The notes beneath the pieces are model-generated. The model did no database searches. It was not told the origin of the DNA and was given only the letters and a program-made list of their open reading frames with translations. From Litchfieldella anticariensis FP35 = DSM 16096 (GTDB taxonomy: Bacteria; Pseudomonadota; Gammaproteobacteria; Pseudomonadales; Halomonadaceae), in contig NZ_KE332391.1 of NCBI RefSeq assembly GCF_000409775.1, forward strand, positions 492,369 through 556,368: a stretch of DNA of 64,000 nt, in the 5' to 3' direction. Position 1 is the stretch's first letter; each line of letters opens with the position of its first letter. Position numbers and translations under genes: made by a program. Shown one piece after another: positions 1 to 64,000 of this stretch.

Positions 1-456
1 GACATGCGCCTGCTGTTCGTGGTGCCCGACTACTACGCCGAACGGCCCAAGTCGTGCATGGGCGGCTGGGGGTCGATCTTCCTGAGCGTCGCCCCCGACG
101 GCGCCGCGTTGCCATGCCACAGCGCACGCATGCTGCCGATGACCTTCCCCAATGTACGCGAACAGCCGCTGCGCGAAATCTGGTACGCCAGCGACGCCTT
201 CAACCGCTTCCGTGGCGAGGCCTGGATGCCGGCCCCGTGCCGCGACTGCGACGAGCGCCATCACGACCATGGCGGTTGCCGCTGCCAGGCCTACCTGCTG
301 ACCGGTGATCCGGCCGCCACCGACCCGGTGTGCGAGCTGTCACCCGACCACCACATGATCGAAGCGGTGCGCGAGGAAGCAGCGGCCGACCGACGACGGG
401 TCAGCGAGTTGACACCACGCAATACCCACGAATCGCGAGTCTTCTGTCGCGCATGA
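1..456 (+). CDS. pqqE: PqqE, PQQ biosynthesis radical SAM protein, C-terminal part
   Basis: The gene enters from the left edge, so the start and the radical SAM cluster motif are outside the window. The visible 151 codons are the C-terminal SPASM-type domain, with a conserved cysteine at fragment residue 19, a PCHS motif and a cysteine-rich stretch ([17 protein letters not shown]) that binds auxiliary iron-sulfur clusters. PqqE crosslinks Glu and Tyr of the precursor peptide PqqA, the first committed step to the redox cofactor PQQ. The stop codon overlaps the next start (ATGA), and pqqF follows two genes on, which supports the assignment. It is incomplete only because of the window edge. Confidence 0.88.
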
Positions 457-2273
457 ACGAGTCGCCGGTTCCCCTCGACAATGATACAGCGCTGCACCAG
501 GCCGCTAGCCCCGCCGATGGGCTAGGCGACCTGCGTGCCGGTGAAAATGGCGTATTCTGGCTGTCCGCCGACCCTACCAACGGATCACGCCGACTTTGGT
601 ACTGGCACAATGGCCATGCCAAGGCCCTCACCCCACCCGAGTTGGACGTGGCCAGTCGTGTCAACGGCTACGGTGGTGGCGCACATGCCTGTCTCGGCGA
701 CACGGTAGTCTTCGTCGCCGGCGATCACCAGATGTTGTATCGCCAAGCATTGGCAGGGGGGGATGTCCAGCCTTGGTGGTCACAGCCCGATACCCGTTAC
801 GGCGGTCTGGTGGCCGACCCAACGCATCAGCGCCTGCTAGCGGTAGAGGAAACAGGTAGCGCCCGAGATGCCACACAGTGCCTGGTTGCCTTGAGCGACA
901 CGGGACGTACCCTGCTCGTCGAGGGCGCCGACTTCTATGGCGCCCCGGCACTTGCCCCAGATGGCCGGCGTCTGGCATGGGTGGAATGGAGCCTGCCGAA
1001 TATGCCCTGGCAGCGCTCGCAATTGTGCGTCGCCGATCTCGACACTGCCGGCCATATCGAGCGTCTTCATGTGTGGGATGGCGGTGGCGCCGTAACCCAG
1101 CCATGCTTCACCGCTGACGGCAGCCTGATCGTGATTAGTGACCATCGCGGCTGGTGGCAGCCCTACCGCCTGACAGGTGACGACGCCCTGGCGATTGGTG
1201 ATGCCTGTATCGACCATGTCTCCACTCCCTGGCAGATTGGTGAATGTCACCATCTATGGCCAGGCAGTGACGGCATACTGATGCGCTTTCAGGAGGGAGC
1301 CGCCACCTTATGGCAGGTGGATGGACAAGGACAGGCACACCGGCAACTGCTTCCCGATGCTACCCGCATCGTCGGTCTGGCCACGACCGAGGACTGGCTG
1401 TACGCCATTACTCAAGGGCCTAGCCACGCTGCCCGGCTCGTGCGCGTGCATCTTGGCGATGGTCACCAGGAGACGCTGTTCGCATTGCCTACCCCAGACG
1501 CACCACCGGTACCGACACTGATCAGCGCTGCGGTTTCGGACAACGAACATGTCACCGCCTTCGTCTATCTTCCCGAGCTCCACGACACCGGCATTCTCCC
1601 ACCGTTGATCATGCGCGTGCATGGCGGTCCCACTGCTGCCAGCTACCCGGTGTTCGATCCATTGATTCGCTGGTGGACACAGCAAGGCTACGCTGTCGCC
1701 GACCTCAACCCACGTGGTAGCGGCAATTTCGGACGCGCCTTTCGCGAATGTCTCGCTGGACAATGGGGACGGTTGGACGTCGATGATGCCATCGCCATGG
1801 CCGATGAGCTGGTCAACCGGCGCCTCGTGGATCCACGACGCCTGTTCCTACGCGGCCAGAGCGCTGGTGGCTTCACGGTACTCAATACACTGGCGAGTAC
1901 CCGATGCTTTCGTGCCGGCGCCAGCCTCTACGGCGTCACCGATGCCGTGCGACTGGCCATTCAGACCCACCGCTTCGAATCGGGATATCTCGACTGGTTG
2001 CTGGGCGATGACCAGGCCAAGCACGATGCGAGTCCAGTCAACCGGCTCGACACCTTCGCGGCGCCGGTGATCTTCTTCCAGGGAGGACGCGACTCGGTGG
2101 TACTGCCTGACCAGACACTGTCCATGGCCACCGCCTTGCGACGTCAGGGGGTGGAGGCCGAGATCGTGCTGTTCCCCGAAGAGGGGCACGGTATTCGACA
2201 TCCGGCCAATCGACGCCGCCTGATCGCTCGCGAGTTGGCCTTCTTCGCGGCTCATGGCGGAGAGGAACCATGA
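453..2273 (+). CDS. S9 family prolyl oligopeptidase-type hydrolase in the pqq operon
   Basis: This 606-residue protein has an N-terminal region that I read as a beta-propeller and a C-terminal alpha/beta hydrolase domain from about residue 370. The nucleophile is Ser470 in GQSAGG. Asp547 (GGRDSVV) and His579 (EEGHGIRH) complete the expected triad. I chose ATG 453 because it overlaps the pqqE stop, although the frame stays open further upstream. No signal peptide is visible, so it is probably cytoplasmic. Its place between pqqE and pqqF, with ATGA overlaps on both sides, suggests a role in processing PqqA or degrading its remnants. That role is inference; acylaminoacyl peptidase or dipeptidyl peptidase activity is equally possible. 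Confidence 0.85.
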
Positions 2274-4732
2274 CCTCTCATCGTGAGACAGCCGGCCTTC
2301 CAGAGGGTAGTCGCCTGGTCGAGCATCGGCTCGACAGTGGCATGCGAACGTTGGCCATCGAGGTTCCCACAGCCCGGCAGGTGCGCCTGGTCGCCGCAGT
2401 AGGAGTGGGCTATCTCGATGAGCCGACAGCCTGGCCCGGCTTGGCCCACCTACTCGAACATGCACTATTCCTGGGTTCCTCACGCCACCCCCAACCCGGC
2501 GACTTCGCCACCTGGGTCGGTGAACGGGGCGGACGCTACAACGCCCATACGGGCGAGTACGTTACCGATGTACACCTGACTCTACCGCTCGATGCAACCG
2601 AGGCTGGGCTCGGGCGTCTGATAGACATCGTGGCCCATCCCAGCCTGGCACGTGACAAGGTGGCGCGAGAGGTCGACGTCATCGATGCCGAGTTTCACGC
2701 CCGACTCGCCGATCCGGAGCTACATCGCCTGGCGGCATCAGCACGACTTTTCCAGCCCTCTCATCCCGCCTATCGTTGCCATCATGGCCACCGCAGAAGC
2801 CTTGGTGGAGACGATACCCGTCTGCACGAGGCACTGACTGCTTTCCATGCCACCCATTACCGTGCTGAATGCATGAGCCTGGTGATGCTTGGCCCTCAGC
2901 CGGCTGAGCAGCAACTCACTCTGCTCACCACGGCGGCAGGCTCAATTTCTACTGGAGCCGCTCCTCTCCCGACACGTCCCTGGCGTTGGGCACCTCCAGC
3001 CCGGGTGCAGTGGCGTCCACCCGGCGAGACTACGTCTCCCCCATCAACCCTGGAGTTGCTGTGGCCGTTGCCCGATCCGCTAGAGCCTGCTCAACGCCAG
3101 GCCGGTGAAAGCTTGGTTGCCTCCCTGTGCGACGGGGCGCTGGCCGCTACCCTATTGCGGCATGATGCCATTCTCGATCTGGATGCCAGACTGGACACGA
3201 ATATTACCGCGGCGGCGCTAGTACTGACACTGACGCTGACTCCTGCGGGGCGGCGCCAGGTCGAGACGCTGCTGGCGACATGTCAGGCATGGGTCGCCGA
3301 TCTGGCCAAACGGCTACCGACACCAGTCGCACGCCCCACCGTGCCGCATGATCTCGATAACTGGCCCAAGACCCTGGCTCGTCGGCTGGCTCTTGGCCAA
3401 GTGGCCATACCACCCGCCACGGACTTCGCCACTGACGAACTGGCTACCTGGCTAAAAGCCGAACACTGTCGTGTTCTCGAGCCGTTATCCGCTTTGGGCG
3501 AGGCACATGATACGGCACCAGAAACCGGCACCCTCCTCCGATGCTCCTATCGGACGGCCCCCGATGTGCCGATCTGGCCGTGCCAGCCAGCGTCGACACT
3601 GGAGCAGCGCCCCTTGGCAAGCGGGGCCACTTCTTCTGTCGCACCAGGCATCATCGCCAACGATGACGCTCTGACCCTGTGGTGGGACGGCGGGCCACCG
3701 CTTGCTGACACCTACTTGGCACTGGCCTGGCCAGCACCAGTCACCAAACGCGCCGCCCGCTTGGCATGTTGGCGACAGCGCACGCTTTCATTGCGCCAGG
3801 CCGCCACCAGGCTAGGGCTGACTCTGGTCCAAGGCAGCGACGGTCATGACGACTGGTTGCTGGGCTGGGGCGATGCCTCGCGACTCGAGTCCTGTTTCAC
3901 CCAGGCACTGGCCGCTTGGTCGCAGCATGTCGACGAGACAACGGAGGTTCCGGAACAGGGGCTGCTGGCCCAGCGGTTGCTCTCGCGACTGGATCACCTG
4001 TCGCCCCCCCGCCAGCCTACGCATCCTCGATGTCTCGCTTGGGCCGGCGGCATGCTTGGCCCAGCCAATGCCGAGTCTTGTTGTCGCCGCTTGATCGCGA
4101 CTCTCCCGGCCCCGCTACCCAAGCCAGACACCACACGACTATCGCTCCCTGGCCACATTCCACAGGCTCCCGGTGCCGGCTGGCCCATCTGCTGGGTACC
4201 TCCCCAAGCCGATGACCAGGCGCTGATGCTGCAGATCGACGCTCCCGATGACAGCCCAGCAAGCCAGGCGCTCTTCCAGCTCCTGGCCCAGTGCCACGAT
4301 GCCGCCTTTCACCAAGAGTTACGCCAGCGACAAGGGCTAGGTTATGTGGCAGCGGTGCGCTATCGCGAAGGAGGAGGCTGGCCGCGCTTGGGCTATGTCG
4401 TGCAATCCCCTACTGCCGATATCACGACCCTGCAGCAGGCGGTGCGTGAATTCCTTGCCTTGCAAGGCACCACACTCGCAATGTTGGACCCCGCTACCTT
4501 CCTCCAGCGTCGCCAAGCCTTGGCCGCCAGTTGGGGGCCACCGGAAACCCATGCGGAAGCCTTGACGAGAACGTGGCAAGCCTTGCGACGTCAGACTGCT
4601 CAGTTGGCTCCATGGCAGATACAGCAAGACGCCCTGCAAACCCTGACCCCCGGCATGCTGACAGCGTTGGCCGAAGCCCTGACTACCGGCAGCCTGACAG
4701 GACAATGGTGGGCCCACTCTCCCTCCCAGTGA
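2270..4732 (+). CDS. pqqF: PqqF, M16 zinc metalloprotease of PQQ biosynthesis
   Basis: This 820-residue M16 (pitrilysin/insulinase) family protein carries the inverted zinc motif HLLEH at residues 60-64. His60 and His64 are metal ligands and Glu63 is the base. The third ligand probably lies in the following VIDAEFHARL stretch. The C-terminal halves have the repeated, poorly conserved M16 fold, including a KRAARLACWRQR-type region and a QGLGYVAAVR segment typical of inactive repeats. PqqF proteins cleave the modified PqqA peptide to release the Glu-Tyr crosslink. The start overlaps the S9 hydrolase stop (ATGA), so the two are translationally coupled. It ends the operon. Confidence 0.87.
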   Translation: MTSHRETAGLPEGSRLVEHRLDSGMRTLAIEVPTARQVRLVAAVGVGYLDEPTAWPGLAHLLEHALFLGSSRHPQPGDFATWVGERGGRYNAHTGEYVTDVHLTLPLDATEAGLGRLIDIVAHPSLARDKVAREVDVIDAEFHARLADPELHRLAASARLFQPSHPAYRCHHGHRRSLGGDDTRLHEALTAFHATHYRAECMSLVMLGPQPAEQQLTLLTTAAGSISTGAAPLPTRPWRWAPPARVQWRPPGETTSPPSTLELLWPLPDPLEPAQRQAGESLVASLCDGALAATLLRHDAILDLDARLDTNITAAALVLTLTLTPAGRRQVETLLATCQAWVADLAKRLPTPVARPTVPHDLDNWPKTLARRLALGQVAIPPATDFATDELATWLKAEHCRVLEPLSALGEAHDTAPETGTLLRCSYRTAPDVPIWPCQPASTLEQRPLASGATSSVAPGIIANDDALTLWWDGGPPLADTYLALAWPAPVTKRAARLACWRQRTLSLRQAATRLGLTLVQGSDGHDDWLLGWGDASRLESCFTQALAAWSQHVDETTEVPEQGLLAQRLLSRLDHLSPPRQPTHPRCLAWAGGMLGPANAESCCRRLIATLPAPLPKPDTTRLSLPGHIPQAPGAGWPICWVPPQADDQALMLQIDAPDDSPASQALFQLLAQCHDAAFHQELRQRQGLGYVAAVRYREGGGWPRLGYVVQSPTADITTLQQAVREFLALQGTTLAMLDPATFLQRRQALAASWGPPETHAEALTRTWQALRRQTAQLAPWQIQQDALQTLTPGMLTALAEALTTGSLTGQWWAHSPSQ

Positions 4733-4877
4733 CGCGGCATTGACTATAGTGAAGTAATCGATACACCCGCCTTTCTGGCTTGATGCACACCGGTCACGGA
4801 GGGCGGGATTGTTGCCGCTGGGCAATAGCGTTCTGCCTCATTTATGCAGTCGACACAATGAGCCTCACCTAGACTAG

Positions 4878-6101
<1,224 letters not shown>

Positions 6102-6260
6102 GCGCGGGGACAAGAGGACAAGTCAATGAGCCTGATGGATACGATCCAACGTTGGTTCGGCGGGTCGAAACCCACCACGTCAACCGATTGGAACAGAAAA
6201 GCAGAAGCACCAGAAGCGCCATCATCAACGACAACAGCAGCACAGGCCGGGGAGACCACC

Positions 6261-6836
6261 ATGAGTCACCACAATATCCATATTCATCCTTCTGTCGATA
6301 ATGGCCTACAGCCGGGTAGCGATAGCTTTACCGGCGGCAAGCTGTACTGCCAATGCACGGACAACAAGGTCGAAGTCACTGTCGATACCCAATGTGCCCA
6401 CAACCATGTATGTGGATGCACCAAGTGTTGGAAGCCCGAAGGCGCACTGTTCTCGATGGTTGCCGTCGTCCCTCGCGACAAGCTCAGGGTGACCGCCAAC
6501 GAGGACAAGCTCAACGTCGTCGACGCCTCGGCTGCCATCCAGCGTCATGCCTGCCGCGAATGCGGTGTGCACATGTACGGACGCATCGAGAATACCGAGC
6601 ACCCCTTCCATGGTCTTGACTTCATCCACGTCGAACTCTCCGATACACAAGGCTGGGCGCCACCGGAATTCGCAGCGTTCGTCTCCTCGATCATCGAGTC
6701 CGGCACCAATCCGGACGAGATGGGAGCCGTACGCGCCAGGCTGAGAGAACTCGGCCTGGAACCCTACGACTGCCTGTCGCCACCGCTGATGGATGCCATC
6801 GCTACCCATACGGCGAAGGCCAAGGGAGCGCTCTGA
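6261..6836 (+). CDS. gfa: Glutathione-dependent formaldehyde-activating enzyme (Gfa)
   Basis: This 191-residue zinc protein of the Gfa/DUF636 family is thought to help formaldehyde condense with glutathione, feeding FrmA. Zinc-binding cysteines are at 30, 32, 51, 53, 56, 98 and 101 (CQC, CGCTKC and CREC). The frame is open back to ATG 6126, which would add 45 low-complexity residues. I prefer ATG 6261 because the Paracoccus-type protein starts here, a GGGGAG ribosome site precedes it, and the stretch upstream resembles the frmA leader (CATCAYCAACGACAACA) rather than coding sequence. A strong terminator follows, so frmA-gfa looks like a self-contained unit. Confidence 0.92.
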
Positions 6837-6860
6837 CCCTCTTACTCAGAAACCAATCGA

Positions 6861-6893
6861 CGAGCCCGGACCAATGTCCGGGCTCGTTTTTGT
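6861..6893 (+). terminator. Rho-independent terminator after gfa
   Basis: An 11-bp perfect GC-rich stem (6861-6871 with 6876-6886, loop CAAT) is followed directly by TTTTTGT. It closes the frmA-gfa unit. Confidence 0.92.
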
Positions 6894-7112
6894 ATTCCCT
6901 CCCCTCAAGACCTCTGCCATCGCCATATCGGCAACGATTGATATTCACTGTTCACAACCCAGGAACTCCCTCGCGTGGCCCCTACGCCACGTGTCGATCC
7001 TTGTCTTTATGCCAATGAACGTAACGGATTGTTCAGTGTCGATAGAAGCCGGTCGAGATGCTGGAAATCGGCTCTTGATCCGTCGTCTTTCTGTTAGCAC
7101 AAGGACATTGCC

Positions 7113-8318
7113 GTGTTCCAATCCTTCTTCCCAAGACCATCACTGTTTTTTCCTAGCGCCTTACTCTGGGCACTGGTCGCCGTCATATTGTGGAAAGTCA
7201 CCGCCAGCAGTTGGATCACGGCACCGCCGGACGCCGCAGACGTACTGGCGGTGAATGTATCGCGATTCTGGTCAGCCACTTTTCTCTGGTTCGACCTCTA
7301 CTATATGGCTTGCGTCGGACTATTCGCAGCAGTCTGGTTTCGGCTTAGTCCGCATCACTGGCAGCGTTGGTCGATCCTTGGCAGCGCGCTGATCGCTTTC
7401 ATCACCTACTTTTCGGTACAGATCAGTGTCGCGGTCAACGCCTGGTACGGCCCCTTCTGGGACATGGTCCAGCAAGCCCTTAGCGGAAACGGCTCAGTGA
7501 CGGCGATGGATATCTATCGGGGAATGCTGACATTCGCCGGTTTCGCTTTCATCGCGGTAGCGGTCGGCGTCTTCAACCAGTTCTTCGTCAGCCACTATAT
7601 CTTTCGCTGGCGCACGGCGATGAACGAATACTACATGGCCAACTGGCAACGGCTACGCCATGTCGAGGGGGCCGCCCAAAGGGTCCAGGAAGACACCATG
7701 CGATTCTCGACCACGTTAGAAGGATTGGGGGTGAATCTGCTCAAGGCGGTAATGACACTGATTGCCTTTCTTCCGCTGCTGGCCACCATGTCCCACCACA
7801 TCACTCATCTGCCGCTGATCGGCCATGTCTCCAATGCGCTAGTCTGGTCGGCCATCGCCTGGTCACTGTTCGGCACACTGTTTCTGGCACTGGTCGGGAT
7901 CAAGCTGCCCGGCCTCGAGTTCCGTAATCAACGAGTCGAGGCAGCACTTCGCAAGGAGCTGGTCTATGGCGAAGACGACCCGCAGCGAGCCAACCCTGCG
8001 ACGGTTGCCCAGCTGTTTGCTCGCGTTCGCCGCAACTACTTTCGGCTCTACTGGCACTATGCTTACTTCAATATCGCGCGAATCTTCTATCTACAAGCCG
8101 ATGTCGTCTTCGCCTTCGTTGTACTGACACCGTCGATCGTCGCCGGCAAGCTGACGTTGGGTCTGCTGCAGCAGACCCTTAACGTATTCGGTCAGGTTCG
8201 CGAGTCATTCCAGTATCTGGTCAACTCCTGGTCGACCATCATCGAGCTTCTCTCGATCTACAAACGCTTGCGGAGCTTCGAATCGATGATCGACGGCCGT
8301 GAAATACTGTCAGACTAG
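7113..8318 (+). CDS. sbmA: SbmA/BacA-type peptide antibiotic transporter
   Basis: This 401-residue inner membrane protein closely follows E. coli SbmA over its whole length, including the segments [42 protein letters not shown] and [10 protein letters not shown]. The family forms homodimers of ABC-exporter-like transmembrane domains without a nucleotide-binding domain and uses the proton gradient to import proline-rich peptides, microcins and bleomycin. About seven or eight hydrophobic spans are visible. The start is GTG with AAGGA eight bases before it. It stands alone, 276 bases after gfa and convergent with the symporter gene; the physiological substrate cannot be read from context. Confidence 0.92.
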
Positions 8319-8480
8319 AATTCTGCACAAAAAGTCGACGAGCGGTGATCATCCTGCCTCCCACACCTAGCGAAGATCCAGGATGCTCCACTGGTCGGCT
8401 AAAGAAATGCGAGTACCGCAGCAGGATACCTTCCCGCCACGGCACTCATCCATCAACGAACCACTACCCACGATGTCGGC

Positions 8481-10001
8481 TCAGTGGCCTGCCTTGGCCT
8501 GCTGAAGCGGCGGTTCGGAGACCACACCGGCAGTCTTGCGAATCCGCAATTGGCTCGCTATCGCATCGAGGAACTCGTCGGCTCTATCTTCCGGCGCCCT
8601 GCTCAACAGGCTCACGCCGACGAACAGCACGCTGGAAACGATGATGCCCCAAATGCCGGCCGGCAGACCCAGGAAGGAGTTGCCGATGGCATAGACGAAC
8701 AGCACGAAGGCACCGGTACCGATGACACTGACCAGGGCGCCGGCGGCGGTACCGCGTTTCCAGTAGAAGGCGCCGATGATCGCCGGCACCACGGCCACGA
8801 GGCCAGAGGAAGCGGCTACCGACAATACGGCAATCAGGTCGAGTTGCAGTTCGGCGAAGCCAAGCGCCATCAGGGCGATCACCGGAATCACCACCTTGCC
8901 GACGATCAACTGGCGTTTCTCGCTCGTGCCTGGCTTGACGTTGGCATAGACGTCACGTGCCAGCATCGAGGAGAGCGTGAGCATGATCGAATCGATGGTG
9001 GAAACCGCGGCGGCCATGATGCCGATCATCACGATCACCCCCAGGACCGGCGGCACATGCACGGAGCCGAGCAGCGTCGGGGTAGCCAGGTCGGCACTTG
9101 CCAGCCCCGGGAAGGCCGCCAGCGCAGAGAAGCCCCACAACACCGAGACCAGGGTATAGACGAAACCGAACACCAGGAAGCCGAGCAACATCTGACGCAT
9201 CGAGCGCAGCGATGCCGGCATGAACAGGCGTTGACTGACCTGCGGGTTGGAGAGGCTGAAGAAGAACCAGGGAATGGTCAGGCCCAGAAAGGTGACGAAA
9301 CTGAACAGGCCACTGCCCGGCACCGTCAGCGATTGCGGGTGCTCGGTGGCCAGGGTATCGAACAAGGCACCGAAACCACCCAACCCCTGGATGACCAGCA
9401 GAGCGACCAGGGTCGACGCCACCACCATCATGATCGCCTGTAGCGAGTCGGTCCACATCACCGAACGAATACCCGCCACGTAGGAGAAGAAGATGGCAAT
9501 GGCGGTAGCCAATATCACGCCGGTGGTGAAGGGAATCGCACCACCCGTGGTGCCCTGAAGCAGGTAGCCGACCCCGGCCAACTGCACGGCGGCATAGGGA
9601 ATCAGGAACAGGCAACTGGCGATCGATACTGCCATTGCGACGTGCTTGCTCTTGTAACGATGGCCTAGCATCTCACTGGGCGTGACGAAGCCGAATTTCT
9701 TGCCAACTGCCCAGAATTTCGGACCGAAGATAGCCACCAGCGACACACCGGCGAAATAGATGATCTCGAAGCCCAACGCGCCGACGCCTCCGGCATAGGT
9801 CAGGCCGGCAAGCCCAACCATCATGAAGGCGCTATAGGTGGTGGCACTGTAACTCAGCGCGGAAACGAAACCATTCATTTGCCGGTTGCCGAGGAAGTAC
9901 CCCGACATGTCCTGCGACTTGCCCTGGCGGGACAGGATGGCAATGGCGATGGCAACCAGCAGATAGATCGCCACCGACCACCAGATAAGCGACTCGGTCA
10001 T
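8481..10001 (-). CDS. Sodium:solute symporter of the nic operon
   Basis: This 506-residue SSS-family carrier has about thirteen hydrophobic spans. The protein start MTESLIWWS is chosen because GAGGGG lies eight bases before ATG 10001; an ATG two codons upstream overlaps the DUF3311 stop but is too close to the ribosome site. It follows the 59-residue DUF3311 protein, a pairing seen with many SSS carriers for monocarboxylates. As the last gene of the nicX-nicA-cytochrome subunit run it probably imports nicotinate or 6-hydroxynicotinate with Na+, which would suit a halophile. The usual nicotinate importer NicT of pseudomonads is an MFS protein and is absent here. The substrate is inference. Confidence 0.8.
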   Translation of the reverse strand: MTESLIWWSVAIYLLVAIAIAILSRQGKSQDMSGYFLGNRQMNGFVSALSYSATTYSAFMMVGLAGLTYAGGVGALGFEIIYFAGVSLVAIFGPKFWAVGKKFGFVTPSEMLGHRYKSKHVAMAVSIASCLFLIPYAAVQLAGVGYLLQGTTGGAIPFTTGVILATAIAIFFSYVAGIRSVMWTDSLQAIMMVVASTLVALLVIQGLGGFGALFDTLATEHPQSLTVPGSGLFSFVTFLGLTIPWFFFSLSNPQVSQRLFMPASLRSMRQMLLGFLVFGFVYTLVSVLWGFSALAAFPGLASADLATPTLLGSVHVPPVLGVIVMIGIMAAAVSTIDSIMLTLSSMLARDVYANVKPGTSEKRQLIVGKVVIPVIALMALGFAELQLDLIAVLSVAASSGLVAVVPAIIGAFYWKRGTAAGALVSVIGTGAFVLFVYAIGNSFLGLPAGIWGIIVSSVLFVGVSLLSRAPEDRADEFLDAIASQLRIRKTAGVVSEPPLQQAKAGH

Positions 10002-10003
10002 GA

Positions 10004-10183
10004 TCATTTCCCCTCGAAGTCTTTTGTTATGAAGACATTCAGCGCAATCACGGCCAGACCGGCGACGGTCCAGAACAGGAAGCTTCCGTACCACGCTTGC
10101 ACGTCGGTCAGCAGGGTGTAGGGGACCAGGTAGCAGAGCAGAACCACCGCCCATACCAGCCATACCCATTTACTTCGCTGCAT
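10004..10183 (-). CDS. DUF3311 small membrane protein, symporter partner
   Basis: This 59-residue protein has two hydrophobic segments (WVWLVWAVVLLCYLVPYTLL and FLFWTVAGLAVIALNVFI), typical of the DUF3311 family found directly upstream of SSS carriers. I chose ATG 10183 because it has GAGGTGG before it; the frame is open 16 codons further up. Its stop lies immediately before the symporter start, so the two are probably co-translated. A role as an assembly or regulatory subunit of the carrier is assumed from the gene pairing, not shown by the sequence. Confidence 0.75.
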   Translation of the reverse strand: MQRSKWVWLVWAVVLLCYLVPYTLLTDVQAWYGSFLFWTVAGLAVIALNVFITKDFEGK

Positions 10184-10260
10184 GTTCCACCTCGTCTTGT
10201 TCGTAGCGTCAGAGTGGGAGTTTCTCGCCATGGGTCGTGGCGAAAATCGGTGTCACGCAC

Positions 10261-13200
10261 TTAGCCGTGCGTCTTGTTATCGTCCTTGCGGATTTGCGAC
10301 ACGCGTTCGGTGATTCCCGACCAGGCGGGTTCCCCGGGTGCGAAACGGGCCCGGAGATACTCGACCAGAGTCGTCACCTGCGAGTCGCTGAAGCTGTCGG
10401 CGAAACCCGGCATCTCGCCGATACCGGGAACGCTGGTGGCGTGCACGCCGCCCAGAATCGACTGGATGACGTTGTCGGGGCGCTCGCTATACAGGTTGGT
10501 ATTGAGTGCCAGTGACACCTTGGCCTGAGTGAACGATGGCAGGCCGGTGTCGACATGGCAGGAGGCGCAGGCGCCATCGAAGAGACGCTCGCCAGCTTCC
10601 AGGCCAGCAGGACTCGTTGCCGCCCTGGCCACTAGCTGTTGTGCCTCGACGCGAACATCGTCGGCATCGCTTGCCGGCGCGTTCATCTGGGCCGCCACAT
10701 AATGGGCGATGGCACGCACATCGGACTCCGGAAGCTCACCAAGCCCGGCCACCACCGGTGCCATTGGCCCCGATGCCACGCCATGCAGTTCGGACTCGCC
10801 ACCGCGCAGGTACTGGTATAGCGACTCCTCGCTCCAGGGAATCGGCGAGCGGGACAGGGTATTGAGAGGCGGCGCCTCCCACCCCTCCACCAAGGCTCCG
10901 GCCAGGTAGCGCTCACCTCCCTGCTCGGCGCCCAAGGCATTGCGCGGCGAGTGGCAGGCACTGCAATGCCCCAGTCCCTCGGCGAGATAAGCGCCGCGAT
11001 TGTACAGATCGCTTTGGGACGGATCGGGCTGGAAAGGGCTAGCATCGTGATACAGCGCGTTCCAGCCGGCCAACAGCGCACGCACGTTGAACGGAAACGA
11101 CAGCTCGTTGGCCGGAGGCTGTGCGCTGACCGCGGGTTGCGCCATCAGGTAGGCGTAGAGCGACTGCATGTCAGCGTCGCTGATCTTGGCGAAGGCCGTA
11201 TAGGGAAAGGCCGGATACAGGTGCCGACCATCGCGGCTGATACCGTGACGCATGGCTCGCTCGAAGGCAGCATAGGACCAGTTGCCGATGCCGGTTGCCT
11301 CGTCAGGCGTGATGTTGGTGCTATAGAGCATGCCGAAGGGCGTATCGAAGGCTCTGCCACCAGCATTGTCGATACCGCCTTCGGCGGTATGGCAAACGGC
11401 GCAGTCGCCCGCCTCGGCGACCAGCCGTCCCCGCTCGATAGTCTCGGCGGAATACAGATTGGCGGCAGGCCGGGCCACCGGGGCGATGGGAGACTTCCAG
11501 GGCCATAACATGGCAGCCGCTCCTGCCGTCGCCATCGCCGCCCCTGCCCACCAGCGCCAGCGCGGTAGACGTTGTTCAGTCGCCGCCTCGCTACCATTTG
11601 TCCCGCCTTCACCCTGCAAGGCCTGGCGTACCCGGCTGGCGGTAAAGGGGGGCTGGCGGAAACGCACACCGGTGGCATCGAAGAGCGCATTGGCGATCAC
11701 CGCGACACCGGGCGAGAGGTCTGTTTCATCGAGTGGCGACAAGGCTGATATCTGCTCGCCATCGCTGCTTTCCATTGAGGTGGGACGAGGCTCTCGGACA
11801 ATATTCCGAGCCTCGGCGACCAGCTCACGCCGACTCTGCTGCGTGGATGACGAATCGTCGTTGTCGCCACCCTTCTCTCCCCACTCATCAAAACCCGGCT
11901 CTTTGGCCAGCAATGGCCTAGCCACCCCCAGCACCCGCCGCTGCAATGCCTCCTGCAACTGCGCCGTATCGACCAACGGACCGGAGTCCTGACCGACGAC
12001 CAGACGGGTCAGGCGCACGTCGCCGGTAACCCGGTTGACGTCGATATCGACAACCCACGCCGAACGAACGCCTTCGTCGACACGACCATGCCGGTCGGGC
12101 AATTGTGCATAGGCGAAGCCGCGGCCACGGCGCACATCCGCCGTCGATCCCTCCTCGCTGGCCTTGGTCGGCCAGGACCATCCGGCGCGCCGGGTCACCG
12201 ACTTGATCAGATCCACACCGCGTAGGTCATCGAGGTGGCGCAGGCGCAAGGCCACGGGGTCCTGGCCGCTTTCCCGGGCTACCTCATCGAGGAAGGACTC
12301 CCGAGCAAAGCCATGTTGCCATTCAAGCGCACGACCATCGTCATGGCTTCCCCGCGCCTCACGGGGTGCCGCCAACCGCTGGTCGCGGAACACATAGGGA
12401 GAGAACGTCGGCGACGCCGGCTCACCGGCCGCGACATCGTCGTCGTGTCGGCGTGTTTCGAGCACACCGCTCAGCCATAGCGCCACCACCGGCGTATCGC
12501 AGCCGACAAGCTCCTGACGATTGCGATAGCGCTCGATCCCGCCCTGTGCATTCAGTTCGACACTGACGACGATGCGCTGGGCCTGGCCCAGGGCTTCGAC
12601 ATCGCGCGCATAGCTGGCGTCCAACCACACGGCGACCGGTCGTCCCACCGCCCTGGACAATAGCGCCGCATCGGCAGCGGCATCGTCGCCGCAGAGTCTC
12701 CCAATGCCGGATCCTGAAGCCACATCGTGCAGTTCTATGGCTTCCCCGGCCAGGCCGGTGAGCGACTTCAAGTCGCGCTCGAGCAGCGCCGGGGTCGTCG
12801 TTGGCGCCCAGATATCGAGCCGATCACGACCATGGTCGGCAACGACCCAGCCCGGCTCGTCGCTCCAGCGCATCCGGCTTGGCCAGCCATAGCGCCGTGT
12901 CAGATACCGACCTCGCGTTGCGTCCGCTTCGGCAGGGTTCTCACTCTGATGCGACGATTCCACTCGCAACGCCCGACCTTGCTGGGTGCCATTTTCCGCA
13001 ACATCCAATGGCAGCCACTCCAGGCACAAGCGCCGAGTCGCTTCGCGAGCCGCTTGCAGGCTGGTGGCCACGACACCCACGAAGTTGTCCTCGATCACGA
13101 CCTCGACCTGACCGGGCAACGTCGCGACGCTCTTGCGGTCGACCCCTTGCAGACGAGAGCAGACAAAAGTGCCGTCGTTCAGACGGTAGACGGGTGGGCG

Positions 13201-13287
13201 GATCACGACCCCAAAGCGCCCCTCGCCACCAAGCGGCTCGGGCCGCCGATCGATGCCGGCCGGACGACGAGACTCGAAACCGCTCAT
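10261..13287 (-). CDS. nicB: Nicotinate dehydrogenase-type cytochrome subunit with degenerate molybdenum domain (NicB-like)
   Basis: This 1008-residue protein has three parts. Residues 1 to about 565 resemble the later two thirds of a xanthine-dehydrogenase-type molybdenum domain. They lack the N-terminal cofactor segment and have PLDE where the separate subunit at 19368 has GVGE. A transmembrane anchor lies near 577-597. Three cytochrome c heme motifs follow: CAVCH 629-633, CSACH 775-779 and CASCH 907-911. The start overlaps the nicA stop (ATGA), so the shortened N-terminus is not an assembly accident. Pseudomonas NicB combines a full molybdenum domain with cytochromes in one chain. Here this chain most likely passes electrons from the hydroxylase to the respiratory chain. 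Whether its own domain binds molybdopterin is doubtful. Confidence 0.8.
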   Translation of the reverse strand: MSGFESRRPAGIDRRPEPLGGEGRFGVVIRPPVYRLNDGTFVCSRLQGVDRKSVATLPGQVEVVIEDNFVGVVATSLQAAREATRRLCLEWLPLDVAENGTQQGRALRVESSHQSENPAEADATRGRYLTRRYGWPSRMRWSDEPGWVVADHGRDRLDIWAPTTTPALLERDLKSLTGLAGEAIELHDVASGSGIGRLCGDDAAADAALLSRAVGRPVAVWLDASYARDVEALGQAQRIVVSVELNAQGGIERYRNRQELVGCDTPVVALWLSGVLETRRHDDDVAAGEPASPTFSPYVFRDQRLAAPREARGSHDDGRALEWQHGFARESFLDEVARESGQDPVALRLRHLDDLRGVDLIKSVTRRAGWSWPTKASEEGSTADVRRGRGFAYAQLPDRHGRVDEGVRSAWVVDIDVNRVTGDVRLTRLVVGQDSGPLVDTAQLQEALQRRVLGVARPLLAKEPGFDEWGEKGGDNDDSSSTQQSRRELVAEARNIVREPRPTSMESSDGEQISALSPLDETDLSPGVAVIANALFDATGVRFRQPPFTASRVRQALQGEGGTNGSEAATEQRLPRWRWWAGAAMATAGAAAMLWPWKSPIAPVARPAANLYSAETIERGRLVAEAGDCAVCHTAEGGIDNAGGRAFDTPFGMLYSTNITPDEATGIGNWSYAAFERAMRHGISRDGRHLYPAFPYTAFAKISDADMQSLYAYLMAQPAVSAQPPANELSFPFNVRALLAGWNALYHDASPFQPDPSQSDLYNRGAYLAEGLGHCSACHSPRNALGAEQGGERYLAGALVEGWEAPPLNTLSRSPIPWSEESLYQYLRGGESELHGVASGPMAPVVAGLGELPESDVRAIAHYVAAQMNAPASDADDVRVEAQQLVARAATSPAGLEAGERLFDGACASCHVDTGLPSFTQAKVSLALNTNLYSERPDNVIQSILGGVHATSVPGIGEMPGFADSFSDSQVTTLVEYLRARFAPGEPAWSGITERVSQIRKDDNKTHG

Positions 13288-13766
13288 GCGCTTTCCTCCT
13301 CGTCACCATAACCGGCGGCCCGATAGGCGGCCTCGAGGATCTCGACATGCGTGCCGCAGCGGCACAGGTTGTGCTCGAGAACGGCCCGAATCGACTCTTT
13401 GGAGGGGTGAGGGTAGCGGTTGAGCAAAGCACGCACGCTCATGATCATGCCATTAAGGCAATAACCGCACTGCGCCGCCTGTTCTTCGATGAAGGCGACT
13501 TGCACCGGGTCCAGCCCTTCACCCGTTGCCAACCCTTCGAGCGTCGTCACCTCATGATCAACAACGGCCGCCACCGGCAGCACGCAGGCGCGTGCCGCCA
13601 GGCCGTCGACCAGCACGGTGCAGGCACCGCACTCGCCAAGGCCGCAACCGTACTTGGGGCCATTCAACCCCAGGTCGTTGCGCAGCACGTATAACAGGGG
13701 CGTCTCCGGCGCCACCGCCATGCGGTGCAACTGCCGATTGACGGTCAAGATCAGCGATTGTGTCAT
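13284..13766 (-). CDS. nicA: NicA, 2Fe-2S subunit of nicotinate dehydrogenase
   Basis: This 160-residue protein has a plant-type 2Fe-2S cluster in the N-terminal half (GCGLGECGACTVLVDG, then CVLP) and a second 2Fe-2S cluster in the C-terminal helical half (CGYCLNGMIM and CRCGTHVEI). This is the standard small subunit of molybdenum hydroxylases. It moves electrons from the molybdenum centre to the cytochrome subunit during conversion of nicotinate to 6-hydroxynicotinate. No clear ribosome site precedes the ATG; instead there is an AACAACAA stretch about 15 bases upstream and a hairpin behind the nicX stop. It is coupled to the cytochrome subunit by ATGA. Confidence 0.9.
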   Translation of the reverse strand: MTQSLILTVNRQLHRMAVAPETPLLYVLRNDLGLNGPKYGCGLGECGACTVLVDGLAARACVLPVAAVVDHEVTTLEGLATGEGLDPVQVAFIEEQAAQCGYCLNGMIMSVRALLNRYPHPSKESIRAVLEHNLCRCGTHVEILEAAYRAAGYGDEEESA

Positions 13767-13793
13767 GGGGATTCGATCGTTGTTGTTGGCTTT

Positions 13794-13811
13794 CGCTCCC
13801 CAATGGGAGCG
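13794..13811. other. Hairpin between nicX and nicA
   Basis: A perfect 7-bp stem (13794-13800 with 13805-13811, loop CAAT) lies three bases after the nicX stop. There is no T run on either strand, so it may be an mRNA stability or processing element rather than a terminator. Confidence 0.5.
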
Positions 13812-13813
13812 GG

Positions 13814-14872
13814 TCAGGTCTCGATACGCGACGCCTCTGGCGCCACCACGTCTCCCTCTTCCACCACCGCCATGTCATCCAGGTAGACCGAACAATGCCG
13901 CATGGGAATATCCATGTGGCACGGCGTGTTGCGCGGCCCGCCTACTTCTGTGTTGGGGCCGGTGGAGAACAGGAAATTACCGTAGAAGGCACGCGCATCC
14001 ATGCCAATGGCGTCGTTCTTGTCATGCAAGCCCAGGGCTGTCCATTGTGCACGGGGCTGCAGCCCCCAGCCGATATGCGAAATGGCATACACATCGGGAT
14101 CCTTGAAGTGAGCCATGTAATCGCGCAGGTACTCGGCATCGAAACCGCCATGGATACGACGGATGAATCCCTCCTCGATCTCCAGCGTCACCGGCTTGTC
14201 GCGCACGTATGTCTTGAAGGGCAACAGGATATCGCCGACATCGAGCACCAACTTGCCCTCGGCGCTACCCTCGTTGGGCCACGAAAACAGAAAACCGCTC
14301 GGCCAGTGGTCCCAACGCCCCGGCTCATCGGCAAAACCGTACTCGGTCACCACCGGATATTGTCCCAACCTGGCGCGGAAGTCAGTCCCCGCTGCCGATG
14401 TCACCCTGAAGGTCTCGGCCGCTTCGAAGGGCTGACGCGCCGCCTCGACCCGTCGCTTGTCCTCCAGGCTCGGCAGCATTCGCGCCAGCATCTCGGGCGG
14501 CTCCACGGCCAGCAGGATGCGGGTGCCGGACTTGAGAATCGCCTCCTGCTCCGGCGAATGCAGCAGCATCATGGTATCGACCACCAGATCGGCTGCCATC
14601 AATGCCTGCTGCGCCGCTGGATGGCCAGTGAGGGCGGTGTGGCCGACATAGGCCGTCAGGTCGTTGCCCATGGCGGTGCGGTGATTGAAGGCCGGCAGCT
14701 CGACGGCATAGGCCTTGGCTCCTAGCCGGTACGACGCCTCCATGGCGGCCGTGACGATGAACGGGTTGGAGTAGTGGCTCTTGAGCACCGCGACACTCTG
14801 GGTCTCGTCCACCCGTGACAGCTTCAACACGTGCTCGAAGTGCTGGGTCAATTCGCTCTGACTGACTGGCAT
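13814..14872 (-). CDS. nicX: 2,5-dihydroxypyridine 5,6-dioxygenase (NicX)
   Basis: This 352-residue Fe(II) dioxygenase opens the ring of 2,5-dihydroxypyridine to N-formylmaleamate. The metal ligands described for Pseudomonas NicX (His265, His318 and Asp320) correspond here to His266, His319 and Asp321, the last two in CHMDIPMRH. Overall length matches the family. ATG 14872 has AAGGTG five bases before it. It is the first gene of the leftward arm, 47 bases before nicA, and its promoter region holds a candidate NicR site. There are no oddities. Confidence 0.95.
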   Translation of the reverse strand: MPVSQSELTQHFEHVLKLSRVDETQSVAVLKSHYSNPFIVTAAMEASYRLGAKAYAVELPAFNHRTAMGNDLTAYVGHTALTGHPAAQQALMAADLVVDTMMLLHSPEQEAILKSGTRILLAVEPPEMLARMLPSLEDKRRVEAARQPFEAAETFRVTSAAGTDFRARLGQYPVVTEYGFADEPGRWDHWPSGFLFSWPNEGSAEGKLVLDVGDILLPFKTYVRDKPVTLEIEEGFIRRIHGGFDAEYLRDYMAHFKDPDVYAISHIGWGLQPRAQWTALGLHDKNDAIGMDARAFYGNFLFSTGPNTEVGGPRNTPCHMDIPMRHCSVYLDDMAVVEEGDVVAPEASRIET

Positions 14873-14932
14873 CTTGTCACCTTTTCTTCCCGTCCCGCAC
14901 CAGCAGGGTGCAGGTCCTCTTTGACTTGCAAT

Positions 14933-14952
14933 TTATGGTGCACACACCTCTT
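14933..14952. promoter_or_regulatory. Candidate NicR site upstream of nicX
   Basis: This stretch matches the perfect palindrome at 19287-19306 in 12 of 20 positions, including TTAT, GTG and ACAC. It begins 61 bases before the nicX start and lies downstream of a possible -10, where a repressor would block transcription. The assignment to NicR is inference from position and similarity. Confidence 0.45.
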
Positions 14953-14969
14953 ACTTGATATGTCTACAA

Positions 14970-14999
14970 GGTATAGCACCCTTTCCCAAGGACTTGCAA
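14970..14999 (-). promoter_or_regulatory. Possible nicX promoter
   Basis: On the minus strand TTGCAA (14994-14999) and TATACC (14970-14975) are 18 bases apart, about 100 bases before the nicX start. The rest of the 341-base nicX-nicC gap holds only this, the two candidate NicR sites and the nicC promoter. Confidence 0.4.
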
Positions 15000-15105
15000 G
15001 AACGAAAACAATCTTGTGAAAACACCTATAGCCCCAGTATTAGTCGCGATCTTCCGTATTTTCAAGCTGGACACCCTCATACACCGCATAGATCAAAATC
15101 AGTGC

Positions 15106-15138
15106 TTGACCCTTTTTAAAATGGTGTATACGTTGTTT
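15106..15138 (+). promoter_or_regulatory. Possible nicC promoter with overlapping NicR-like site
   Basis: TTGACC at 15106-15111 is a good -35. The -10 is uncertain (TATACG at 15127 with 15-base spacing, or TACGTT at 15129 with 17). The segment 15119-15138 shares GTGTATAC and 12 of 20 positions with the palindrome at 19287-19306 and would cover the -10, as expected for MarR-type repression. Confidence 0.45.
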
Positions 15139-15168
15139 TTACGCAATAGACACGCTATCCAGGCGTGA

Positions 15169-17210
<2,042 letters not shown>

Positions 17211-17224
17211 GGGAGTACTGTGAC

Positions 17225-17977
17225 ATGACCAAGACCTACCGTATCGGGCAAATCGTGCCCAGCTCGAACGTCACCATGGAGACCGAAATTCCCGCCATGC
17301 TGACGGCGCGGCAACAAATCCGCCCCGAACGCTTCACCTTCCACTCCAGCCGCATGCGTATGAAGACCGTGCGCAAGGAAGAACTGGCGGCGATGGATGC
17401 CGAATCGGATCGTTGCGCCCTGGAGCTCTCCGACGCTGCCGTGGATGTGATGGGCTATGCCTGCCTGGTAGCAATCATGTCGATGGGGCCTGGTTACCAT
17501 CGCGAATCGCAACAACGCCTGCGCCAGCGCACCCAGGAAAATGGCAAGGATACGCCGGTGGTTTCCAGCGCCGGCGCCCTGGTCGATGCGCTCCAGGTAA
17601 TCGGCGCCAAACGCGTGGTGGTCGTGGCGCCCTACATGAAACCGCTGACCGAGCTGGTGGTGGACTATATCCGCCAGGAAGGCATCGAGGTGCTCGACTA
17701 TCGCGCCCTCGAGATCCCCGACAACCTTGAGGTGGCACGTCACGACCCGGCCAAACTGCCGGAGATCGTTTCAACCCTCGACCTCGCCGAGGCCGATGCC
17801 ATCGTACTTTCCGCCTGCGTGCAGATGCCGTCGTTGCCCGCCGTGGCCAAGGTCGAAGCATTGGCCGGCAAGCCGGTGATCAGCGCCGCCATTGCTACCA
17901 CCTACGCCATGCTCAAGTCGCTGGAGTTGGAGCCGGTGGTACCGGGCGCCGGTGCACTGCTGTCGGGCGCCTACTGA
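17225..17977 (+). CDS. nicE: Maleate cis-trans isomerase (NicE)
   Basis: This 250-residue enzyme of the Asp/Glu racemase superfamily converts maleate to fumarate, the last step of nicotinate breakdown. The two catalytic cysteines appear as Cys80 (GYACLVA) and Cys198 (LSACVQMPS), at the family's usual spacing. The length equals that of typical NicE. ATG 17225 has GGGAG ten bases before it; a weaker upstream ATG at 17207 would overlap nicD. nicF follows 11 bases after the stop, although NicF acts before NicE in the pathway. Confidence 0.93.
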   Translation: MTKTYRIGQIVPSSNVTMETEIPAMLTARQQIRPERFTFHSSRMRMKTVRKEELAAMDAESDRCALELSDAAVDVMGYACLVAIMSMGPGYHRESQQRLRQRTQENGKDTPVVSSAGALVDALQVIGAKRVVVVAPYMKPLTELVVDYIRQEGIEVLDYRALEIPDNLEVARHDPAKLPEIVSTLDLAEADAIVLSACVQMPSLPAVAKVEALAGKPVISAAIATTYAMLKSLELEPVVPGAGALLSGAY

Positions 17978-17988
17978 GGAGAGCCACC

Positions 17989-18645
17989 ATGTCGAATCGA
18001 GAGGATAGTTCGGCCGCCGACAACTACAAGGGCGTGTGGGACAGCCGCATCGGCTTCGGCCAAAAAGCCGCCCTCGTGGTGGTGGACTTCATGCAGGGCT
18101 ATACCACTGAGGACTCCCCCCTCTTCGCCCCCGGCGTGGTAGAAGCGGTGGCACAGTCACCGACCCTGCTGAACGCAGCCCGAGAGGCGGGTGCGCCAGT
18201 CCTTCATACCAATATCCGCTACCACGGACCCGATTATCTCGATGGTGGCGTATGGGTGAAGAAGGCGCCGGTGATGAAAGCCATGGTGGCGGGCAATCCC
18301 TACGCCGAGTTCTGCCCCGAAGTGGTGCCCCAAGGCGATGAACTGGTGATTACCAAGCAATACGCCAGCGCCTTCTTCGGCACCTCGCTGGCACCAACGC
18401 TGATGGCCCTGGGCGTCGATACCCTGGTGCTCGCCGGCTGTTCCACCAGCGGCTGCATTCGCGCCACCGCGGTCGATGGTATGCAACATGGTTTTCGTGT
18501 GATGGTCGTGCGCGAGTGCGTGGGAGACCGCCACCCAACCCCGCATGAAGCCAATCTGTTCGACATCGACAGCAAGTACGGCGACGTAATCAGCGTCGAG
18601 GACGCCGTAGGGTATTTCACCGCCAAGCGTCATGCCCGGGACTGA
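17989..18645 (+). CDS. nicF: Maleamate amidohydrolase (NicF)
   Basis: This 218-residue isochorismatase-family amidase hydrolyses maleamate to maleate and ammonia. The catalytic triad is Asp33 (VVVDFMQGY), Lys123 (VITKQYASAF) and Cys156 (STSGCIRAT), the arrangement known from N-carbamoylsarcosine amidase. GAGGAG lies seven bases before the start. It is the last gene of nicCDEF and runs towards nicR, with a hairpin in the 47-base gap between them. Confidence 0.93.
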   Translation: MSNREDSSAADNYKGVWDSRIGFGQKAALVVVDFMQGYTTEDSPLFAPGVVEAVAQSPTLLNAAREAGAPVLHTNIRYHGPDYLDGGVWVKKAPVMKAMVAGNPYAEFCPEVVPQGDELVITKQYASAFFGTSLAPTLMALGVDTLVLAGCSTSGCIRATAVDGMQHGFRVMVVRECVGDRHPTPHEANLFDIDSKYGDVISVEDAVGYFTAKRHARD

Positions 18646-18660
18646 CGGAGCCAGAGCTTG

Positions 18661-18688
18661 GGAAGCGTATCTCCAAGGGAGCGCTTCC
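18661..18688. terminator. Hairpin between convergent nicF and nicR
   Basis: GGAAGCG (18661-18667) pairs with CGCTTCC (18682-18688), with an inner CTCC/GGAG pair. There is no clear T run. Its position between two convergent genes suggests it ends both transcripts. Confidence 0.55.
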
Positions 18689-18692
18689 TCCA

Positions 18693-19187
18693 TCAGCCTC
18701 CCGGTTCGCCTTGCTCGTTCATCTTGGCCAACAGATGCAGCAGGGCGACACGCTCGGCGGGGTTGAGGTTACCCATGGTCAGATCGGTGACGTGCTGGGC
18801 GCGCGGCACCATCTCCTCGACCAGATTCTCGCCGTGCGGCGTGATGCTGACCATGACCTTGCGCTGGTCAGCGGGGTCGGTGGAAAGCATGATCCAGTCG
18901 CGTGCCTTGAGCCGCTTGATGACACCACGAATAGTAGCGGGATCAATGGCCGTGGCATTGACGATCTCGGTCAGCGAGCTAGGGCCATGTTCCATGACCG
19001 TGCACAGGGTCACGAACTGGATCGCGGTCAGTTGCTTGTCGCAACTGTGACGCTGAAAGATCGCGGTATGGCGCTGATACGCCTTGCGCAGCAGGTGACC
19101 AACCTGCTCCGAGAAGTCGTAGCCTTGCTCGGAAGGCGTGTGTCGCTCACTTTCTTTCGATTCGTGATGTTGGGTTTCGGATTGCAT
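18693..19187 (-). CDS. nicR: MarR-family regulator of the nic genes (NicR)
   Basis: This 164-residue winged-helix protein has a MarR-type body, with a helix-turn-helix around SLTEIVNATAIDPATIRGVIKRL and a wing at DPADQRKVMVSITPHG. NicR proteins repress nic genes until 6-hydroxynicotinate binds. I chose ATG 19187, which has AGGA six bases upstream; ATGs up to 19238 remain possible. It lies between the nicCDEF arm and the separate molybdenum subunit gene, facing the latter across a 20-bp perfect palindrome 100 bases from its own start, so autoregulation is likely. Confidence 0.87.
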   Translation of the reverse strand: MQSETQHHESKESERHTPSEQGYDFSEQVGHLLRKAYQRHTAIFQRHSCDKQLTAIQFVTLCTVMEHGPSSLTEIVNATAIDPATIRGVIKRLKARDWIMLSTDPADQRKVMVSITPHGENLVEEMVPRAQHVTDLTMGNLNPAERVALLHLLAKMNEQGEPGG

Positions 19188-19286
19188 CGACGATCCTGTC
19201 CATTCCATAGGGCGCATGATCACGGCATGACGAGGCATTTCGACACGCCATGACAGGGTGGAAAACCCTCGGCTACTGCGGCATAT

Positions 19287-19306
19287 TTATAGTGTATACA
19301 CTATAA
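19287..19306. promoter_or_regulatory. Perfect 20-bp palindrome, candidate NicR operator
   Basis: TTATAGTGTATACACTATAA is an exact palindrome placed between divergent nicR and the molybdenum subunit gene, 62 bases before the latter's start. Its AT-rich ends could double as -10 elements in both directions. Two weaker relatives lie in the nicX-nicC gap. MarR proteins bind palindromes of this size; assignment to NicR is inference. Confidence 0.7.
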
Positions 19307-19367
19307 CCGCTTTGCCGCCGGAGACAACATCCGCTTGCCTCGAGAATCAATCATCAGGAGCTCTTCG

Positions 19368-21650
19368 ATGGCGCGTTCTTCCCTGCCCCCGCGGCACGCC
19401 CTGCTCAACGACCCCGACATACTGGTGGTCTATCGCGATCCGGTGGTGCCCCCCAAGCCTGCGCCGGGGCAACCCGGCACGCATTCCGATTTCGTTCCCA
19501 CGGAGCCGGAGCTGTTCGTCGCCGTACTCGACGACGGGCATGTCATGGCCTTCAATGGCCACGTCGACCTGGGCACCGGGATTCGCACCGCGCTGGCCCA
19601 GATCGTCGCCGAAGAGTTGGATGTGCGTCTCGAGGACATCAGTATGGTGCTCGGCAACTCCACCGAGGTGCCGAACCAGGGCCCCACGATCGCCAGCGCC
19701 ACCATCCAGATCACCGCCGAGCCCTTGCGACGCGCAGCGGCCCAGGCCCGCCACCACCTGCTATCTCTCGCAGCCGCACACTTCAGTGTTGTCATCGAGG
19801 ACCTGCGCAGCGAAGACGGCCGAATCCAACTCCATGGCGATCCACAGCAGGCCATCGGTTACGGTGCGCTACTGAAAGGGCAACGTCATGCCCTGAAACT
19901 GGCCGATGACGTGGCCCTGAAACCCGTTGGCGACTACCGTATCGTCGGTCAGAGAGCGGCGCGGGTCGACATCCCCGCCAAGGTCAGTGGCGAACTCACC
20001 TTCGTTCACGATCTGCGTCTGCCCGGAATGCTGCATGGCCGAGTGGTTCGACCGCCTTATGTCGGCCACGACCGTGGCAATTTCGTCGGCCACAGCCTGA
20101 TGAATGTGGATGAGGCCTCGGTAGCCGATATCCCAGGCCTGATCGAGGTGGTGGTCATCGGCGACTTCGTCGGCGTGGTGGCCGAGCGCGAGGAAATGGC
20201 AGTCGAAGCCGCCCGACGCTTGAAAGTCACCTGGCGCCCCATCACCGAACTCCCCGATCTGGATGACCTGGAACAGGCATTGCGCGAGCTGCCCGCCCAG
20301 CATCGCCCGCTGCTCGAGGAAGGCGACGTCGACGCCGCACTTGCGCAGGCCGGCCAGCGGCTGCGGCGCACCTATGTATGGCCCTACCAGTTGCATGGCT
20401 CGATCGGCCCCTCATGCTCAGTGGCCGACTACCGCGACGATGGCCTCATGGTTTGGTCGGGCACCCAGAACCCCCACAGCCTGCGCGCCGACCTGGCCAA
20501 GCTACTGGAACTCGACGAGAGCAGGATCGACATTCAGCGCATGGAAGTCTCCGGCTGCTATGGCCGCAATTGCGCCGATGACGTGGGCGCCGATGCCGCC
20601 TTGCTATCGCGTGCCGTCGGCCGCCCGGTGCGGGTACAGCTCAGTCGCGAACAGGAGCATGGCTGGGAACCCAAGGGCGCGGGACAGCTCATGGACGTCG
20701 ACGGCGGGCTGAATGCCGACGGCAGCCCGGCCGGCTATGACTTCGTGAACCGCTACCCGTCCAACAACGCCCCGACCCTGGCGCTGCTGCTGACCGGTGC
20801 CACGGCACCGAGCGACGTGCCATTCGAGATGGGCGACCGTACCGCCGTGCCACCCTATCGTTATCCACACCGGCGTATCGCCTGTGACGATGTGCCGACC
20901 CTGGTGCGTGCCGCCTGGCTACGTGGTGTCTCCGCCCTGCCCAACACCTTCGCCCATGAAAGCTATATCGACGAACTGGCGTGGATGGCCGGCATGGACC
21001 CCGTCAAGTATCGCCTTCGTCACTTGAGCGACGAGCGTGCCCAGGCCCTGGTCGCTGCCGTGGCGCAGCGCGCCGAATGGATGCCTCGCCTCGCGGCCAG
21101 TGACGAACAGGAAAACGACGGTTGGCGATGGGGGCGCGGATTTGCCTACGCCCAATACGTGCACAGCAAGTTCCCCGGCTTCGGCGCCGCCCTGGCGGCC
21201 TGGGCCGTCTTCCTCAAGGTGCATCTCGAGACGGGGCGTATCGTCATCGAACGTCTGGTCGTCGGCCAGGATGCCGGTTTGATAATCAATCCAGCAGGAG
21301 TCCGCCACCAGGTGCACGGCAACGTGATCCAGACCTTGAGCCGCACCTTGAAGGAAAGTGTCGCGTTCGAAGACGGCCTGCCCGTCAGCCGCGAATGGGG
21401 CGGCTATCCGATCCTGCGCTTCTCGGAACTGCCCGAGATCGACGTACTGCTCCTGGACCGCTCCGAGGAGCCACCGCTGGGTGTCGGCGAGTCGACCTCC
21501 CTGCCCGGCGCCCCGGCGATCGCCAACGCCTTGTTCGATGCCACCGGGGTGCGGTTCTATCGACCGCCGTTTACCCCGGAAGTGGTCCGTAAGAGGTTGC
21601 ACGCCTCTCGGCAAGCAAGGGCCGGCACGGCATCAACCCCGCCTTCGTGA
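19368..21650 (+). CDS. Molybdenum-binding subunit of nicotinate dehydrogenase (separate NicB-type chain)
   Basis: This 760-residue protein has a complete xanthine-dehydrogenase-type molybdenum domain of the isoquinoline oxidoreductase beta kind. An early cofactor segment (HVDLGTGIRTALAQIVAEEL, about residue 65) is followed by SGCYGRNCADD, then RAAWLRGVSALPNTFAHES, and finally GVGE at 705-708 with Glu708 as the expected catalytic base. It has no heme motif and no clear signal peptide. ATG 19368 has AGGAG seven bases before it. It probably supplies the active site missing from the cytochrome fusion at 10261-13287; both end in a nearly identical PGxxxIANALFDATGVRF block. Alternatively it is a second hydroxylase for another heterocycle. 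Confidence 0.82.
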   Translation: MARSSLPPRHALLNDPDILVVYRDPVVPPKPAPGQPGTHSDFVPTEPELFVAVLDDGHVMAFNGHVDLGTGIRTALAQIVAEELDVRLEDISMVLGNSTEVPNQGPTIASATIQITAEPLRRAAAQARHHLLSLAAAHFSVVIEDLRSEDGRIQLHGDPQQAIGYGALLKGQRHALKLADDVALKPVGDYRIVGQRAARVDIPAKVSGELTFVHDLRLPGMLHGRVVRPPYVGHDRGNFVGHSLMNVDEASVADIPGLIEVVVIGDFVGVVAEREEMAVEAARRLKVTWRPITELPDLDDLEQALRELPAQHRPLLEEGDVDAALAQAGQRLRRTYVWPYQLHGSIGPSCSVADYRDDGLMVWSGTQNPHSLRADLAKLLELDESRIDIQRMEVSGCYGRNCADDVGADAALLSRAVGRPVRVQLSREQEHGWEPKGAGQLMDVDGGLNADGSPAGYDFVNRYPSNNAPTLALLLTGATAPSDVPFEMGDRTAVPPYRYPHRRIACDDVPTLVRAAWLRGVSALPNTFAHESYIDELAWMAGMDPVKYRLRHLSDERAQALVAAVAQRAEWMPRLAASDEQENDGWRWGRGFAYAQYVHSKFPGFGAALAAWAVFLKVHLETGRIVIERLVVGQDAGLIINPAGVRHQVHGNVIQTLSRTLKESVAFEDGLPVSREWGGYPILRFSELPEIDVLLLDRSEEPPLGVGESTSLPGAPAIANALFDATGVRFYRPPFTPEVVRKRLHASRQARAGTASTPPS

Positions 21651-21732
21651 CCTCGCATCACCTGCTGCGCATCACAGTGATGATCCAGGCAATCGCTGCA
21701 CTCCCGCCACAGCAGCTGCTAACCCAGCTCTC

Positions 21733-21774
21733 GTGGGAGCGCAGGTTTCCTGCGCGATCCGGCCGTTAGGCCGG
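21733..21774. repeat. REP-like pair of hairpins after the molybdenum subunit gene
   Basis: GTGGGAGCGCAGG then CCTGCGC form one hairpin (21739-21755) and CCGGCC/GGCCGG a second (21759-21774). The GTGGGAGCG...GCGATC look is that of pseudomonad-type REP sequences. It lies between convergent genes and may also end transcription. Confidence 0.5.
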
Positions 21775-21809
21775 CTTGGGTGGCCCTGGCGGCCTGAGAT
21801 AGTCCATCG

Positions 21810-22433
21810 TTATCGACTCACGATCAGGCGTAACCCCAAACCTCCTAGGCAGGTGCCCGTTACCCGGTCGATGATGCTCTTGAAACGAAGATAACCCTGT
21901 CTGAAACGCGGAATGGAAAAGGCGCAGGCGACGCAGGAAAACCACACGAACTCATTCAGGAAAACGACCAATAGCAGCGCGGCTATCAGTCCGCTCGACG
22001 GCTGTGGCGGCAGCAGCGTGATCAGGATCGAGCCCATGAAGACGACAACCTTCGGGTTCGATAACTGTACCAGCAGCCCTCGACAGAACGATTTCCATGA
22101 GGGCACGGCCAACACGGTAACGGAGGCATCGAAGTGCATGGGAACTTTGGCGTGTCGCCAGAGCTGGAACGCAAGATAGAAAAGAAAGGCAGCGCCAGCG
22201 ACCTTCATGCCGGTATAGACCCAGGGAGCCACAGCGAACAGCAAGTGGAGCCCAAACAACGCGGCAAGCACCCAGATCACCGATCCCACCCCGATCCCGA
22301 GCGCCGTCCAGATTGCTGCACTCCGAGAGGTGGAAATCGCTGCACGAGCCACGACCAGAAGACTCGGCCCCGGGCTGATAACGGCCAGCAGATGCGCAAC
22401 GCCGACACCTGCCAGAATCAAGAGGAGTTCCAT
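21810..22433 (-). CDS. LysE/RhtB-family exporter
   Basis: This 207-residue membrane protein has about six hydrophobic spans and the family's N-terminal ISPGPSLLVVARAAI motif. LysE/RhtB proteins export amino acids or small related compounds using the proton gradient. ATG 22433 has AGGTGG just before it. It is the last leftward gene of the aromatic cluster, 141 bases after the salicylate hydroxylase-like gene, but nothing in the sequence ties it to aromatic metabolism. The substrate is unknown. Confidence 0.85.
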   Translation of the reverse strand: MELLLILAGVGVAHLLAVISPGPSLLVVARAAISTSRSAAIWTALGIGVGSVIWVLAALFGLHLLFAVAPWVYTGMKVAGAAFLFYLAFQLWRHAKVPMHFDASVTVLAVPSWKSFCRGLLVQLSNPKVVVFMGSILITLLPPQPSSGLIAALLLVVFLNEFVWFSCVACAFSIPRFRQGYLRFKSIIDRVTGTCLGGLGLRLIVSR

Positions 22434-22574
22434 AATCCACCTGTTAGCCAGTCATTAGGGAAAGAATAAGCGCATTCTGGACCAGTTCGGCGTTCCTTGC
22501 CTCACGAGGAAAGCTAGACTGTTTCTTTGGAAAAGTCCGCCCTGCATGGCAGGAGCGGACAGTGAGGCGATAAT

Positions 22575-23921
22575 TCACGCTTTCTCGGCCAGTGCCGAGC
22601 CCGGCGATAAATCGCAGGATGTCGTCTCCTGCCACCCCAATGACGCCAGCACCTCTTTCACCCCTGTGCGCGGGTCATAATTCCATATCCAGTCGAAACG
22701 GTGCTTCAGGTTATCGGCCAGTTTCTCTTCATCGCTGCCGATACCCTCGCCGCAGTACTCGTAGATCTCACCGGCCTCACGCGAGGTCGCCTGCACCCGA
22801 CAGGCGCGTGGGCGACGACAGCGTTCAAACGCTTCCAACACCCGCTCGGCATTGTCGCGAGTACAGCGCTCATCCGTCAGCAGGGACGCCAAGACATACG
22901 CATCTTCCAAGGCCTGACCCGCCCCGGCGCCCTGGTGGGGCAACATGGCATGGGCGGCATCGCCGATGAGAAGCACTCGATCGCGCACATGGCAGGGCAA
23001 CTCGGGCAACTCATGCAACGCCCAACGGGTCGGCTCGGGAATGCAGCGCAGGATGGCCTTCGACGCCTCGCCCCAATCCGCAAAGTCTTCCAGCATTTCG
23101 GCCTGCGATACCCCGACCACCCAGGGTTCGTCCGCCGGCAGTTGCGGCGCAGCGGTGCTGCGATCCGAGACGAAGGCGACGACGTTGATCAGCGTGGACT
23201 GCTTTACCGGGAAGGTCAGGATGTGTTTTTGCGGGCCGAGATACATCTGGGGCACGGTGGCAAGGCGTTCCTCGACGCCCGCCTCGGTGAAGGCACGCTT
23301 CAGTTCCTCGACCGGCACGAGACCGCGATAAGCCTTGGTGCCGCTCCAGCGAGGCTCTATCGTACCGTCGCTCTCCTCCGGCAACACATGCCGGCGCACC
23401 GCGGACTTGATCCCATCGCAGCCGACCAGGATGTCACACTGAAAGGTAGTGCCATCCTCGAAGTCGACCGTGACACCCTCTGGGCCCTGGCGTACCGCGG
23501 CACAACGCTTGCCGAAATGGGCAATGCCATCGGGCAGGCAGTCGACCAAGGCATCGAGGAAGTCGGCGCGGTGGACGGAGGATTGCCCACACCCCGGTGC
23601 AATGCTCGCGGCCAAATAGGCTTCGTCGTGCCAACGCCGCCACTCGAACCAGACATCCTCGAAAGGAGCCGGCGACTTATCGGCAATCCGGGTGTAGGGC
23701 TCCTCCAAACCCAGCAGGGAAATGCTCCGCACCGCATTGGGGCCGAAGGATACGCCAGCACCGATTTCGGAGAACTTCGCCGCCGCTTCGAAGAGGTTGA
23801 CCTCAAGACTCTTGTCACGGGAAAGTCCGATCGCCAGGGCCACGCCACCTATTCCGCCACCGACAATGCCGATGGAAAGACGCTTGCCTTTAGGGGCTTC
23901 TTTTGTGCTCGATTTCTGCAT
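22575..23921 (-). CDS. Salicylate 1-monooxygenase-like flavoprotein
   Basis: This 448-residue class A FAD monooxygenase has GGGIGG at 21-26, the middle motif VGCDGIKSAVRRHVLP and the GD motif LLIGDAAHAMLPHQGAGAGQALEDA, as in NahG-type salicylate hydroxylases. Those enzymes use NADH and O2 to turn salicylate into catechol and CO2. Catechol is exactly what CatA, encoded in the same supercluster, consumes, and the gene follows a benE carrier and an aromatic-type ABC importer on the same strand. AGGAG precedes the start by about nine bases. Other hydroxybenzoate substrates cannot be excluded. Confidence 0.82.
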   Translation of the reverse strand: MQKSSTKEAPKGKRLSIGIVGGGIGGVALAIGLSRDKSLEVNLFEAAAKFSEIGAGVSFGPNAVRSISLLGLEEPYTRIADKSPAPFEDVWFEWRRWHDEAYLAASIAPGCGQSSVHRADFLDALVDCLPDGIAHFGKRCAAVRQGPEGVTVDFEDGTTFQCDILVGCDGIKSAVRRHVLPEESDGTIEPRWSGTKAYRGLVPVEELKRAFTEAGVEERLATVPQMYLGPQKHILTFPVKQSTLINVVAFVSDRSTAAPQLPADEPWVVGVSQAEMLEDFADWGEASKAILRCIPEPTRWALHELPELPCHVRDRVLLIGDAAHAMLPHQGAGAGQALEDAYVLASLLTDERCTRDNAERVLEAFERCRRPRACRVQATSREAGEIYEYCGEGIGSDEEKLADNLKHRFDWIWNYDPRTGVKEVLASLGWQETTSCDLSPGSALAEKA

Positions 23922-24002
23922 GAGCGCCGCTCCTGCTGGGAATGATTCTGATTATGTGACCGAAGCTATGAGGTTGCTCTTGGCAACGCGTTGATGGAAA
24001 GC

Positions 24003-25208
24003 TCAACGTCCACTTCCGGCTGCCTCCGTTGTTTCGCGCCGCAGGGCGAAACGACGATGCAGCGTGTTATAGGCAATCGCGCCGATAACGACTCCCCAAA
24101 AAGCCGACCCCAGCCCCAGGAAGCTGACACCGGAGGCCGTGGCAATGAAGGTGATGACAGAGGCCTCCAAGTGGTCCTTGTGGGCGGCGAAGGCACTGAC
24201 ACTGCTGGCAATGGCGCCGATCAGCGCCAAACCCGCCAGCACCGCGACGAATTCGCCTGGCAACGAGGTGAACAGCGCCACGATGGTGCCGGCGAAGCAG
24301 GCGCCCACCAGGTAGAAGACACCATTGGCCACCCCGGCCACGTAACGTTTGCCCGGATCCTCGTGGGCCTCCTTGCTGGTGCAGATCGCGGCGGTGATCG
24401 CCGCCACTACGGTAGTGATGCCTCCGAAGAAGGCTGTGACGAAGGAGGTCAGACTGGTCACGGTGACGATCGGCTTGGCCGGCGTGTCGTAGCCGGAGCT
24501 GCGCAGGATTGCCATGCCCGGCAGGAACTGTCCTGTGAGGCTGACCAGCACCAGCGGAATGGCCAGACTGAGGGTGGCATTCCAGGTCCATTCGGGATGA
24601 ATGAAACGTGGCTCGGCCAGTTGCAGCGTCACGCCCTTCAGACTGGCGCCCTCCAGCCATACGGCCAGGCCGACCCCGACGATCAGCAGCAGCACTAGGC
24701 AATAGCGCGGGCTCAGGCGCTTGAAGAGCAGATAGGCCAGGATCATGCCGATGGCCAGTGCCGGTACCGATTCGAGCGATACGAACACCCCAACACCGAA
24801 CTGGAACAGGATTCCCGCCATCATGGCACTGGCGATCCCAGGAGGGATCATCTGGATGATGCGGTCGAAGGAACCGGTGACGCCGATCACGAAAATGATC
24901 ACCGCGGCGGTAAGATAGGCGCCCACCGCCTCGCCCAGCGACAGGTCGGGAAACAGTGTGACCAGTAGCGCCGTGCCCGGCGCCGACCAGGCCGTGACCA
25001 CCGGCACCTTGAGCCACAGGCTGAGCAGGATGCCCGAGACGGCAGCACCCAGCGAGATCGCCCAGACCCAGGAGGTCATCATGGCACTCGAGATCTCGGC
25101 GCTATGGGCAGCCTGGAAGAAGATCGCCAAGGGCCCGGAATAGGACACCAGCACCGCTACGAAGCCAGCGGTGATCGCAGGTATCGACCAGTCCTTGTGG
25201 AGTCGCAT
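24003..25208 (-). CDS. benE: BenE-family benzoate transporter
   Basis: This 401-residue inner membrane protein has about twelve hydrophobic spans and BenE features such as the opening WSIPAITAGFVAVLVSYSGP and the later AAITAAICTSKEAHEDP segment. BenE carriers take up benzoate with protons. It lies just after the ABC importer genes and 81 bases before the salicylate hydroxylase-like gene, on the same strand. A second, more divergent BenE-like carrier is encoded behind benD. Confidence 0.88.
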   Translation of the reverse strand: MRLHKDWSIPAITAGFVAVLVSYSGPLAIFFQAAHSAEISSAMMTSWVWAISLGAAVSGILLSLWLKVPVVTAWSAPGTALLVTLFPDLSLGEAVGAYLTAAVIIFVIGVTGSFDRIIQMIPPGIASAMMAGILFQFGVGVFVSLESVPALAIGMILAYLLFKRLSPRYCLVLLLIVGVGLAVWLEGASLKGVTLQLAEPRFIHPEWTWNATLSLAIPLVLVSLTGQFLPGMAILRSSGYDTPAKPIVTVTSLTSFVTAFFGGITTVVAAITAAICTSKEAHEDPGKRYVAGVANGVFYLVGACFAGTIVALFTSLPGEFVAVLAGLALIGAIASSVSAFAAHKDHLEASVITFIATASGVSFLGLGSAFWGVVIGAIAYNTLHRRFALRRETTEAAGSGR

Positions 25209-25241
25209 AAGTGGCTCCCTGTAGAGTGGTGAAATGAAAGG

Positions 25242-25973
25242 TCAGGCAACGCCAAGGTGCATATCGAGAATGGAAGGATCATCCTTGAGGCCTTGAGCGC
25301 CCCCGCTGTAGACCACCTCGCCTTTGACCAGCAGGATGTGCTTTTCCGCCACCTCGAGTAGGTTGTCGATGTTCTTGTCGACGATGATGCTGGCAATGCC
25401 GGTGGCCTTGATCTCGTGAATGATCTTCCAGATCTCATCACGGATCAGAGGCGCCAGGCCCTCGGTGGCCTCATCGAGGATGATCAGGTCGGGATTGGTG
25501 GTCAGTGCGCGACCGATGGAGAGCATCTGCTGCTCGCCTCCGGAGAGGAAGGAGCCATCATGGTTGATGCGCTGGCCGAGGCGCGGGAAAGTGTCCAGCA
25601 CCCGCTCCAGGGTCCAGGGCGTCTCGCCCCGCTCGTTGGGCCGGGCGGCCATCACCAGGTGCTCGCGCACGCTGATGCCGGGGAAGATACCCCGTCCTTC
25701 CGGTACATAACCGATGCCCTGGCGGATCAGTTGCCAGGGGCGACGCTTGGCAGTGGACTCTCCCTTGATGCGGACCTCACCTTCGCGTGGCGGCACGAAG
25801 CCGAGGATCGACTTCAAGGTGGTGGTCTTGCCCATGCCGTTGCGCCCCAGCAGACTCAGCGTCTCGCCGGGCATCAGGGTCAAGTCGACCCCGTGCAGGA
25901 CATGGCTCTCGCCATAGAAGGTGTGCAACCCCTTGGCATCGATCAACGGGGTGAGGTGCGCTGCTGCTGTCAT
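25242..25973 (-). CDS. ABC transporter ATP-binding protein (LivF type)
   Basis: This 243-residue ATPase has Walker A GRNGMGKTT at 43-51, the signature LSGGEQQ and Walker B LIILDEATEG. The LivF type pairs with LivG in branched-chain-amino-acid-like importers, a family also used for aromatic acids. Its start overlaps the LivG-type stop by ATGA. Context (ben/cat genes and a CatR-type promoter at the head of the operon) argues for benzoate, salicylate or a related aromatic acid rather than amino acids. Confidence 0.9.
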   Translation of the reverse strand: MTAAAHLTPLIDAKGLHTFYGESHVLHGVDLTLMPGETLSLLGRNGMGKTTTLKSILGFVPPREGEVRIKGESTAKRRPWQLIRQGIGYVPEGRGIFPGISVREHLVMAARPNERGETPWTLERVLDTFPRLGQRINHDGSFLSGGEQQMLSIGRALTTNPDLIILDEATEGLAPLIRDEIWKIIHEIKATGIASIIVDKNIDNLLEVAEKHILLVKGEVVYSGGAQGLKDDPSILDMHLGVA

Positions 25974-26737
25974 GCCATTACCTCCTCGTGGTGCCGTCCG
26001 AGATAGACGTCACGCACCTTTTCACTGCAGCGGATCTGGTCGGTAGGACCGCTCTCCAGCACACAGCCATCCACCATCACGGTGATGCGGTCGGCCAGGC
26101 GGAAGACGCTGTCCATATCGTGCTCGATCAGCACCAGGGTATAACGGTCGCTCAGGCTCGCGAGTAGCTCGGTGACCTGGGCGGTCTCCTCACGCCCCAT
26201 TCCTGCCATGGGTTCGTCGAGCAGCATCAGCGAGGGGGCTGTCGCCAGTACCATGGCGATCTGCAGTTGGCGCTGTTCGCCATAGCTCATGTCCGCGGCA
26301 GGCGTGTAGGCCCGATGCACCAGCTGGCAGGTCTCCAGCACCTCGAGGGCCCGCTCGTTGACTTGCCGGGCCCGCTGGCGCGAACGCCAACTGGCGAAGA
26401 CGCCGCCCATGTGGATGCGCGCCGCCAACTGGCAGTTCTGCAGGCAGTTGAGCCGCGGGAAGATGTTGGTCTTCTGATGGCTGCGGCCGATACCCATGTG
26501 TGCGATCTGCCGCACACTCTTGCCCTGGATGGGCTTGCCACGATAGCGCACCTCGCCAGCCGAGGGGGGAATCTCCCCCGAGAGCAGGTTGATCAGGGTG
26601 CTCTTGCCGGCACCATTGGGCCCCAGGATGGCATGAATCTCATTGGGCTCGACATCGAAGTCGACCTCGTTGACCGCTACCAGGCCACCGAAACGGCGGG
26701 TCAGGCCATGAGTCGACAGGGTCGGTGCTTGGCTCAT
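25970..26737 (-). CDS. ABC transporter ATP-binding protein (LivG type)
   Basis: This 255-residue ATPase has Walker A GPNGAGKS at 39-46, the signature MSYGEQRQL and Walker B LMLLDEPMAG. It carries the LivG-type insertion between Walker A and signature. Four-base overlaps with both neighbours show tight coupling in the operon order SBP, LivH, LivM, LivG, LivF. Confidence 0.92.
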   Translation of the reverse strand: MSQAPTLSTHGLTRRFGGLVAVNEVDFDVEPNEIHAILGPNGAGKSTLINLLSGEIPPSAGEVRYRGKPIQGKSVRQIAHMGIGRSHQKTNIFPRLNCLQNCQLAARIHMGGVFASWRSRQRARQVNERALEVLETCQLVHRAYTPAADMSYGEQRQLQIAMVLATAPSLMLLDEPMAGMGREETAQVTELLASLSDRYTLVLIEHDMDSVFRLADRITVMVDGCVLESGPTDQIRCSEKVRDVYLGRHHEEVMA

Positions 26738-27819
26738 GACTCGGCCCTCCCTTTCGGCATGACGGCTTGGTGAGGGTGGGCGTCGGTCCGGGGCTTGCGG
26801 CCCCCCTTCGCCAACCGACGCAGCAGCGAGGCCTTCAGCAGCTCCGCCTTGCCTGGCGGTGCGGTAATCAGGCCGGCGATCCCGCGAGGCAGCACCAGTA
26901 CCGCGACGATGATGGTCAGGCCCATCAGGATCGGCCAGTGGGTGGTGAGATGTTCGAAGACGAACAGCAGGATCTCGTAGGCAAAGGCGCCGAGGATCGG
27001 GCCGAAGATGGTCCCCATCCCCCCCAGGATCAGCATTATCAGCACCTCACCGGAGGTATGCCAGCCAAGCTGGGCGGGGTTGGCGAAACCGTACTGCATG
27101 GCGGCCAGCATGCCAGCGATGCCTGCCATGATCCCGGCGATGACGAAGGCGATCAGCTTGTAGCTGCCGGTGGCATAGCCCAGCGCCTGCATGCGGTGCT
27201 CGTTGTCATGGATACCGTCGAGCACCTGGCCGAAATAGGAGCGGGTCAGCCAGCGCAGGAACAGGTAGCCGGCCACCAGCATACCCAGGCAGAAGTAGAA
27301 GAAGGTACGCGGATCGTCGAGGTTGAGCAGCGCCGTCTCGCCCACCGTCAGGCTCGGCCGGAACATGATGAAGATGCCGTCCGTGCTGCCGGTGAAGGAC
27401 GAGGTACTGATCAGGTAGAAAAGCATCTGCCCGAAGGCCAGGGTGGTCATGATGAAGAAGATGCCTTTGGTGCGAATCACCAGCACCCCCACCACCAACG
27501 CCGCCACGGCGGCCACCGCCGCGACCAGCGGCAACATCCACCACAGCGAGGCCGGGCTGAAGTCGGGGCTGGCCAGCGCCAGAGTGTAGGCGCCAAGGCC
27601 GAAGAACAGCGCATGCCCCAGGCTCACCAGGCCGACGATCCCGACCAGCAGGTCGAGGCTCATGGCGAACAGCGCCAGGATCAGCATCAGGGTGAGCTTT
27701 TCGAGGATGAAGTCGGACTGGCTGCCGAACACGCTCGCGCCCCACAAGGGAAAGGTCGCGACGATCGCCGTCAGCGCCAGCATGATGAAAGTGACGCGCT
27801 TGGGATAACTGTGCAACAT
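26734..27819 (-). CDS. ABC transporter permease (LivM type)
   Basis: This 361-residue permease has about ten hydrophobic spans and the family coupling region near HRMQALGYATGSYKL. I chose ATG 27819, which has GAGGAGG five bases upstream and lies ten bases after the LivH-type stop; the nine extra upstream codons would overlap that gene. The C-terminus extends about 30 charged residues beyond the last span. Confidence 0.9.
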   Translation of the reverse strand: MLHSYPKRVTFIMLALTAIVATFPLWGASVFGSQSDFILEKLTLMLILALFAMSLDLLVGIVGLVSLGHALFFGLGAYTLALASPDFSPASLWWMLPLVAAVAAVAALVVGVLVIRTKGIFFIMTTLAFGQMLFYLISTSSFTGSTDGIFIMFRPSLTVGETALLNLDDPRTFFYFCLGMLVAGYLFLRWLTRSYFGQVLDGIHDNEHRMQALGYATGSYKLIAFVIAGIMAGIAGMLAAMQYGFANPAQLGWHTSGEVLIMLILGGMGTIFGPILGAFAYEILLFVFEHLTTHWPILMGLTIIVAVLVLPRGIAGLITAPPGKAELLKASLLRRLAKGGRKPRTDAHPHQAVMPKGRAES

Positions 27820-27829
27820 GACTGCCTCC

Positions 27830-28690
27830 TCAGGCGAACAGCCCACGTGGCTTGACCAGCAGCACGGCGGCCATGATCAGGTAGATCACCATGCTGGCGA
27901 GGCTAGGAATCAGCACCGAGCCGAAGGTCTCGGCCATGCCGATCAGGATCGCGCCCCAGAAGGCGCCCTTGATCGAGCCGATGCCGCCGATGACCACCAC
28001 CACGAAACAGGTGATGAGGATGCTGTCGCCCATGCCCGGTGCGATGGAGGTCAGCGGTGCCGCGATCATGCCGGCGAAGGCGGTCAGCGCCACCCCGACG
28101 CTGAAGATCAGCGTGAACAGGGTGCGCACGTTGATGCCCAGCCCCTCGACCATGTCGCGGTTCACTGCGCCGGCACGGATGATGATCCCCAGCCGGGTAT
28201 GGCGGATCACCCAGTAAATGGCCCCGGCCAGGGCCAAGCAGACGCCCATGACGAACAGTCGGTAGACCGAGTACTGCAGGTTGTCGGTGAGCTGCAGGCT
28301 GGCGTCGAAGGGTGCCGGCACAGGGACGCTGTGCACGTCGCCGCCCCAGATGATGCGCTGCGCCTCGTTGAGTACCAGAATCAGGCCGAAAGTCAGCAGC
28401 ACCTGGTAGAGGTGGTCGCGCTTGTAGAGCGTGTCGAGAAATAGCCGCTCGATGATCAGGCCGAGCACGATGGCGATAGGAATGGCGATCACGATCGCCA
28501 GCCAGAAGTTACCCAAACGCATGGTCAGGTCATAGACCAGGTAGGCACCGATCATGTACATGGCGCCATGCGCCAGGTTGATGATGCCCATGATGCCGAA
28601 GATCAGGGTCAGGCCGCTGGCGATCAGGAACAGCAGCAGTCCGTACTGCAGCCCGTTGAGAAGCTGCACGCCGAAGAATGCGAGATCCAT
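27830..28690 (-). CDS. ABC transporter permease (LivH type)
   Basis: This 286-residue permease has about eight hydrophobic spans and the LivH start NGLQYGLLLFLIASGLTLIFGIMGIINLAHG, typical of branched-chain-amino-acid-type permeases. It forms the channel with the LivM-type subunit. GATCTCCTCC on the plus strand gives a strong ribosome site. It follows the binding protein gene by 64 bases. Confidence 0.92.
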   Translation of the reverse strand: MDLAFFGVQLLNGLQYGLLLFLIASGLTLIFGIMGIINLAHGAMYMIGAYLVYDLTMRLGNFWLAIVIAIPIAIVLGLIIERLFLDTLYKRDHLYQVLLTFGLILVLNEAQRIIWGGDVHSVPVPAPFDASLQLTDNLQYSVYRLFVMGVCLALAGAIYWVIRHTRLGIIIRAGAVNRDMVEGLGINVRTLFTLIFSVGVALTAFAGMIAAPLTSIAPGMGDSILITCFVVVVIGGIGSIKGAFWGAILIGMAETFGSVLIPSLASMVIYLIMAAVLLVKPRGLFA

Positions 28691-28754
28691 GATGATCTCC
28701 TCCGCGATGCTCGGGGCAGGCCGGGCCTGCCCCGAAAGTCAGGGGTTCACCGAA

Positions 28755-29927
28755 TCACAGTTGACAGGCGTCGTCCGGCACCTCGAGTTGCTCGTAGGCG
28801 AGATCGACGACGTTATGCTTGCCGTCGCGAATTTCACGCAGGTAGACGTTCTGGATGGGGTGGTGGGAGTCGGAGAACGTCATGGGGCCACGCGGACTGT
28901 TCAAGTGCACCCTGGAGAGCGCCTCGATCAGGGCTTCCTTGTCCTCGGTGTTGCCCTTCACGGCATACATGGCCTGAGCCAGCATCATGCCGGTGTCATA
29001 ACCTTGCACGGCATAGGTGTCCGGCAGCTCGCCATAAGCGTTGTTGTAGGCTTCCACGAAGTCGCGGTTGGCCTCGCTCTCGATGGTCTCGGCATAGTGC
29101 AGGGTGGTCTGAACGCCCTCGCCGGCCCCATCGAGGGCCTTGGCGTTGCCCTCCGTCAGGAAGCCCGAGCCCAGCAACGGGATGCTCTCCTTGAGTCCCG
29201 AGGCAGCGTAGTCACGCACGAAGCTGACGCCGCCGCCACCCGCGAAGAAGGTATAGACGGCATCTGGTTTCAGGCTGGCAATCTGCGTCAGATAACTCTG
29301 GAATTCGGTGCTCGGAAAGGGCACCAGGATCTGCTCGACGATCTCGCCACCGGCCTCGGTGAACGCTTGCTCGAAGCCGGCGATATCCTCCTTGCCACCC
29401 GCATAGTCCCAGGTGATGGTCACGACCTTGCGGTGCCCCTGGTCGTAAGCGACCTTGCCCATCGGGTAGCTGTTCTGCCACATGCTGAACGAGGTACGGA
29501 AGACATTGGGCATGCACAGCTCGTTGGTGGCGGCCCCCAGTCCGGCGTTGGGAATGATGGTGATGGCACCGGTCTGCTTGGCGACCCGCAACATGCCCAT
29601 GGCCACTCCTGAGTGCACCGGGCCGATCACGAAATCGACGTTATCGCCTTTGACCAGGCGGCTCATGTTCTGCGGGGCCTTGGAAGGATTGGCCTCGGAG
29701 TCCAGTTCCACGAATTCGACATCACGCCCACCGAGATGGCCATCCTGCTGTTCGATGGCCAGTTTCAAGCCATTGGTGATGGCTTCACCCAGCGCCGTAT
29801 AGGTGCCGGAATAAGGCAGCAGCAGCCCAAGCTTGATGGGGTGTTCATCGGCATTGGCGATACCGGCCGTCAGGACACCAGCACCGATCAGAGAAGCGAC
29901 TGCGGTTTTCTTGAAGATATTGTTCAT
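28755..29927 (-). CDS. Periplasmic substrate-binding protein of the aromatic-type ABC importer
   Basis: This 390-residue type I periplasmic binding protein has an N-terminal signal peptide (KKTAVASLIGAGVLTAGIANA, cleavage expected before DEHP). The mature start IKLGLLLPYSGTYTALGEAI is typical of LivK-like receptors. I chose ATG 29927, which has GGTGA five bases before it; an ATG three codons upstream is less well placed. Members close to aromatic clusters bind benzoate or hydroxybenzoates. The ligand is inferred from neighbours only. Confidence 0.88.
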   Translation of the reverse strand: MNNIFKKTAVASLIGAGVLTAGIANADEHPIKLGLLLPYSGTYTALGEAITNGLKLAIEQQDGHLGGRDVEFVELDSEANPSKAPQNMSRLVKGDNVDFVIGPVHSGVAMGMLRVAKQTGAITIIPNAGLGAATNELCMPNVFRTSFSMWQNSYPMGKVAYDQGHRKVVTITWDYAGGKEDIAGFEQAFTEAGGEIVEQILVPFPSTEFQSYLTQIASLKPDAVYTFFAGGGGVSFVRDYAASGLKESIPLLGSGFLTEGNAKALDGAGEGVQTTLHYAETIESEANRDFVEAYNNAYGELPDTYAVQGYDTGMMLAQAMYAVKGNTEDKEALIEALSRVHLNSPRGPMTFSDSHHPIQNVYLREIRDGKHNVVDLAYEQLEVPDDACQL

Positions 29928-30057
29928 GTGAGTCACCAGGGTTAAATCTTATGGTTATGGGAATCGGCAAGGCTCCCCCTACCCCATCGCGCACAGTAGA
30001 AGCGAGAGAATATGGCTTGCGTTGCTGAATCAGGAATGCGTCGAGAAGGCGGTGCGA

Positions 30058-30162
30058 TCAGGCCTCGGCATTCAACGGCACGTCGAGATACGGTTTGCCG
30101 CCGTTGACGGCATGGAAGACAACCTGGATGTCCGGGGGGTCGAAGTACTGGTTGACGATCAT
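30058..30162 (-). CDS. Small ORF with catA-like leader and N-terminus
   Basis: A 34-codon ORF (MIVNQYFDPPDIQ...) heads the ABC importer operon. Its 18-base leader ATAACGACAACGATGAGG is identical to that of catA. Its YFDPPDIQVVFHAVNG resembles CatA IFDTPEVQDFLKTVSG, with 6 of 16 identities. I chose the second ATG (30162) because its eight-base spacing to GAGG equals that of catA; an ATG at 30168 is possible. It may be a relic of a duplicated catA start carried along with its promoter, a leader peptide, or a small protein. No function is known to me. Confidence 0.5.
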   Translation of the reverse strand: MIVNQYFDPPDIQVVFHAVNGGKPYLDVPLNAEA

Positions 30163-30295
30163 GCTCATTGCCTCATCGTTGTCGTTATACCTGCAAACCC
30201 TTGAAAAGGAGTGGCAGGGAGCTCGTCCTGAGTGCGGATCGTGGACGATACGTTTCCGTCTCTGCAGATGATTCTGGCGGCCGAGGCAAGCCCCC

Positions 30296-30340
30296 ACCAA
30301 TATCGTTTGAGTTCGCCACCATACCTGAGAGGTATCATCG
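30296..30340 (-). promoter_or_regulatory. CatR-type control region of the ABC importer operon
   Basis: This 45-base block is 36/45 identical to the block between catB and catR (38565-38609). It contains the dyad ATACC-N5-GGTAT at 30321-30335, a LysR-type T-N11-A site, and the flank CAATATYGTTTGAG, which may be the activation half site. It lies about 140 bases before the small ORF. Control by CatR is inference. Confidence 0.7.
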
Positions 30341-30354
30341 TCCCATCGGCTCAC

Positions 30355-30710
30355 GGTATTTCTCCGACAGGTTCTCGACTCGGCACCTCATCTGCAGCCT
30401 GCAATTTTCTCCAGTATAATCATGCAGATACGCAGCCTCGTAGGGGCTGCTACCGGCAATAAGTCGGCTTGCGTCCTCCGATAAAGCCGATATACCTGGC
30501 CTGTCGGCATCACACTCGACTGTCTGGCGCCCGTTTTTACAGGCCAGACAATCACTGTTAGCGCGCTAAATTACGACAAAAGCATAAGAGGTGAGTCTGT
30601 CTTACATCGCCACTTCCGCCGGTTTCACGAGCCGGTCGAACACGCTGTAGGCGACCTAGACAACGTCGCCAACGATGGGGAGGTCGCGCTTCCTATGCCT
30701 TTATAGGTGA
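30355..30710. other. Gap between the CatR-type site and the BenE-like gene
   Basis: I see no intact gene. The gap holds an 8-bp inverted repeat (TGTCTGGC 30521-30528 with GCCAGACA 30543-30550). A minus-strand frame at 30602-30700 also reads like the end of a protein (VAYSVFDRLVKPAEVAM) but is interrupted by a TAG at 30656-30658. Confidence 0.5.
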
Positions 30711-30747
30711 AAGAAAAATGCCCGTGCTGCGTAGGCAAGGCACGGGC
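30711..30747 (-). terminator. Rho-independent terminator after the BenE-like gene
   Basis: On the minus strand GCCCGTGC and GCACGGGC (30740-30747 and 30720-30727) form an 8-bp stem followed by ATTTTTCTT. It ends the cat-ben run and separates it from the second operon. Confidence 0.8.
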
Positions 30748-30778
30748 CAAGGAGGATTACGAGGAATCGGCAGCTCCT

Positions 30779-32026
30779 TCAGGCGGTCTTCACTTCCTTG
30801 GTTGCTTCCCTCTTGCTGGAGAAGTCGAAGTCCCTGAACTCGACGAGCATCGAGATACCTGCTCCCAACACCAGCGCCCAGAAGGAGGCGCCGATACCGA
30901 GAATCTGCAGACCGGAGACGGCGATCAGGAAGGAGAACATCGCGCCTACCTCATGTTTGCCAGAGAAGGTCATGTGCATCGCCGAGCCGATCACGCGCAG
31001 CAGTGCCAAACCAGCGATAATGGCGATGAAGTAGGACGGCATGGCCTCGATCAGGCTGAACACGAAACCATAGAAAGGCGCTGCCACGATGAAGATGATC
31101 CCGACGATGACGGCGGCCACCCAGCGCTTGTCGTGGCTGCCGGCTTCCGGCCCGGAACAGATGCCGGTCATCGGTGCCGCGATGCAGGTGCTGTGCAGGT
31201 TGAAGAAGGCCGAGACCATGGTGCCAAGCCCACCCACGGCGGTGATGGCGTTGGCCGGCGCACTCTTGAAGCCCATGCCCTTGACCAGGCCTACGCCGGC
31301 CGGCGTCTCCATGCCCACCAGGATCAGCGCCAGGGGCAGGCCGTAGGCCAGGAAGGCCTCGAGGGTGAAGGTGGGCATGATGACCTCCGGGAACTTCACC
31401 GAGAACTCCACGCTGGAGAAGTCCGCACCGGAAAACGCCATGTAGGCGATACCCACCAGCATGGCGACGACCAGCGGCGGCACCCGGCGCAGGAAGCGTG
31501 CCGAGAAAAAGAAGGCCAGAATCATCACCACCGCCGGGAGCATGGCGTTCTGCAGCGGCATCACCATGTTGGTACCGAACTTGAGCAGGATACCAGCGAC
31601 CATGCCCATGACGATGGGCATCGGGATCAGCCGCATGACGATGCCCATCCACCCGGCCAGGCCGACGACCAGAGAGATGGCCCCGGCGATCAGCGTCGCC
31701 CCCAGGGCGGCCTCGAGCCCCACGACGGGAATGATCGAGGCGAACAGCAGGGCGCCGGGAATGGAGTTGGCCATCGGCAGTGGCAGCCGATAGTAGGCTG
31801 GCATGAACAGCCCGAACAGGCCATTGATCATCAGATAGCTGATGACCCAGATCAGGGTGAATTCCTGAGAGAGACCGGCGGCGAGACCGGCACTAATATG
31901 GATGATGCCGGCGCTGAGGCCGAAGATACCGGCCACCAGACCGGCACTGAAGTTGTCGGCGTTGAGGTCTCTGATGAAGTCGCGGGGTGCGGACATGAGA
32001 CCAACGCCCTGTTCTATATGCTTCAC
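30779..32026 (-). CDS. BenE-like aromatic acid/H+ symporter
   Basis: This 415-residue inner membrane protein has about twelve hydrophobic spans. It resembles the BenE family in arrangement and in segments such as ADNFSAGLVAGIFGLSAGI and PMPIVMGMVAGILLKFGTNM, but is clearly divergent from the BenE at 24003-25208. The start is GTG with GGAG six bases upstream; ATG 31996 is an alternative. A GACAACAA stretch precedes it. It follows benD after a 167-base gap that holds a REP-like inverted repeat, and it is followed by a strong terminator. Benzoate is the likely substrate from context. Confidence 0.75.
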   Translation of the reverse strand: MKHIEQGVGLMSAPRDFIRDLNADNFSAGLVAGIFGLSAGIIHISAGLAAGLSQEFTLIWVISYLMINGLFGLFMPAYYRLPLPMANSIPGALLFASIIPVVGLEAALGATLIAGAISLVVGLAGWMGIVMRLIPMPIVMGMVAGILLKFGTNMVMPLQNAMLPAVVMILAFFFSARFLRRVPPLVVAMLVGIAYMAFSGADFSSVEFSVKFPEVIMPTFTLEAFLAYGLPLALILVGMETPAGVGLVKGMGFKSAPANAITAVGGLGTMVSAFFNLHSTCIAAPMTGICSGPEAGSHDKRWVAAVIVGIIFIVAAPFYGFVFSLIEAMPSYFIAIIAGLALLRVIGSAMHMTFSGKHEVGAMFSFLIAVSGLQILGIGASFWALVLGAGISMLVEFRDFDFSSKREATKEVKTA

Positions 32027-32088
32027 GGTGTGCTCCAGGGGATTGTTGTCATTGGAATCGTTTTAGATTCATTAGGTGCGAGGGCTTC

Positions 32089-32160
32089 CCGGGAGCAGGC
32101 CTGCGCGAAGGCACTGTGAACCCTTCCCTAGGCGCTACATTCGCTGCGACCTGCTCCCGG
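32089..32160. repeat. REPIN-like inverted repeat between benD and the BenE-like gene
   Basis: CCGGGAGCAGG (32089-32099) and CCTGCTCCCGG (32150-32160) are perfect reverse complements 50 bases apart. Similarity continues inward for several bases. The GGGAGCAGG...GCGCGAAGG look is that of REP sequences arranged head to head. Confidence 0.5.
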
Positions 32161-32193
32161 CGCCCCTCACCCTTAAGGGGTTGGAAAGATACG

Positions 32194-32967
32194 TTAGCCG
32201 AGGTCGCCGCCCGCTACCGGCACCACGGTCCCGGTGACGTAGTTGGCATCGTCGGAGGCCAGGAACAGGATCGGGCCGGCCTGCTCGTCGAGAGTGCCGT
32301 AACGCCCCATGAAGCTGGTGGCCTTGGTCTGATCGATCAGCGTCTGGTACCAGGCCTTCTCCTGCTCAGTCTGTTCGGCGGCATTGCGCGGCGTCTTGCG
32401 CGGCGGCGCTTCGGTGCCGCCCGGCGCCGTAGCATTGACGCGGATGCCATGCCCGGCGTACTCGAAGGCCAGCGCCACGGTCATGGCATTGACCCCGCCC
32501 TTGGCCGCGGCATAGGGCACGCGCATCAAGCCGCGGGTGGCCACCGAGGAGACATTGACGATACTGCCCTTCGTTTCGAGCAGGTGCGGCAGTGCCGCCC
32601 GGCAGCACCACAGGGTCGGAAACAGCGAACGCCGCACCTCGGCCTCGATCTGTTCCGGCTGGTAGTGTTCATAGGGCTGGGCCCAGATGGTGCCGCCGAC
32701 ATTGTTGATCAGGATGTCGATGCGACCGAAGTGCTCACGGGCCTGATTCATGACGTGCTCGGCGCCTTCCCAGGTCTCCAGGTCAGCCTGCAGGGCAATG
32801 GCTTCCACGCCCTGCTGCTTGAGTTCGGCGACTACGTCCTGGACATAGTCGGCGCGATCCACCAGCGCCAGGCGTGCCCCTTCCGCCGCCGCGCGTTCGG
32901 CGACGCGCTGCCCGATGCCCTGGGCAGCGCCGGTGATCACCATGACCTTACCCTCGAAGCGGTTCAT
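32194..32967 (-). CDS. benD: cis-1,2-dihydroxy-cyclohexadiene carboxylate dehydrogenase (BenD)
   Basis: This 257-residue short-chain dehydrogenase oxidises and decarboxylates the benzoate cis-diol to catechol with NAD+. The cofactor motif TGAAQGIGQ is near residue 12, the catalytic Ser lies in NVSSVA and the YAAAK motif holds Tyr and Lys. Its start overlaps the benC stop (ATGA). It is the fourth gene of benABCD. Confidence 0.93.
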   Translation of the reverse strand: MNRFEGKVMVITGAAQGIGQRVAERAAAEGARLALVDRADYVQDVVAELKQQGVEAIALQADLETWEGAEHVMNQAREHFGRIDILINNVGGTIWAQPYEHYQPEQIEAEVRRSLFPTLWCCRAALPHLLETKGSIVNVSSVATRGLMRVPYAAAKGGVNAMTVALAFEYAGHGIRVNATAPGGTEAPPRKTPRNAAEQTEQEKAWYQTLIDQTKATSFMGRYGTLDEQAGPILFLASDDANYVTGTVVPVAGGDLG

Positions 32968-33989
32968 GCGGCCTCCCCCACCTGGTTTGGTGTGAACTTC
33001 TCGTAGTGGAAGCTCTGCGGCACGATGCCCTCGTCATCGAAGTGACGCAGCACTGCATCGACCATCGGGGGCGGCCCGCACAGGTAGACATCCACGTCGC
33101 CGTCGTGCATCACCTCGGCATCCATGTGGTGGGTCACATAGCCCTTGCGCGAATTGCGGCTGGCTTCGTCCACCACTACCGTGGTGTACGTGAAGGTCGG
33201 CAGCCATTCAGCGAAAGCGTCCAGGGTGTCGGTCTTGACCAGATGGTCGTCCTTGTTGACGCCATAGATGAGGTGTACCGGCTGGTCGCAGCCTTTCTCC
33301 ACCAACTGCTCGAGCATGGAGAGGAATGGCGCCAGCCCAGTGCCGCCGGCCAGCATCAGCACCGGGCGTTTCACATCGCGCAGGTAGAAGCTACCCATCG
33401 GCCCGGTCAGGGTCAGGCGGTCGCCCACCGCAGCACGTTGGGTAAGGTAGCTACTCATCACACCGCCCGGAATATTGCGGATCAGGAAGGTAGAGCGCTG
33501 CTCCCCTGGCTTGGAGCTAAAAGAATAGGAACGGTGCTGATCGCTGCCCGGCACATCGATATGGATGTACTGGCCGGGCAGGAAGGCCAGCTCAGCGTCA
33601 GCGTTCAGATCCACGGCTAGTTCGATGCTGTCCTCGGAGAGTTGCTCGACCATGGCCACGGTGCCCTCGATCTTGCCTACCGCGGTCTTGCATAGGGTAG
33701 AGGCCACCGGTACTTGGATGACGCAGTCCGAGGACGGCACCATCTGGCAAGTCAGCACCTGTCCTTCGGCGGCTTCCTCATCGGAGAGCGCTTCTTCCAG
33801 GTACTCGTCCCCCATGTCGAAGGCGCCCTGTTCGCAATGTCCCTTGCAGGTGCCACAGACACCGTCGGAGCAGTCCATCGGCAGGTTGACCTTCTGCCGG
33901 TAGGCGGCATCTAGAACCGTCTCACCTGCCTTGCAGCCAATGAAACGGGTGACGCCATCTTCGAAGTTGAGGGCAATGGTGTAGCTCAT
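32964..33989 (-). CDS. benC: Benzoate dioxygenase reductase (BenC)
   Basis: This 341-residue electron-transfer protein has an N-terminal chloroplast-type 2Fe-2S ferredoxin domain (Cys40, Cys45, Cys48 and Cys81). FAD-binding (HRSYSFSS) and NADH-binding (MLAGGTGLAPFLSML, then YLCGPPPMVDAV) domains follow. It moves electrons from NADH to the BenAB oxygenase. It follows benB by 23 bases and overlaps benD by four. Confidence 0.94.
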   Translation of the reverse strand: MSYTIALNFEDGVTRFIGCKAGETVLDAAYRQKVNLPMDCSDGVCGTCKGHCEQGAFDMGDEYLEEALSDEEAAEGQVLTCQMVPSSDCVIQVPVASTLCKTAVGKIEGTVAMVEQLSEDSIELAVDLNADAELAFLPGQYIHIDVPGSDQHRSYSFSSKPGEQRSTFLIRNIPGGVMSSYLTQRAAVGDRLTLTGPMGSFYLRDVKRPVLMLAGGTGLAPFLSMLEQLVEKGCDQPVHLIYGVNKDDHLVKTDTLDAFAEWLPTFTYTTVVVDEASRNSRKGYVTHHMDAEVMHDGDVDVYLCGPPPMVDAVLRHFDDEGIVPQSFHYEKFTPNQVGEAA

Positions 33990-34012
33990 GGTCGTTCTCC
34001 TCCCCCACCGGA

Positions 34013-34504
34013 TCAGACGTGGTAGACGTCGATGACCTGGTGGATATAGTCGTTATTCAGCACCACCTTCTTGTAAGTGATCAGCGGCGCGTCGCCGGAC
34101 ACGTCCAAGGTGTAGAAGGACATGCCGAAATAGGCATTGGTCTGCTGGTAGCGGTGGCTCAGGGTGTGCCAGTTGAAGCGCAGCGCCACTGTGTCGCCCT
34201 CCTGGGAGAGCACTTCCAGGTTCGATATCTGGTGCGTGGTGCGCGGTTCGGGGATGCTGGTAGCCCCGGAGCGCTCGGTCTTGATGCGATAGACTCGGTC
34301 CTCCAGTCCCTCGCGGCTGGGGTAGTAGATCAGTGAGATCTCGCGCTGCGGATCCTCGGTCAGACGATCATCGTCATCCCACGCCGGCATCCAGAAGGTG
34401 ACGTCCTTGCGGTAACACTCGAGCCACGCGTCCCACTCGCGGTCGTCGAGCAGCCGGGCTTCGCGATAGACGAAGGCCTGAATGTCGAGATAGTTCATGC
34501 TCAT
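34013..34504 (-). CDS. benB: Benzoate 1,2-dioxygenase small subunit (BenB)
   Basis: This 163-residue structural beta subunit of the ring-hydroxylating dioxygenase has a cone-like fold and no cofactor. The N-terminus LDIQAFVYREARLLDDREWDAWLECY and the length are typical of BenB. GGGGAG precedes ATG 34504. It lies 36 bases after benA. Confidence 0.94.
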   Translation of the reverse strand: MSMNYLDIQAFVYREARLLDDREWDAWLECYRKDVTFWMPAWDDDDRLTEDPQREISLIYYPSREGLEDRVYRIKTERSGATSIPEPRTTHQISNLEVLSQEGDTVALRFNWHTLSHRYQQTNAYFGMSFYTLDVSGDAPLITYKKVVLNNDYIHQVIDVYHV

Positions 34505-34540
34505 GATGGGCTCTCCCCTTGAATACAGTCGCGGTGACGC

Positions 34541-35908
34541 TTAGGCGGACGCGGTGGCGATGAACTGGCGGCGTTCCTTGTCGATGGCACGCAGCATCTC
34601 CGCGACCCAATGCTTGTGATGCATCACGTAGAGGCCTTCGTCCTCGGGTGAGGCGCCGCTGAGCAAGGGTTTCATGTCGATGGCGCGGGCGTTGTCGTCG
34701 GGCCCCTCGATCCACTGCTTGGCACCGCGGGAGAGATCGTTCCATTCAGCATCCAAGCCGGCGTAGCCGTTCTGGCAGGCGCGGAACTCTTCCAGGTCGT
34801 CCGGGGTGCCCATGCCGCTGACGTTGAAGAAGTCTTCGTACTGGCGGATACGCAGCGCGCGGCTTTCGTCCGATTCACCCTTGGGGGCGAAGCAGTAGAT
34901 GGTGACCTCACTCTTGTCTACGGCGATGGGGCGAATCACACGGATCTGTGTAGAGAACTGATCCATCAGGTAGACGTTGGGGTAGAGACACAGATTGCGG
35001 GTCTGGTTGACGATGGAGTCGGCCCGCGCCTCGCCCAATTCCTGCTCGAGCCAGTCCTTCTGGGTATAGACTGGGCGCACCTCAGGGTTGAGCAGGCGTG
35101 TCCACAGCATCATGTGGCCGTTCTCATACGAGTAGAAACCGCCCAGGCTCTTCGACCAGCCGTTGGCGTCCACCGCCTTGGTGCCGCCGGCATCGTAGTT
35201 GCGGCGCTCCATGGTCGAGGCGTAATTCCAGTGCACCGTGCTGACGTGGTAGCCGTCGGCCCCGTTCTCGGCGCCCAGCTTCCAGTTGCCGTTGAACGTG
35301 TACGATGACGTGCCGCGCAGGATCTCGAGGCCTTCCGGCGCCTGTTCGACGATGTTGTCGATGACCTTGGTGGTCTCACCCAGGTACTCCTCGAGTGAGG
35401 TGACATCGGCGCTCAGGCTGCCGAACAGGAAACCACGGTAGTTCTCGAAGCGGGGAAGACGCTTCAGGTCGTGAGAGCCGTCCTGCTTGAAGCCGTCCGG
35501 GTAGGCTCCGGTCTTCTCGTTCTTGGCCTTGAGCAACTTGCCGTCGTTCTTGAACGACCAACCGTGAAACGGGCAGGTGAAGGTACCTTTATTGCCGCGC
35601 TTCTTGCGGCACAGGGTCGCGCCGCGGTGGGCGCAGGCGTTGATCAGGGCGTGCAATTCACCCTGCTTGTCGCGGGTGATGATGACCGGCTGACGGCCCA
35701 GGGTCACGGTCATGTAATCGCCCGGCTCGGCTACCTGGCTTTCGTGGGCCAGGAACAGCCAGTTGCCCTCGAAAATGTGTTTCATTTCCAGCTCGAAGAA
35801 AGCCGGGTCGGTGAACATGCTGCGGTGGCAGCGGAAGATGCCATTCTCGGGGTCGTCGACGACGGCACCGCGGACGCGTTGTTCGAGTCGATCAAGCTGT
35901 GCGGTCAT
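34541..35908 (-). CDS. benA: Benzoate 1,2-dioxygenase large subunit (BenA)
   Basis: This 455-residue Rieske oxygenase alpha subunit dihydroxylates benzoate. Rieske ligands are Cys92, His94, Cys112 and His115. The mononuclear iron site includes His221 and His226, with the bridging Asp218 ([14 protein letters not shown]). GAGGAG lies nine bases before the start, preceded by ACGACAACAACTG, one of the A-rich leaders. The gap to catA is only 82 bases, so benABCD is probably cotranscribed with catBCA, although a promoter in the gap cannot be excluded. Toluate dioxygenase (XylX) is the close alternative. Confidence 0.93.
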
Positions 35909-35990
35909 GATCCAAACTCCTCAGTTGTTGTCGTGATGGCCCCACCCATGCCGGCCCTGGCAGTCAGGGGCATCGATAAATCGGGACGCC

Positions 35991-36962
35991 TCAGACCTTG
36001 GCCTGGCTCGCCTGCTGGCTCTCCGCTTCCTCGCTTTCCAAGGCACGCGGACGCTTATGACGGTGCTGCAGCTCGGGGGCGTCGGTCCTGGCCAGTTCGA
36101 CGTCGAACACCACCTCGGTGAAGGGGCCTTCCAGACCGCGCTTGTCGGCCTCTGCCGGGTCCTCGATGCGCCTGCCCTCGATCACCAACTCCTCGCGGGT
36201 GGCGAAGGCGAAGTCATCGAAGGTGTAAGGGTCGCCGGCCAGGTTGATCTGAGTGGTCAGGTGCTTATGACCCGGCGCGGAGATGAAGTAGTGGATATGC
36301 GCCGGGCGTTGGCCATGACGACCGAGCAGCTTGAGCACCTGGTCGGTGGCGCAGCCTTCCGGCACACCGTAACCGGAGGGGATGATGCTGCGCGCGGTGT
36401 AGCGACCTTGGCTGTCGGTGATGATGGTGCGGCGCAGGTTGTACTCGGACTGCGACGGGTCGAAGAAGGAGTAGCCGCCCTTGGAGTCGGCGTGCCAGAT
36501 CTCGACCTTGGCACCGGTGACCGGCTGGCCATCGACATCACGTACCTGGCCGGTCAGCCACATCACCTCGGCACCGCTATCGGTACCGTCGTCCATGCGT
36601 GCGAAGCCCTCGGCCTCCGGGGCACCGGCGACATACAGTGGGCCCTCGATGGTGCGCGGGGTACCGCCGCTCAGGCCACGCTGCTTGTCCTCGGCGTCCA
36701 TGCGCATGTCCAGGTAGTGATCGAAGCCCAGGCCGGGGGCCAGGAGGCCGAACTGGGTGCCCTCGCCCAAGGCGTTGAGCACGCTCACCGAGGACCAGAA
36801 CTCCTCGGGGGTGACGTCGTAGTCGTCGACCAACCGGTACAGATCGGACAGTAGGCGGTGCATGATCTGCTTGGCACGCTCGTTGCCGCCGCTCTGGTCG
36901 AAGCCGCTGACGGTCTTCAGGAAGTCCTGCACTTCAGGGGTGTCGAAGATCTTGACGCTCAT
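35991..36962 (-). CDS. catA: Catechol 1,2-dioxygenase (CatA)
   Basis: This 323-residue intradiol dioxygenase cleaves catechol to cis,cis-muconate. Fe(III) ligands are Tyr164, Tyr198, His222 and His224, in KGGYSFFD, PSGYGVP and RPAHIHYF. The N-terminal helical linker domain typical of CatA is present. About 15 polar C-terminal residues extend beyond the usual end. ATG 36962 lies eight bases after GAGG in the leader ATAACGACAACGATGAGG, which is shared exactly with the small ORF at 30058-30162. It follows catC by 60 bases. Confidence 0.95.
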   Translation of the reverse strand: MSVKIFDTPEVQDFLKTVSGFDQSGGNERAKQIMHRLLSDLYRLVDDYDVTPEEFWSSVSVLNALGEGTQFGLLAPGLGFDHYLDMRMDAEDKQRGLSGGTPRTIEGPLYVAGAPEAEGFARMDDGTDSGAEVMWLTGQVRDVDGQPVTGAKVEIWHADSKGGYSFFDPSQSEYNLRRTIITDSQGRYTARSIIPSGYGVPEGCATDQVLKLLGRHGQRPAHIHYFISAPGHKHLTTQINLAGDPYTFDDFAFATREELVIEGRRIEDPAEADKRGLEGPFTEVVFDVELARTDAPELQHRHKRPRALESEEAESQQASQAKV

Positions 36963-36967
36963 GGTGT

Positions 36968-36991
36968 TATCCTCATCGTTGTCGTTATGCC
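36968..36991 (-). promoter_or_regulatory. A-rich leader and ribosome site of catA
   Basis: The minus strand reads ATAACGACAACGATGAGG followed by ATAACACC and the start codon. It resembles, with one mismatch, the AANAANAA pattern of Hfq/Crc targets and recurs exactly before the small ORF at 30162. Confidence 0.45.
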
Positions 36992-37022
36992 CACTCACCA
37001 AGGGGCTGGCGTGTCGTTGGAG

Positions 37023-37313
37023 TCAGCGATCGTCGTCGCGGATGGAAGAGGGATGGCGACACAGCGGCTTGACGCTGATTTCCATGTAGGGGAAGAGCGG
37101 CAGATTGCTGACGATCTCCTGCAGCTCGGCGTTGTCCTCGACGTCGAAGATGCTGACGTTGGCGTAGCTTCCCGCCACCCGCCACAGATGACGCCACTTG
37201 CCGGCACGCTGAAGCTCCTGGGAATAGGCCTTCTCGGTTGCCTTGATCTCGGCGGCCTGCTCGGCCGGCATGTCCGGCGGCAGCTTGACGATCATTTCCA
37301 CCTGAAACAGCAT
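37023..37313 (-). CDS. catC: Muconolactone delta-isomerase (CatC)
   Basis: This 96-residue protein has exactly the family's length, with the start MLFQVEMIVKLPPDM and the ending typical of CatC. It forms a decamer that moves the double bond of muconolactone to give the beta-ketoadipate enol-lactone. GAGGAG lies upstream. It is located between catB and catA. Confidence 0.95.
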   Translation of the reverse strand: MLFQVEMIVKLPPDMPAEQAAEIKATEKAYSQELQRAGKWRHLWRVAGSYANVSIFDVEDNAELQEIVSNLPLFPYMEISVKPLCRHPSSIRDDDR

Positions 37314-37379
37314 TGCTCTCTCCTCTTCTTCAGTCTCTACGCGACCGTTGATTTGCGCGACTCAGTTCTTGCATGCCCT

Positions 37380-38501
37380 TCAGTGGTTACGGGCATAGTG
37401 GGCCAGCTTCTCTTCGTCGAGGGTGATGCCGAGTCCCGGCCCCTTCGGTAGATCGACGCCGAAATCGTGATAGGTCAGTTGCTCGACGACGATGTCGTCC
37501 TTGAGCAATAGCGGGCCGAACATCTCGGTGCCCCAAGCCATCTCGCCCAGCGTCGCCCAGGCATGCAGCGAAGCGGCAGTACCGATGGTGCCCTCCAGCA
37601 GGGTGCCGCCGTAGAGGCCAATGCCGGCGGCCTGGGCCACATGAGCCAGTTCGAGAACCCCCTGCAGCCCGCCGGACTTGGCGATCTTCAGCGCATAGGC
37701 GCCACTGAAGCCGCTCGCCGCCAGCGTCAGGCCATCGCGGGCGTCCTGCACCGCCTCGTCGGCCAGCATGGGCACCAGGAAACGCTGCGAGAGACGCACC
37801 AGGCCAGCATGCTCGCGAGCGGGGATGGCCTGTTCGATCAGGTCGATGCCGGCAGCCTGCAGTGCGGCAATGCCACGCACGGCAGTGGCCTCGTCCCATG
37901 CCTGATTGACGTCGACCCGTATGCTGGCTCGATCGCCCAACGCTTCCTTGATGGCAGCCACATGACGCACGTCGTGATCCACGGCGTTGGCACCGATCTT
38001 GAGCTTGAAGTCGCAGTGACGACGGTCCTCGAGTCGCTGGAAGGCTTCGTCGATGTCCTTGCGGGTATCGCCACTGGCCAGCGTCCACAGCACTGGCAGG
38101 TGGTCATGACGTGCCCCGCCCAGCAGCTCGGCCACCGACAGTCCCAGGCGCTTGCCCTGGGCATCGAGCAGTGCTGTTTCCAATGCCGACTTGGCGATGC
38201 TGTTACCTCGTGCATGACGCTCCAGCCGAGCGCGCAGCGCATTGAGATTGCCTGAAGGCTGACCGATCAGCAGCGGCGCCAGATAAGTGTCGATGTTGCG
38301 CTTGATGCTTTCGGGGCTTTCGGGGCCATAACTCAGCCCACCGATGGTGGTGCCTTCGCCCAAGCCCTCGATACCGTCGCTATGGCGCATACGCACGATG
38401 ACCAAGGTCTGGCGCGCCATAGTGGTCATGGAGAGCTTGTGCGGACGGATGGTCGGTAGGTCGACCAGCAGCGTCTGAATGGTTTCGATCACGGATGACA
38501 T
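37380..38501 (-). CDS. catB: Muconate cycloisomerase (CatB)
   Basis: This 373-residue enolase-superfamily enzyme converts cis,cis-muconate to muconolactone. Catalytic and metal residues are the KxK pair Lys166/Lys168, Asp197 (DVNQAW), Glu223, Asp248 (LADEA) and Lys272 (LKIAKSGG). I chose ATG 38501, which has CGGAG five bases before it; upstream codons fall in the control region shared with catR. It is the first gene of the long leftward run catBCA-benABCD-BenE-like. Confidence 0.95.
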   Translation of the reverse strand: MSSVIETIQTLLVDLPTIRPHKLSMTTMARQTLVIVRMRHSDGIEGLGEGTTIGGLSYGPESPESIKRNIDTYLAPLLIGQPSGNLNALRARLERHARGNSIAKSALETALLDAQGKRLGLSVAELLGGARHDHLPVLWTLASGDTRKDIDEAFQRLEDRRHCDFKLKIGANAVDHDVRHVAAIKEALGDRASIRVDVNQAWDEATAVRGIAALQAAGIDLIEQAIPAREHAGLVRLSQRFLVPMLADEAVQDARDGLTLAASGFSGAYALKIAKSGGLQGVLELAHVAQAAGIGLYGGTLLEGTIGTAASLHAWATLGEMAWGTEMFGPLLLKDDIVVEQLTYHDFGVDLPKGPGLGITLDEEKLAHYARNH

Positions 38502-38564
38502 GCGGGCTCCGAATTTCGCCAATCGGGTGATTGAGTGGCAGTTTGATTGCAGCGAGAAGACGGA

Positions 38565-38609
38565 ACCAATATTGTTTGAGTGCCCAGCCATACCCTGGAG
38601 GTATCATGG
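38565..38609. promoter_or_regulatory. CatR-type control region between catB and catR
   Basis: The dyad ATACC-N5-GGTAT at 38590-38604 is a LysR-type T-N11-A site. The GGAGG ribosome site of catR lies inside it, so bound regulator would cover the catR start as well as face catB. The flank CAATATTGTTTGAG may be the activation half site. A 36/45 identical copy is at 30296-30340. Confidence 0.75.
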
Positions 38610-39508
38610 AGCTGCGACACCTGCGGTACTTCTGCGTCGTCGCCGAGGAGCTGAACCTGACCTGCGCAGCCGAGAGACTGCACATGTCGCAGCCCCCATT
38701 ATCCCGACAAATCAAACAATTAGAGAGGGAAGTCGGTGCCGACCTATTCGAACGGGGGCCCCGGGGGCTGCGCCTGACGGCGACAGGACAGTTCTTCCAG
38801 CAGCATGCCTTGCAGATACTCGAGAAAGTCGATGCCACTCTCGACGCCACGCGGCGCATGGCGCGCAGCAAGCGCATGATGTTCGGCATCGGTTTCGTGC
38901 CATCGGTGTTCTATGGCCAGCTACCGTTGCTGGTGCGCGGATTGCGACAAAAGGATAATGTCGAACTGACCCTGGCGGAGCTGACCACAGTCCAGCAGAT
39001 CCAGGCGCTGAAGGCAGGGCGCATCGACCTGGGATTTGGTCGCCTGAGAATCGACGATCCCGATGTGGCGCAGGAGATCCTGTTCGATGAACCGCTCATG
39101 GCAGCGCTGCCGGCCGGCCACCCATTGGAAGGCACCACACCGACACTGGAAGAACTCGCCGCCTACCCGCTGGTCCTGTTCCCCGCGAAACCCCGCCCCA
39201 GCCTGGCCGATACCATTCTCGGAATGTTTCGCCGCCACGGGCTGAAAGTCAATGTCATGCAGGAAGCCAACGAGTTGCAGACCGCGCTGGGACTCGTGGC
39301 CTCCGATATCGGTATCACCCTGGTGCCGGAACAGGTAAAGCGAGTGCAACGCGACGGCATCGTTTACGTCTATCTCGCCGACAAGAGCATCACCTCACCG
39401 GTGATCTGCAGCCGACGCAAGGGCGAAGTTCCCTCTTCCATCATGCAGGAGGCCAACGCCATCCTGGAGGTTTTGGTGGAGAACCGCAGAAGCGGGCGCT
39501 ACCCCTGA
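38606..39508 (+). CDS. catR: LysR-type regulator of catechol and benzoate genes (CatR/BenM type)
   Basis: This 300-residue LysR regulator has an N-terminal winged helix-turn-helix (MELRHLRYFCVVAEELNLTCAAERLHMSQPPLSRQIKQLE) and a two-lobed effector domain. The opening is characteristic of CatR/CatM/BenM. CatR responds to cis,cis-muconate; BenM responds to benzoate as well. ATG 38606 has GGAGG within the operator dyad. No other ben or cat regulator is in the window, so this one may control everything from catB to the salicylate gene. Confidence 0.9.
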   Translation: MELRHLRYFCVVAEELNLTCAAERLHMSQPPLSRQIKQLEREVGADLFERGPRGLRLTATGQFFQQHALQILEKVDATLDATRRMARSKRMMFGIGFVPSVFYGQLPLLVRGLRQKDNVELTLAELTTVQQIQALKAGRIDLGFGRLRIDDPDVAQEILFDEPLMAALPAGHPLEGTTPTLEELAAYPLVLFPAKPRPSLADTILGMFRRHGLKVNVMQEANELQTALGLVASDIGITLVPEQVKRVQRDGIVYVYLADKSITSPVICSRRKGEVPSSIMQEANAILEVLVENRRSGRYP

Positions 39509-39526
39509 TTCATCCAGATACGCGAA

Positions 39527-39550
39527 GGGCGCCACCCAAGGGTGGCGCCC
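39527..39550. terminator. Bidirectional hairpin between catR and gltD
   Basis: GGGCGCCACC (39527-39536) and GGTGGCGCCC (39541-39550) form a 10-bp stem with loop CAAG between convergent genes. CGAAG and CTTCG lie further out. There is no strong T run. Confidence 0.7.
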
Positions 39551-39580
39551 TCCATGCTTCGTGCGGGACGTCGGCGGCGG

Positions 39581-45468
<5,888 letters not shown>

Positions 45469-45829
45469 GGGCGTGCCTCACAGAAAAACGGAATCTTGTG
45501 TCCAGAAAAAAACCGTGGTATTTTTTTCGGTTATCTTATTTTTTCTTTTGGCCATTTGATGGCCTGTTTCTGGTGCGAAAAAGGCTGTACAGCATATCCA
45601 TCCGGGCCTCTGCACGCAATTCCCCGCCTCCTACGCCACATCAAAAATCGCTAAAAATCGGCAGCTTAGCTGATAATAGCGGAGAAAACACTTGGCAGGT
45701 CAAGGACTTGGCATTATCAACGATTTCGCTCTATGAATAGAAATCTTTGCCATAATAATTGAGCAACTCTCCATGCCGATCCTGCATAAGGCATACAGAT
45801 TACTGAAAACGACACGCTTGGCTGAACAC
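45469..45829 (-). promoter_or_regulatory. gltB upstream region with a possible promoter
   Basis: This 361-base gap shows no credible gene. On the minus strand TTGACC (45698-45703) and TATTAT (45673-45678) could be a promoter, but the 19-base spacing is long. AT-rich stretches at 45510-45550 fall in the leader. No operator was recognised. Confidence 0.3.
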
Positions 45830-45867
45830 AAAATGGCGCCTCCCTTTTTCAGGTAAGGCGCCATTTT
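45830..45867 (-). terminator. Hairpin terminator beyond aroB
   Basis: AAAATGGCGCC (45830-45840) pairs with GGCGCCATTTT (45857-45867). On the minus strand the stem ends in a T run, fitting the end of the pil-aroK-aroB run. The A/T ends would also let it work on the other strand. Confidence 0.7.
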
Positions 45868-45915
45868 CGTGTCGAGCTTGACTGCCCGATGGGGCAGCCG
45901 TCGATTTCAGGAAGT

Positions 45916-46046
45916 GCTGAATAAATCGACGAGCGGCATCAAGCACAAGGCGCCCGGAGCACAGGAACCGGAGCCTATGGGGTATTAGGTGAGGATTCCG
46001 CGCACCGCGCAACGCAGTGATTGAGTCGCGCAGGCATTTATTCAGC
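45916..46046. repeat. 131-bp MITE-like element with 11-bp terminal inverted repeats
   Basis: GCTGAATAAAT (45916-45926) and ATTTATTCAGC (46036-46046) are exact reverse complements. The interior carries a GGAACCGGAG...GAGGATTCC stretch and has no coding potential. It ends six bases before the aroB stop. The look (short, terminal repeats, internal symmetry) is that of a non-autonomous mobile or dispersed intergenic repeat. Confidence 0.6.
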
Positions 46047-46052
46047 CTTCCT

Positions 46053-47162
46053 TCAGCCGCGCGGAAACGTCTCCAGCAGGTCATCAAGCTCGGCCTGTGG
46101 CGTGGCGTCATGCACACAGGCATCACCAAGCGAACGCAGCAGGATAAGACGCAGCTTGCTGTCCAGGTTTTTCTTGTCGAGCCGCATACGATCGAGGAAG
46201 TCGGCGGTCGCCATGCTTTGCGGTGCCGTACGCGGCAGACCAGCGGCTTCGAGGATAGCGCTCACTCTTGCCATGTCGTCTTTGCCAAGCCACCCCAAAC
46301 GATGCGATAACTCGGCAGCCATCAGCATGCCGACCCCCACCGCTTCGCCGTGCAGCCAAGCACCATAGCCTTGATGCGCCTCAATGGCATGCCCGAAGGT
46401 ATGTCCAAGGTTGAGTAAGGCGCGGACGCCTTGCTCGGTTTCATCTTCGGCCACCACCGCGGCCTTGAGAGCGCAACTACGATGAATCGCCTCACTCAAG
46501 GCGGAGGCATCGAGATCGCGCAATTCGCGCATGTGCGCTTCCAGCCAGGTCAGGAACTCGGCATCGCGGATCAAACCATATTTGATTACCTCGGCAAGCC
46601 CCGCCGAAAGCTCACGCTCGGGCAATGTCTTCAGGGTATCGGTATCGATCAGCACCGCGCGCGGTTGCCAGAAAGCGCCGATCATATTCTTGCCGCGTGG
46701 ATGATTGACTCCGGTCTTGCCCCCAACCGACGAGTCAACCTGAGACAACAGCGTGGTGGGTACTTGGATGAACGCCACTCCCCGCTGGTAGCAGGCTGCG
46801 GCAAAACCGGCCATATCGCCGATCACCCCACCCCCCAACGCCACCAGCGTGCAACGTCGATTGAAGCCGGCATCCAGCAGGGCATCCCAGATACGGCTTA
46901 CTGAATCCAGCGTCTTGGTATGCTCGCCGTCGGGCAACACTACCTCACGTATCTCGCGATCACCGGACAGCCCTTGTCTGAGGCGCTCCAAATAGCGCGG
47001 CGCGACAGTCTCGTTGGTGACGATCATTACCTGGCGGCCGGCCAGGTAGGGCTCGAGCCAGCGCGGATCGCCCAACAAACCAGCGCCGATATGGATCGGA
47101 TAGCTGCGCTCACCGAGTTCGACATTCAAGGTAAGAAGGGTATCGGACGTCGTGTGTGGCAT
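46053..47162 (-). CDS. aroB: 3-dehydroquinate synthase
   Basis: This 369-residue NAD- and metal-dependent enzyme catalyses step two of the shikimate pathway. [11 protein letters not shown] binds NAD, and the zinc-site segments [23 protein letters not shown] and HGEAVGVGM are in order. I chose ATG 47162, two bases after the aroK stop with AAGG upstream; an ATG at 47177 would overlap aroK by 13 bases. The aroK-aroB order after pilMNOPQ is common in gammaproteobacteria. Confidence 0.95.
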
Positions 47163-47164
47163 GA

Positions 47165-47707
47165 TCAGGCCTTGCATTGCAGTGGGTTCACCAGACGACC
47201 AACCCGGCGCACGATCTCGTTGACCACAGAGCGGGGCCCACGGCGGTCGGTGCGCACGATCAGATCGGCAGTGGCACGATACAGCGGGTCGCGCTTGGCG
47301 AACATGCTGCGCAGGATCTCTTCGCGATCATTACCGCGCAACAATGGGCGGTTGCGATCCTTGGCGGTGCGTTTGAGCTGCTGCTCGACGGTGGTGTAAA
47401 GATAGATCACCGTACCCCGGTCGCGTAGCGCCCGCCGATTGACCTCGCGCATCACTGCGCCACCACCGGTAGCGAGCACGATGCCCTGGCGCTGGGTGAG
47501 TTCGTCGATCATCTGTTGCTCGCGCTCACGAAAGCCGGCTTCACCCTCGACATCGAAGATCCAGGGTATGTCTGCACCGCAGCGAGCCTGGATCTCGTGG
47601 TCGCTATCGACGAAATCGCGCGACAGCTCGGCCGCCAGAAGGCGGCCGATGGTGCTTTTGCCAGCCCCCATGGGACCGATCAGAAAGAGATTGGGAAAAT
47701 CCTGCAT
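47165..47707 (-). CDS. aroK: Shikimate kinase
   Basis: This 180-residue P-loop kinase has GPMGAGKST at 11-19, the shikimate-binding [11 protein letters not shown] and FREREQQ segments and the lid region RNRPLLRG. It phosphorylates shikimate at O3. Its ATG shares one base with the pilQ stop (TGATG). Confidence 0.95.
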
Positions 47708-49050
47708 CAGCGAATTGCCAGCCCGTCCTCGATGATTCTGGGAGTAATGAATACCAGCAACTCTACCTTTTCATTGGAGTCTTGGGTATAGCGAAAAAGA
47801 CTACCAAGCATCGGCAGATCACCCAGGAAGGGGGTCTTGAACAGGCTACGGATCTCCTCGGTAGTCAAGATCCCGCCCAGCACCACGGTCTCGCCGTTGT
47901 CCACCAGCACCTGTGTCTCGATCTGGTTGGTATCGATGGCCGGCGCGCCCTCGAAGCTCTGCATGGACACGGTATCGTTGCTGATCGCCAGATCCATGAT
48001 GATGCGGTTGTCGGGCGTGATCTGCGGGGTCACCTCCAACGACAGCACTGCCTCCTTGAACTCGGTACTGGTGGCCCCACTCGATGTGGACTCCTGATAG
48101 GGGATCTCGGTGCCCTGCTTGATCACTGCAGCACGCTGGTTGGCGGTAATCACCCGCGGCTGGGAAATGATCTGACTTTTGCCCTCGCTCTCCAGCGCGC
48201 GCAGTTCCAGATCGAGCAGAATGTCGCCGGACAGATAGCCGAAAGCGAAGCTGGTCATTGTATTGGACGAATTCCCCAAGTCCACGGCCAGCCCACCATT
48301 CTCGGTGCTGCCATTGGCAGCACCGCTGACATCGAAGCGACCATCGCCGCTGGGTGAGGAAAGCCCCCAGTTGACCCCCAACTCACGACTGGCACTATCT
48401 CGAGCAATGACGATCCGTGCCTCGATCTGCACTTGGCGTACCGCAACATCGAGCTGCTCGATGGTGCTCAGGACCTCCTGTAATTGGTAGGCAGTATCCT
48501 GGATCATCAGGGTATTGGTGCGCGCGTCCACGGCGACTCTACCGCGCTCGGTCAACAGCCCGAAACCGCTGTCACCGCGCAGCAATGCTGCCAGGTCGGC
48601 TGCCTTGGCGTAGCGCACCCGCAGCAGCTCGGTGGTCAGTGGCGCCAAGGTTTCCAACTGGCTACGCGCCTCGATTTCCTGGCGCTCGATGTTGGCCAGT
48701 TCGGCTGCAGGTGCCACCACAATGACATTTCCCTCACGGCGGCTGTCGAGACCATGGCTCTTGAGTACCAGGTCCAGCGCCTGATCCCACGGCACATCCT
48801 GCAAGTTCAACGTCACGCTACCGGTGACGCTGTCGCTGGCTACCAGGTTGAGACCGGTGAAATCAGCGATGATCGCCAGCACGGAACGCACCTCGATATC
48901 CTGGAAGTTCAGCGTGATGCGCTCGCCGGTGTAGGGAGAGTGCTCACTTGGATGGAAATCGAAGTCGGTGAATGTTGCGGCCGGACAGGCCGAAAGCGGC
49001 AATAGCAGCCCCAGCAGCACGCCAGCCAGACGGCGCATCATGTCATGCAT
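47707..49050 (-). CDS. pilQ: Type IV pilus secretin PilQ, short form
   Basis: This 447-residue outer membrane secretin has a signal peptide ([19 protein letters not shown]), an STN-like/N0 segment ([23 protein letters not shown]), an N1/KH-type segment and the C-terminal secretin domain (GTEIPYQ, then [14 protein letters not shown]). It is much shorter than Pseudomonas PilQ (about 700 residues) because the peptidoglycan-binding AMIN domains are missing, and so resembles HofQ-size proteins. It forms the pore for pilus fibres or DNA uptake. It is the last gene of pilMNOPQ. Confidence 0.92.
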
Positions 49051-49099
49051 GGTTTCCCTTCCCTGCGTTATTAGCCGCGTCGGTGTCCCCTCATTGGAA

Positions 49100-49642
49100 C
49101 TAACCGCGACGGTCGTATTCGTTATCGAGAGTCAGATGCCGCGAGCGCTCTATCCAGCCACCATGGCCTGTAGCGATCACTTCGAGCACTCGCACCGAGT
49201 CGCTGCCAATGCTGACGATGCGCCCGAAATCGGTACCCAGATGGTCGCCAGTGGCCAGTCGATGCACCTGACCATCCGGTGCCCGCACCAGGGCGGAATA
49301 CCGCCCTCCCACCGAAAGCGTCCCCACCAGATCCAAGGACTCCAGTAAATAGGCTTCCAAAGGTTCCTTAGGCCGTGACAAGTCCGGCGCCAGCTCGATA
49401 GAGCCTCTTGGCACCTCTTCGTTATCCGGTCGCCTCATTAGAAAGGGACTGCGGACATCGGCATGTTCATAGGCCACACGGCCTACATCAGGCAACTCGG
49501 GTAAGGTTGGCAACTCCTCGGCATTGGGGTCAGCACGAAGCATGGCCAACTCTCGGTCCAACTGCTCGATTCCCGGGTCAGCACAGCCACTCAGCATGAG
49601 CGCTACGACCAGCCGCATCATCCAACCGCGCCGAGGTGTCAT
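49100..49642 (-). CDS. pilP: Type IV pilus lipoprotein PilP
   Basis: This 180-residue protein has a lipoprotein signal (LVVALMLSGCADPG, lipidated cysteine at residue 20) and a C-terminal beta domain (LESLDLVGTLSVGGRYSALVRAPDGQVHRLATGDHLG) typical of PilP. It links PilNO to the secretin. The start overlaps the pilO stop (ATGA). Confidence 0.92.
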   Translation of the reverse strand: MTPRRGWMMRLVVALMLSGCADPGIEQLDRELAMLRADPNAEELPTLPELPDVGRVAYEHADVRSPFLMRRPDNEEVPRGSIELAPDLSRPKEPLEAYLLESLDLVGTLSVGGRYSALVRAPDGQVHRLATGDHLGTDFGRIVSIGSDSVRVLEVIATGHGGWIERSRHLTLDNEYDRRG

Positions 49643-50265
49643 GCCTCCCCCTTTTCACTGCCGGGCAGTCGATAACGATAGGTCTTCGCCAACATCGACA
49701 GACGCAACTGCTCCTGGCCATCAACCGGCACGAGAGTAAAATCATGCAGAGTGACAATGCGCGAGAGACTGGCGACACCTGCCAGGAAGTAGGCGATGCG
49801 ATGGTAGTCGCCGCGAACCTGGATATCGAAGGGCTGTTCGATATAGAACGCTTGCTCGACAGGTCGACGCAGGCGGATGAAGTCGATCTCCAACTGGTGC
49901 TCGATGGCCGTTTCGCTGATATGGTCGAGCAAGGCGGGAATCTCAGCGCCGTTGGGCAGCATCTCGTGCAGAGCTTTCATGCGTGCGTCCAGTTCGACAA
50001 CCTGCCCGCGCACCCCTTGCAAACCCGCCGCCTGCACCACCATGCTGCGATAGTCGCGCATCAGATCTCGTTCCTTCCGTTCAGCAAGGGCCAGCTCCGA
50101 CGCCTTCGGCTCGGCAAGGTACCAATAGCCACCGACAAACGTTAGCCCCATCACCAACAGGCAACACAGAAGTTGTAGCGACCAAGGCCAGCTGCCCGAT
50201 TCCTTGAGATCCAACTCTTGCCAATCCAACTCACATAGTCGGCGCCATTCTCCTGACAGGTTCAT
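49639..50265 (-). CDS. pilO: Type IV pilus inner membrane protein PilO
   Basis: This 208-residue bitopic protein has one transmembrane segment (LQLLCCLLVMGLTFVGGYWYL), a coiled coil and a ferredoxin-like periplasmic domain. It forms heterodimers with PilN in the alignment complex. It overlaps both neighbours by four bases. Confidence 0.93.
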   Translation of the reverse strand: MNLSGEWRRLCELDWQELDLKESGSWPWSLQLLCCLLVMGLTFVGGYWYLAEPKASELALAERKERDLMRDYRSMVVQAAGLQGVRGQVVELDARMKALHEMLPNGAEIPALLDHISETAIEHQLEIDFIRLRRPVEQAFYIEQPFDIQVRGDYHRIAYFLAGVASLSRIVTLHDFTLVPVDGQEQLRLSMLAKTYRYRLPGSEKGEA

Positions 50266-50819
50266 GGCTCCTCCCCACTGGCTGGCGACAGTTGCACCAC
50301 GCTGAGACTGAAACGCCGATACCGCGGATCCATTTCGGTTTCGACTTCAGAGAGCACCGGCACTCCCAACACCGCACCCTGAGCCAAGGCACGCAATTGA
50401 TCGGAGACTTGATGATTACTCTCGGCCACCCCAACCAGACGTACGGTATCCCCCCGGCGCGAAAGATGGGTGTAGTGGACGCCTGGTTCGAGGTTTTCGG
50501 CAAGATGATTGAAAAGATGCACGGTCTGGGTACGTCCATACTGCAGACGACCGAAGGCTTCGATCCGCTCCAGTATATGTTCACGCATCTCCTCATACTC
50601 ACCTATCGAATGGATGGTACTTTCGAGTCGAGCCATCTGCCGCTGGATGCGGTCATTGCGCTGCTGTTGCGCGACGACCTGTTGCTGAGACAGGAAGGTC
50701 AAACCGGCACCACCCGCGACTCCCACCAATGCGGCCAATAGCAAGGCCAGGTAAAAGCGCTTGCGATGGCGTTCACGCAAATGTTCCCGCCAAGGCAGCA
50801 GATTGATCTCGATCGTCAT
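50262..50819 (-). CDS. pilN: Type IV pilus inner membrane protein PilN
   Basis: This 185-residue protein starts with the PilN signature INLLPWRE, which binds PilM. One transmembrane segment (FYLALLLAALVGVAGGAGLTFL), a coiled coil and a periplasmic domain follow. I chose ATG 50819 because it overlaps the pilM stop (ATGA). Confidence 0.94.
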   Translation of the reverse strand: MTIEINLLPWREHLRERHRKRFYLALLLAALVGVAGGAGLTFLSQQQVVAQQQRNDRIQRQMARLESTIHSIGEYEEMREHILERIEAFGRLQYGRTQTVHLFNHLAENLEPGVHYTHLSRRGDTVRLVGVAESNHQVSDQLRALAQGAVLGVPVLSEVETEMDPRYRRFSLSVVQLSPASGEEP

Positions 50820-51880
50820 ACCCGCACCTTCATCGCCAAGCCACAAGCCGTCAGCATTGCCGGGGCGTCACCTGAAAGAGCATGGATATCGATCCGTGAA
50901 TTGATTTTCAGACGCTGGAAAGGATTGGCGATAACCACTTCCATACCGCTCTCGTCGGCCAGACGCTCGCCAAGACCGGGAATTACACTGCAACCGCCAG
51001 CCAGCACCAAGCGCGTGACCTCGCGCTTGCGCCCTGCGGTGTAGTAGAGCTGCAAGGAGCGCCCCACCTGTTGCACGAGACTGTCGAGGAAAGGCTCCAG
51101 CACCTTGATCTGGTAGTCAGTCGGCAAGCCACCCCGCTTCTTGGCCAATCCCGCCTCTTCGCGACTCAAGCCGTAACGGCTGCGGATTTCCTCGGTCAAT
51201 TGGCGACCACCGAACACCGTGTCGCGACTGTAGGTGATGCGCCCACCCTGTAACACGTGAAAGGCGCTCATGGTGGCGCCGATATCGACCAGGGCGACGC
51301 AGGCATCGTCCTCTCTCATCGGCGGCAACTGATGGTGCAGCTCACCGAATGCCCTCTCCATGGCGAAGGTCTCGACATCTACCGCGGCGGCTTCCAGTCC
51401 TGTCAGATGCAGCACCTCGACCAGTTGGCTGACATCCTGCTGACGACAAGCGACCAGCAGCACGTCCTGCTGGTCGCCATCACGAGCATTGAGTCCCAGA
51501 CGTTGGAAGTCGAAGGTGACTTCACGGAACGGAAATGCAATATGCTTGTCGGATTCGAGCTGGATGCGGGCTTCGATCTCACTATCGCTAAGCGACGCCG
51601 GCAGTGTCAGGATCTTGGTGATCACCGCACTGGCCGGCACCGCGAGACTGGCCTGACGTGTGGTGGGGCGGGCATGGTCGACAGCATCGCGGAGCGCCTC
51701 AGCGACCTTGCCCATGTCACGGATACGCCGTTCGACCACGGCTCCCTCGCGTAGCGGCCGAACAGCATAACTATCAACCTGATACTGGGCTCCGATACGC
51801 TTGAGCTCGATCAACTTGACCGTTGCCGAGGCGATATCGACCCCGATCAATCCTTTGTGGGACTTTTTCAGTCGTACCAA
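50816..51880 (-). CDS. pilM: Type IV pilus assembly protein PilM
   Basis: This 354-residue actin-like ATP-binding protein lies at the cytoplasmic face. Fold motifs IGVDIASATVKLIEL, ALVDIGATMSAFHVL and LVLAGGCSVIPGLGERL are visible. I chose TTG 51880, which has AAGGGA about six bases before it and gives exactly the usual length of 354; the ATG further upstream (51997) would add an unlikely tail of 39 residues. It is the first gene of pilMNOPQ and diverges from mrcA. Confidence 0.92.
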   Translation of the reverse strand: MVRLKKSHKGLIGVDIASATVKLIELKRIGAQYQVDSYAVRPLREGAVVERRIRDMGKVAEALRDAVDHARPTTRQASLAVPASAVITKILTLPASLSDSEIEARIQLESDKHIAFPFREVTFDFQRLGLNARDGDQQDVLLVACRQQDVSQLVEVLHLTGLEAAAVDVETFAMERAFGELHHQLPPMREDDACVALVDIGATMSAFHVLQGGRITYSRDTVFGGRQLTEEIRSRYGLSREEAGLAKKRGGLPTDYQIKVLEPFLDSLVQQVGRSLQLYYTAGRKREVTRLVLAGGCSVIPGLGERLADESGMEVVIANPFQRLKINSRIDIHALSGDAPAMLTACGLAMKVRV

Positions 51881-52121
51881 GGTAGTTCCCTTGCCTGGTA
51901 AACGCGGATAACCGCCGTTATCGTTCAACGACCGCCGCACGGCGTCTCCATGCCATGCGCAATGAGAGGTTACATGAAATTGCCTGAACTCACACAATCA
52001 TGTGGCCGCTACCGCTTCAACGCTGGTGAGTCGCTCGCCAGGTTCTTATAATACGCAGTTTGATGGATCTCCCCGCTCATCATCGCCGTAACGCTTTCGA
52101 CCATCACGGATACCGCTATTC

Positions 52122-54647
52122 ATGAAGTTCTTCAGAAAGATCGTCATCTCGACAGTGTGGCTTGCCCTGTCACTGGGTACAGCCAGTGTGCTGGCTGTCG
52201 TAGGGGCTGCTCTGTATTTTGCACCGGGCCTGCCGGATGTCCGCCAACTGCAGGATTTCGAGCTACACACACCCTTGAGAATTTTCACACGGGACGGCAA
52301 GTTGATTGGCGAATTTGGCGAGGAGCGCCGCATGCCGGTGAGCTTCGACGAGATTCCCGAGGACTTCGTGCAAGCACTACTTGCCGCCGAAGATGCCAGT
52401 TTCTTCGATCATCCTGGCGTCGACCCCAAAGGCATCGCCCGCGCGGCATTCGAATTGGTCGCCAGCGGCGGCGATATCCAGTCCGGCGGCAGTACCATCA
52501 CCATGCAGGTGGCTCGTAACTACCTGCTGACGCTCGACCGTACTTTCACGCGCAAGATCCGCGAGATCCTGCTGGCCTTACAAATGGAGCAGGTGTTGAG
52601 CAAGGAAGAGATCTTCTCGCTCTACGTCAACAAGATTTTCCTCGGCAATCGGGCGTACGGCATCGCTGCCGCTGCCGAAACTTATTACAGCAAGTCGCTT
52701 GACGAGCTGAGCTTGGCCGAGAAGGCGATGATTGCCGGTCTGCCCAAGGCACCTTCGACCTTCAACCCACTCGCCAATCCTGAGCGCTCGCTGATCCGCC
52801 GCAATTGGATCCTGTATCGCATGCGCGAACTGGGATATATCGACCAAGCCACCTATGAAGAAACCGTAGCGGCCCCCATTACCGCCCAACGCTTTACGGC
52901 TCAAGTCGAGATCGAAGCCCCCTATGTCGCGGAAATGGCGCGCCAGTTCGCTGTCGACCGCTATGGAGAAGAAGCCTATACCGGTGGATACCGCATCCAC
53001 ACCACTCTCGACGGCGAGTTGCAACCCCTTGCCAGCCAAGCGTTGACTCAAGGTCTTATCGACTACGATACCCGCCATGGCTGGCGTGGCCCCGAGGAAA
53101 GCAACATCCCTCCGAGCCTGGTCGAAGCGCAGGAGCGTACCGAGCGAAGCGGCCTCGAGGAAGAGCTGTCCGAGTCGCCGGAAGTCATGGAAACTGCTCG
53201 CCAGGCGGCCCAGAGCAGTCAGACACGAGTCGAGGGCATCGACGGCGACGTCAGCAACTGGTTACGCGTGCTCGAGCGTACGCCTGAGCTTGGCCCTCTA
53301 CAGCCGGCTATCGTAGTGAAGAGCGATGGCCGTGAAATGGAAGTGCTGACCCGTGAGGGGAAGCGCATCACCCTGGACTGGGACGGCCTGAGCTGGGCTG
53401 GGCGTTATCACACTGCCCGCTGGCACGAAGGGGAGCCCTCCTCGGCATCCGAGATTGCCAAGCGCGGCGACCTGGTACGCATACTACAGCGTGAAGATGG
53501 CAGCTGGCGGCTGTCACAACGTCCCGACGCCGAAGGTTCGATCGTGGTACTGGAGCCGGAAACAGGCGCTATTCTCGCCCTGCAAGGCGGTTTCAGCTTC
53601 TCTGCCAGCAAGTTCAATCGCGCCACCCAAGCCCAGAGACAGACAGGCTCGATCTTCAAACCCTTCGTCTATCTGGCCGCGCTGCAAAACGGCAACATGA
53701 ATGCCGCCACTGTGGTCAACGATGCACCAGTGGTGATGCCCGATGCCGGCGATATCTGGCGACCTGTCAACTCCAGCGGCGACTTCCTGGGCCCCACTCG
53801 TCTGCGGGTCGCCCTAGCCAAATCGCGCAACCTGGTCACGGTGCGCATTCTGCAGACCATGGGGCTGGATAGCACCCTGGACTTCTTACAGCGTTTCGGT
53901 TTCTCCGAAGGACGTTTGCCCCACGGCCTGTCGCTGGCCCTGGGCAGCGCTTCCCTGACGCCGCTAGAGATGACCAACGCCTATGCCGTACTAGCCAATG
54001 GCGGTTTCCAGGTATCTCCTTGGTTCATCGAGAAGGTGACCCGCGGCAGCGACGACGAGGTTCTCGAGGAAGCCATACCGCGTGTAGCTTGTCGCGAGTG
54101 CCCTGAAGGCGCCCGTGAAGTGACCATCGACGGTGAGCGCCATGCCCTCGCCCCGCGTGTCGCCGACCCAGCGGCCATTTACATCCTGCGCGACATGTTG
54201 CGTGATGTGATCGAGACTGGCACGGGACGTGCCGCACTGGAGCTGGGCCGCAGCGATATCGTCGGCAAGACCGGTACCACCAATGAGCGACGTGATGCGT
54301 GGTTTGCCGGTTACAACTCTGATCTGGTGACCACCGTATGGGTTGGCAAGGACAGCAACGAAACCACCGGCGAGTACGGTGGCCAAGCCGCATTGCCGAT
54401 ATGGATGAACTTCATGGGAAGTGCGCTAAAGGGCAAGCCCGAAGCCATACCGGAAGCACCAAGCGATATCGTCCAGGCACGCATCGACCCGAACACGGGG
54501 CGCCGCCTGCATGACGACCAATCCGGTGGTATCAGTGAGATCTTCCATGCCGACCATCTGCCGGACTACCAGCCGCGAACCATCGAGCGCGAACTGGAAA
54601 ACCGCAGCGGCTCTCAAGGGACAGGCACTTACGAAGCCATCTTTTGA
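52122..54647 (+). CDS. mrcA: Penicillin-binding protein 1A
   Basis: This 841-residue class A PBP makes and crosslinks peptidoglycan. It has an N-terminal membrane anchor (residues 8-34) and a GT51 glycosyltransferase domain with Glu90 in AAEDASFFDHPG. An OB-like insertion follows. The transpeptidase domain has the SIFK nucleophile motif at 510-513, SRN at 568-570 and KTG at 716-718. The ribosome site is weak. It is divergent from pilM across 241 bases, as is common in this group. Confidence 0.95.
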   Translation: MKFFRKIVISTVWLALSLGTASVLAVVGAALYFAPGLPDVRQLQDFELHTPLRIFTRDGKLIGEFGEERRMPVSFDEIPEDFVQALLAAEDASFFDHPGVDPKGIARAAFELVASGGDIQSGGSTITMQVARNYLLTLDRTFTRKIREILLALQMEQVLSKEEIFSLYVNKIFLGNRAYGIAAAAETYYSKSLDELSLAEKAMIAGLPKAPSTFNPLANPERSLIRRNWILYRMRELGYIDQATYEETVAAPITAQRFTAQVEIEAPYVAEMARQFAVDRYGEEAYTGGYRIHTTLDGELQPLASQALTQGLIDYDTRHGWRGPEESNIPPSLVEAQERTERSGLEEELSESPEVMETARQAAQSSQTRVEGIDGDVSNWLRVLERTPELGPLQPAIVVKSDGREMEVLTREGKRITLDWDGLSWAGRYHTARWHEGEPSSASEIAKRGDLVRILQREDGSWRLSQRPDAEGSIVVLEPETGAILALQGGFSFSASKFNRATQAQRQTGSIFKPFVYLAALQNGNMNAATVVNDAPVVMPDAGDIWRPVNSSGDFLGPTRLRVALAKSRNLVTVRILQTMGLDSTLDFLQRFGFSEGRLPHGLSLALGSASLTPLEMTNAYAVLANGGFQVSPWFIEKVTRGSDDEVLEEAIPRVACRECPEGAREVTIDGERHALAPRVADPAAIYILRDMLRDVIETGTGRAALELGRSDIVGKTGTTNERRDAWFAGYNSDLVTTVWVGKDSNETTGEYGGQAALPIWMNFMGSALKGKPEAIPEAPSDIVQARIDPNTGRRLHDDQSGGISEIFHADHLPDYQPRTIERELENRSGSQGTGTYEAIF

Positions 54648-54744
54648 AACAAGCTGGCCGAAGCGATAGGGGCATCGCTTCGGCCACATCGCCTTTCGTC
54701 ACACTTTGGCACCACCTGCTTACGGCAACCAGGGAGTCCTTGCC

Positions 54745-55494
54745 ATGCAACGCCATTTGACCGGCCTGGCGGTCGCTACCACGCTGCTTGCAGCAAGCCC
54801 TTCGGCACTGGCCAGCCCCTTTTATTCTCCCCCAGCTCCCGAGAAGGATGCCCCTTCTTTCAGCGGGGAATCCGAGCTCGGCTACACACACCTATCCGGC
54901 AATACCGACAGTGAGACGCTGATCGCCAAGGGCCGCCTGACCTGGCTGACCAGGCCATGGACCCACACGCTGCGCGCGGAAACTCGCAAAGTCGAACGAA
55001 ACGACGACACCAGCGCCGAACAATATCTGTTGGCTGGACGTGAGCGTTATGACCTTGACGGGCCACATTACCTTTTTGGGTTCGCCCGCTGGGAAAAGGA
55101 CCGCTTCAGTGGCTATGAATACCAGTTCACCACCATTGGCGGTTATGGCCGACAAATTCTCGACACTGATACTCATACGTTGTCGCTCGAAGGAGGCCCC
55201 GGCTACCGCTTCGATGCCATTGACGACGATGGCACCGAAGAGTTAGGGGTCGCCTACGGCGCACTGGACTATCGTTGGGACTTCTCTCCGATTGCCTCGC
55301 TCGCACAGGAAGCGTCCGTGGAAGCCACCGACAGCAATGTCACGACCCGCTCACTGTCGTCGCTCACTGCCGATCTCAATTCGCGCCTTTCACTGCGTAT
55401 TTCTCACGAGATCAAGAACAACTCGAATCCGCCCGACACGGCCGACGCCCATACCGATCGCACGACCAGTGCCACTCTGCTCTATAGCTGGTAG
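54745..55494 (+). CDS. DUF481 outer membrane beta-barrel protein (YdiY-like)
   Basis: This 249-residue protein has a signal peptide (HLTGLAVATTLLAASPSALA) and alternating beta strands ending in an aromatic residue (LLYSW), as in outer membrane barrels. The SGESELGYTHLSGNTDSETL segment marks the DUF481/YdiY (salt-induced outer membrane protein) family. I chose ATG 54745, which has AGGGAG nine bases upstream. The function is not established. Confidence 0.82.
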   Translation: MQRHLTGLAVATTLLAASPSALASPFYSPPAPEKDAPSFSGESELGYTHLSGNTDSETLIAKGRLTWLTRPWTHTLRAETRKVERNDDTSAEQYLLAGRERYDLDGPHYLFGFARWEKDRFSGYEYQFTTIGGYGRQILDTDTHTLSLEGGPGYRFDAIDDDGTEELGVAYGALDYRWDFSPIASLAQEASVEATDSNVTTRSLSSLTADLNSRLSLRISHEIKNNSNPPDTADAHTDRTTSATLLYSW

Positions 55495-55522
55495 CTCCTC
55501 GACACCACGGCTTTCCAACGCA

Positions 55523-55548
55523 AGACGCCGGCCCTTCGGCCGGCGTCT
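55523..55548. terminator. Hairpin between convergent DUF481 gene and maeB
   Basis: An 11-bp perfect stem (AGACGCCGGCC 55523-55533 with 55538-55548) surrounds loop CTTC. There is no long T run. It probably terminates both genes. Confidence 0.7.
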
Positions 55549-55578
55549 GACTAACACCTGATCAAGAGGAGGTTTGAC

Positions 55579-56850
55579 TCAACTGCCATAGACCTCTTCG
55601 ATGCTGCTCAGTGGGTAGTGCGAGGGATAAGGCTTACGTGCCACCCCAGAGTCTACCGCTGCCTGAGCGACGGCTGACGAGACTCGATCCAGTAGGCGAG
55701 AATCCATCGGTGTGGGGATGATATAGCCACGCCCGAACTCCAGAGAGTCGACCTCATAAGCATCCAACACCTCCTGGGTTACCGGCTCGCGTGCAAGATC
55801 CTGCAGAGCATGTACCGCCGCAACTTTCATCTCTTCGTTGATACGCGTAGCACGGACGTCCAATGCACCACGGAAGATGAACGGAAAGCCTAGTACGTTG
55901 TTGACCTGATTGGGGAAATCGGAACGCCCGGTGGCCATGATCACGTCGTCGCGAGTGGCATTGGCGACGTCGGGATGGATTTCCGGGTCCGGGTTGGAGC
56001 AGGCAAACACCACTGGATTGGCTGCCATCTTGTTGAGTTGTTCCGGAGAAAGCAGGTTGGGACCAGACAGGCCGACAAAGACGTCAGCACCGTCAATGGC
56101 GTCATCCAGAGTACGGCGCTCGGTATCGGTGGCGAACATCGCCTTGTATTGATTGAGATCCTCGCGACCGCTGTGGATCACGCCCTTGCGATCGAGCATG
56201 TAGATGTTCTCAGCCTTGGCCCCGCAGGCGACCAGCAGCTTCATGCAAGCAATCGCTGCGGCTCCGGCACCCAAGCATACGATACGTGCTTGGTCGATGG
56301 CCTTGCCGGCGATATCCAAGGCATTGAGCATACCGGCAGCGGTAACGATCGCCGTGCCGTGCTGGTCATCATGAAACACGGGAATGCTGCAGCGTTCGAT
56401 GAGCGCCCGCTCGATCTCGAAGCATTCCGGCGCCTTGATGTCCTCGAGATTGATGCCTCCCCAGGTATCGGCGATACGTGCGACAGTATCGATGAAGGCC
56501 TGCGGGCTCTCGGCATTGACTTCGACATCCACTGAATTGATACCAGCAAACTTCTTGAACAGCACGCCCTTGCCTTCCATGACCGGCTTGCTGGCCAACG
56601 GCCCCAGGTTGCCCAAGCCTAGAATTGCCGAGCCATCGGAAATTACCGCCACCAGGTTGCCTTTGCCGGTGTACAGATACGCGTTTTCCGGATCCTTGGC
56701 GATCTCACGACAAGGCTCAGCAACCCCCGGACTATAGGCCAGGGCCAGATGCTTGGCCGAAGTGGTCGGCTTGGTCAATTCGACAGACAGCTTGCCGGGA
56801 ATCGGCTGTGAATGATAATCCAGTGCCGCTTGTTTCTTCGCGTCAGTCAT
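55579..56850 (-). CDS. NADP-type malic enzyme, short form
   Basis: This 423-residue enzyme decarboxylates malate to pyruvate. Visible parts are the malate-binding LAYSPGVAEPC, metal-binding segments (VFHDDQHGTAIV) and the nucleotide-binding fold VCLGAGAAAIACMKLL. It lacks the C-terminal phosphotransacetylase-like domain of long MaeB proteins, so it is the stand-alone form. NADP rather than NAD preference is not readable with certainty. It could receive malate derived from fumarate made by the nic pathway. Confidence 0.92.
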   Translation of the reverse strand: MTDAKKQAALDYHSQPIPGKLSVELTKPTTSAKHLALAYSPGVAEPCREIAKDPENAYLYTGKGNLVAVISDGSAILGLGNLGPLASKPVMEGKGVLFKKFAGINSVDVEVNAESPQAFIDTVARIADTWGGINLEDIKAPECFEIERALIERCSIPVFHDDQHGTAIVTAAGMLNALDIAGKAIDQARIVCLGAGAAAIACMKLLVACGAKAENIYMLDRKGVIHSGREDLNQYKAMFATDTERRTLDDAIDGADVFVGLSGPNLLSPEQLNKMAANPVVFACSNPDPEIHPDVANATRDDVIMATGRSDFPNQVNNVLGFPFIFRGALDVRATRINEEMKVAAVHALQDLAREPVTQEVLDAYEVDSLEFGRGYIIPTPMDSRLLDRVSSAVAQAAVDSGVARKPYPSHYPLSSIEEVYGS

Positions 56851-57025
56851 GCGTCTTGTCCGGTCATATCATGGAGGTGTCGAGCCAGAATATAGAAAAA
56901 CCCTCAGCGTCACAACTTGAGCCAACTCGCTGTCATTACAGACTTTTAATTGCTTGTTTGAAGACATTTCCAGATATTCGCCGCAACTTATGACTGACAG
57001 AAGAGACATAAAGCAAAGCTTATCG

Positions 57026-57035
57026 CCCCCCCCCC
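57026..57035. repeat. Homopolymer of ten C
   Basis: A run of ten cytosines lies about 175 bases before the maeB start and just beyond the rpmE terminator. It may be length-variable. It is outside any coding region. Confidence 0.6.
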
Positions 57036-57057
57036 ATCTTGACTCCTCCCTCAACGA

Positions 57058-57090
57058 GAAAACCCGCCCGGAGAGCCCGGACGGGTTTTC
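57058..57090 (-). terminator. Terminator after rpmE
   Basis: GAAAACCCG and CGGGTTTTC flank a further GCCCGG/CCGG pairing, giving a stem with A/T ends that can work on both strands. It lies 41 bases after the rpmE stop. Confidence 0.82.
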
Positions 57091-57131
57091 GATATGACAG
57101 CGGAAGTGGCTAAGCCGAACGGTGGCTGTCT

Positions 57132-57347
57132 TCAGCCGCGCTTGACGGCGGCACCGAAACGCTTGTTGAAGCGTTCGACGCGGCCACCCGTGGTCGCCTG
57201 CTTCTGCTTGCCAGTATAGAACGGATGACACTGGGAGCAGACGTCCAAGGAGAGGTCATGGCCGGCAGTGGAACCGACGTCGAAGGTCGCGCCACAGGAA
57301 CAGGTGGCAGTGACCATCTTGTATTCGGGATGGATACCTTGTTTCAT
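57132..57347 (-). CDS. rpmE: 50S ribosomal protein L31, zinc-binding form
   Basis: This 71-residue protein has the full length of bL31 with the four zinc cysteines Cys16, Cys18, Cys37 and Cys40 (C+ form). The typical end [12 protein letters not shown] is present. A strong terminator follows. It is divergent from priA. Confidence 0.96.
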
Positions 57348-57471
57348 CTTTAAGCCTCATGAAGCAGTATGCCGCCACCTGATCCTTGCCAGGCACCGCA
57401 TACGGGTTGTCATCGTACGGAAGTCTCGTACGGACTCGGACCGATTACCGCCATGCGACCCAAAGGCATGC

Positions 57472-59760
<2,289 letters not shown>

Positions 59761-59880
59761 AAGAGGGAAGATCGGCGCTACGCGCCTGGAAGATGAAAGA
59801 ACACCACTGCTTAGCTAACGAGAGGAGCGAAACATCGGATACTCCCTTTTCTTCCGACGTCAAGCGGCGTAGCCGCGTCT
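59761..59880. repeat. REP-like inverted pair upstream of argS
   Basis: Two small hairpins with the same look lie head to head. GGCGC-TAC-GCGCC (59774-59786) is flanked by GAAGAT, and GCGGC-GTA-GCCGC (59864-59876) is flanked by GTCTTC. The arrangement suggests a dispersed intergenic repeat. The rest of the gap to argS shows nothing else clear. Confidence 0.4.
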
Positions 59881-60047
59881 TCTTACTTATCTCTTCCGGC
59901 GCAGCCGGGCTGGGGTTTAAAGCCGCGCCGCAATTGCCGATAATGACCCACCATTCGCCCCAGCGCGACGATTCATACCTGCCACCGCGAGATTCATCAT
60001 TGTCAACCGCTCGCGCTGCGCCAGGGACACAGGACATTCGAGACCCC

Positions 60048-61733
60048 ATGAAAGACACCATCATCTCGCTGCTTGACGAAGCCCTCACCACCCTCAAGCA
60101 GCAGGGCGAGTTGCCCCAGGACATCGCGCCGACCATCAAGGTCGATGCCACCAAGGACAAGGCTCATGGCGACTACGCCACCAACCTGGCGCTGATGCTG
60201 GCCAAGCCGGCCGGCAAGAAACCCCGCGATTTGGCAGAGGCGCTGGTTGCCGCATTACCAGCCTCCAGCGCTGTCGACAAGACCGAGATTGCCGGCCCAG
60301 GCTTCATTAACTTCTTCGCTACCACCGATGCTGCCGCCCAGATCATTCCTGCAGTGCTCGATGCCGGCGATACCTTCGGCCGCAGCCTGATTGGCAAGGG
60401 CCAGAAAGTGCAAGTGGAGTTCGTTTCTGCCAACCCCACCGGCCCTCTGCATGTCGGCCACGGCCGCGGCGCCGCAATCGGCGATAGCTTGTGCCGGCTG
60501 CTAGAAGCCATCGGTTACGATGTGACTCGCGAGTTCTACTACAACGACGCCGGCGCCCAGATCAACAATCTGGCGGCTTCAGTACAGGCCCGCGCCAAGG
60601 GACTAGGCCCTGACGACGAAAGCTGGCCGGAAGATGGCTATCGCGGGGACTACATCGTCGACGTCGCCAACAGTTATCTCGCCGGCGACACAGTCCACGC
60701 CGACGACCGTCATGTCACCGCCAAGGGCGACTCCGACGATCTGAACGCCATTCGCGAGTTCGCCGTGGCTTACCTGCGCCGCGAACAGGACCTCGATCTC
60801 AAGGCCTTCGGCGTCGAGTTCGACGTCTATTTCCTTGAGTCCTCACTGTACGAGGACGGCAAGGTCGAGGCCACCATCGAGCGGCTCATCGAAGGCGGCC
60901 ACACCTACGAGCATGATAGCGCCCTGTGGCTGCGCACCACCGACTTTGGCGACGACAAGGACCGGGTGATGCGTAAGTCAGACGGCGACTACACCTACTT
61001 CCTGCCCGATGTCGCCTATCATCTGGACAAATGGCAACGCGGCTTCAAGACGGTGATCAATGAGCAGGGGGCGGATCACCACTCTACTGTGACGCGGGTT
61101 CGTGCCGGCCTACAGGCGCTAGAGACCGGCATACCGCAGGGCTGGCCCGACTACGTACTACACCAGATGGTGCTGGTCACCCGTTCCGGGGTCGAAGTCA
61201 AGCTTTCCAAGCGCGCCGGCAGCTATGTGACCCTGCGCGATCTGATCGATGAAGTCGGCCGTGATGCTACCCGCTACTTCCTGGTCGCCCGCCGTGCCGA
61301 CTCCCAGCTCACCTTCGATATCGACCTGGCCCGCTCCCAGTCCAACGACAACCCCGTTTACTATATCCAGTACGCGCACGCCAGGGTGTGCAGCATGCTG
61401 CGCAAGGCTGAGGCGGAAGGCCTGGATTTCGACCGAGCTCACGCCATCGATCATCTCGCACAGCTCGATGCCGACCAGGAAAAAGCGTTGATGAATCGCC
61501 TGGCTCGCTTTCCCGAGGTGGTCGAACATGCGGCTGTCTCGCGCGAACCCCAGCAGATCGCCCAGTACCTGCAGGATCTGGCCGCGGACTTCCATACTTG
61601 CTACAACGCGGTCAAGGTGATGGTCGATGATTCCGACCTGCGCAACGCTCGCTTGGCGCTGGGACTGGCCACTCGCCAGGTACTCCGTAACGGTTTGAAT
61701 CTATTGGGTGTCAGCGCCCCAGAGGAGATGTGA
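60048..61733 (+). CDS. argS: Arginyl-tRNA synthetase
   Basis: This 561-residue class I synthetase charges tRNA-Arg. The HIGH motif appears as HVGH at 135-138 and the KMSKS counterpart as KLSKR at 385-389. The N-terminal Add-1 domain and the C-terminal anticodon-binding helices are complete. I chose ATG 60048 because the protein then matches the usual length; 85 more upstream codons are open but fall in the repeat region. The ribosome site is weak. Confidence 0.95.
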
Positions 61734-61736
61734 CTC

Positions 61737-62480
61737 ATGGCCGCTCGTCAATCGCGCCAAGGGAATGGGCGCCAAACCAAGCGCAGCGGCGCCACCTCCA
61801 GACGCGCGCCCAGGAAGCAGTCAAACCGGGGCATACCTGGCTGGTTGTGGGGCATTGCCGGCCTGGTAGCCGGCTTCTTCCTTGCCCAGTACGTTCAGCA
61901 ATCGGCGCCTACACCAGTCGCTACGGTAGTGCCCAAGCCGACGTCGAGTAACGCCTCCGCTTCCACGGGAGCGGACAAGTCGTCGGCCAGTGAATCTCCC
62001 ATGCCAACCTTTGAGTTCTACACCTTGCTGCCGGAGTCTGAAGTCATTGCTCCGCGCTCGGAAGCCACGGCATCTCGGCCACAGCCCCCTGCCCCGGCAC
62101 GTACCGAACCGAAAGCCGAGACAGAGACAGAAACTACTAACGACCCCATTGCAGCCCAGCTGGCAAGCCTCGATGAGGCAGTGAAGCAGAGCATGGCATC
62201 GCGCGAGGAAAGCCAACAAGCCTCTTCATCGCCACCAAGCAACAGCCGTTACATGCTACAGGCAGCCTCATTCCGGGAAACCGGAGATGCCCAGCGCCTG
62301 GCCGGCAGGCTACGCGACTTCGGTCTGCTGGCCAAGATCACCGAGGTCCAGACCGGCGACGGTAATACTTGGCACCGGGTCCAGGTTGGCCCTTACGAGG
62401 ACAGGCGTGAACTCAACCGCGCTCAAGACCTGATGATCACGCAGGGGATCGAGCCGTTGCTGATTCGCCTCCAGAATTGA
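61737..62480 (+). CDS. SPOR-domain membrane protein (FtsN-like)
   Basis: This 247-residue bitopic protein has a basic N-terminus, one transmembrane segment (residues 32-53), a Pro/Ser/Glu-rich linker and a SPOR domain at about 170-247 (SRYMLQAASFRETGDAQRLAGRL). SPOR domains bind denuded peptidoglycan at the septum. The place between argS and hslV is where many gammaproteobacteria carry ftsN. GAGGAG lies eight bases before the start, just after argS. Confidence 0.88.
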   Translation: MAARQSRQGNGRQTKRSGATSRRAPRKQSNRGIPGWLWGIAGLVAGFFLAQYVQQSAPTPVATVVPKPTSSNASASTGADKSSASESPMPTFEFYTLLPESEVIAPRSEATASRPQPPAPARTEPKAETETETTNDPIAAQLASLDEAVKQSMASREESQQASSSPPSNSRYMLQAASFRETGDAQRLAGRLRDFGLLAKITEVQTGDGNTWHRVQVGPYEDRRELNRAQDLMITQGIEPLLIRLQN

Positions 62481-62673
62481 TCCATGACGACACTGGGCTA
62501 TTGAGGCGTCTTGACCCCGAGCATAGGCCCCTATGCCGCCCACCAGCGGCCGGCGGTTGATTTTTGGCATCACCGCCCGCACCTCCCTAAAAGCTTGTTC
62601 GCGGCGTCAGGTAGCGTTTGCGACGCCGAAAGTCATCGGGAGCCCTGCACGCTCCCTCAAGGAGTCCCCCTGC

Positions 62674-63192
62674 ATGACGACTATCGTATCCGTACGCCGC
62701 GGTGACCAGGTCGCCCTGGCCGGCGATGGCCAGGTATCGCTGGGCAACACCGTGATGAAGGGCAATGCCAGCAAGGTACGGCGCCTGTATCGCAATCAGG
62801 TGTTGGCTGGTTTCGCCGGAGGCACTGCCGACGCCTTCACCCTCTTCGAGCGTTTCGAGGCCCAGCTTGAAAAACACCAGGGCCATCTGGTCAAGGCAGC
62901 CGTGGAACTGGCCAAGGACTGGCGTACCGACCGCGCCCTACGCCGACTCGAAGCCTTGCTGGCAGTGGCCGACAAGCATGCCTCGTTGATCATTACTGGC
63001 AACGGTGACGTGGTGGAACCGGAGCGCGGTATCATCGCCATCGGTTCGGGAGGCAACTTCGCCTTGGCTGCAGCCCGCGCCCTACTCGAAAATACCGAAC
63101 TATCGGCCCGCGAAATCACCGAAAAGTCACTCGATATCGCCGCCGACATCTGTGTCTTCACCAACCACAACGTCACGCTGGAAGAGCTCTGA
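62674..63192 (+). CDS. hslV: HslV, proteolytic subunit of the HslUV protease
   Basis: This 172-residue N-terminal nucleophile hydrolase exposes the catalytic Thr2 ([21 protein letters not shown]) after Met removal. The length and the ending NHNVTLEEL are typical. AAGGAG lies nine bases before ATG 62674, whereas 47 open codons upstream are not coding. hslU follows three bases after the stop. Confidence 0.96.
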
Positions 63193-63195
63193 ACC

Positions 63196-64000
63196 ATGAC
63201 CCAGATGACCCCCCGCGAGATCGTCCATGCGCTAGACCAGTTCATCATTGGCCAGCAAGATGCCAAGCGGTCCGTGGCCATTGCGCTACGTAACCGTTGG
63301 CGGCGCATGCAGCTCGACGAAGAGCTGCGCAGCGAAGTTACGCCCAAGAATATCCTGATGATCGGCCCCACCGGCGTCGGCAAGACCGAGATCGCCCGCC
63401 GCCTGGCCAAGCTCGCCAATGCGCCCTTCATCAAGGTCGAGGCGACTAAGTTTACCGAGGTCGGTTATGTGGGACGCGACGTCGAGTCGATCGTTCGTGA
63501 CCTGACCGAGGCGGCGATCAAGATGGTCCGCGAACAAGCCAAGGCCGAGGTTCGCCATAAGGCCGAGGACGCGGCTGAGGACCGTATTCTCGATGCTCTC
63601 CTGCCACCGCCTCGCGGTCAGGAAGACAGCCCGCGCCAGGACAGCTCCACACGCCAGCTTTTCCGCAAGAAGTTGCGCGAAGGCCAACTCGACGATAAGG
63701 AAATCGATATCGAAATCACGGCCCAGGGTCCGGGCATCGATATCATGACCCCGCCAGGCATGGAGGAAATGACCAGCCAGTTGCAAAGTCTGTTCGCCAA
63801 CATCGGCCGACAAAAGAGCGAGACCAAACGTGTCACGGTCAAGGACGCCTGGCAACTGCTACGTGACGAGGAAGCTGCCAAACTGGTCAACGAAGAAGAG
63901 ATCAAGCGCCGCGCCATCGATGCCGTGGAACAGAACGGTATCGTCTTCCTCGATGAGATCGACAAGGTCACCAAGGGGCAGCAGACCAGCGGTGGCGATG
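63196..64000 (+). CDS. hslU: HslU, ATPase subunit of the HslUV protease, N-terminal part
   Basis: The gene runs off the right edge; 268 codons are visible. AAA+ unfoldase features are Walker A GPTGVGKT at 57-64, the GYVGRD pore loop after TEVGYVG, the intermediate I domain and Walker [10 protein letters not shown] near the edge. It feeds unfolded substrates to HslV. It is incomplete only because of the window end. Confidence 0.96.

Follow-up and report, generated by a model that had tools for sequence, protein, structure and literature searches.

Gene organization and proposed enzyme

Why would a protein keep a catalytic domain that no longer catalyses? The question is raised by the window (the whole stretch of 64,000 nucleotides of Litchfieldella anticariensis DNA that was analysed), a Halomonadaceae nic cluster in which nicA, nicB1 and nicB2 are three genes and the cytochrome chain NicB2 carries a conserved, selected pseudo-domain of the xanthine oxidase family, ~590 to ~360 residues long among its relatives. 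The gene names in the nic region are provisional and were given in part from similarity to named records. When ten nic-region proteins were compared with the curated NCBIfam models, the cut-off was reached by BenE alone. The relevant genes are as follows:

10261..13287, minus strand: cytochrome chain NicB2 of 1008 aa, with a pseudo-molybdenum domain, a membrane helix and three haem c motifs
13284..13766, minus strand: NicA, [2Fe-2S] subunit with Fer2 and Fer2_2 matches, adjoining nicB2 with an ATGA overlap
13814..14872, minus strand: NicX-like (2,5-dihydroxypyridine dioxygenase), sharing 74% identity with a Pantoea protein of the same annotation
15214..16395, plus strand: NicC-like FAD monooxygenase
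16386..17210, plus strand: NicD-like alpha/beta hydrolase
17207..17977, plus strand: NicE-like maleate isomerase (relative annotated as Asp/Glu racemase)
17989..18645, plus strand: NicF-like maleamate amidohydrolase
18693..19238, minus strand: NicR-like MarR regulator
19368..21650, plus strand: NicB1 molybdenum chain, 760 aa, without haem

With a probability of about 0.72, these genes encode a three-subunit nicotinate dehydrogenase, the enzyme for the first step in the degradation of nicotinate (vitamin B3), in which catalysis falls to NicB1, electrons leave through NicB2 at the membrane and the pseudo-domain docks NicA/NicB1. Briefly, cytoplasmic NicB1 would bind the molybdenum cofactor and hydroxylate nicotinate, the iron-sulphur clusters of NicA would carry the electrons, and the membrane-anchored cytochrome chain would hand them to the respiratory chain. 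Residues 1 to ~565 of NicB2 would go back to the molybdenum domain that a one-chain (fused) NicB ancestor carried, and would have been kept for docking NicA/NicB1 onto the membrane chain. Judging from the nic cluster and from relatives, the reaction would be nicotinate 6-hydroxylation, presumably with NicB1 alone as the catalytic chain and the pseudo-domain as a scaffold.

Architecture of NicB2

The N-terminal part of a molybdenum chain is genuinely absent from NicB2 and not lost to a start-codon error, because the ribosome site GAGGAGGA precedes the nicB2 start, which shares the letters ATGA with the stop codon of nicA. A start artefact is also contradicted by the DLGTG block, which is empty in 19/19 aligned NicB2 sequences. 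Decay through sequencing errors was ruled out as well, since three CxxCH motifs lie in a single frame in 45 of 46 NicB2 ORFs; the exception, L101, is the only one of the 46 that is broken by stops. The parts of the chain are:

11599..13287, minus strand: pseudo-molybdenum domain (residues 1-563)
11497..11553, minus strand: hydrophobic helix WWAGAAMATAGAAAMLWPW, probable single membrane anchor
11389..11403, minus strand: haem c motif 1 (CAVCH)
10951..10965, minus strand: haem c motif 2 (CSACH)
10555..10569, minus strand: haem c motif 3 (CASCH)

The helix was assigned from its hydropathy, which in the window falls below the cut-off of 1.4, and from its occurrence at the same position in relatives.

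Loss of cofactor residues and retention of the core

The initial annotation had described a split into a catalytic molybdenum chain and a cytochrome chain with an altered domain, and this split is real. NicB1 has strong matches to MoCoBD_1 and MoCoBD_2, is complete at the family-wide conserved positions and contains no CxxCH, as had been stated. NicB2 shows only a weak MoCoBD_1 match and none to MoCoBD_2 at E<=0.001; the ~220 residues with which a molybdenum chain begins are missing from it, and the C-terminal core is kept. Retention was counted over 81 positions conserved across NicB1, fused and other chains, in hand-picked rows (19 NicB2, 20 NicB1, 26 fused NicB and 11 other chains) from a pool of 46 NicB2 (plus the window), 48 NicB1, 82 fused and 15 other ORFs. 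The segments concerned are:

19566..19601, plus strand: DLGTGIRTALAQ of NicB1, counterpart missing from NicB2
21480..21491, plus strand: GVGE of NicB1, which we take to be the catalytic-Glu motif
11725..11736, minus strand: PLDE of NicB2, counterpart of GVGE
11722..11922, minus strand: low-confidence stretch, probably disordered, NicB2 residues 456-522

The residues of the cofactor region that are near-universal in the xanthine oxidase family are mostly gone from the pseudo-domain, and the lost positions are presumably those that touch the cofactor. As first described, the early cofactor segment is absent, with no counterpart to DLGTGIRTALAQ, and the LRG region is eroded (R519, 0/19). H343 and Y680 are likewise retained in 0/19 rows, and Q367, P642, G651, G705 and G707 in 1/19 each. 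The reported change of GVGE to PLDE was confirmed with one nuance, in that PLDE in the window retains a final Glu at the aligned site; Glu is found there in just 6/19 NicB2 rows, and each of the GVGE glycines in 1/19. Residues 456-522 correspond to the region from the second half of the NicB1 helix 642-662 up to GVGE.

Thirteen structural core positions are invariant in 19/19 NicB2 rows (F528, D535, E536, D544, R549, W571, G589, G591, A721, A725, G727, R729 and P734), and the retained core corresponds to NicB1 526-571 and 711-745. A point against the proposed reading is that G399 (15/19), D635 (15/19) and G637 (17/19) are kept though they lie near lost sites. The C-terminal block that both chains had been said to share was recovered: at 10 near-invariant NicB1/fused positions within NicB1 711-745, mean NicB2 identity was 0.87, versus 0.15 at 638-710.

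A complete fold was predicted for NicB1, which served as the control (Z 34.9, 660 residues). The model of the pseudo-domain (pTM 0.74) was aligned to 8gy3_C from chain residue 225 onward (Z 21.1, rmsd 6.7, 411 residues), with a TM-score of only 0.50 and an rmsd of 11.2 in Foldseek. As modelled, the pseudo-domain retains the xanthine oxidase family fold, minus its N-terminal part.

Selection and size variation

The pseudo-domain is under purifying selection, with dN/dS of 0.13-0.40 in 13/13 pairs. The term "decayed", used for it at the outset, is correct as regards erosion by lineage and too strong in view of this selection. Values were higher than those of the cytochrome part in 12/13 pairs and higher than those of NicB1 in 13/13, and the part ahead of the helix varies in length with the lineage, between ~360 and ~590 residues (50 NicB2 ORFs), the pseudo-domain of Burkholderia having only ~360-400. 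Faster evolution and short Burkholderia forms are also expected of a relic.

It is improbable, in our estimate, that the domain is such a shrinking relic, which lost its job after duplication and was retained merely as the lead-in to the helix of an essential cytochrome. The spread in length and the elevation over NicB1 speak for this, but dN/dS is not close to 1, the thirteen core positions do not vary, the same blocks persist in the shortest forms and stops split only 1/46 NicB2 (L101).

Co-occurrence, phylogeny and origin

NicB1 was found near the domain-bearing NicB2 in 52/52 distinct loci, comprising 44 (46 less two fetched twice), the window, L117 (counted though the end of the stretch cuts its NicB2) and 6 Burkholderiales loci. 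NicB2 was called by a pseudo-domain match of >60 bits, so a nic cluster with a domain-less cytochrome chain would escape this count. No NicB1 was found beside one-chain NicB in 88 stretches (82 + 6 more), and no second chain scored >300 bits to NicB1 in the 82 fused stretches, 27 of which hold NicC, NicD and NicX. When 10 fused genomes were searched whole (E<=1e-60), one chain with 41% identity was obtained apart from a second fused copy. Separate cytochrome chains adjoin NicA-like and Tat-type chains outside nic clusters, with two exceptions (the fragment in the broken L101, and in L133 a further set next to a fused cluster). The search for cytochrome remnants after nicB1 in 44 downstream stretches, including the window, gave only E 1.3 or worse.

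In phylogenetic trees, NicB1 formed one clade with Bordetella and Burkholderia NicB1 (support 99/94, 100% of 200 bootstrap trees). The free tree of the NicB2 cytochrome part contained 2 changes, and a single NicB2 clade was not rejected (p 0.53). The pseudo-domain tree, from which 9/11 other chains were omitted as long branches, united NicB2 in a single clade (99/100), though the branches are long. The tests did not discriminate as to whether fused NicB is one clade beside NicB1 (p 0.41), nor as to the placement of NicB2, for which a sister position to NicB1 and a position outside the group of NicB1 and fused NicB gave p 0.63 each. A root of the split within the fused group was also considered and was not significant.

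As judged from these sequence comparisons, the origin suggested at the start, in which a fused NicB was duplicated and the copies then divided the labour, is well supported. It agrees with the domain order common to NicB2 and fused NicB, the adjacency of nicA (directly upstream in 44/46 NicB2 and 78/82 fused NicB loci), the NicB1 clade, the occurrence of NicB2 only with NicB1 in the sample, and the loss of most cofactor positions from a kept structural core.

Less probable again than a relic is a role in assembly instead of docking, in which the pseudo-domain would hold NicA or apo-NicB1 while the cofactor is inserted. The position of nicA directly upstream of nicB2, with nicB1 on the opposite strand, would suit this role, but nicA adjoins fused NicB too, and the adjacency may be only an inherited order. 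That NicA and NicB2 form the nicotinate dehydrogenase while NicB1 works on another substrate, as the overlap of nicA and nicB2 might suggest, is highly improbable, given that NicB2 lacks most near-universal cofactor-region residues and was not seen without NicB1 in the loci examined. NicB1, for its part, has both a complete sequence and a complete predicted fold, and shares 54-65% identity with the molybdenum part in the fused NicB proteins compared.

Side of the membrane and docking

The Tat-like signal that a Tat-exported molybdenum dehydrogenase has on its molybdenum chain was found neither in NicB1 of the window nor in NicB1 of split clusters (0/47) or fused NicB (0/82), and it was present in 13/15 other molybdenum chains. 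In 6/46 NicB2 ORFs a Tat-like match was obtained, close to where the portion overlapping nicA ends. As no signal was found in NicB1 and fused NicB, the pseudo-domain of the cytochrome chain probably lies in the cytoplasm.

The docking of NicA/NicB1 by the pseudo-domain fits a maintained domain, its retained predicted fold and its probable location on the cytoplasmic side of the helix. Tentatively, and with clearly lower confidence, fused NicB may have moved its catalytic side from the periplasm to the cytoplasm upon loss of the Tat signal and joining to a cytochrome anchor. Once NicB was duplicated, the pseudo-domain of NicB2 would have become a dedicated cytoplasmic docking station, perhaps a pseudo-protomer in the dimer that molybdenum chains usually form. 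It would position the iron-sulphur clusters of NicA so that electrons can cross the membrane to haem in the periplasm. For all NicB proteins the question arises how electrons that leave a molybdenum site, probably a cytoplasmic one, reach haem c in the periplasm.

If true, the docking station would be a maintained pseudoenzyme domain within the xanthine oxidase family. Scaffold-type pseudoenzyme domains are known in other families, and NuoG of complex I retains a degenerate molybdopterin-type domain as structure; it differs from NicB2 in belonging to another molybdoenzyme superfamily (DMSO reductase type).

Relation to known systems

The window resembles the one-chain NicA/NicB of the Pseudomonas type in its nic cluster, in the NicA-like subunit directly upstream and in the order of NicB2 (molybdenum part, membrane helix, three haem motifs). 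It differs in that the molybdenum part is doubled, with an intact, haem-free NicB1 and a degenerate NicB2, and molybdenum and cytochrome parts are not found on a single catalytic chain.

The split into NicB1 and NicB2 is already known in print. In the accessible parts of the respective reports, a tripartite NicA/NicB1/NicB2 is named for Bordetella, Burkholderia gladioli and Delftia, and the Delftia NicB1 is termed an aldehyde dehydrogenase (PMC10269826, PMC4572682). The window likewise combines a nic cluster, a haem-free NicB1 and a three-haem NicB2; for B. gladioli and Delftia the likeness is one of published gene names, and NicB2 of Bordetella sp. 02P26C-1 (L180, 996 aa) has the pseudo-domain. 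No mention of this domain was found in the literature searched, whose coverage is incomplete, and an earlier description is possible.

The three-gene nicotinate dehydrogenase NdhS/NdhL/NdhM, compared by its description in the accessible text, also has iron-sulphur, molybdenum and third subunits on separate genes; the third, called a flavoprotein, is at 46 kD too small for a NicB2 of the window type (PMC10331938). The enzyme of Eubacterium barkeri (PDB 3hrd) hydroxylates nicotinate with a molybdenum part distributed over two chains, described in the same text as molybdenum-binding and accompanied by a flavin subunit (PMC10331938), but it has no intact chain combined with a cytochrome-borne pseudo-domain. 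In the membrane aldehyde dehydrogenase of Gluconobacter oxydans (PDB 8gy3), the large molybdenum chain is colinear with NicB1 and the three-haem cytochrome chain resembles the NicB2 C-terminus. Unlike NicB2, the latter is 444 residues long and its alignment starts at residue 14, which leaves no space for a molybdenum-like domain.

Heterologous use of such hydroxylases may require all three chains, and a molybdopterin-binding annotation on a cytochrome chain is no proof of catalysis.

The nic cluster and its two related chains

The source genome of the window comprises 5.07 Mb and belongs to the same family as Vreelandella maris. Its nic cluster is arranged in the order NicB2 (-), NicA (-), NicX (-), NicC, NicD, NicE, NicF (+), MarR regulator (-) and NicB1 (+). 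Gene names were assigned by similarity to named records and from the usual gene order of nic clusters. The features concerned are:

8481-10169 (-), sodium:solute symporter gene (PF00474), directly behind nicB2
10261-13287 (-), nicB2, cytochrome chain of 1008 residues
19368-21650 (+), nicB1, haem-free molybdenum chain of 760 residues
22575-27846, a further FAD monooxygenase gene together with BenE-type symporter and ABC transporter genes, adjoining the nic cluster

The start of nicB2 is preceded by GAGGAGGA and overlaps the nicA stop codon in the sequence ATGA; AGGAG precedes the nicB1 start at 19368. NicB1 matched both molybdopterin domains, and NicB2 matched only a stretch of MoCoBD_1 in addition to cytochrome c domains. 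The best-scoring solved relative of both chains was the membrane aldehyde dehydrogenase of Gluconobacter (8gy3), whose large chain aligns with NicB1 residues 44-745, so that NicB1 is complete, and whose cytochrome chain (444 residues) aligns with NicB2 from residue 586 onwards. As judged from these alignments, NicB2 is a cytochrome chain with about 565 residues of molybdenum-like sequence, hereafter the pseudo-domain, placed in front.

Residues lost and kept in the pseudo-domain

Conservation was assessed in an alignment of 20 NicB1, 26 fused NicB (molybdenum part and haem motifs in one chain), 11 related chains and 19 NicB2, using as reference the 204 positions that showed 95% conservation or more both within NicB1 and within fused NicB. 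Fewer than half of the NicB2 rows were filled at 44 of these positions, 137 were occupied in 80% or more of the NicB2 rows, and the remaining 23 showed intermediate filling. Among the 137, residues were kept in at least 90% of NicB2 at 21 positions, in 50-90% at 49 and in under half at 67, of which 41 were kept in at most 10%.

The losses were uneven along the domain. Mean identity at filled conserved positions (NicB1 numbering) was 0.34-0.51 over 220-500, 0.75 at 526-600, 0.61 at 601-637 and 0.15 at 638-710, the stretch up to the GVGE motif. The erosion of the LRG region described in the initial annotation was borne out (0.11 at 501-525), as was the C-terminal block shared by both chains (0.87 at 711-745). 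GVGE, which had been reported as PLDE in the window, is degenerate in its first three residues (G705, V706 and G707), but E708 remains Glu; a Glu at this position is present in only 6 of the 19 NicB2 rows. H343, Q367, G396, R427, R519, N641, P642, G651 and Y680 are also replaced in the NicB2 of the window. Some neighbours of lost positions persist, G399, D635 and G637 for example being present in 15-17 of the 19 rows. In the xanthine oxidase family, the lost positions hold the cofactor or contribute to catalysis. E708 of NicB1 aligned with the GE of E. coli PaoC.

Predicted fold

The model of the pseudo-domain (23 rows) reached a mean pLDDT of 74.2 and a pTM of 0.74, with pLDDT values below 50 for residues 456-522. 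It aligned with 8gy3_C over 411 residues (chain residues 225-770; Z 21.1, rmsd 6.7), and the NicB1 control model (pLDDT 79.7, pTM 0.82) did so over 660 residues (chain residues 45-771; Z 34.9, rmsd 2.7). Foldseek likewise ranked 8gy3_C first for the pseudo-domain, with a TM-score of 0.50 and an rmsd of 11.2, so that its parts match better than their arrangement. We read the modelled fold as kept, with the exception of its N-terminal portion and the segment that runs up to GVGE.

Selection and length variation

dN/dS values were calculated by the Nei-Gojobori method for 13 close pairs, those with shared rows not being independent, and amounted to 0.13-0.40 for the pseudo-domain, 0.06-0.17 for the cytochrome part and 0.07-0.19 for NicB1. 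The pseudo-domain is thus constrained, yet less so than its neighbours. The part of NicB2 before the membrane helix, measured in 50 ORFs with two loci counted twice, comprised 362-396 residues in four Burkholderia NicB2, 465 in one genome (G1058) and 469-477 in four loci of one family (f43); the 41 remaining ORFs had 514-591. The shortest forms retain FARES..DELA..DPVALRL, RGRGFA, AW..D..TGDV and IANAL.DATGVRFR.PPF and are devoid of most of the stretch preceding these blocks.

Distribution and origin of the split

Searches with the pseudo-domain gave matches in 41/201 genomes of the family (E<=1e-10), 16/390 of the order and 4/369 of the class (both E<=1e-20), counts that include NicB1 and other chains and come from overlapping samples. 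The whole Bordetella NicB2 matched in 15/399 genomes of the order of Bordetella (E<=1e-110), the matches comprising NicB2, fused and separate cytochrome chains. Named holders of NicB2 comprise at least Vreelandella maris, V. zhanjiangensis, V. venusta, Halomonas sp. JB37 and PA16-9, Bordetella sp. 02P26C-1, Advenella sp. FME57, Caballeronia insecticola, Burkholderia multivorans, B. stagnalis and B. arboris. The scan of named genomes used two cytochrome patterns and gives lower bounds, so that these numbers and names are not to be read as frequencies.

NicB1 was present in each of the 46 fetched loci in which NicB2 was recognised (two of them fetched in duplicate; in one, L101, NicB2 is broken). 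With the window, a further locus (L117) and six Burkholderiales loci added, in one of which (L226) NicB1 lay just beyond the fetched stretch and was located by a separate search, it accompanies NicB2 in 52/52 distinct loci, a figure that covers NicB2 recognised by its pseudo-domain and not every nic cytochrome. Fused NicB was found in 82 loci, with Pseudomonas, Serratia, Pantoea and Bradyrhizobium among the genera represented; a second chain scoring above 300 bits to NicB1 was found neither in these 82 stretches nor in six more with fused NicB. NicC, NicD and NicX were all present in 27 of the 82, so that nicotinate need not be the substrate of all fused proteins.

The nicA gene adjoins nicB2 in 44/46 loci and the fused gene in 78/82, and NicB1 lies on the strand opposite to NicB2 in 46/46. 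NicB2 is likely the positional descendant of fused NicB, because it shows the fused order, the adjacency to nicA and homology in both parts, and NicB1 is likely a copy without the cytochrome. In phylogenetic trees, NicB1 formed one clade (support 99/94), as did NicB2 in the pseudo-domain tree, with long branches; for the cytochrome part, a single NicB2 clade was not rejected. Tree tests of nesting and sisterhood gave no significant preference either way. Two loci (L066 and L067) encode molybdenum chains resembling NicB1 (57% and 52% identity, respectively) that bear Tat-like signals and whose cytochromes are separate; these chains constitute the closest non-fused outgroup.

Burkholderia sp. 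OK233 (L172/G939, L236) harbours both types: its nic cluster has the split NicB1/NicB2, and a fused NicB is encoded at another site, with only NicA recognised beside it, which suggests a different substrate for the fused protein. In one genome (L101, G006), NicB2 is distributed over three ORFs, reflecting gene decay or an assembly error, and the other genes of the cluster, nicB1 included, are retained.

Probable topology and proposed electron route

It is established that haem c attachment takes place in the periplasm. Tat-like signals were detected in 13/15 related molybdenum chains outside split clusters, in 0/82 fused NicB and in 0/47 NicB1 of split clusters, the NicB1 set having comprised 48 entries, of which one with a signal (L200), a second chain of another kind, was left out. 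A Tat-like match at residue 23 occurred in 6/46 NicB2 ORFs, close to where the portion overlapping nicA ends. The hydrophobic helix before the first haem exceeded the cut-off in 77/82 fused NicB but only 12/46 NicB2 (median hydropathy in a 17-residue window, 1.94 and 1.51, respectively); positive charges were commoner before than after the passing helix in 65/77 and 11/12 cases. We infer from these features that NicA, NicB1 and the pseudo-domain lie in the cytoplasm and the haems in the periplasm. Electrons would pass from nicotinate to the molybdenum centre (NicB1), the iron-sulphur clusters (NicA) and then, across the membrane, to NicB2 haem.

A tripartite NicA/NicB1/NicB2 enzyme is already named in two papers (PMC10269826, PMC4572682). 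A review (PMC10331938) reports binding to the membrane, participation of a cytochrome and a different three-gene enzyme. The literature searched, which did not extend to the first reports from Bordetella and P. putida, yielded no description of NicB2 as carrying a degenerate molybdenum domain.

Neighbouring genes

The PF00474 symporter gene is a neighbour of nicB2 in 37/46 NicB2 loci, a relative is present in 2/82 fused stretches, and its product is a candidate nicotinate transporter. The NicX-like protein of the window shows a 74% match to a Pantoea plasmid gene annotated as 2,5-dihydroxypyridine 5,6-dioxygenase. A nicX-like gene adjoins nicA in six loci (L058, L073, L076, L077, L088 and L101; 74-98% identical to that of the window) and lies behind the symporter gene in many relatives (e.g. 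L078-L087; 43-47% identical), perhaps through replacement by another copy. The genes at 22575-27846 perhaps belong to another aromatic pathway.
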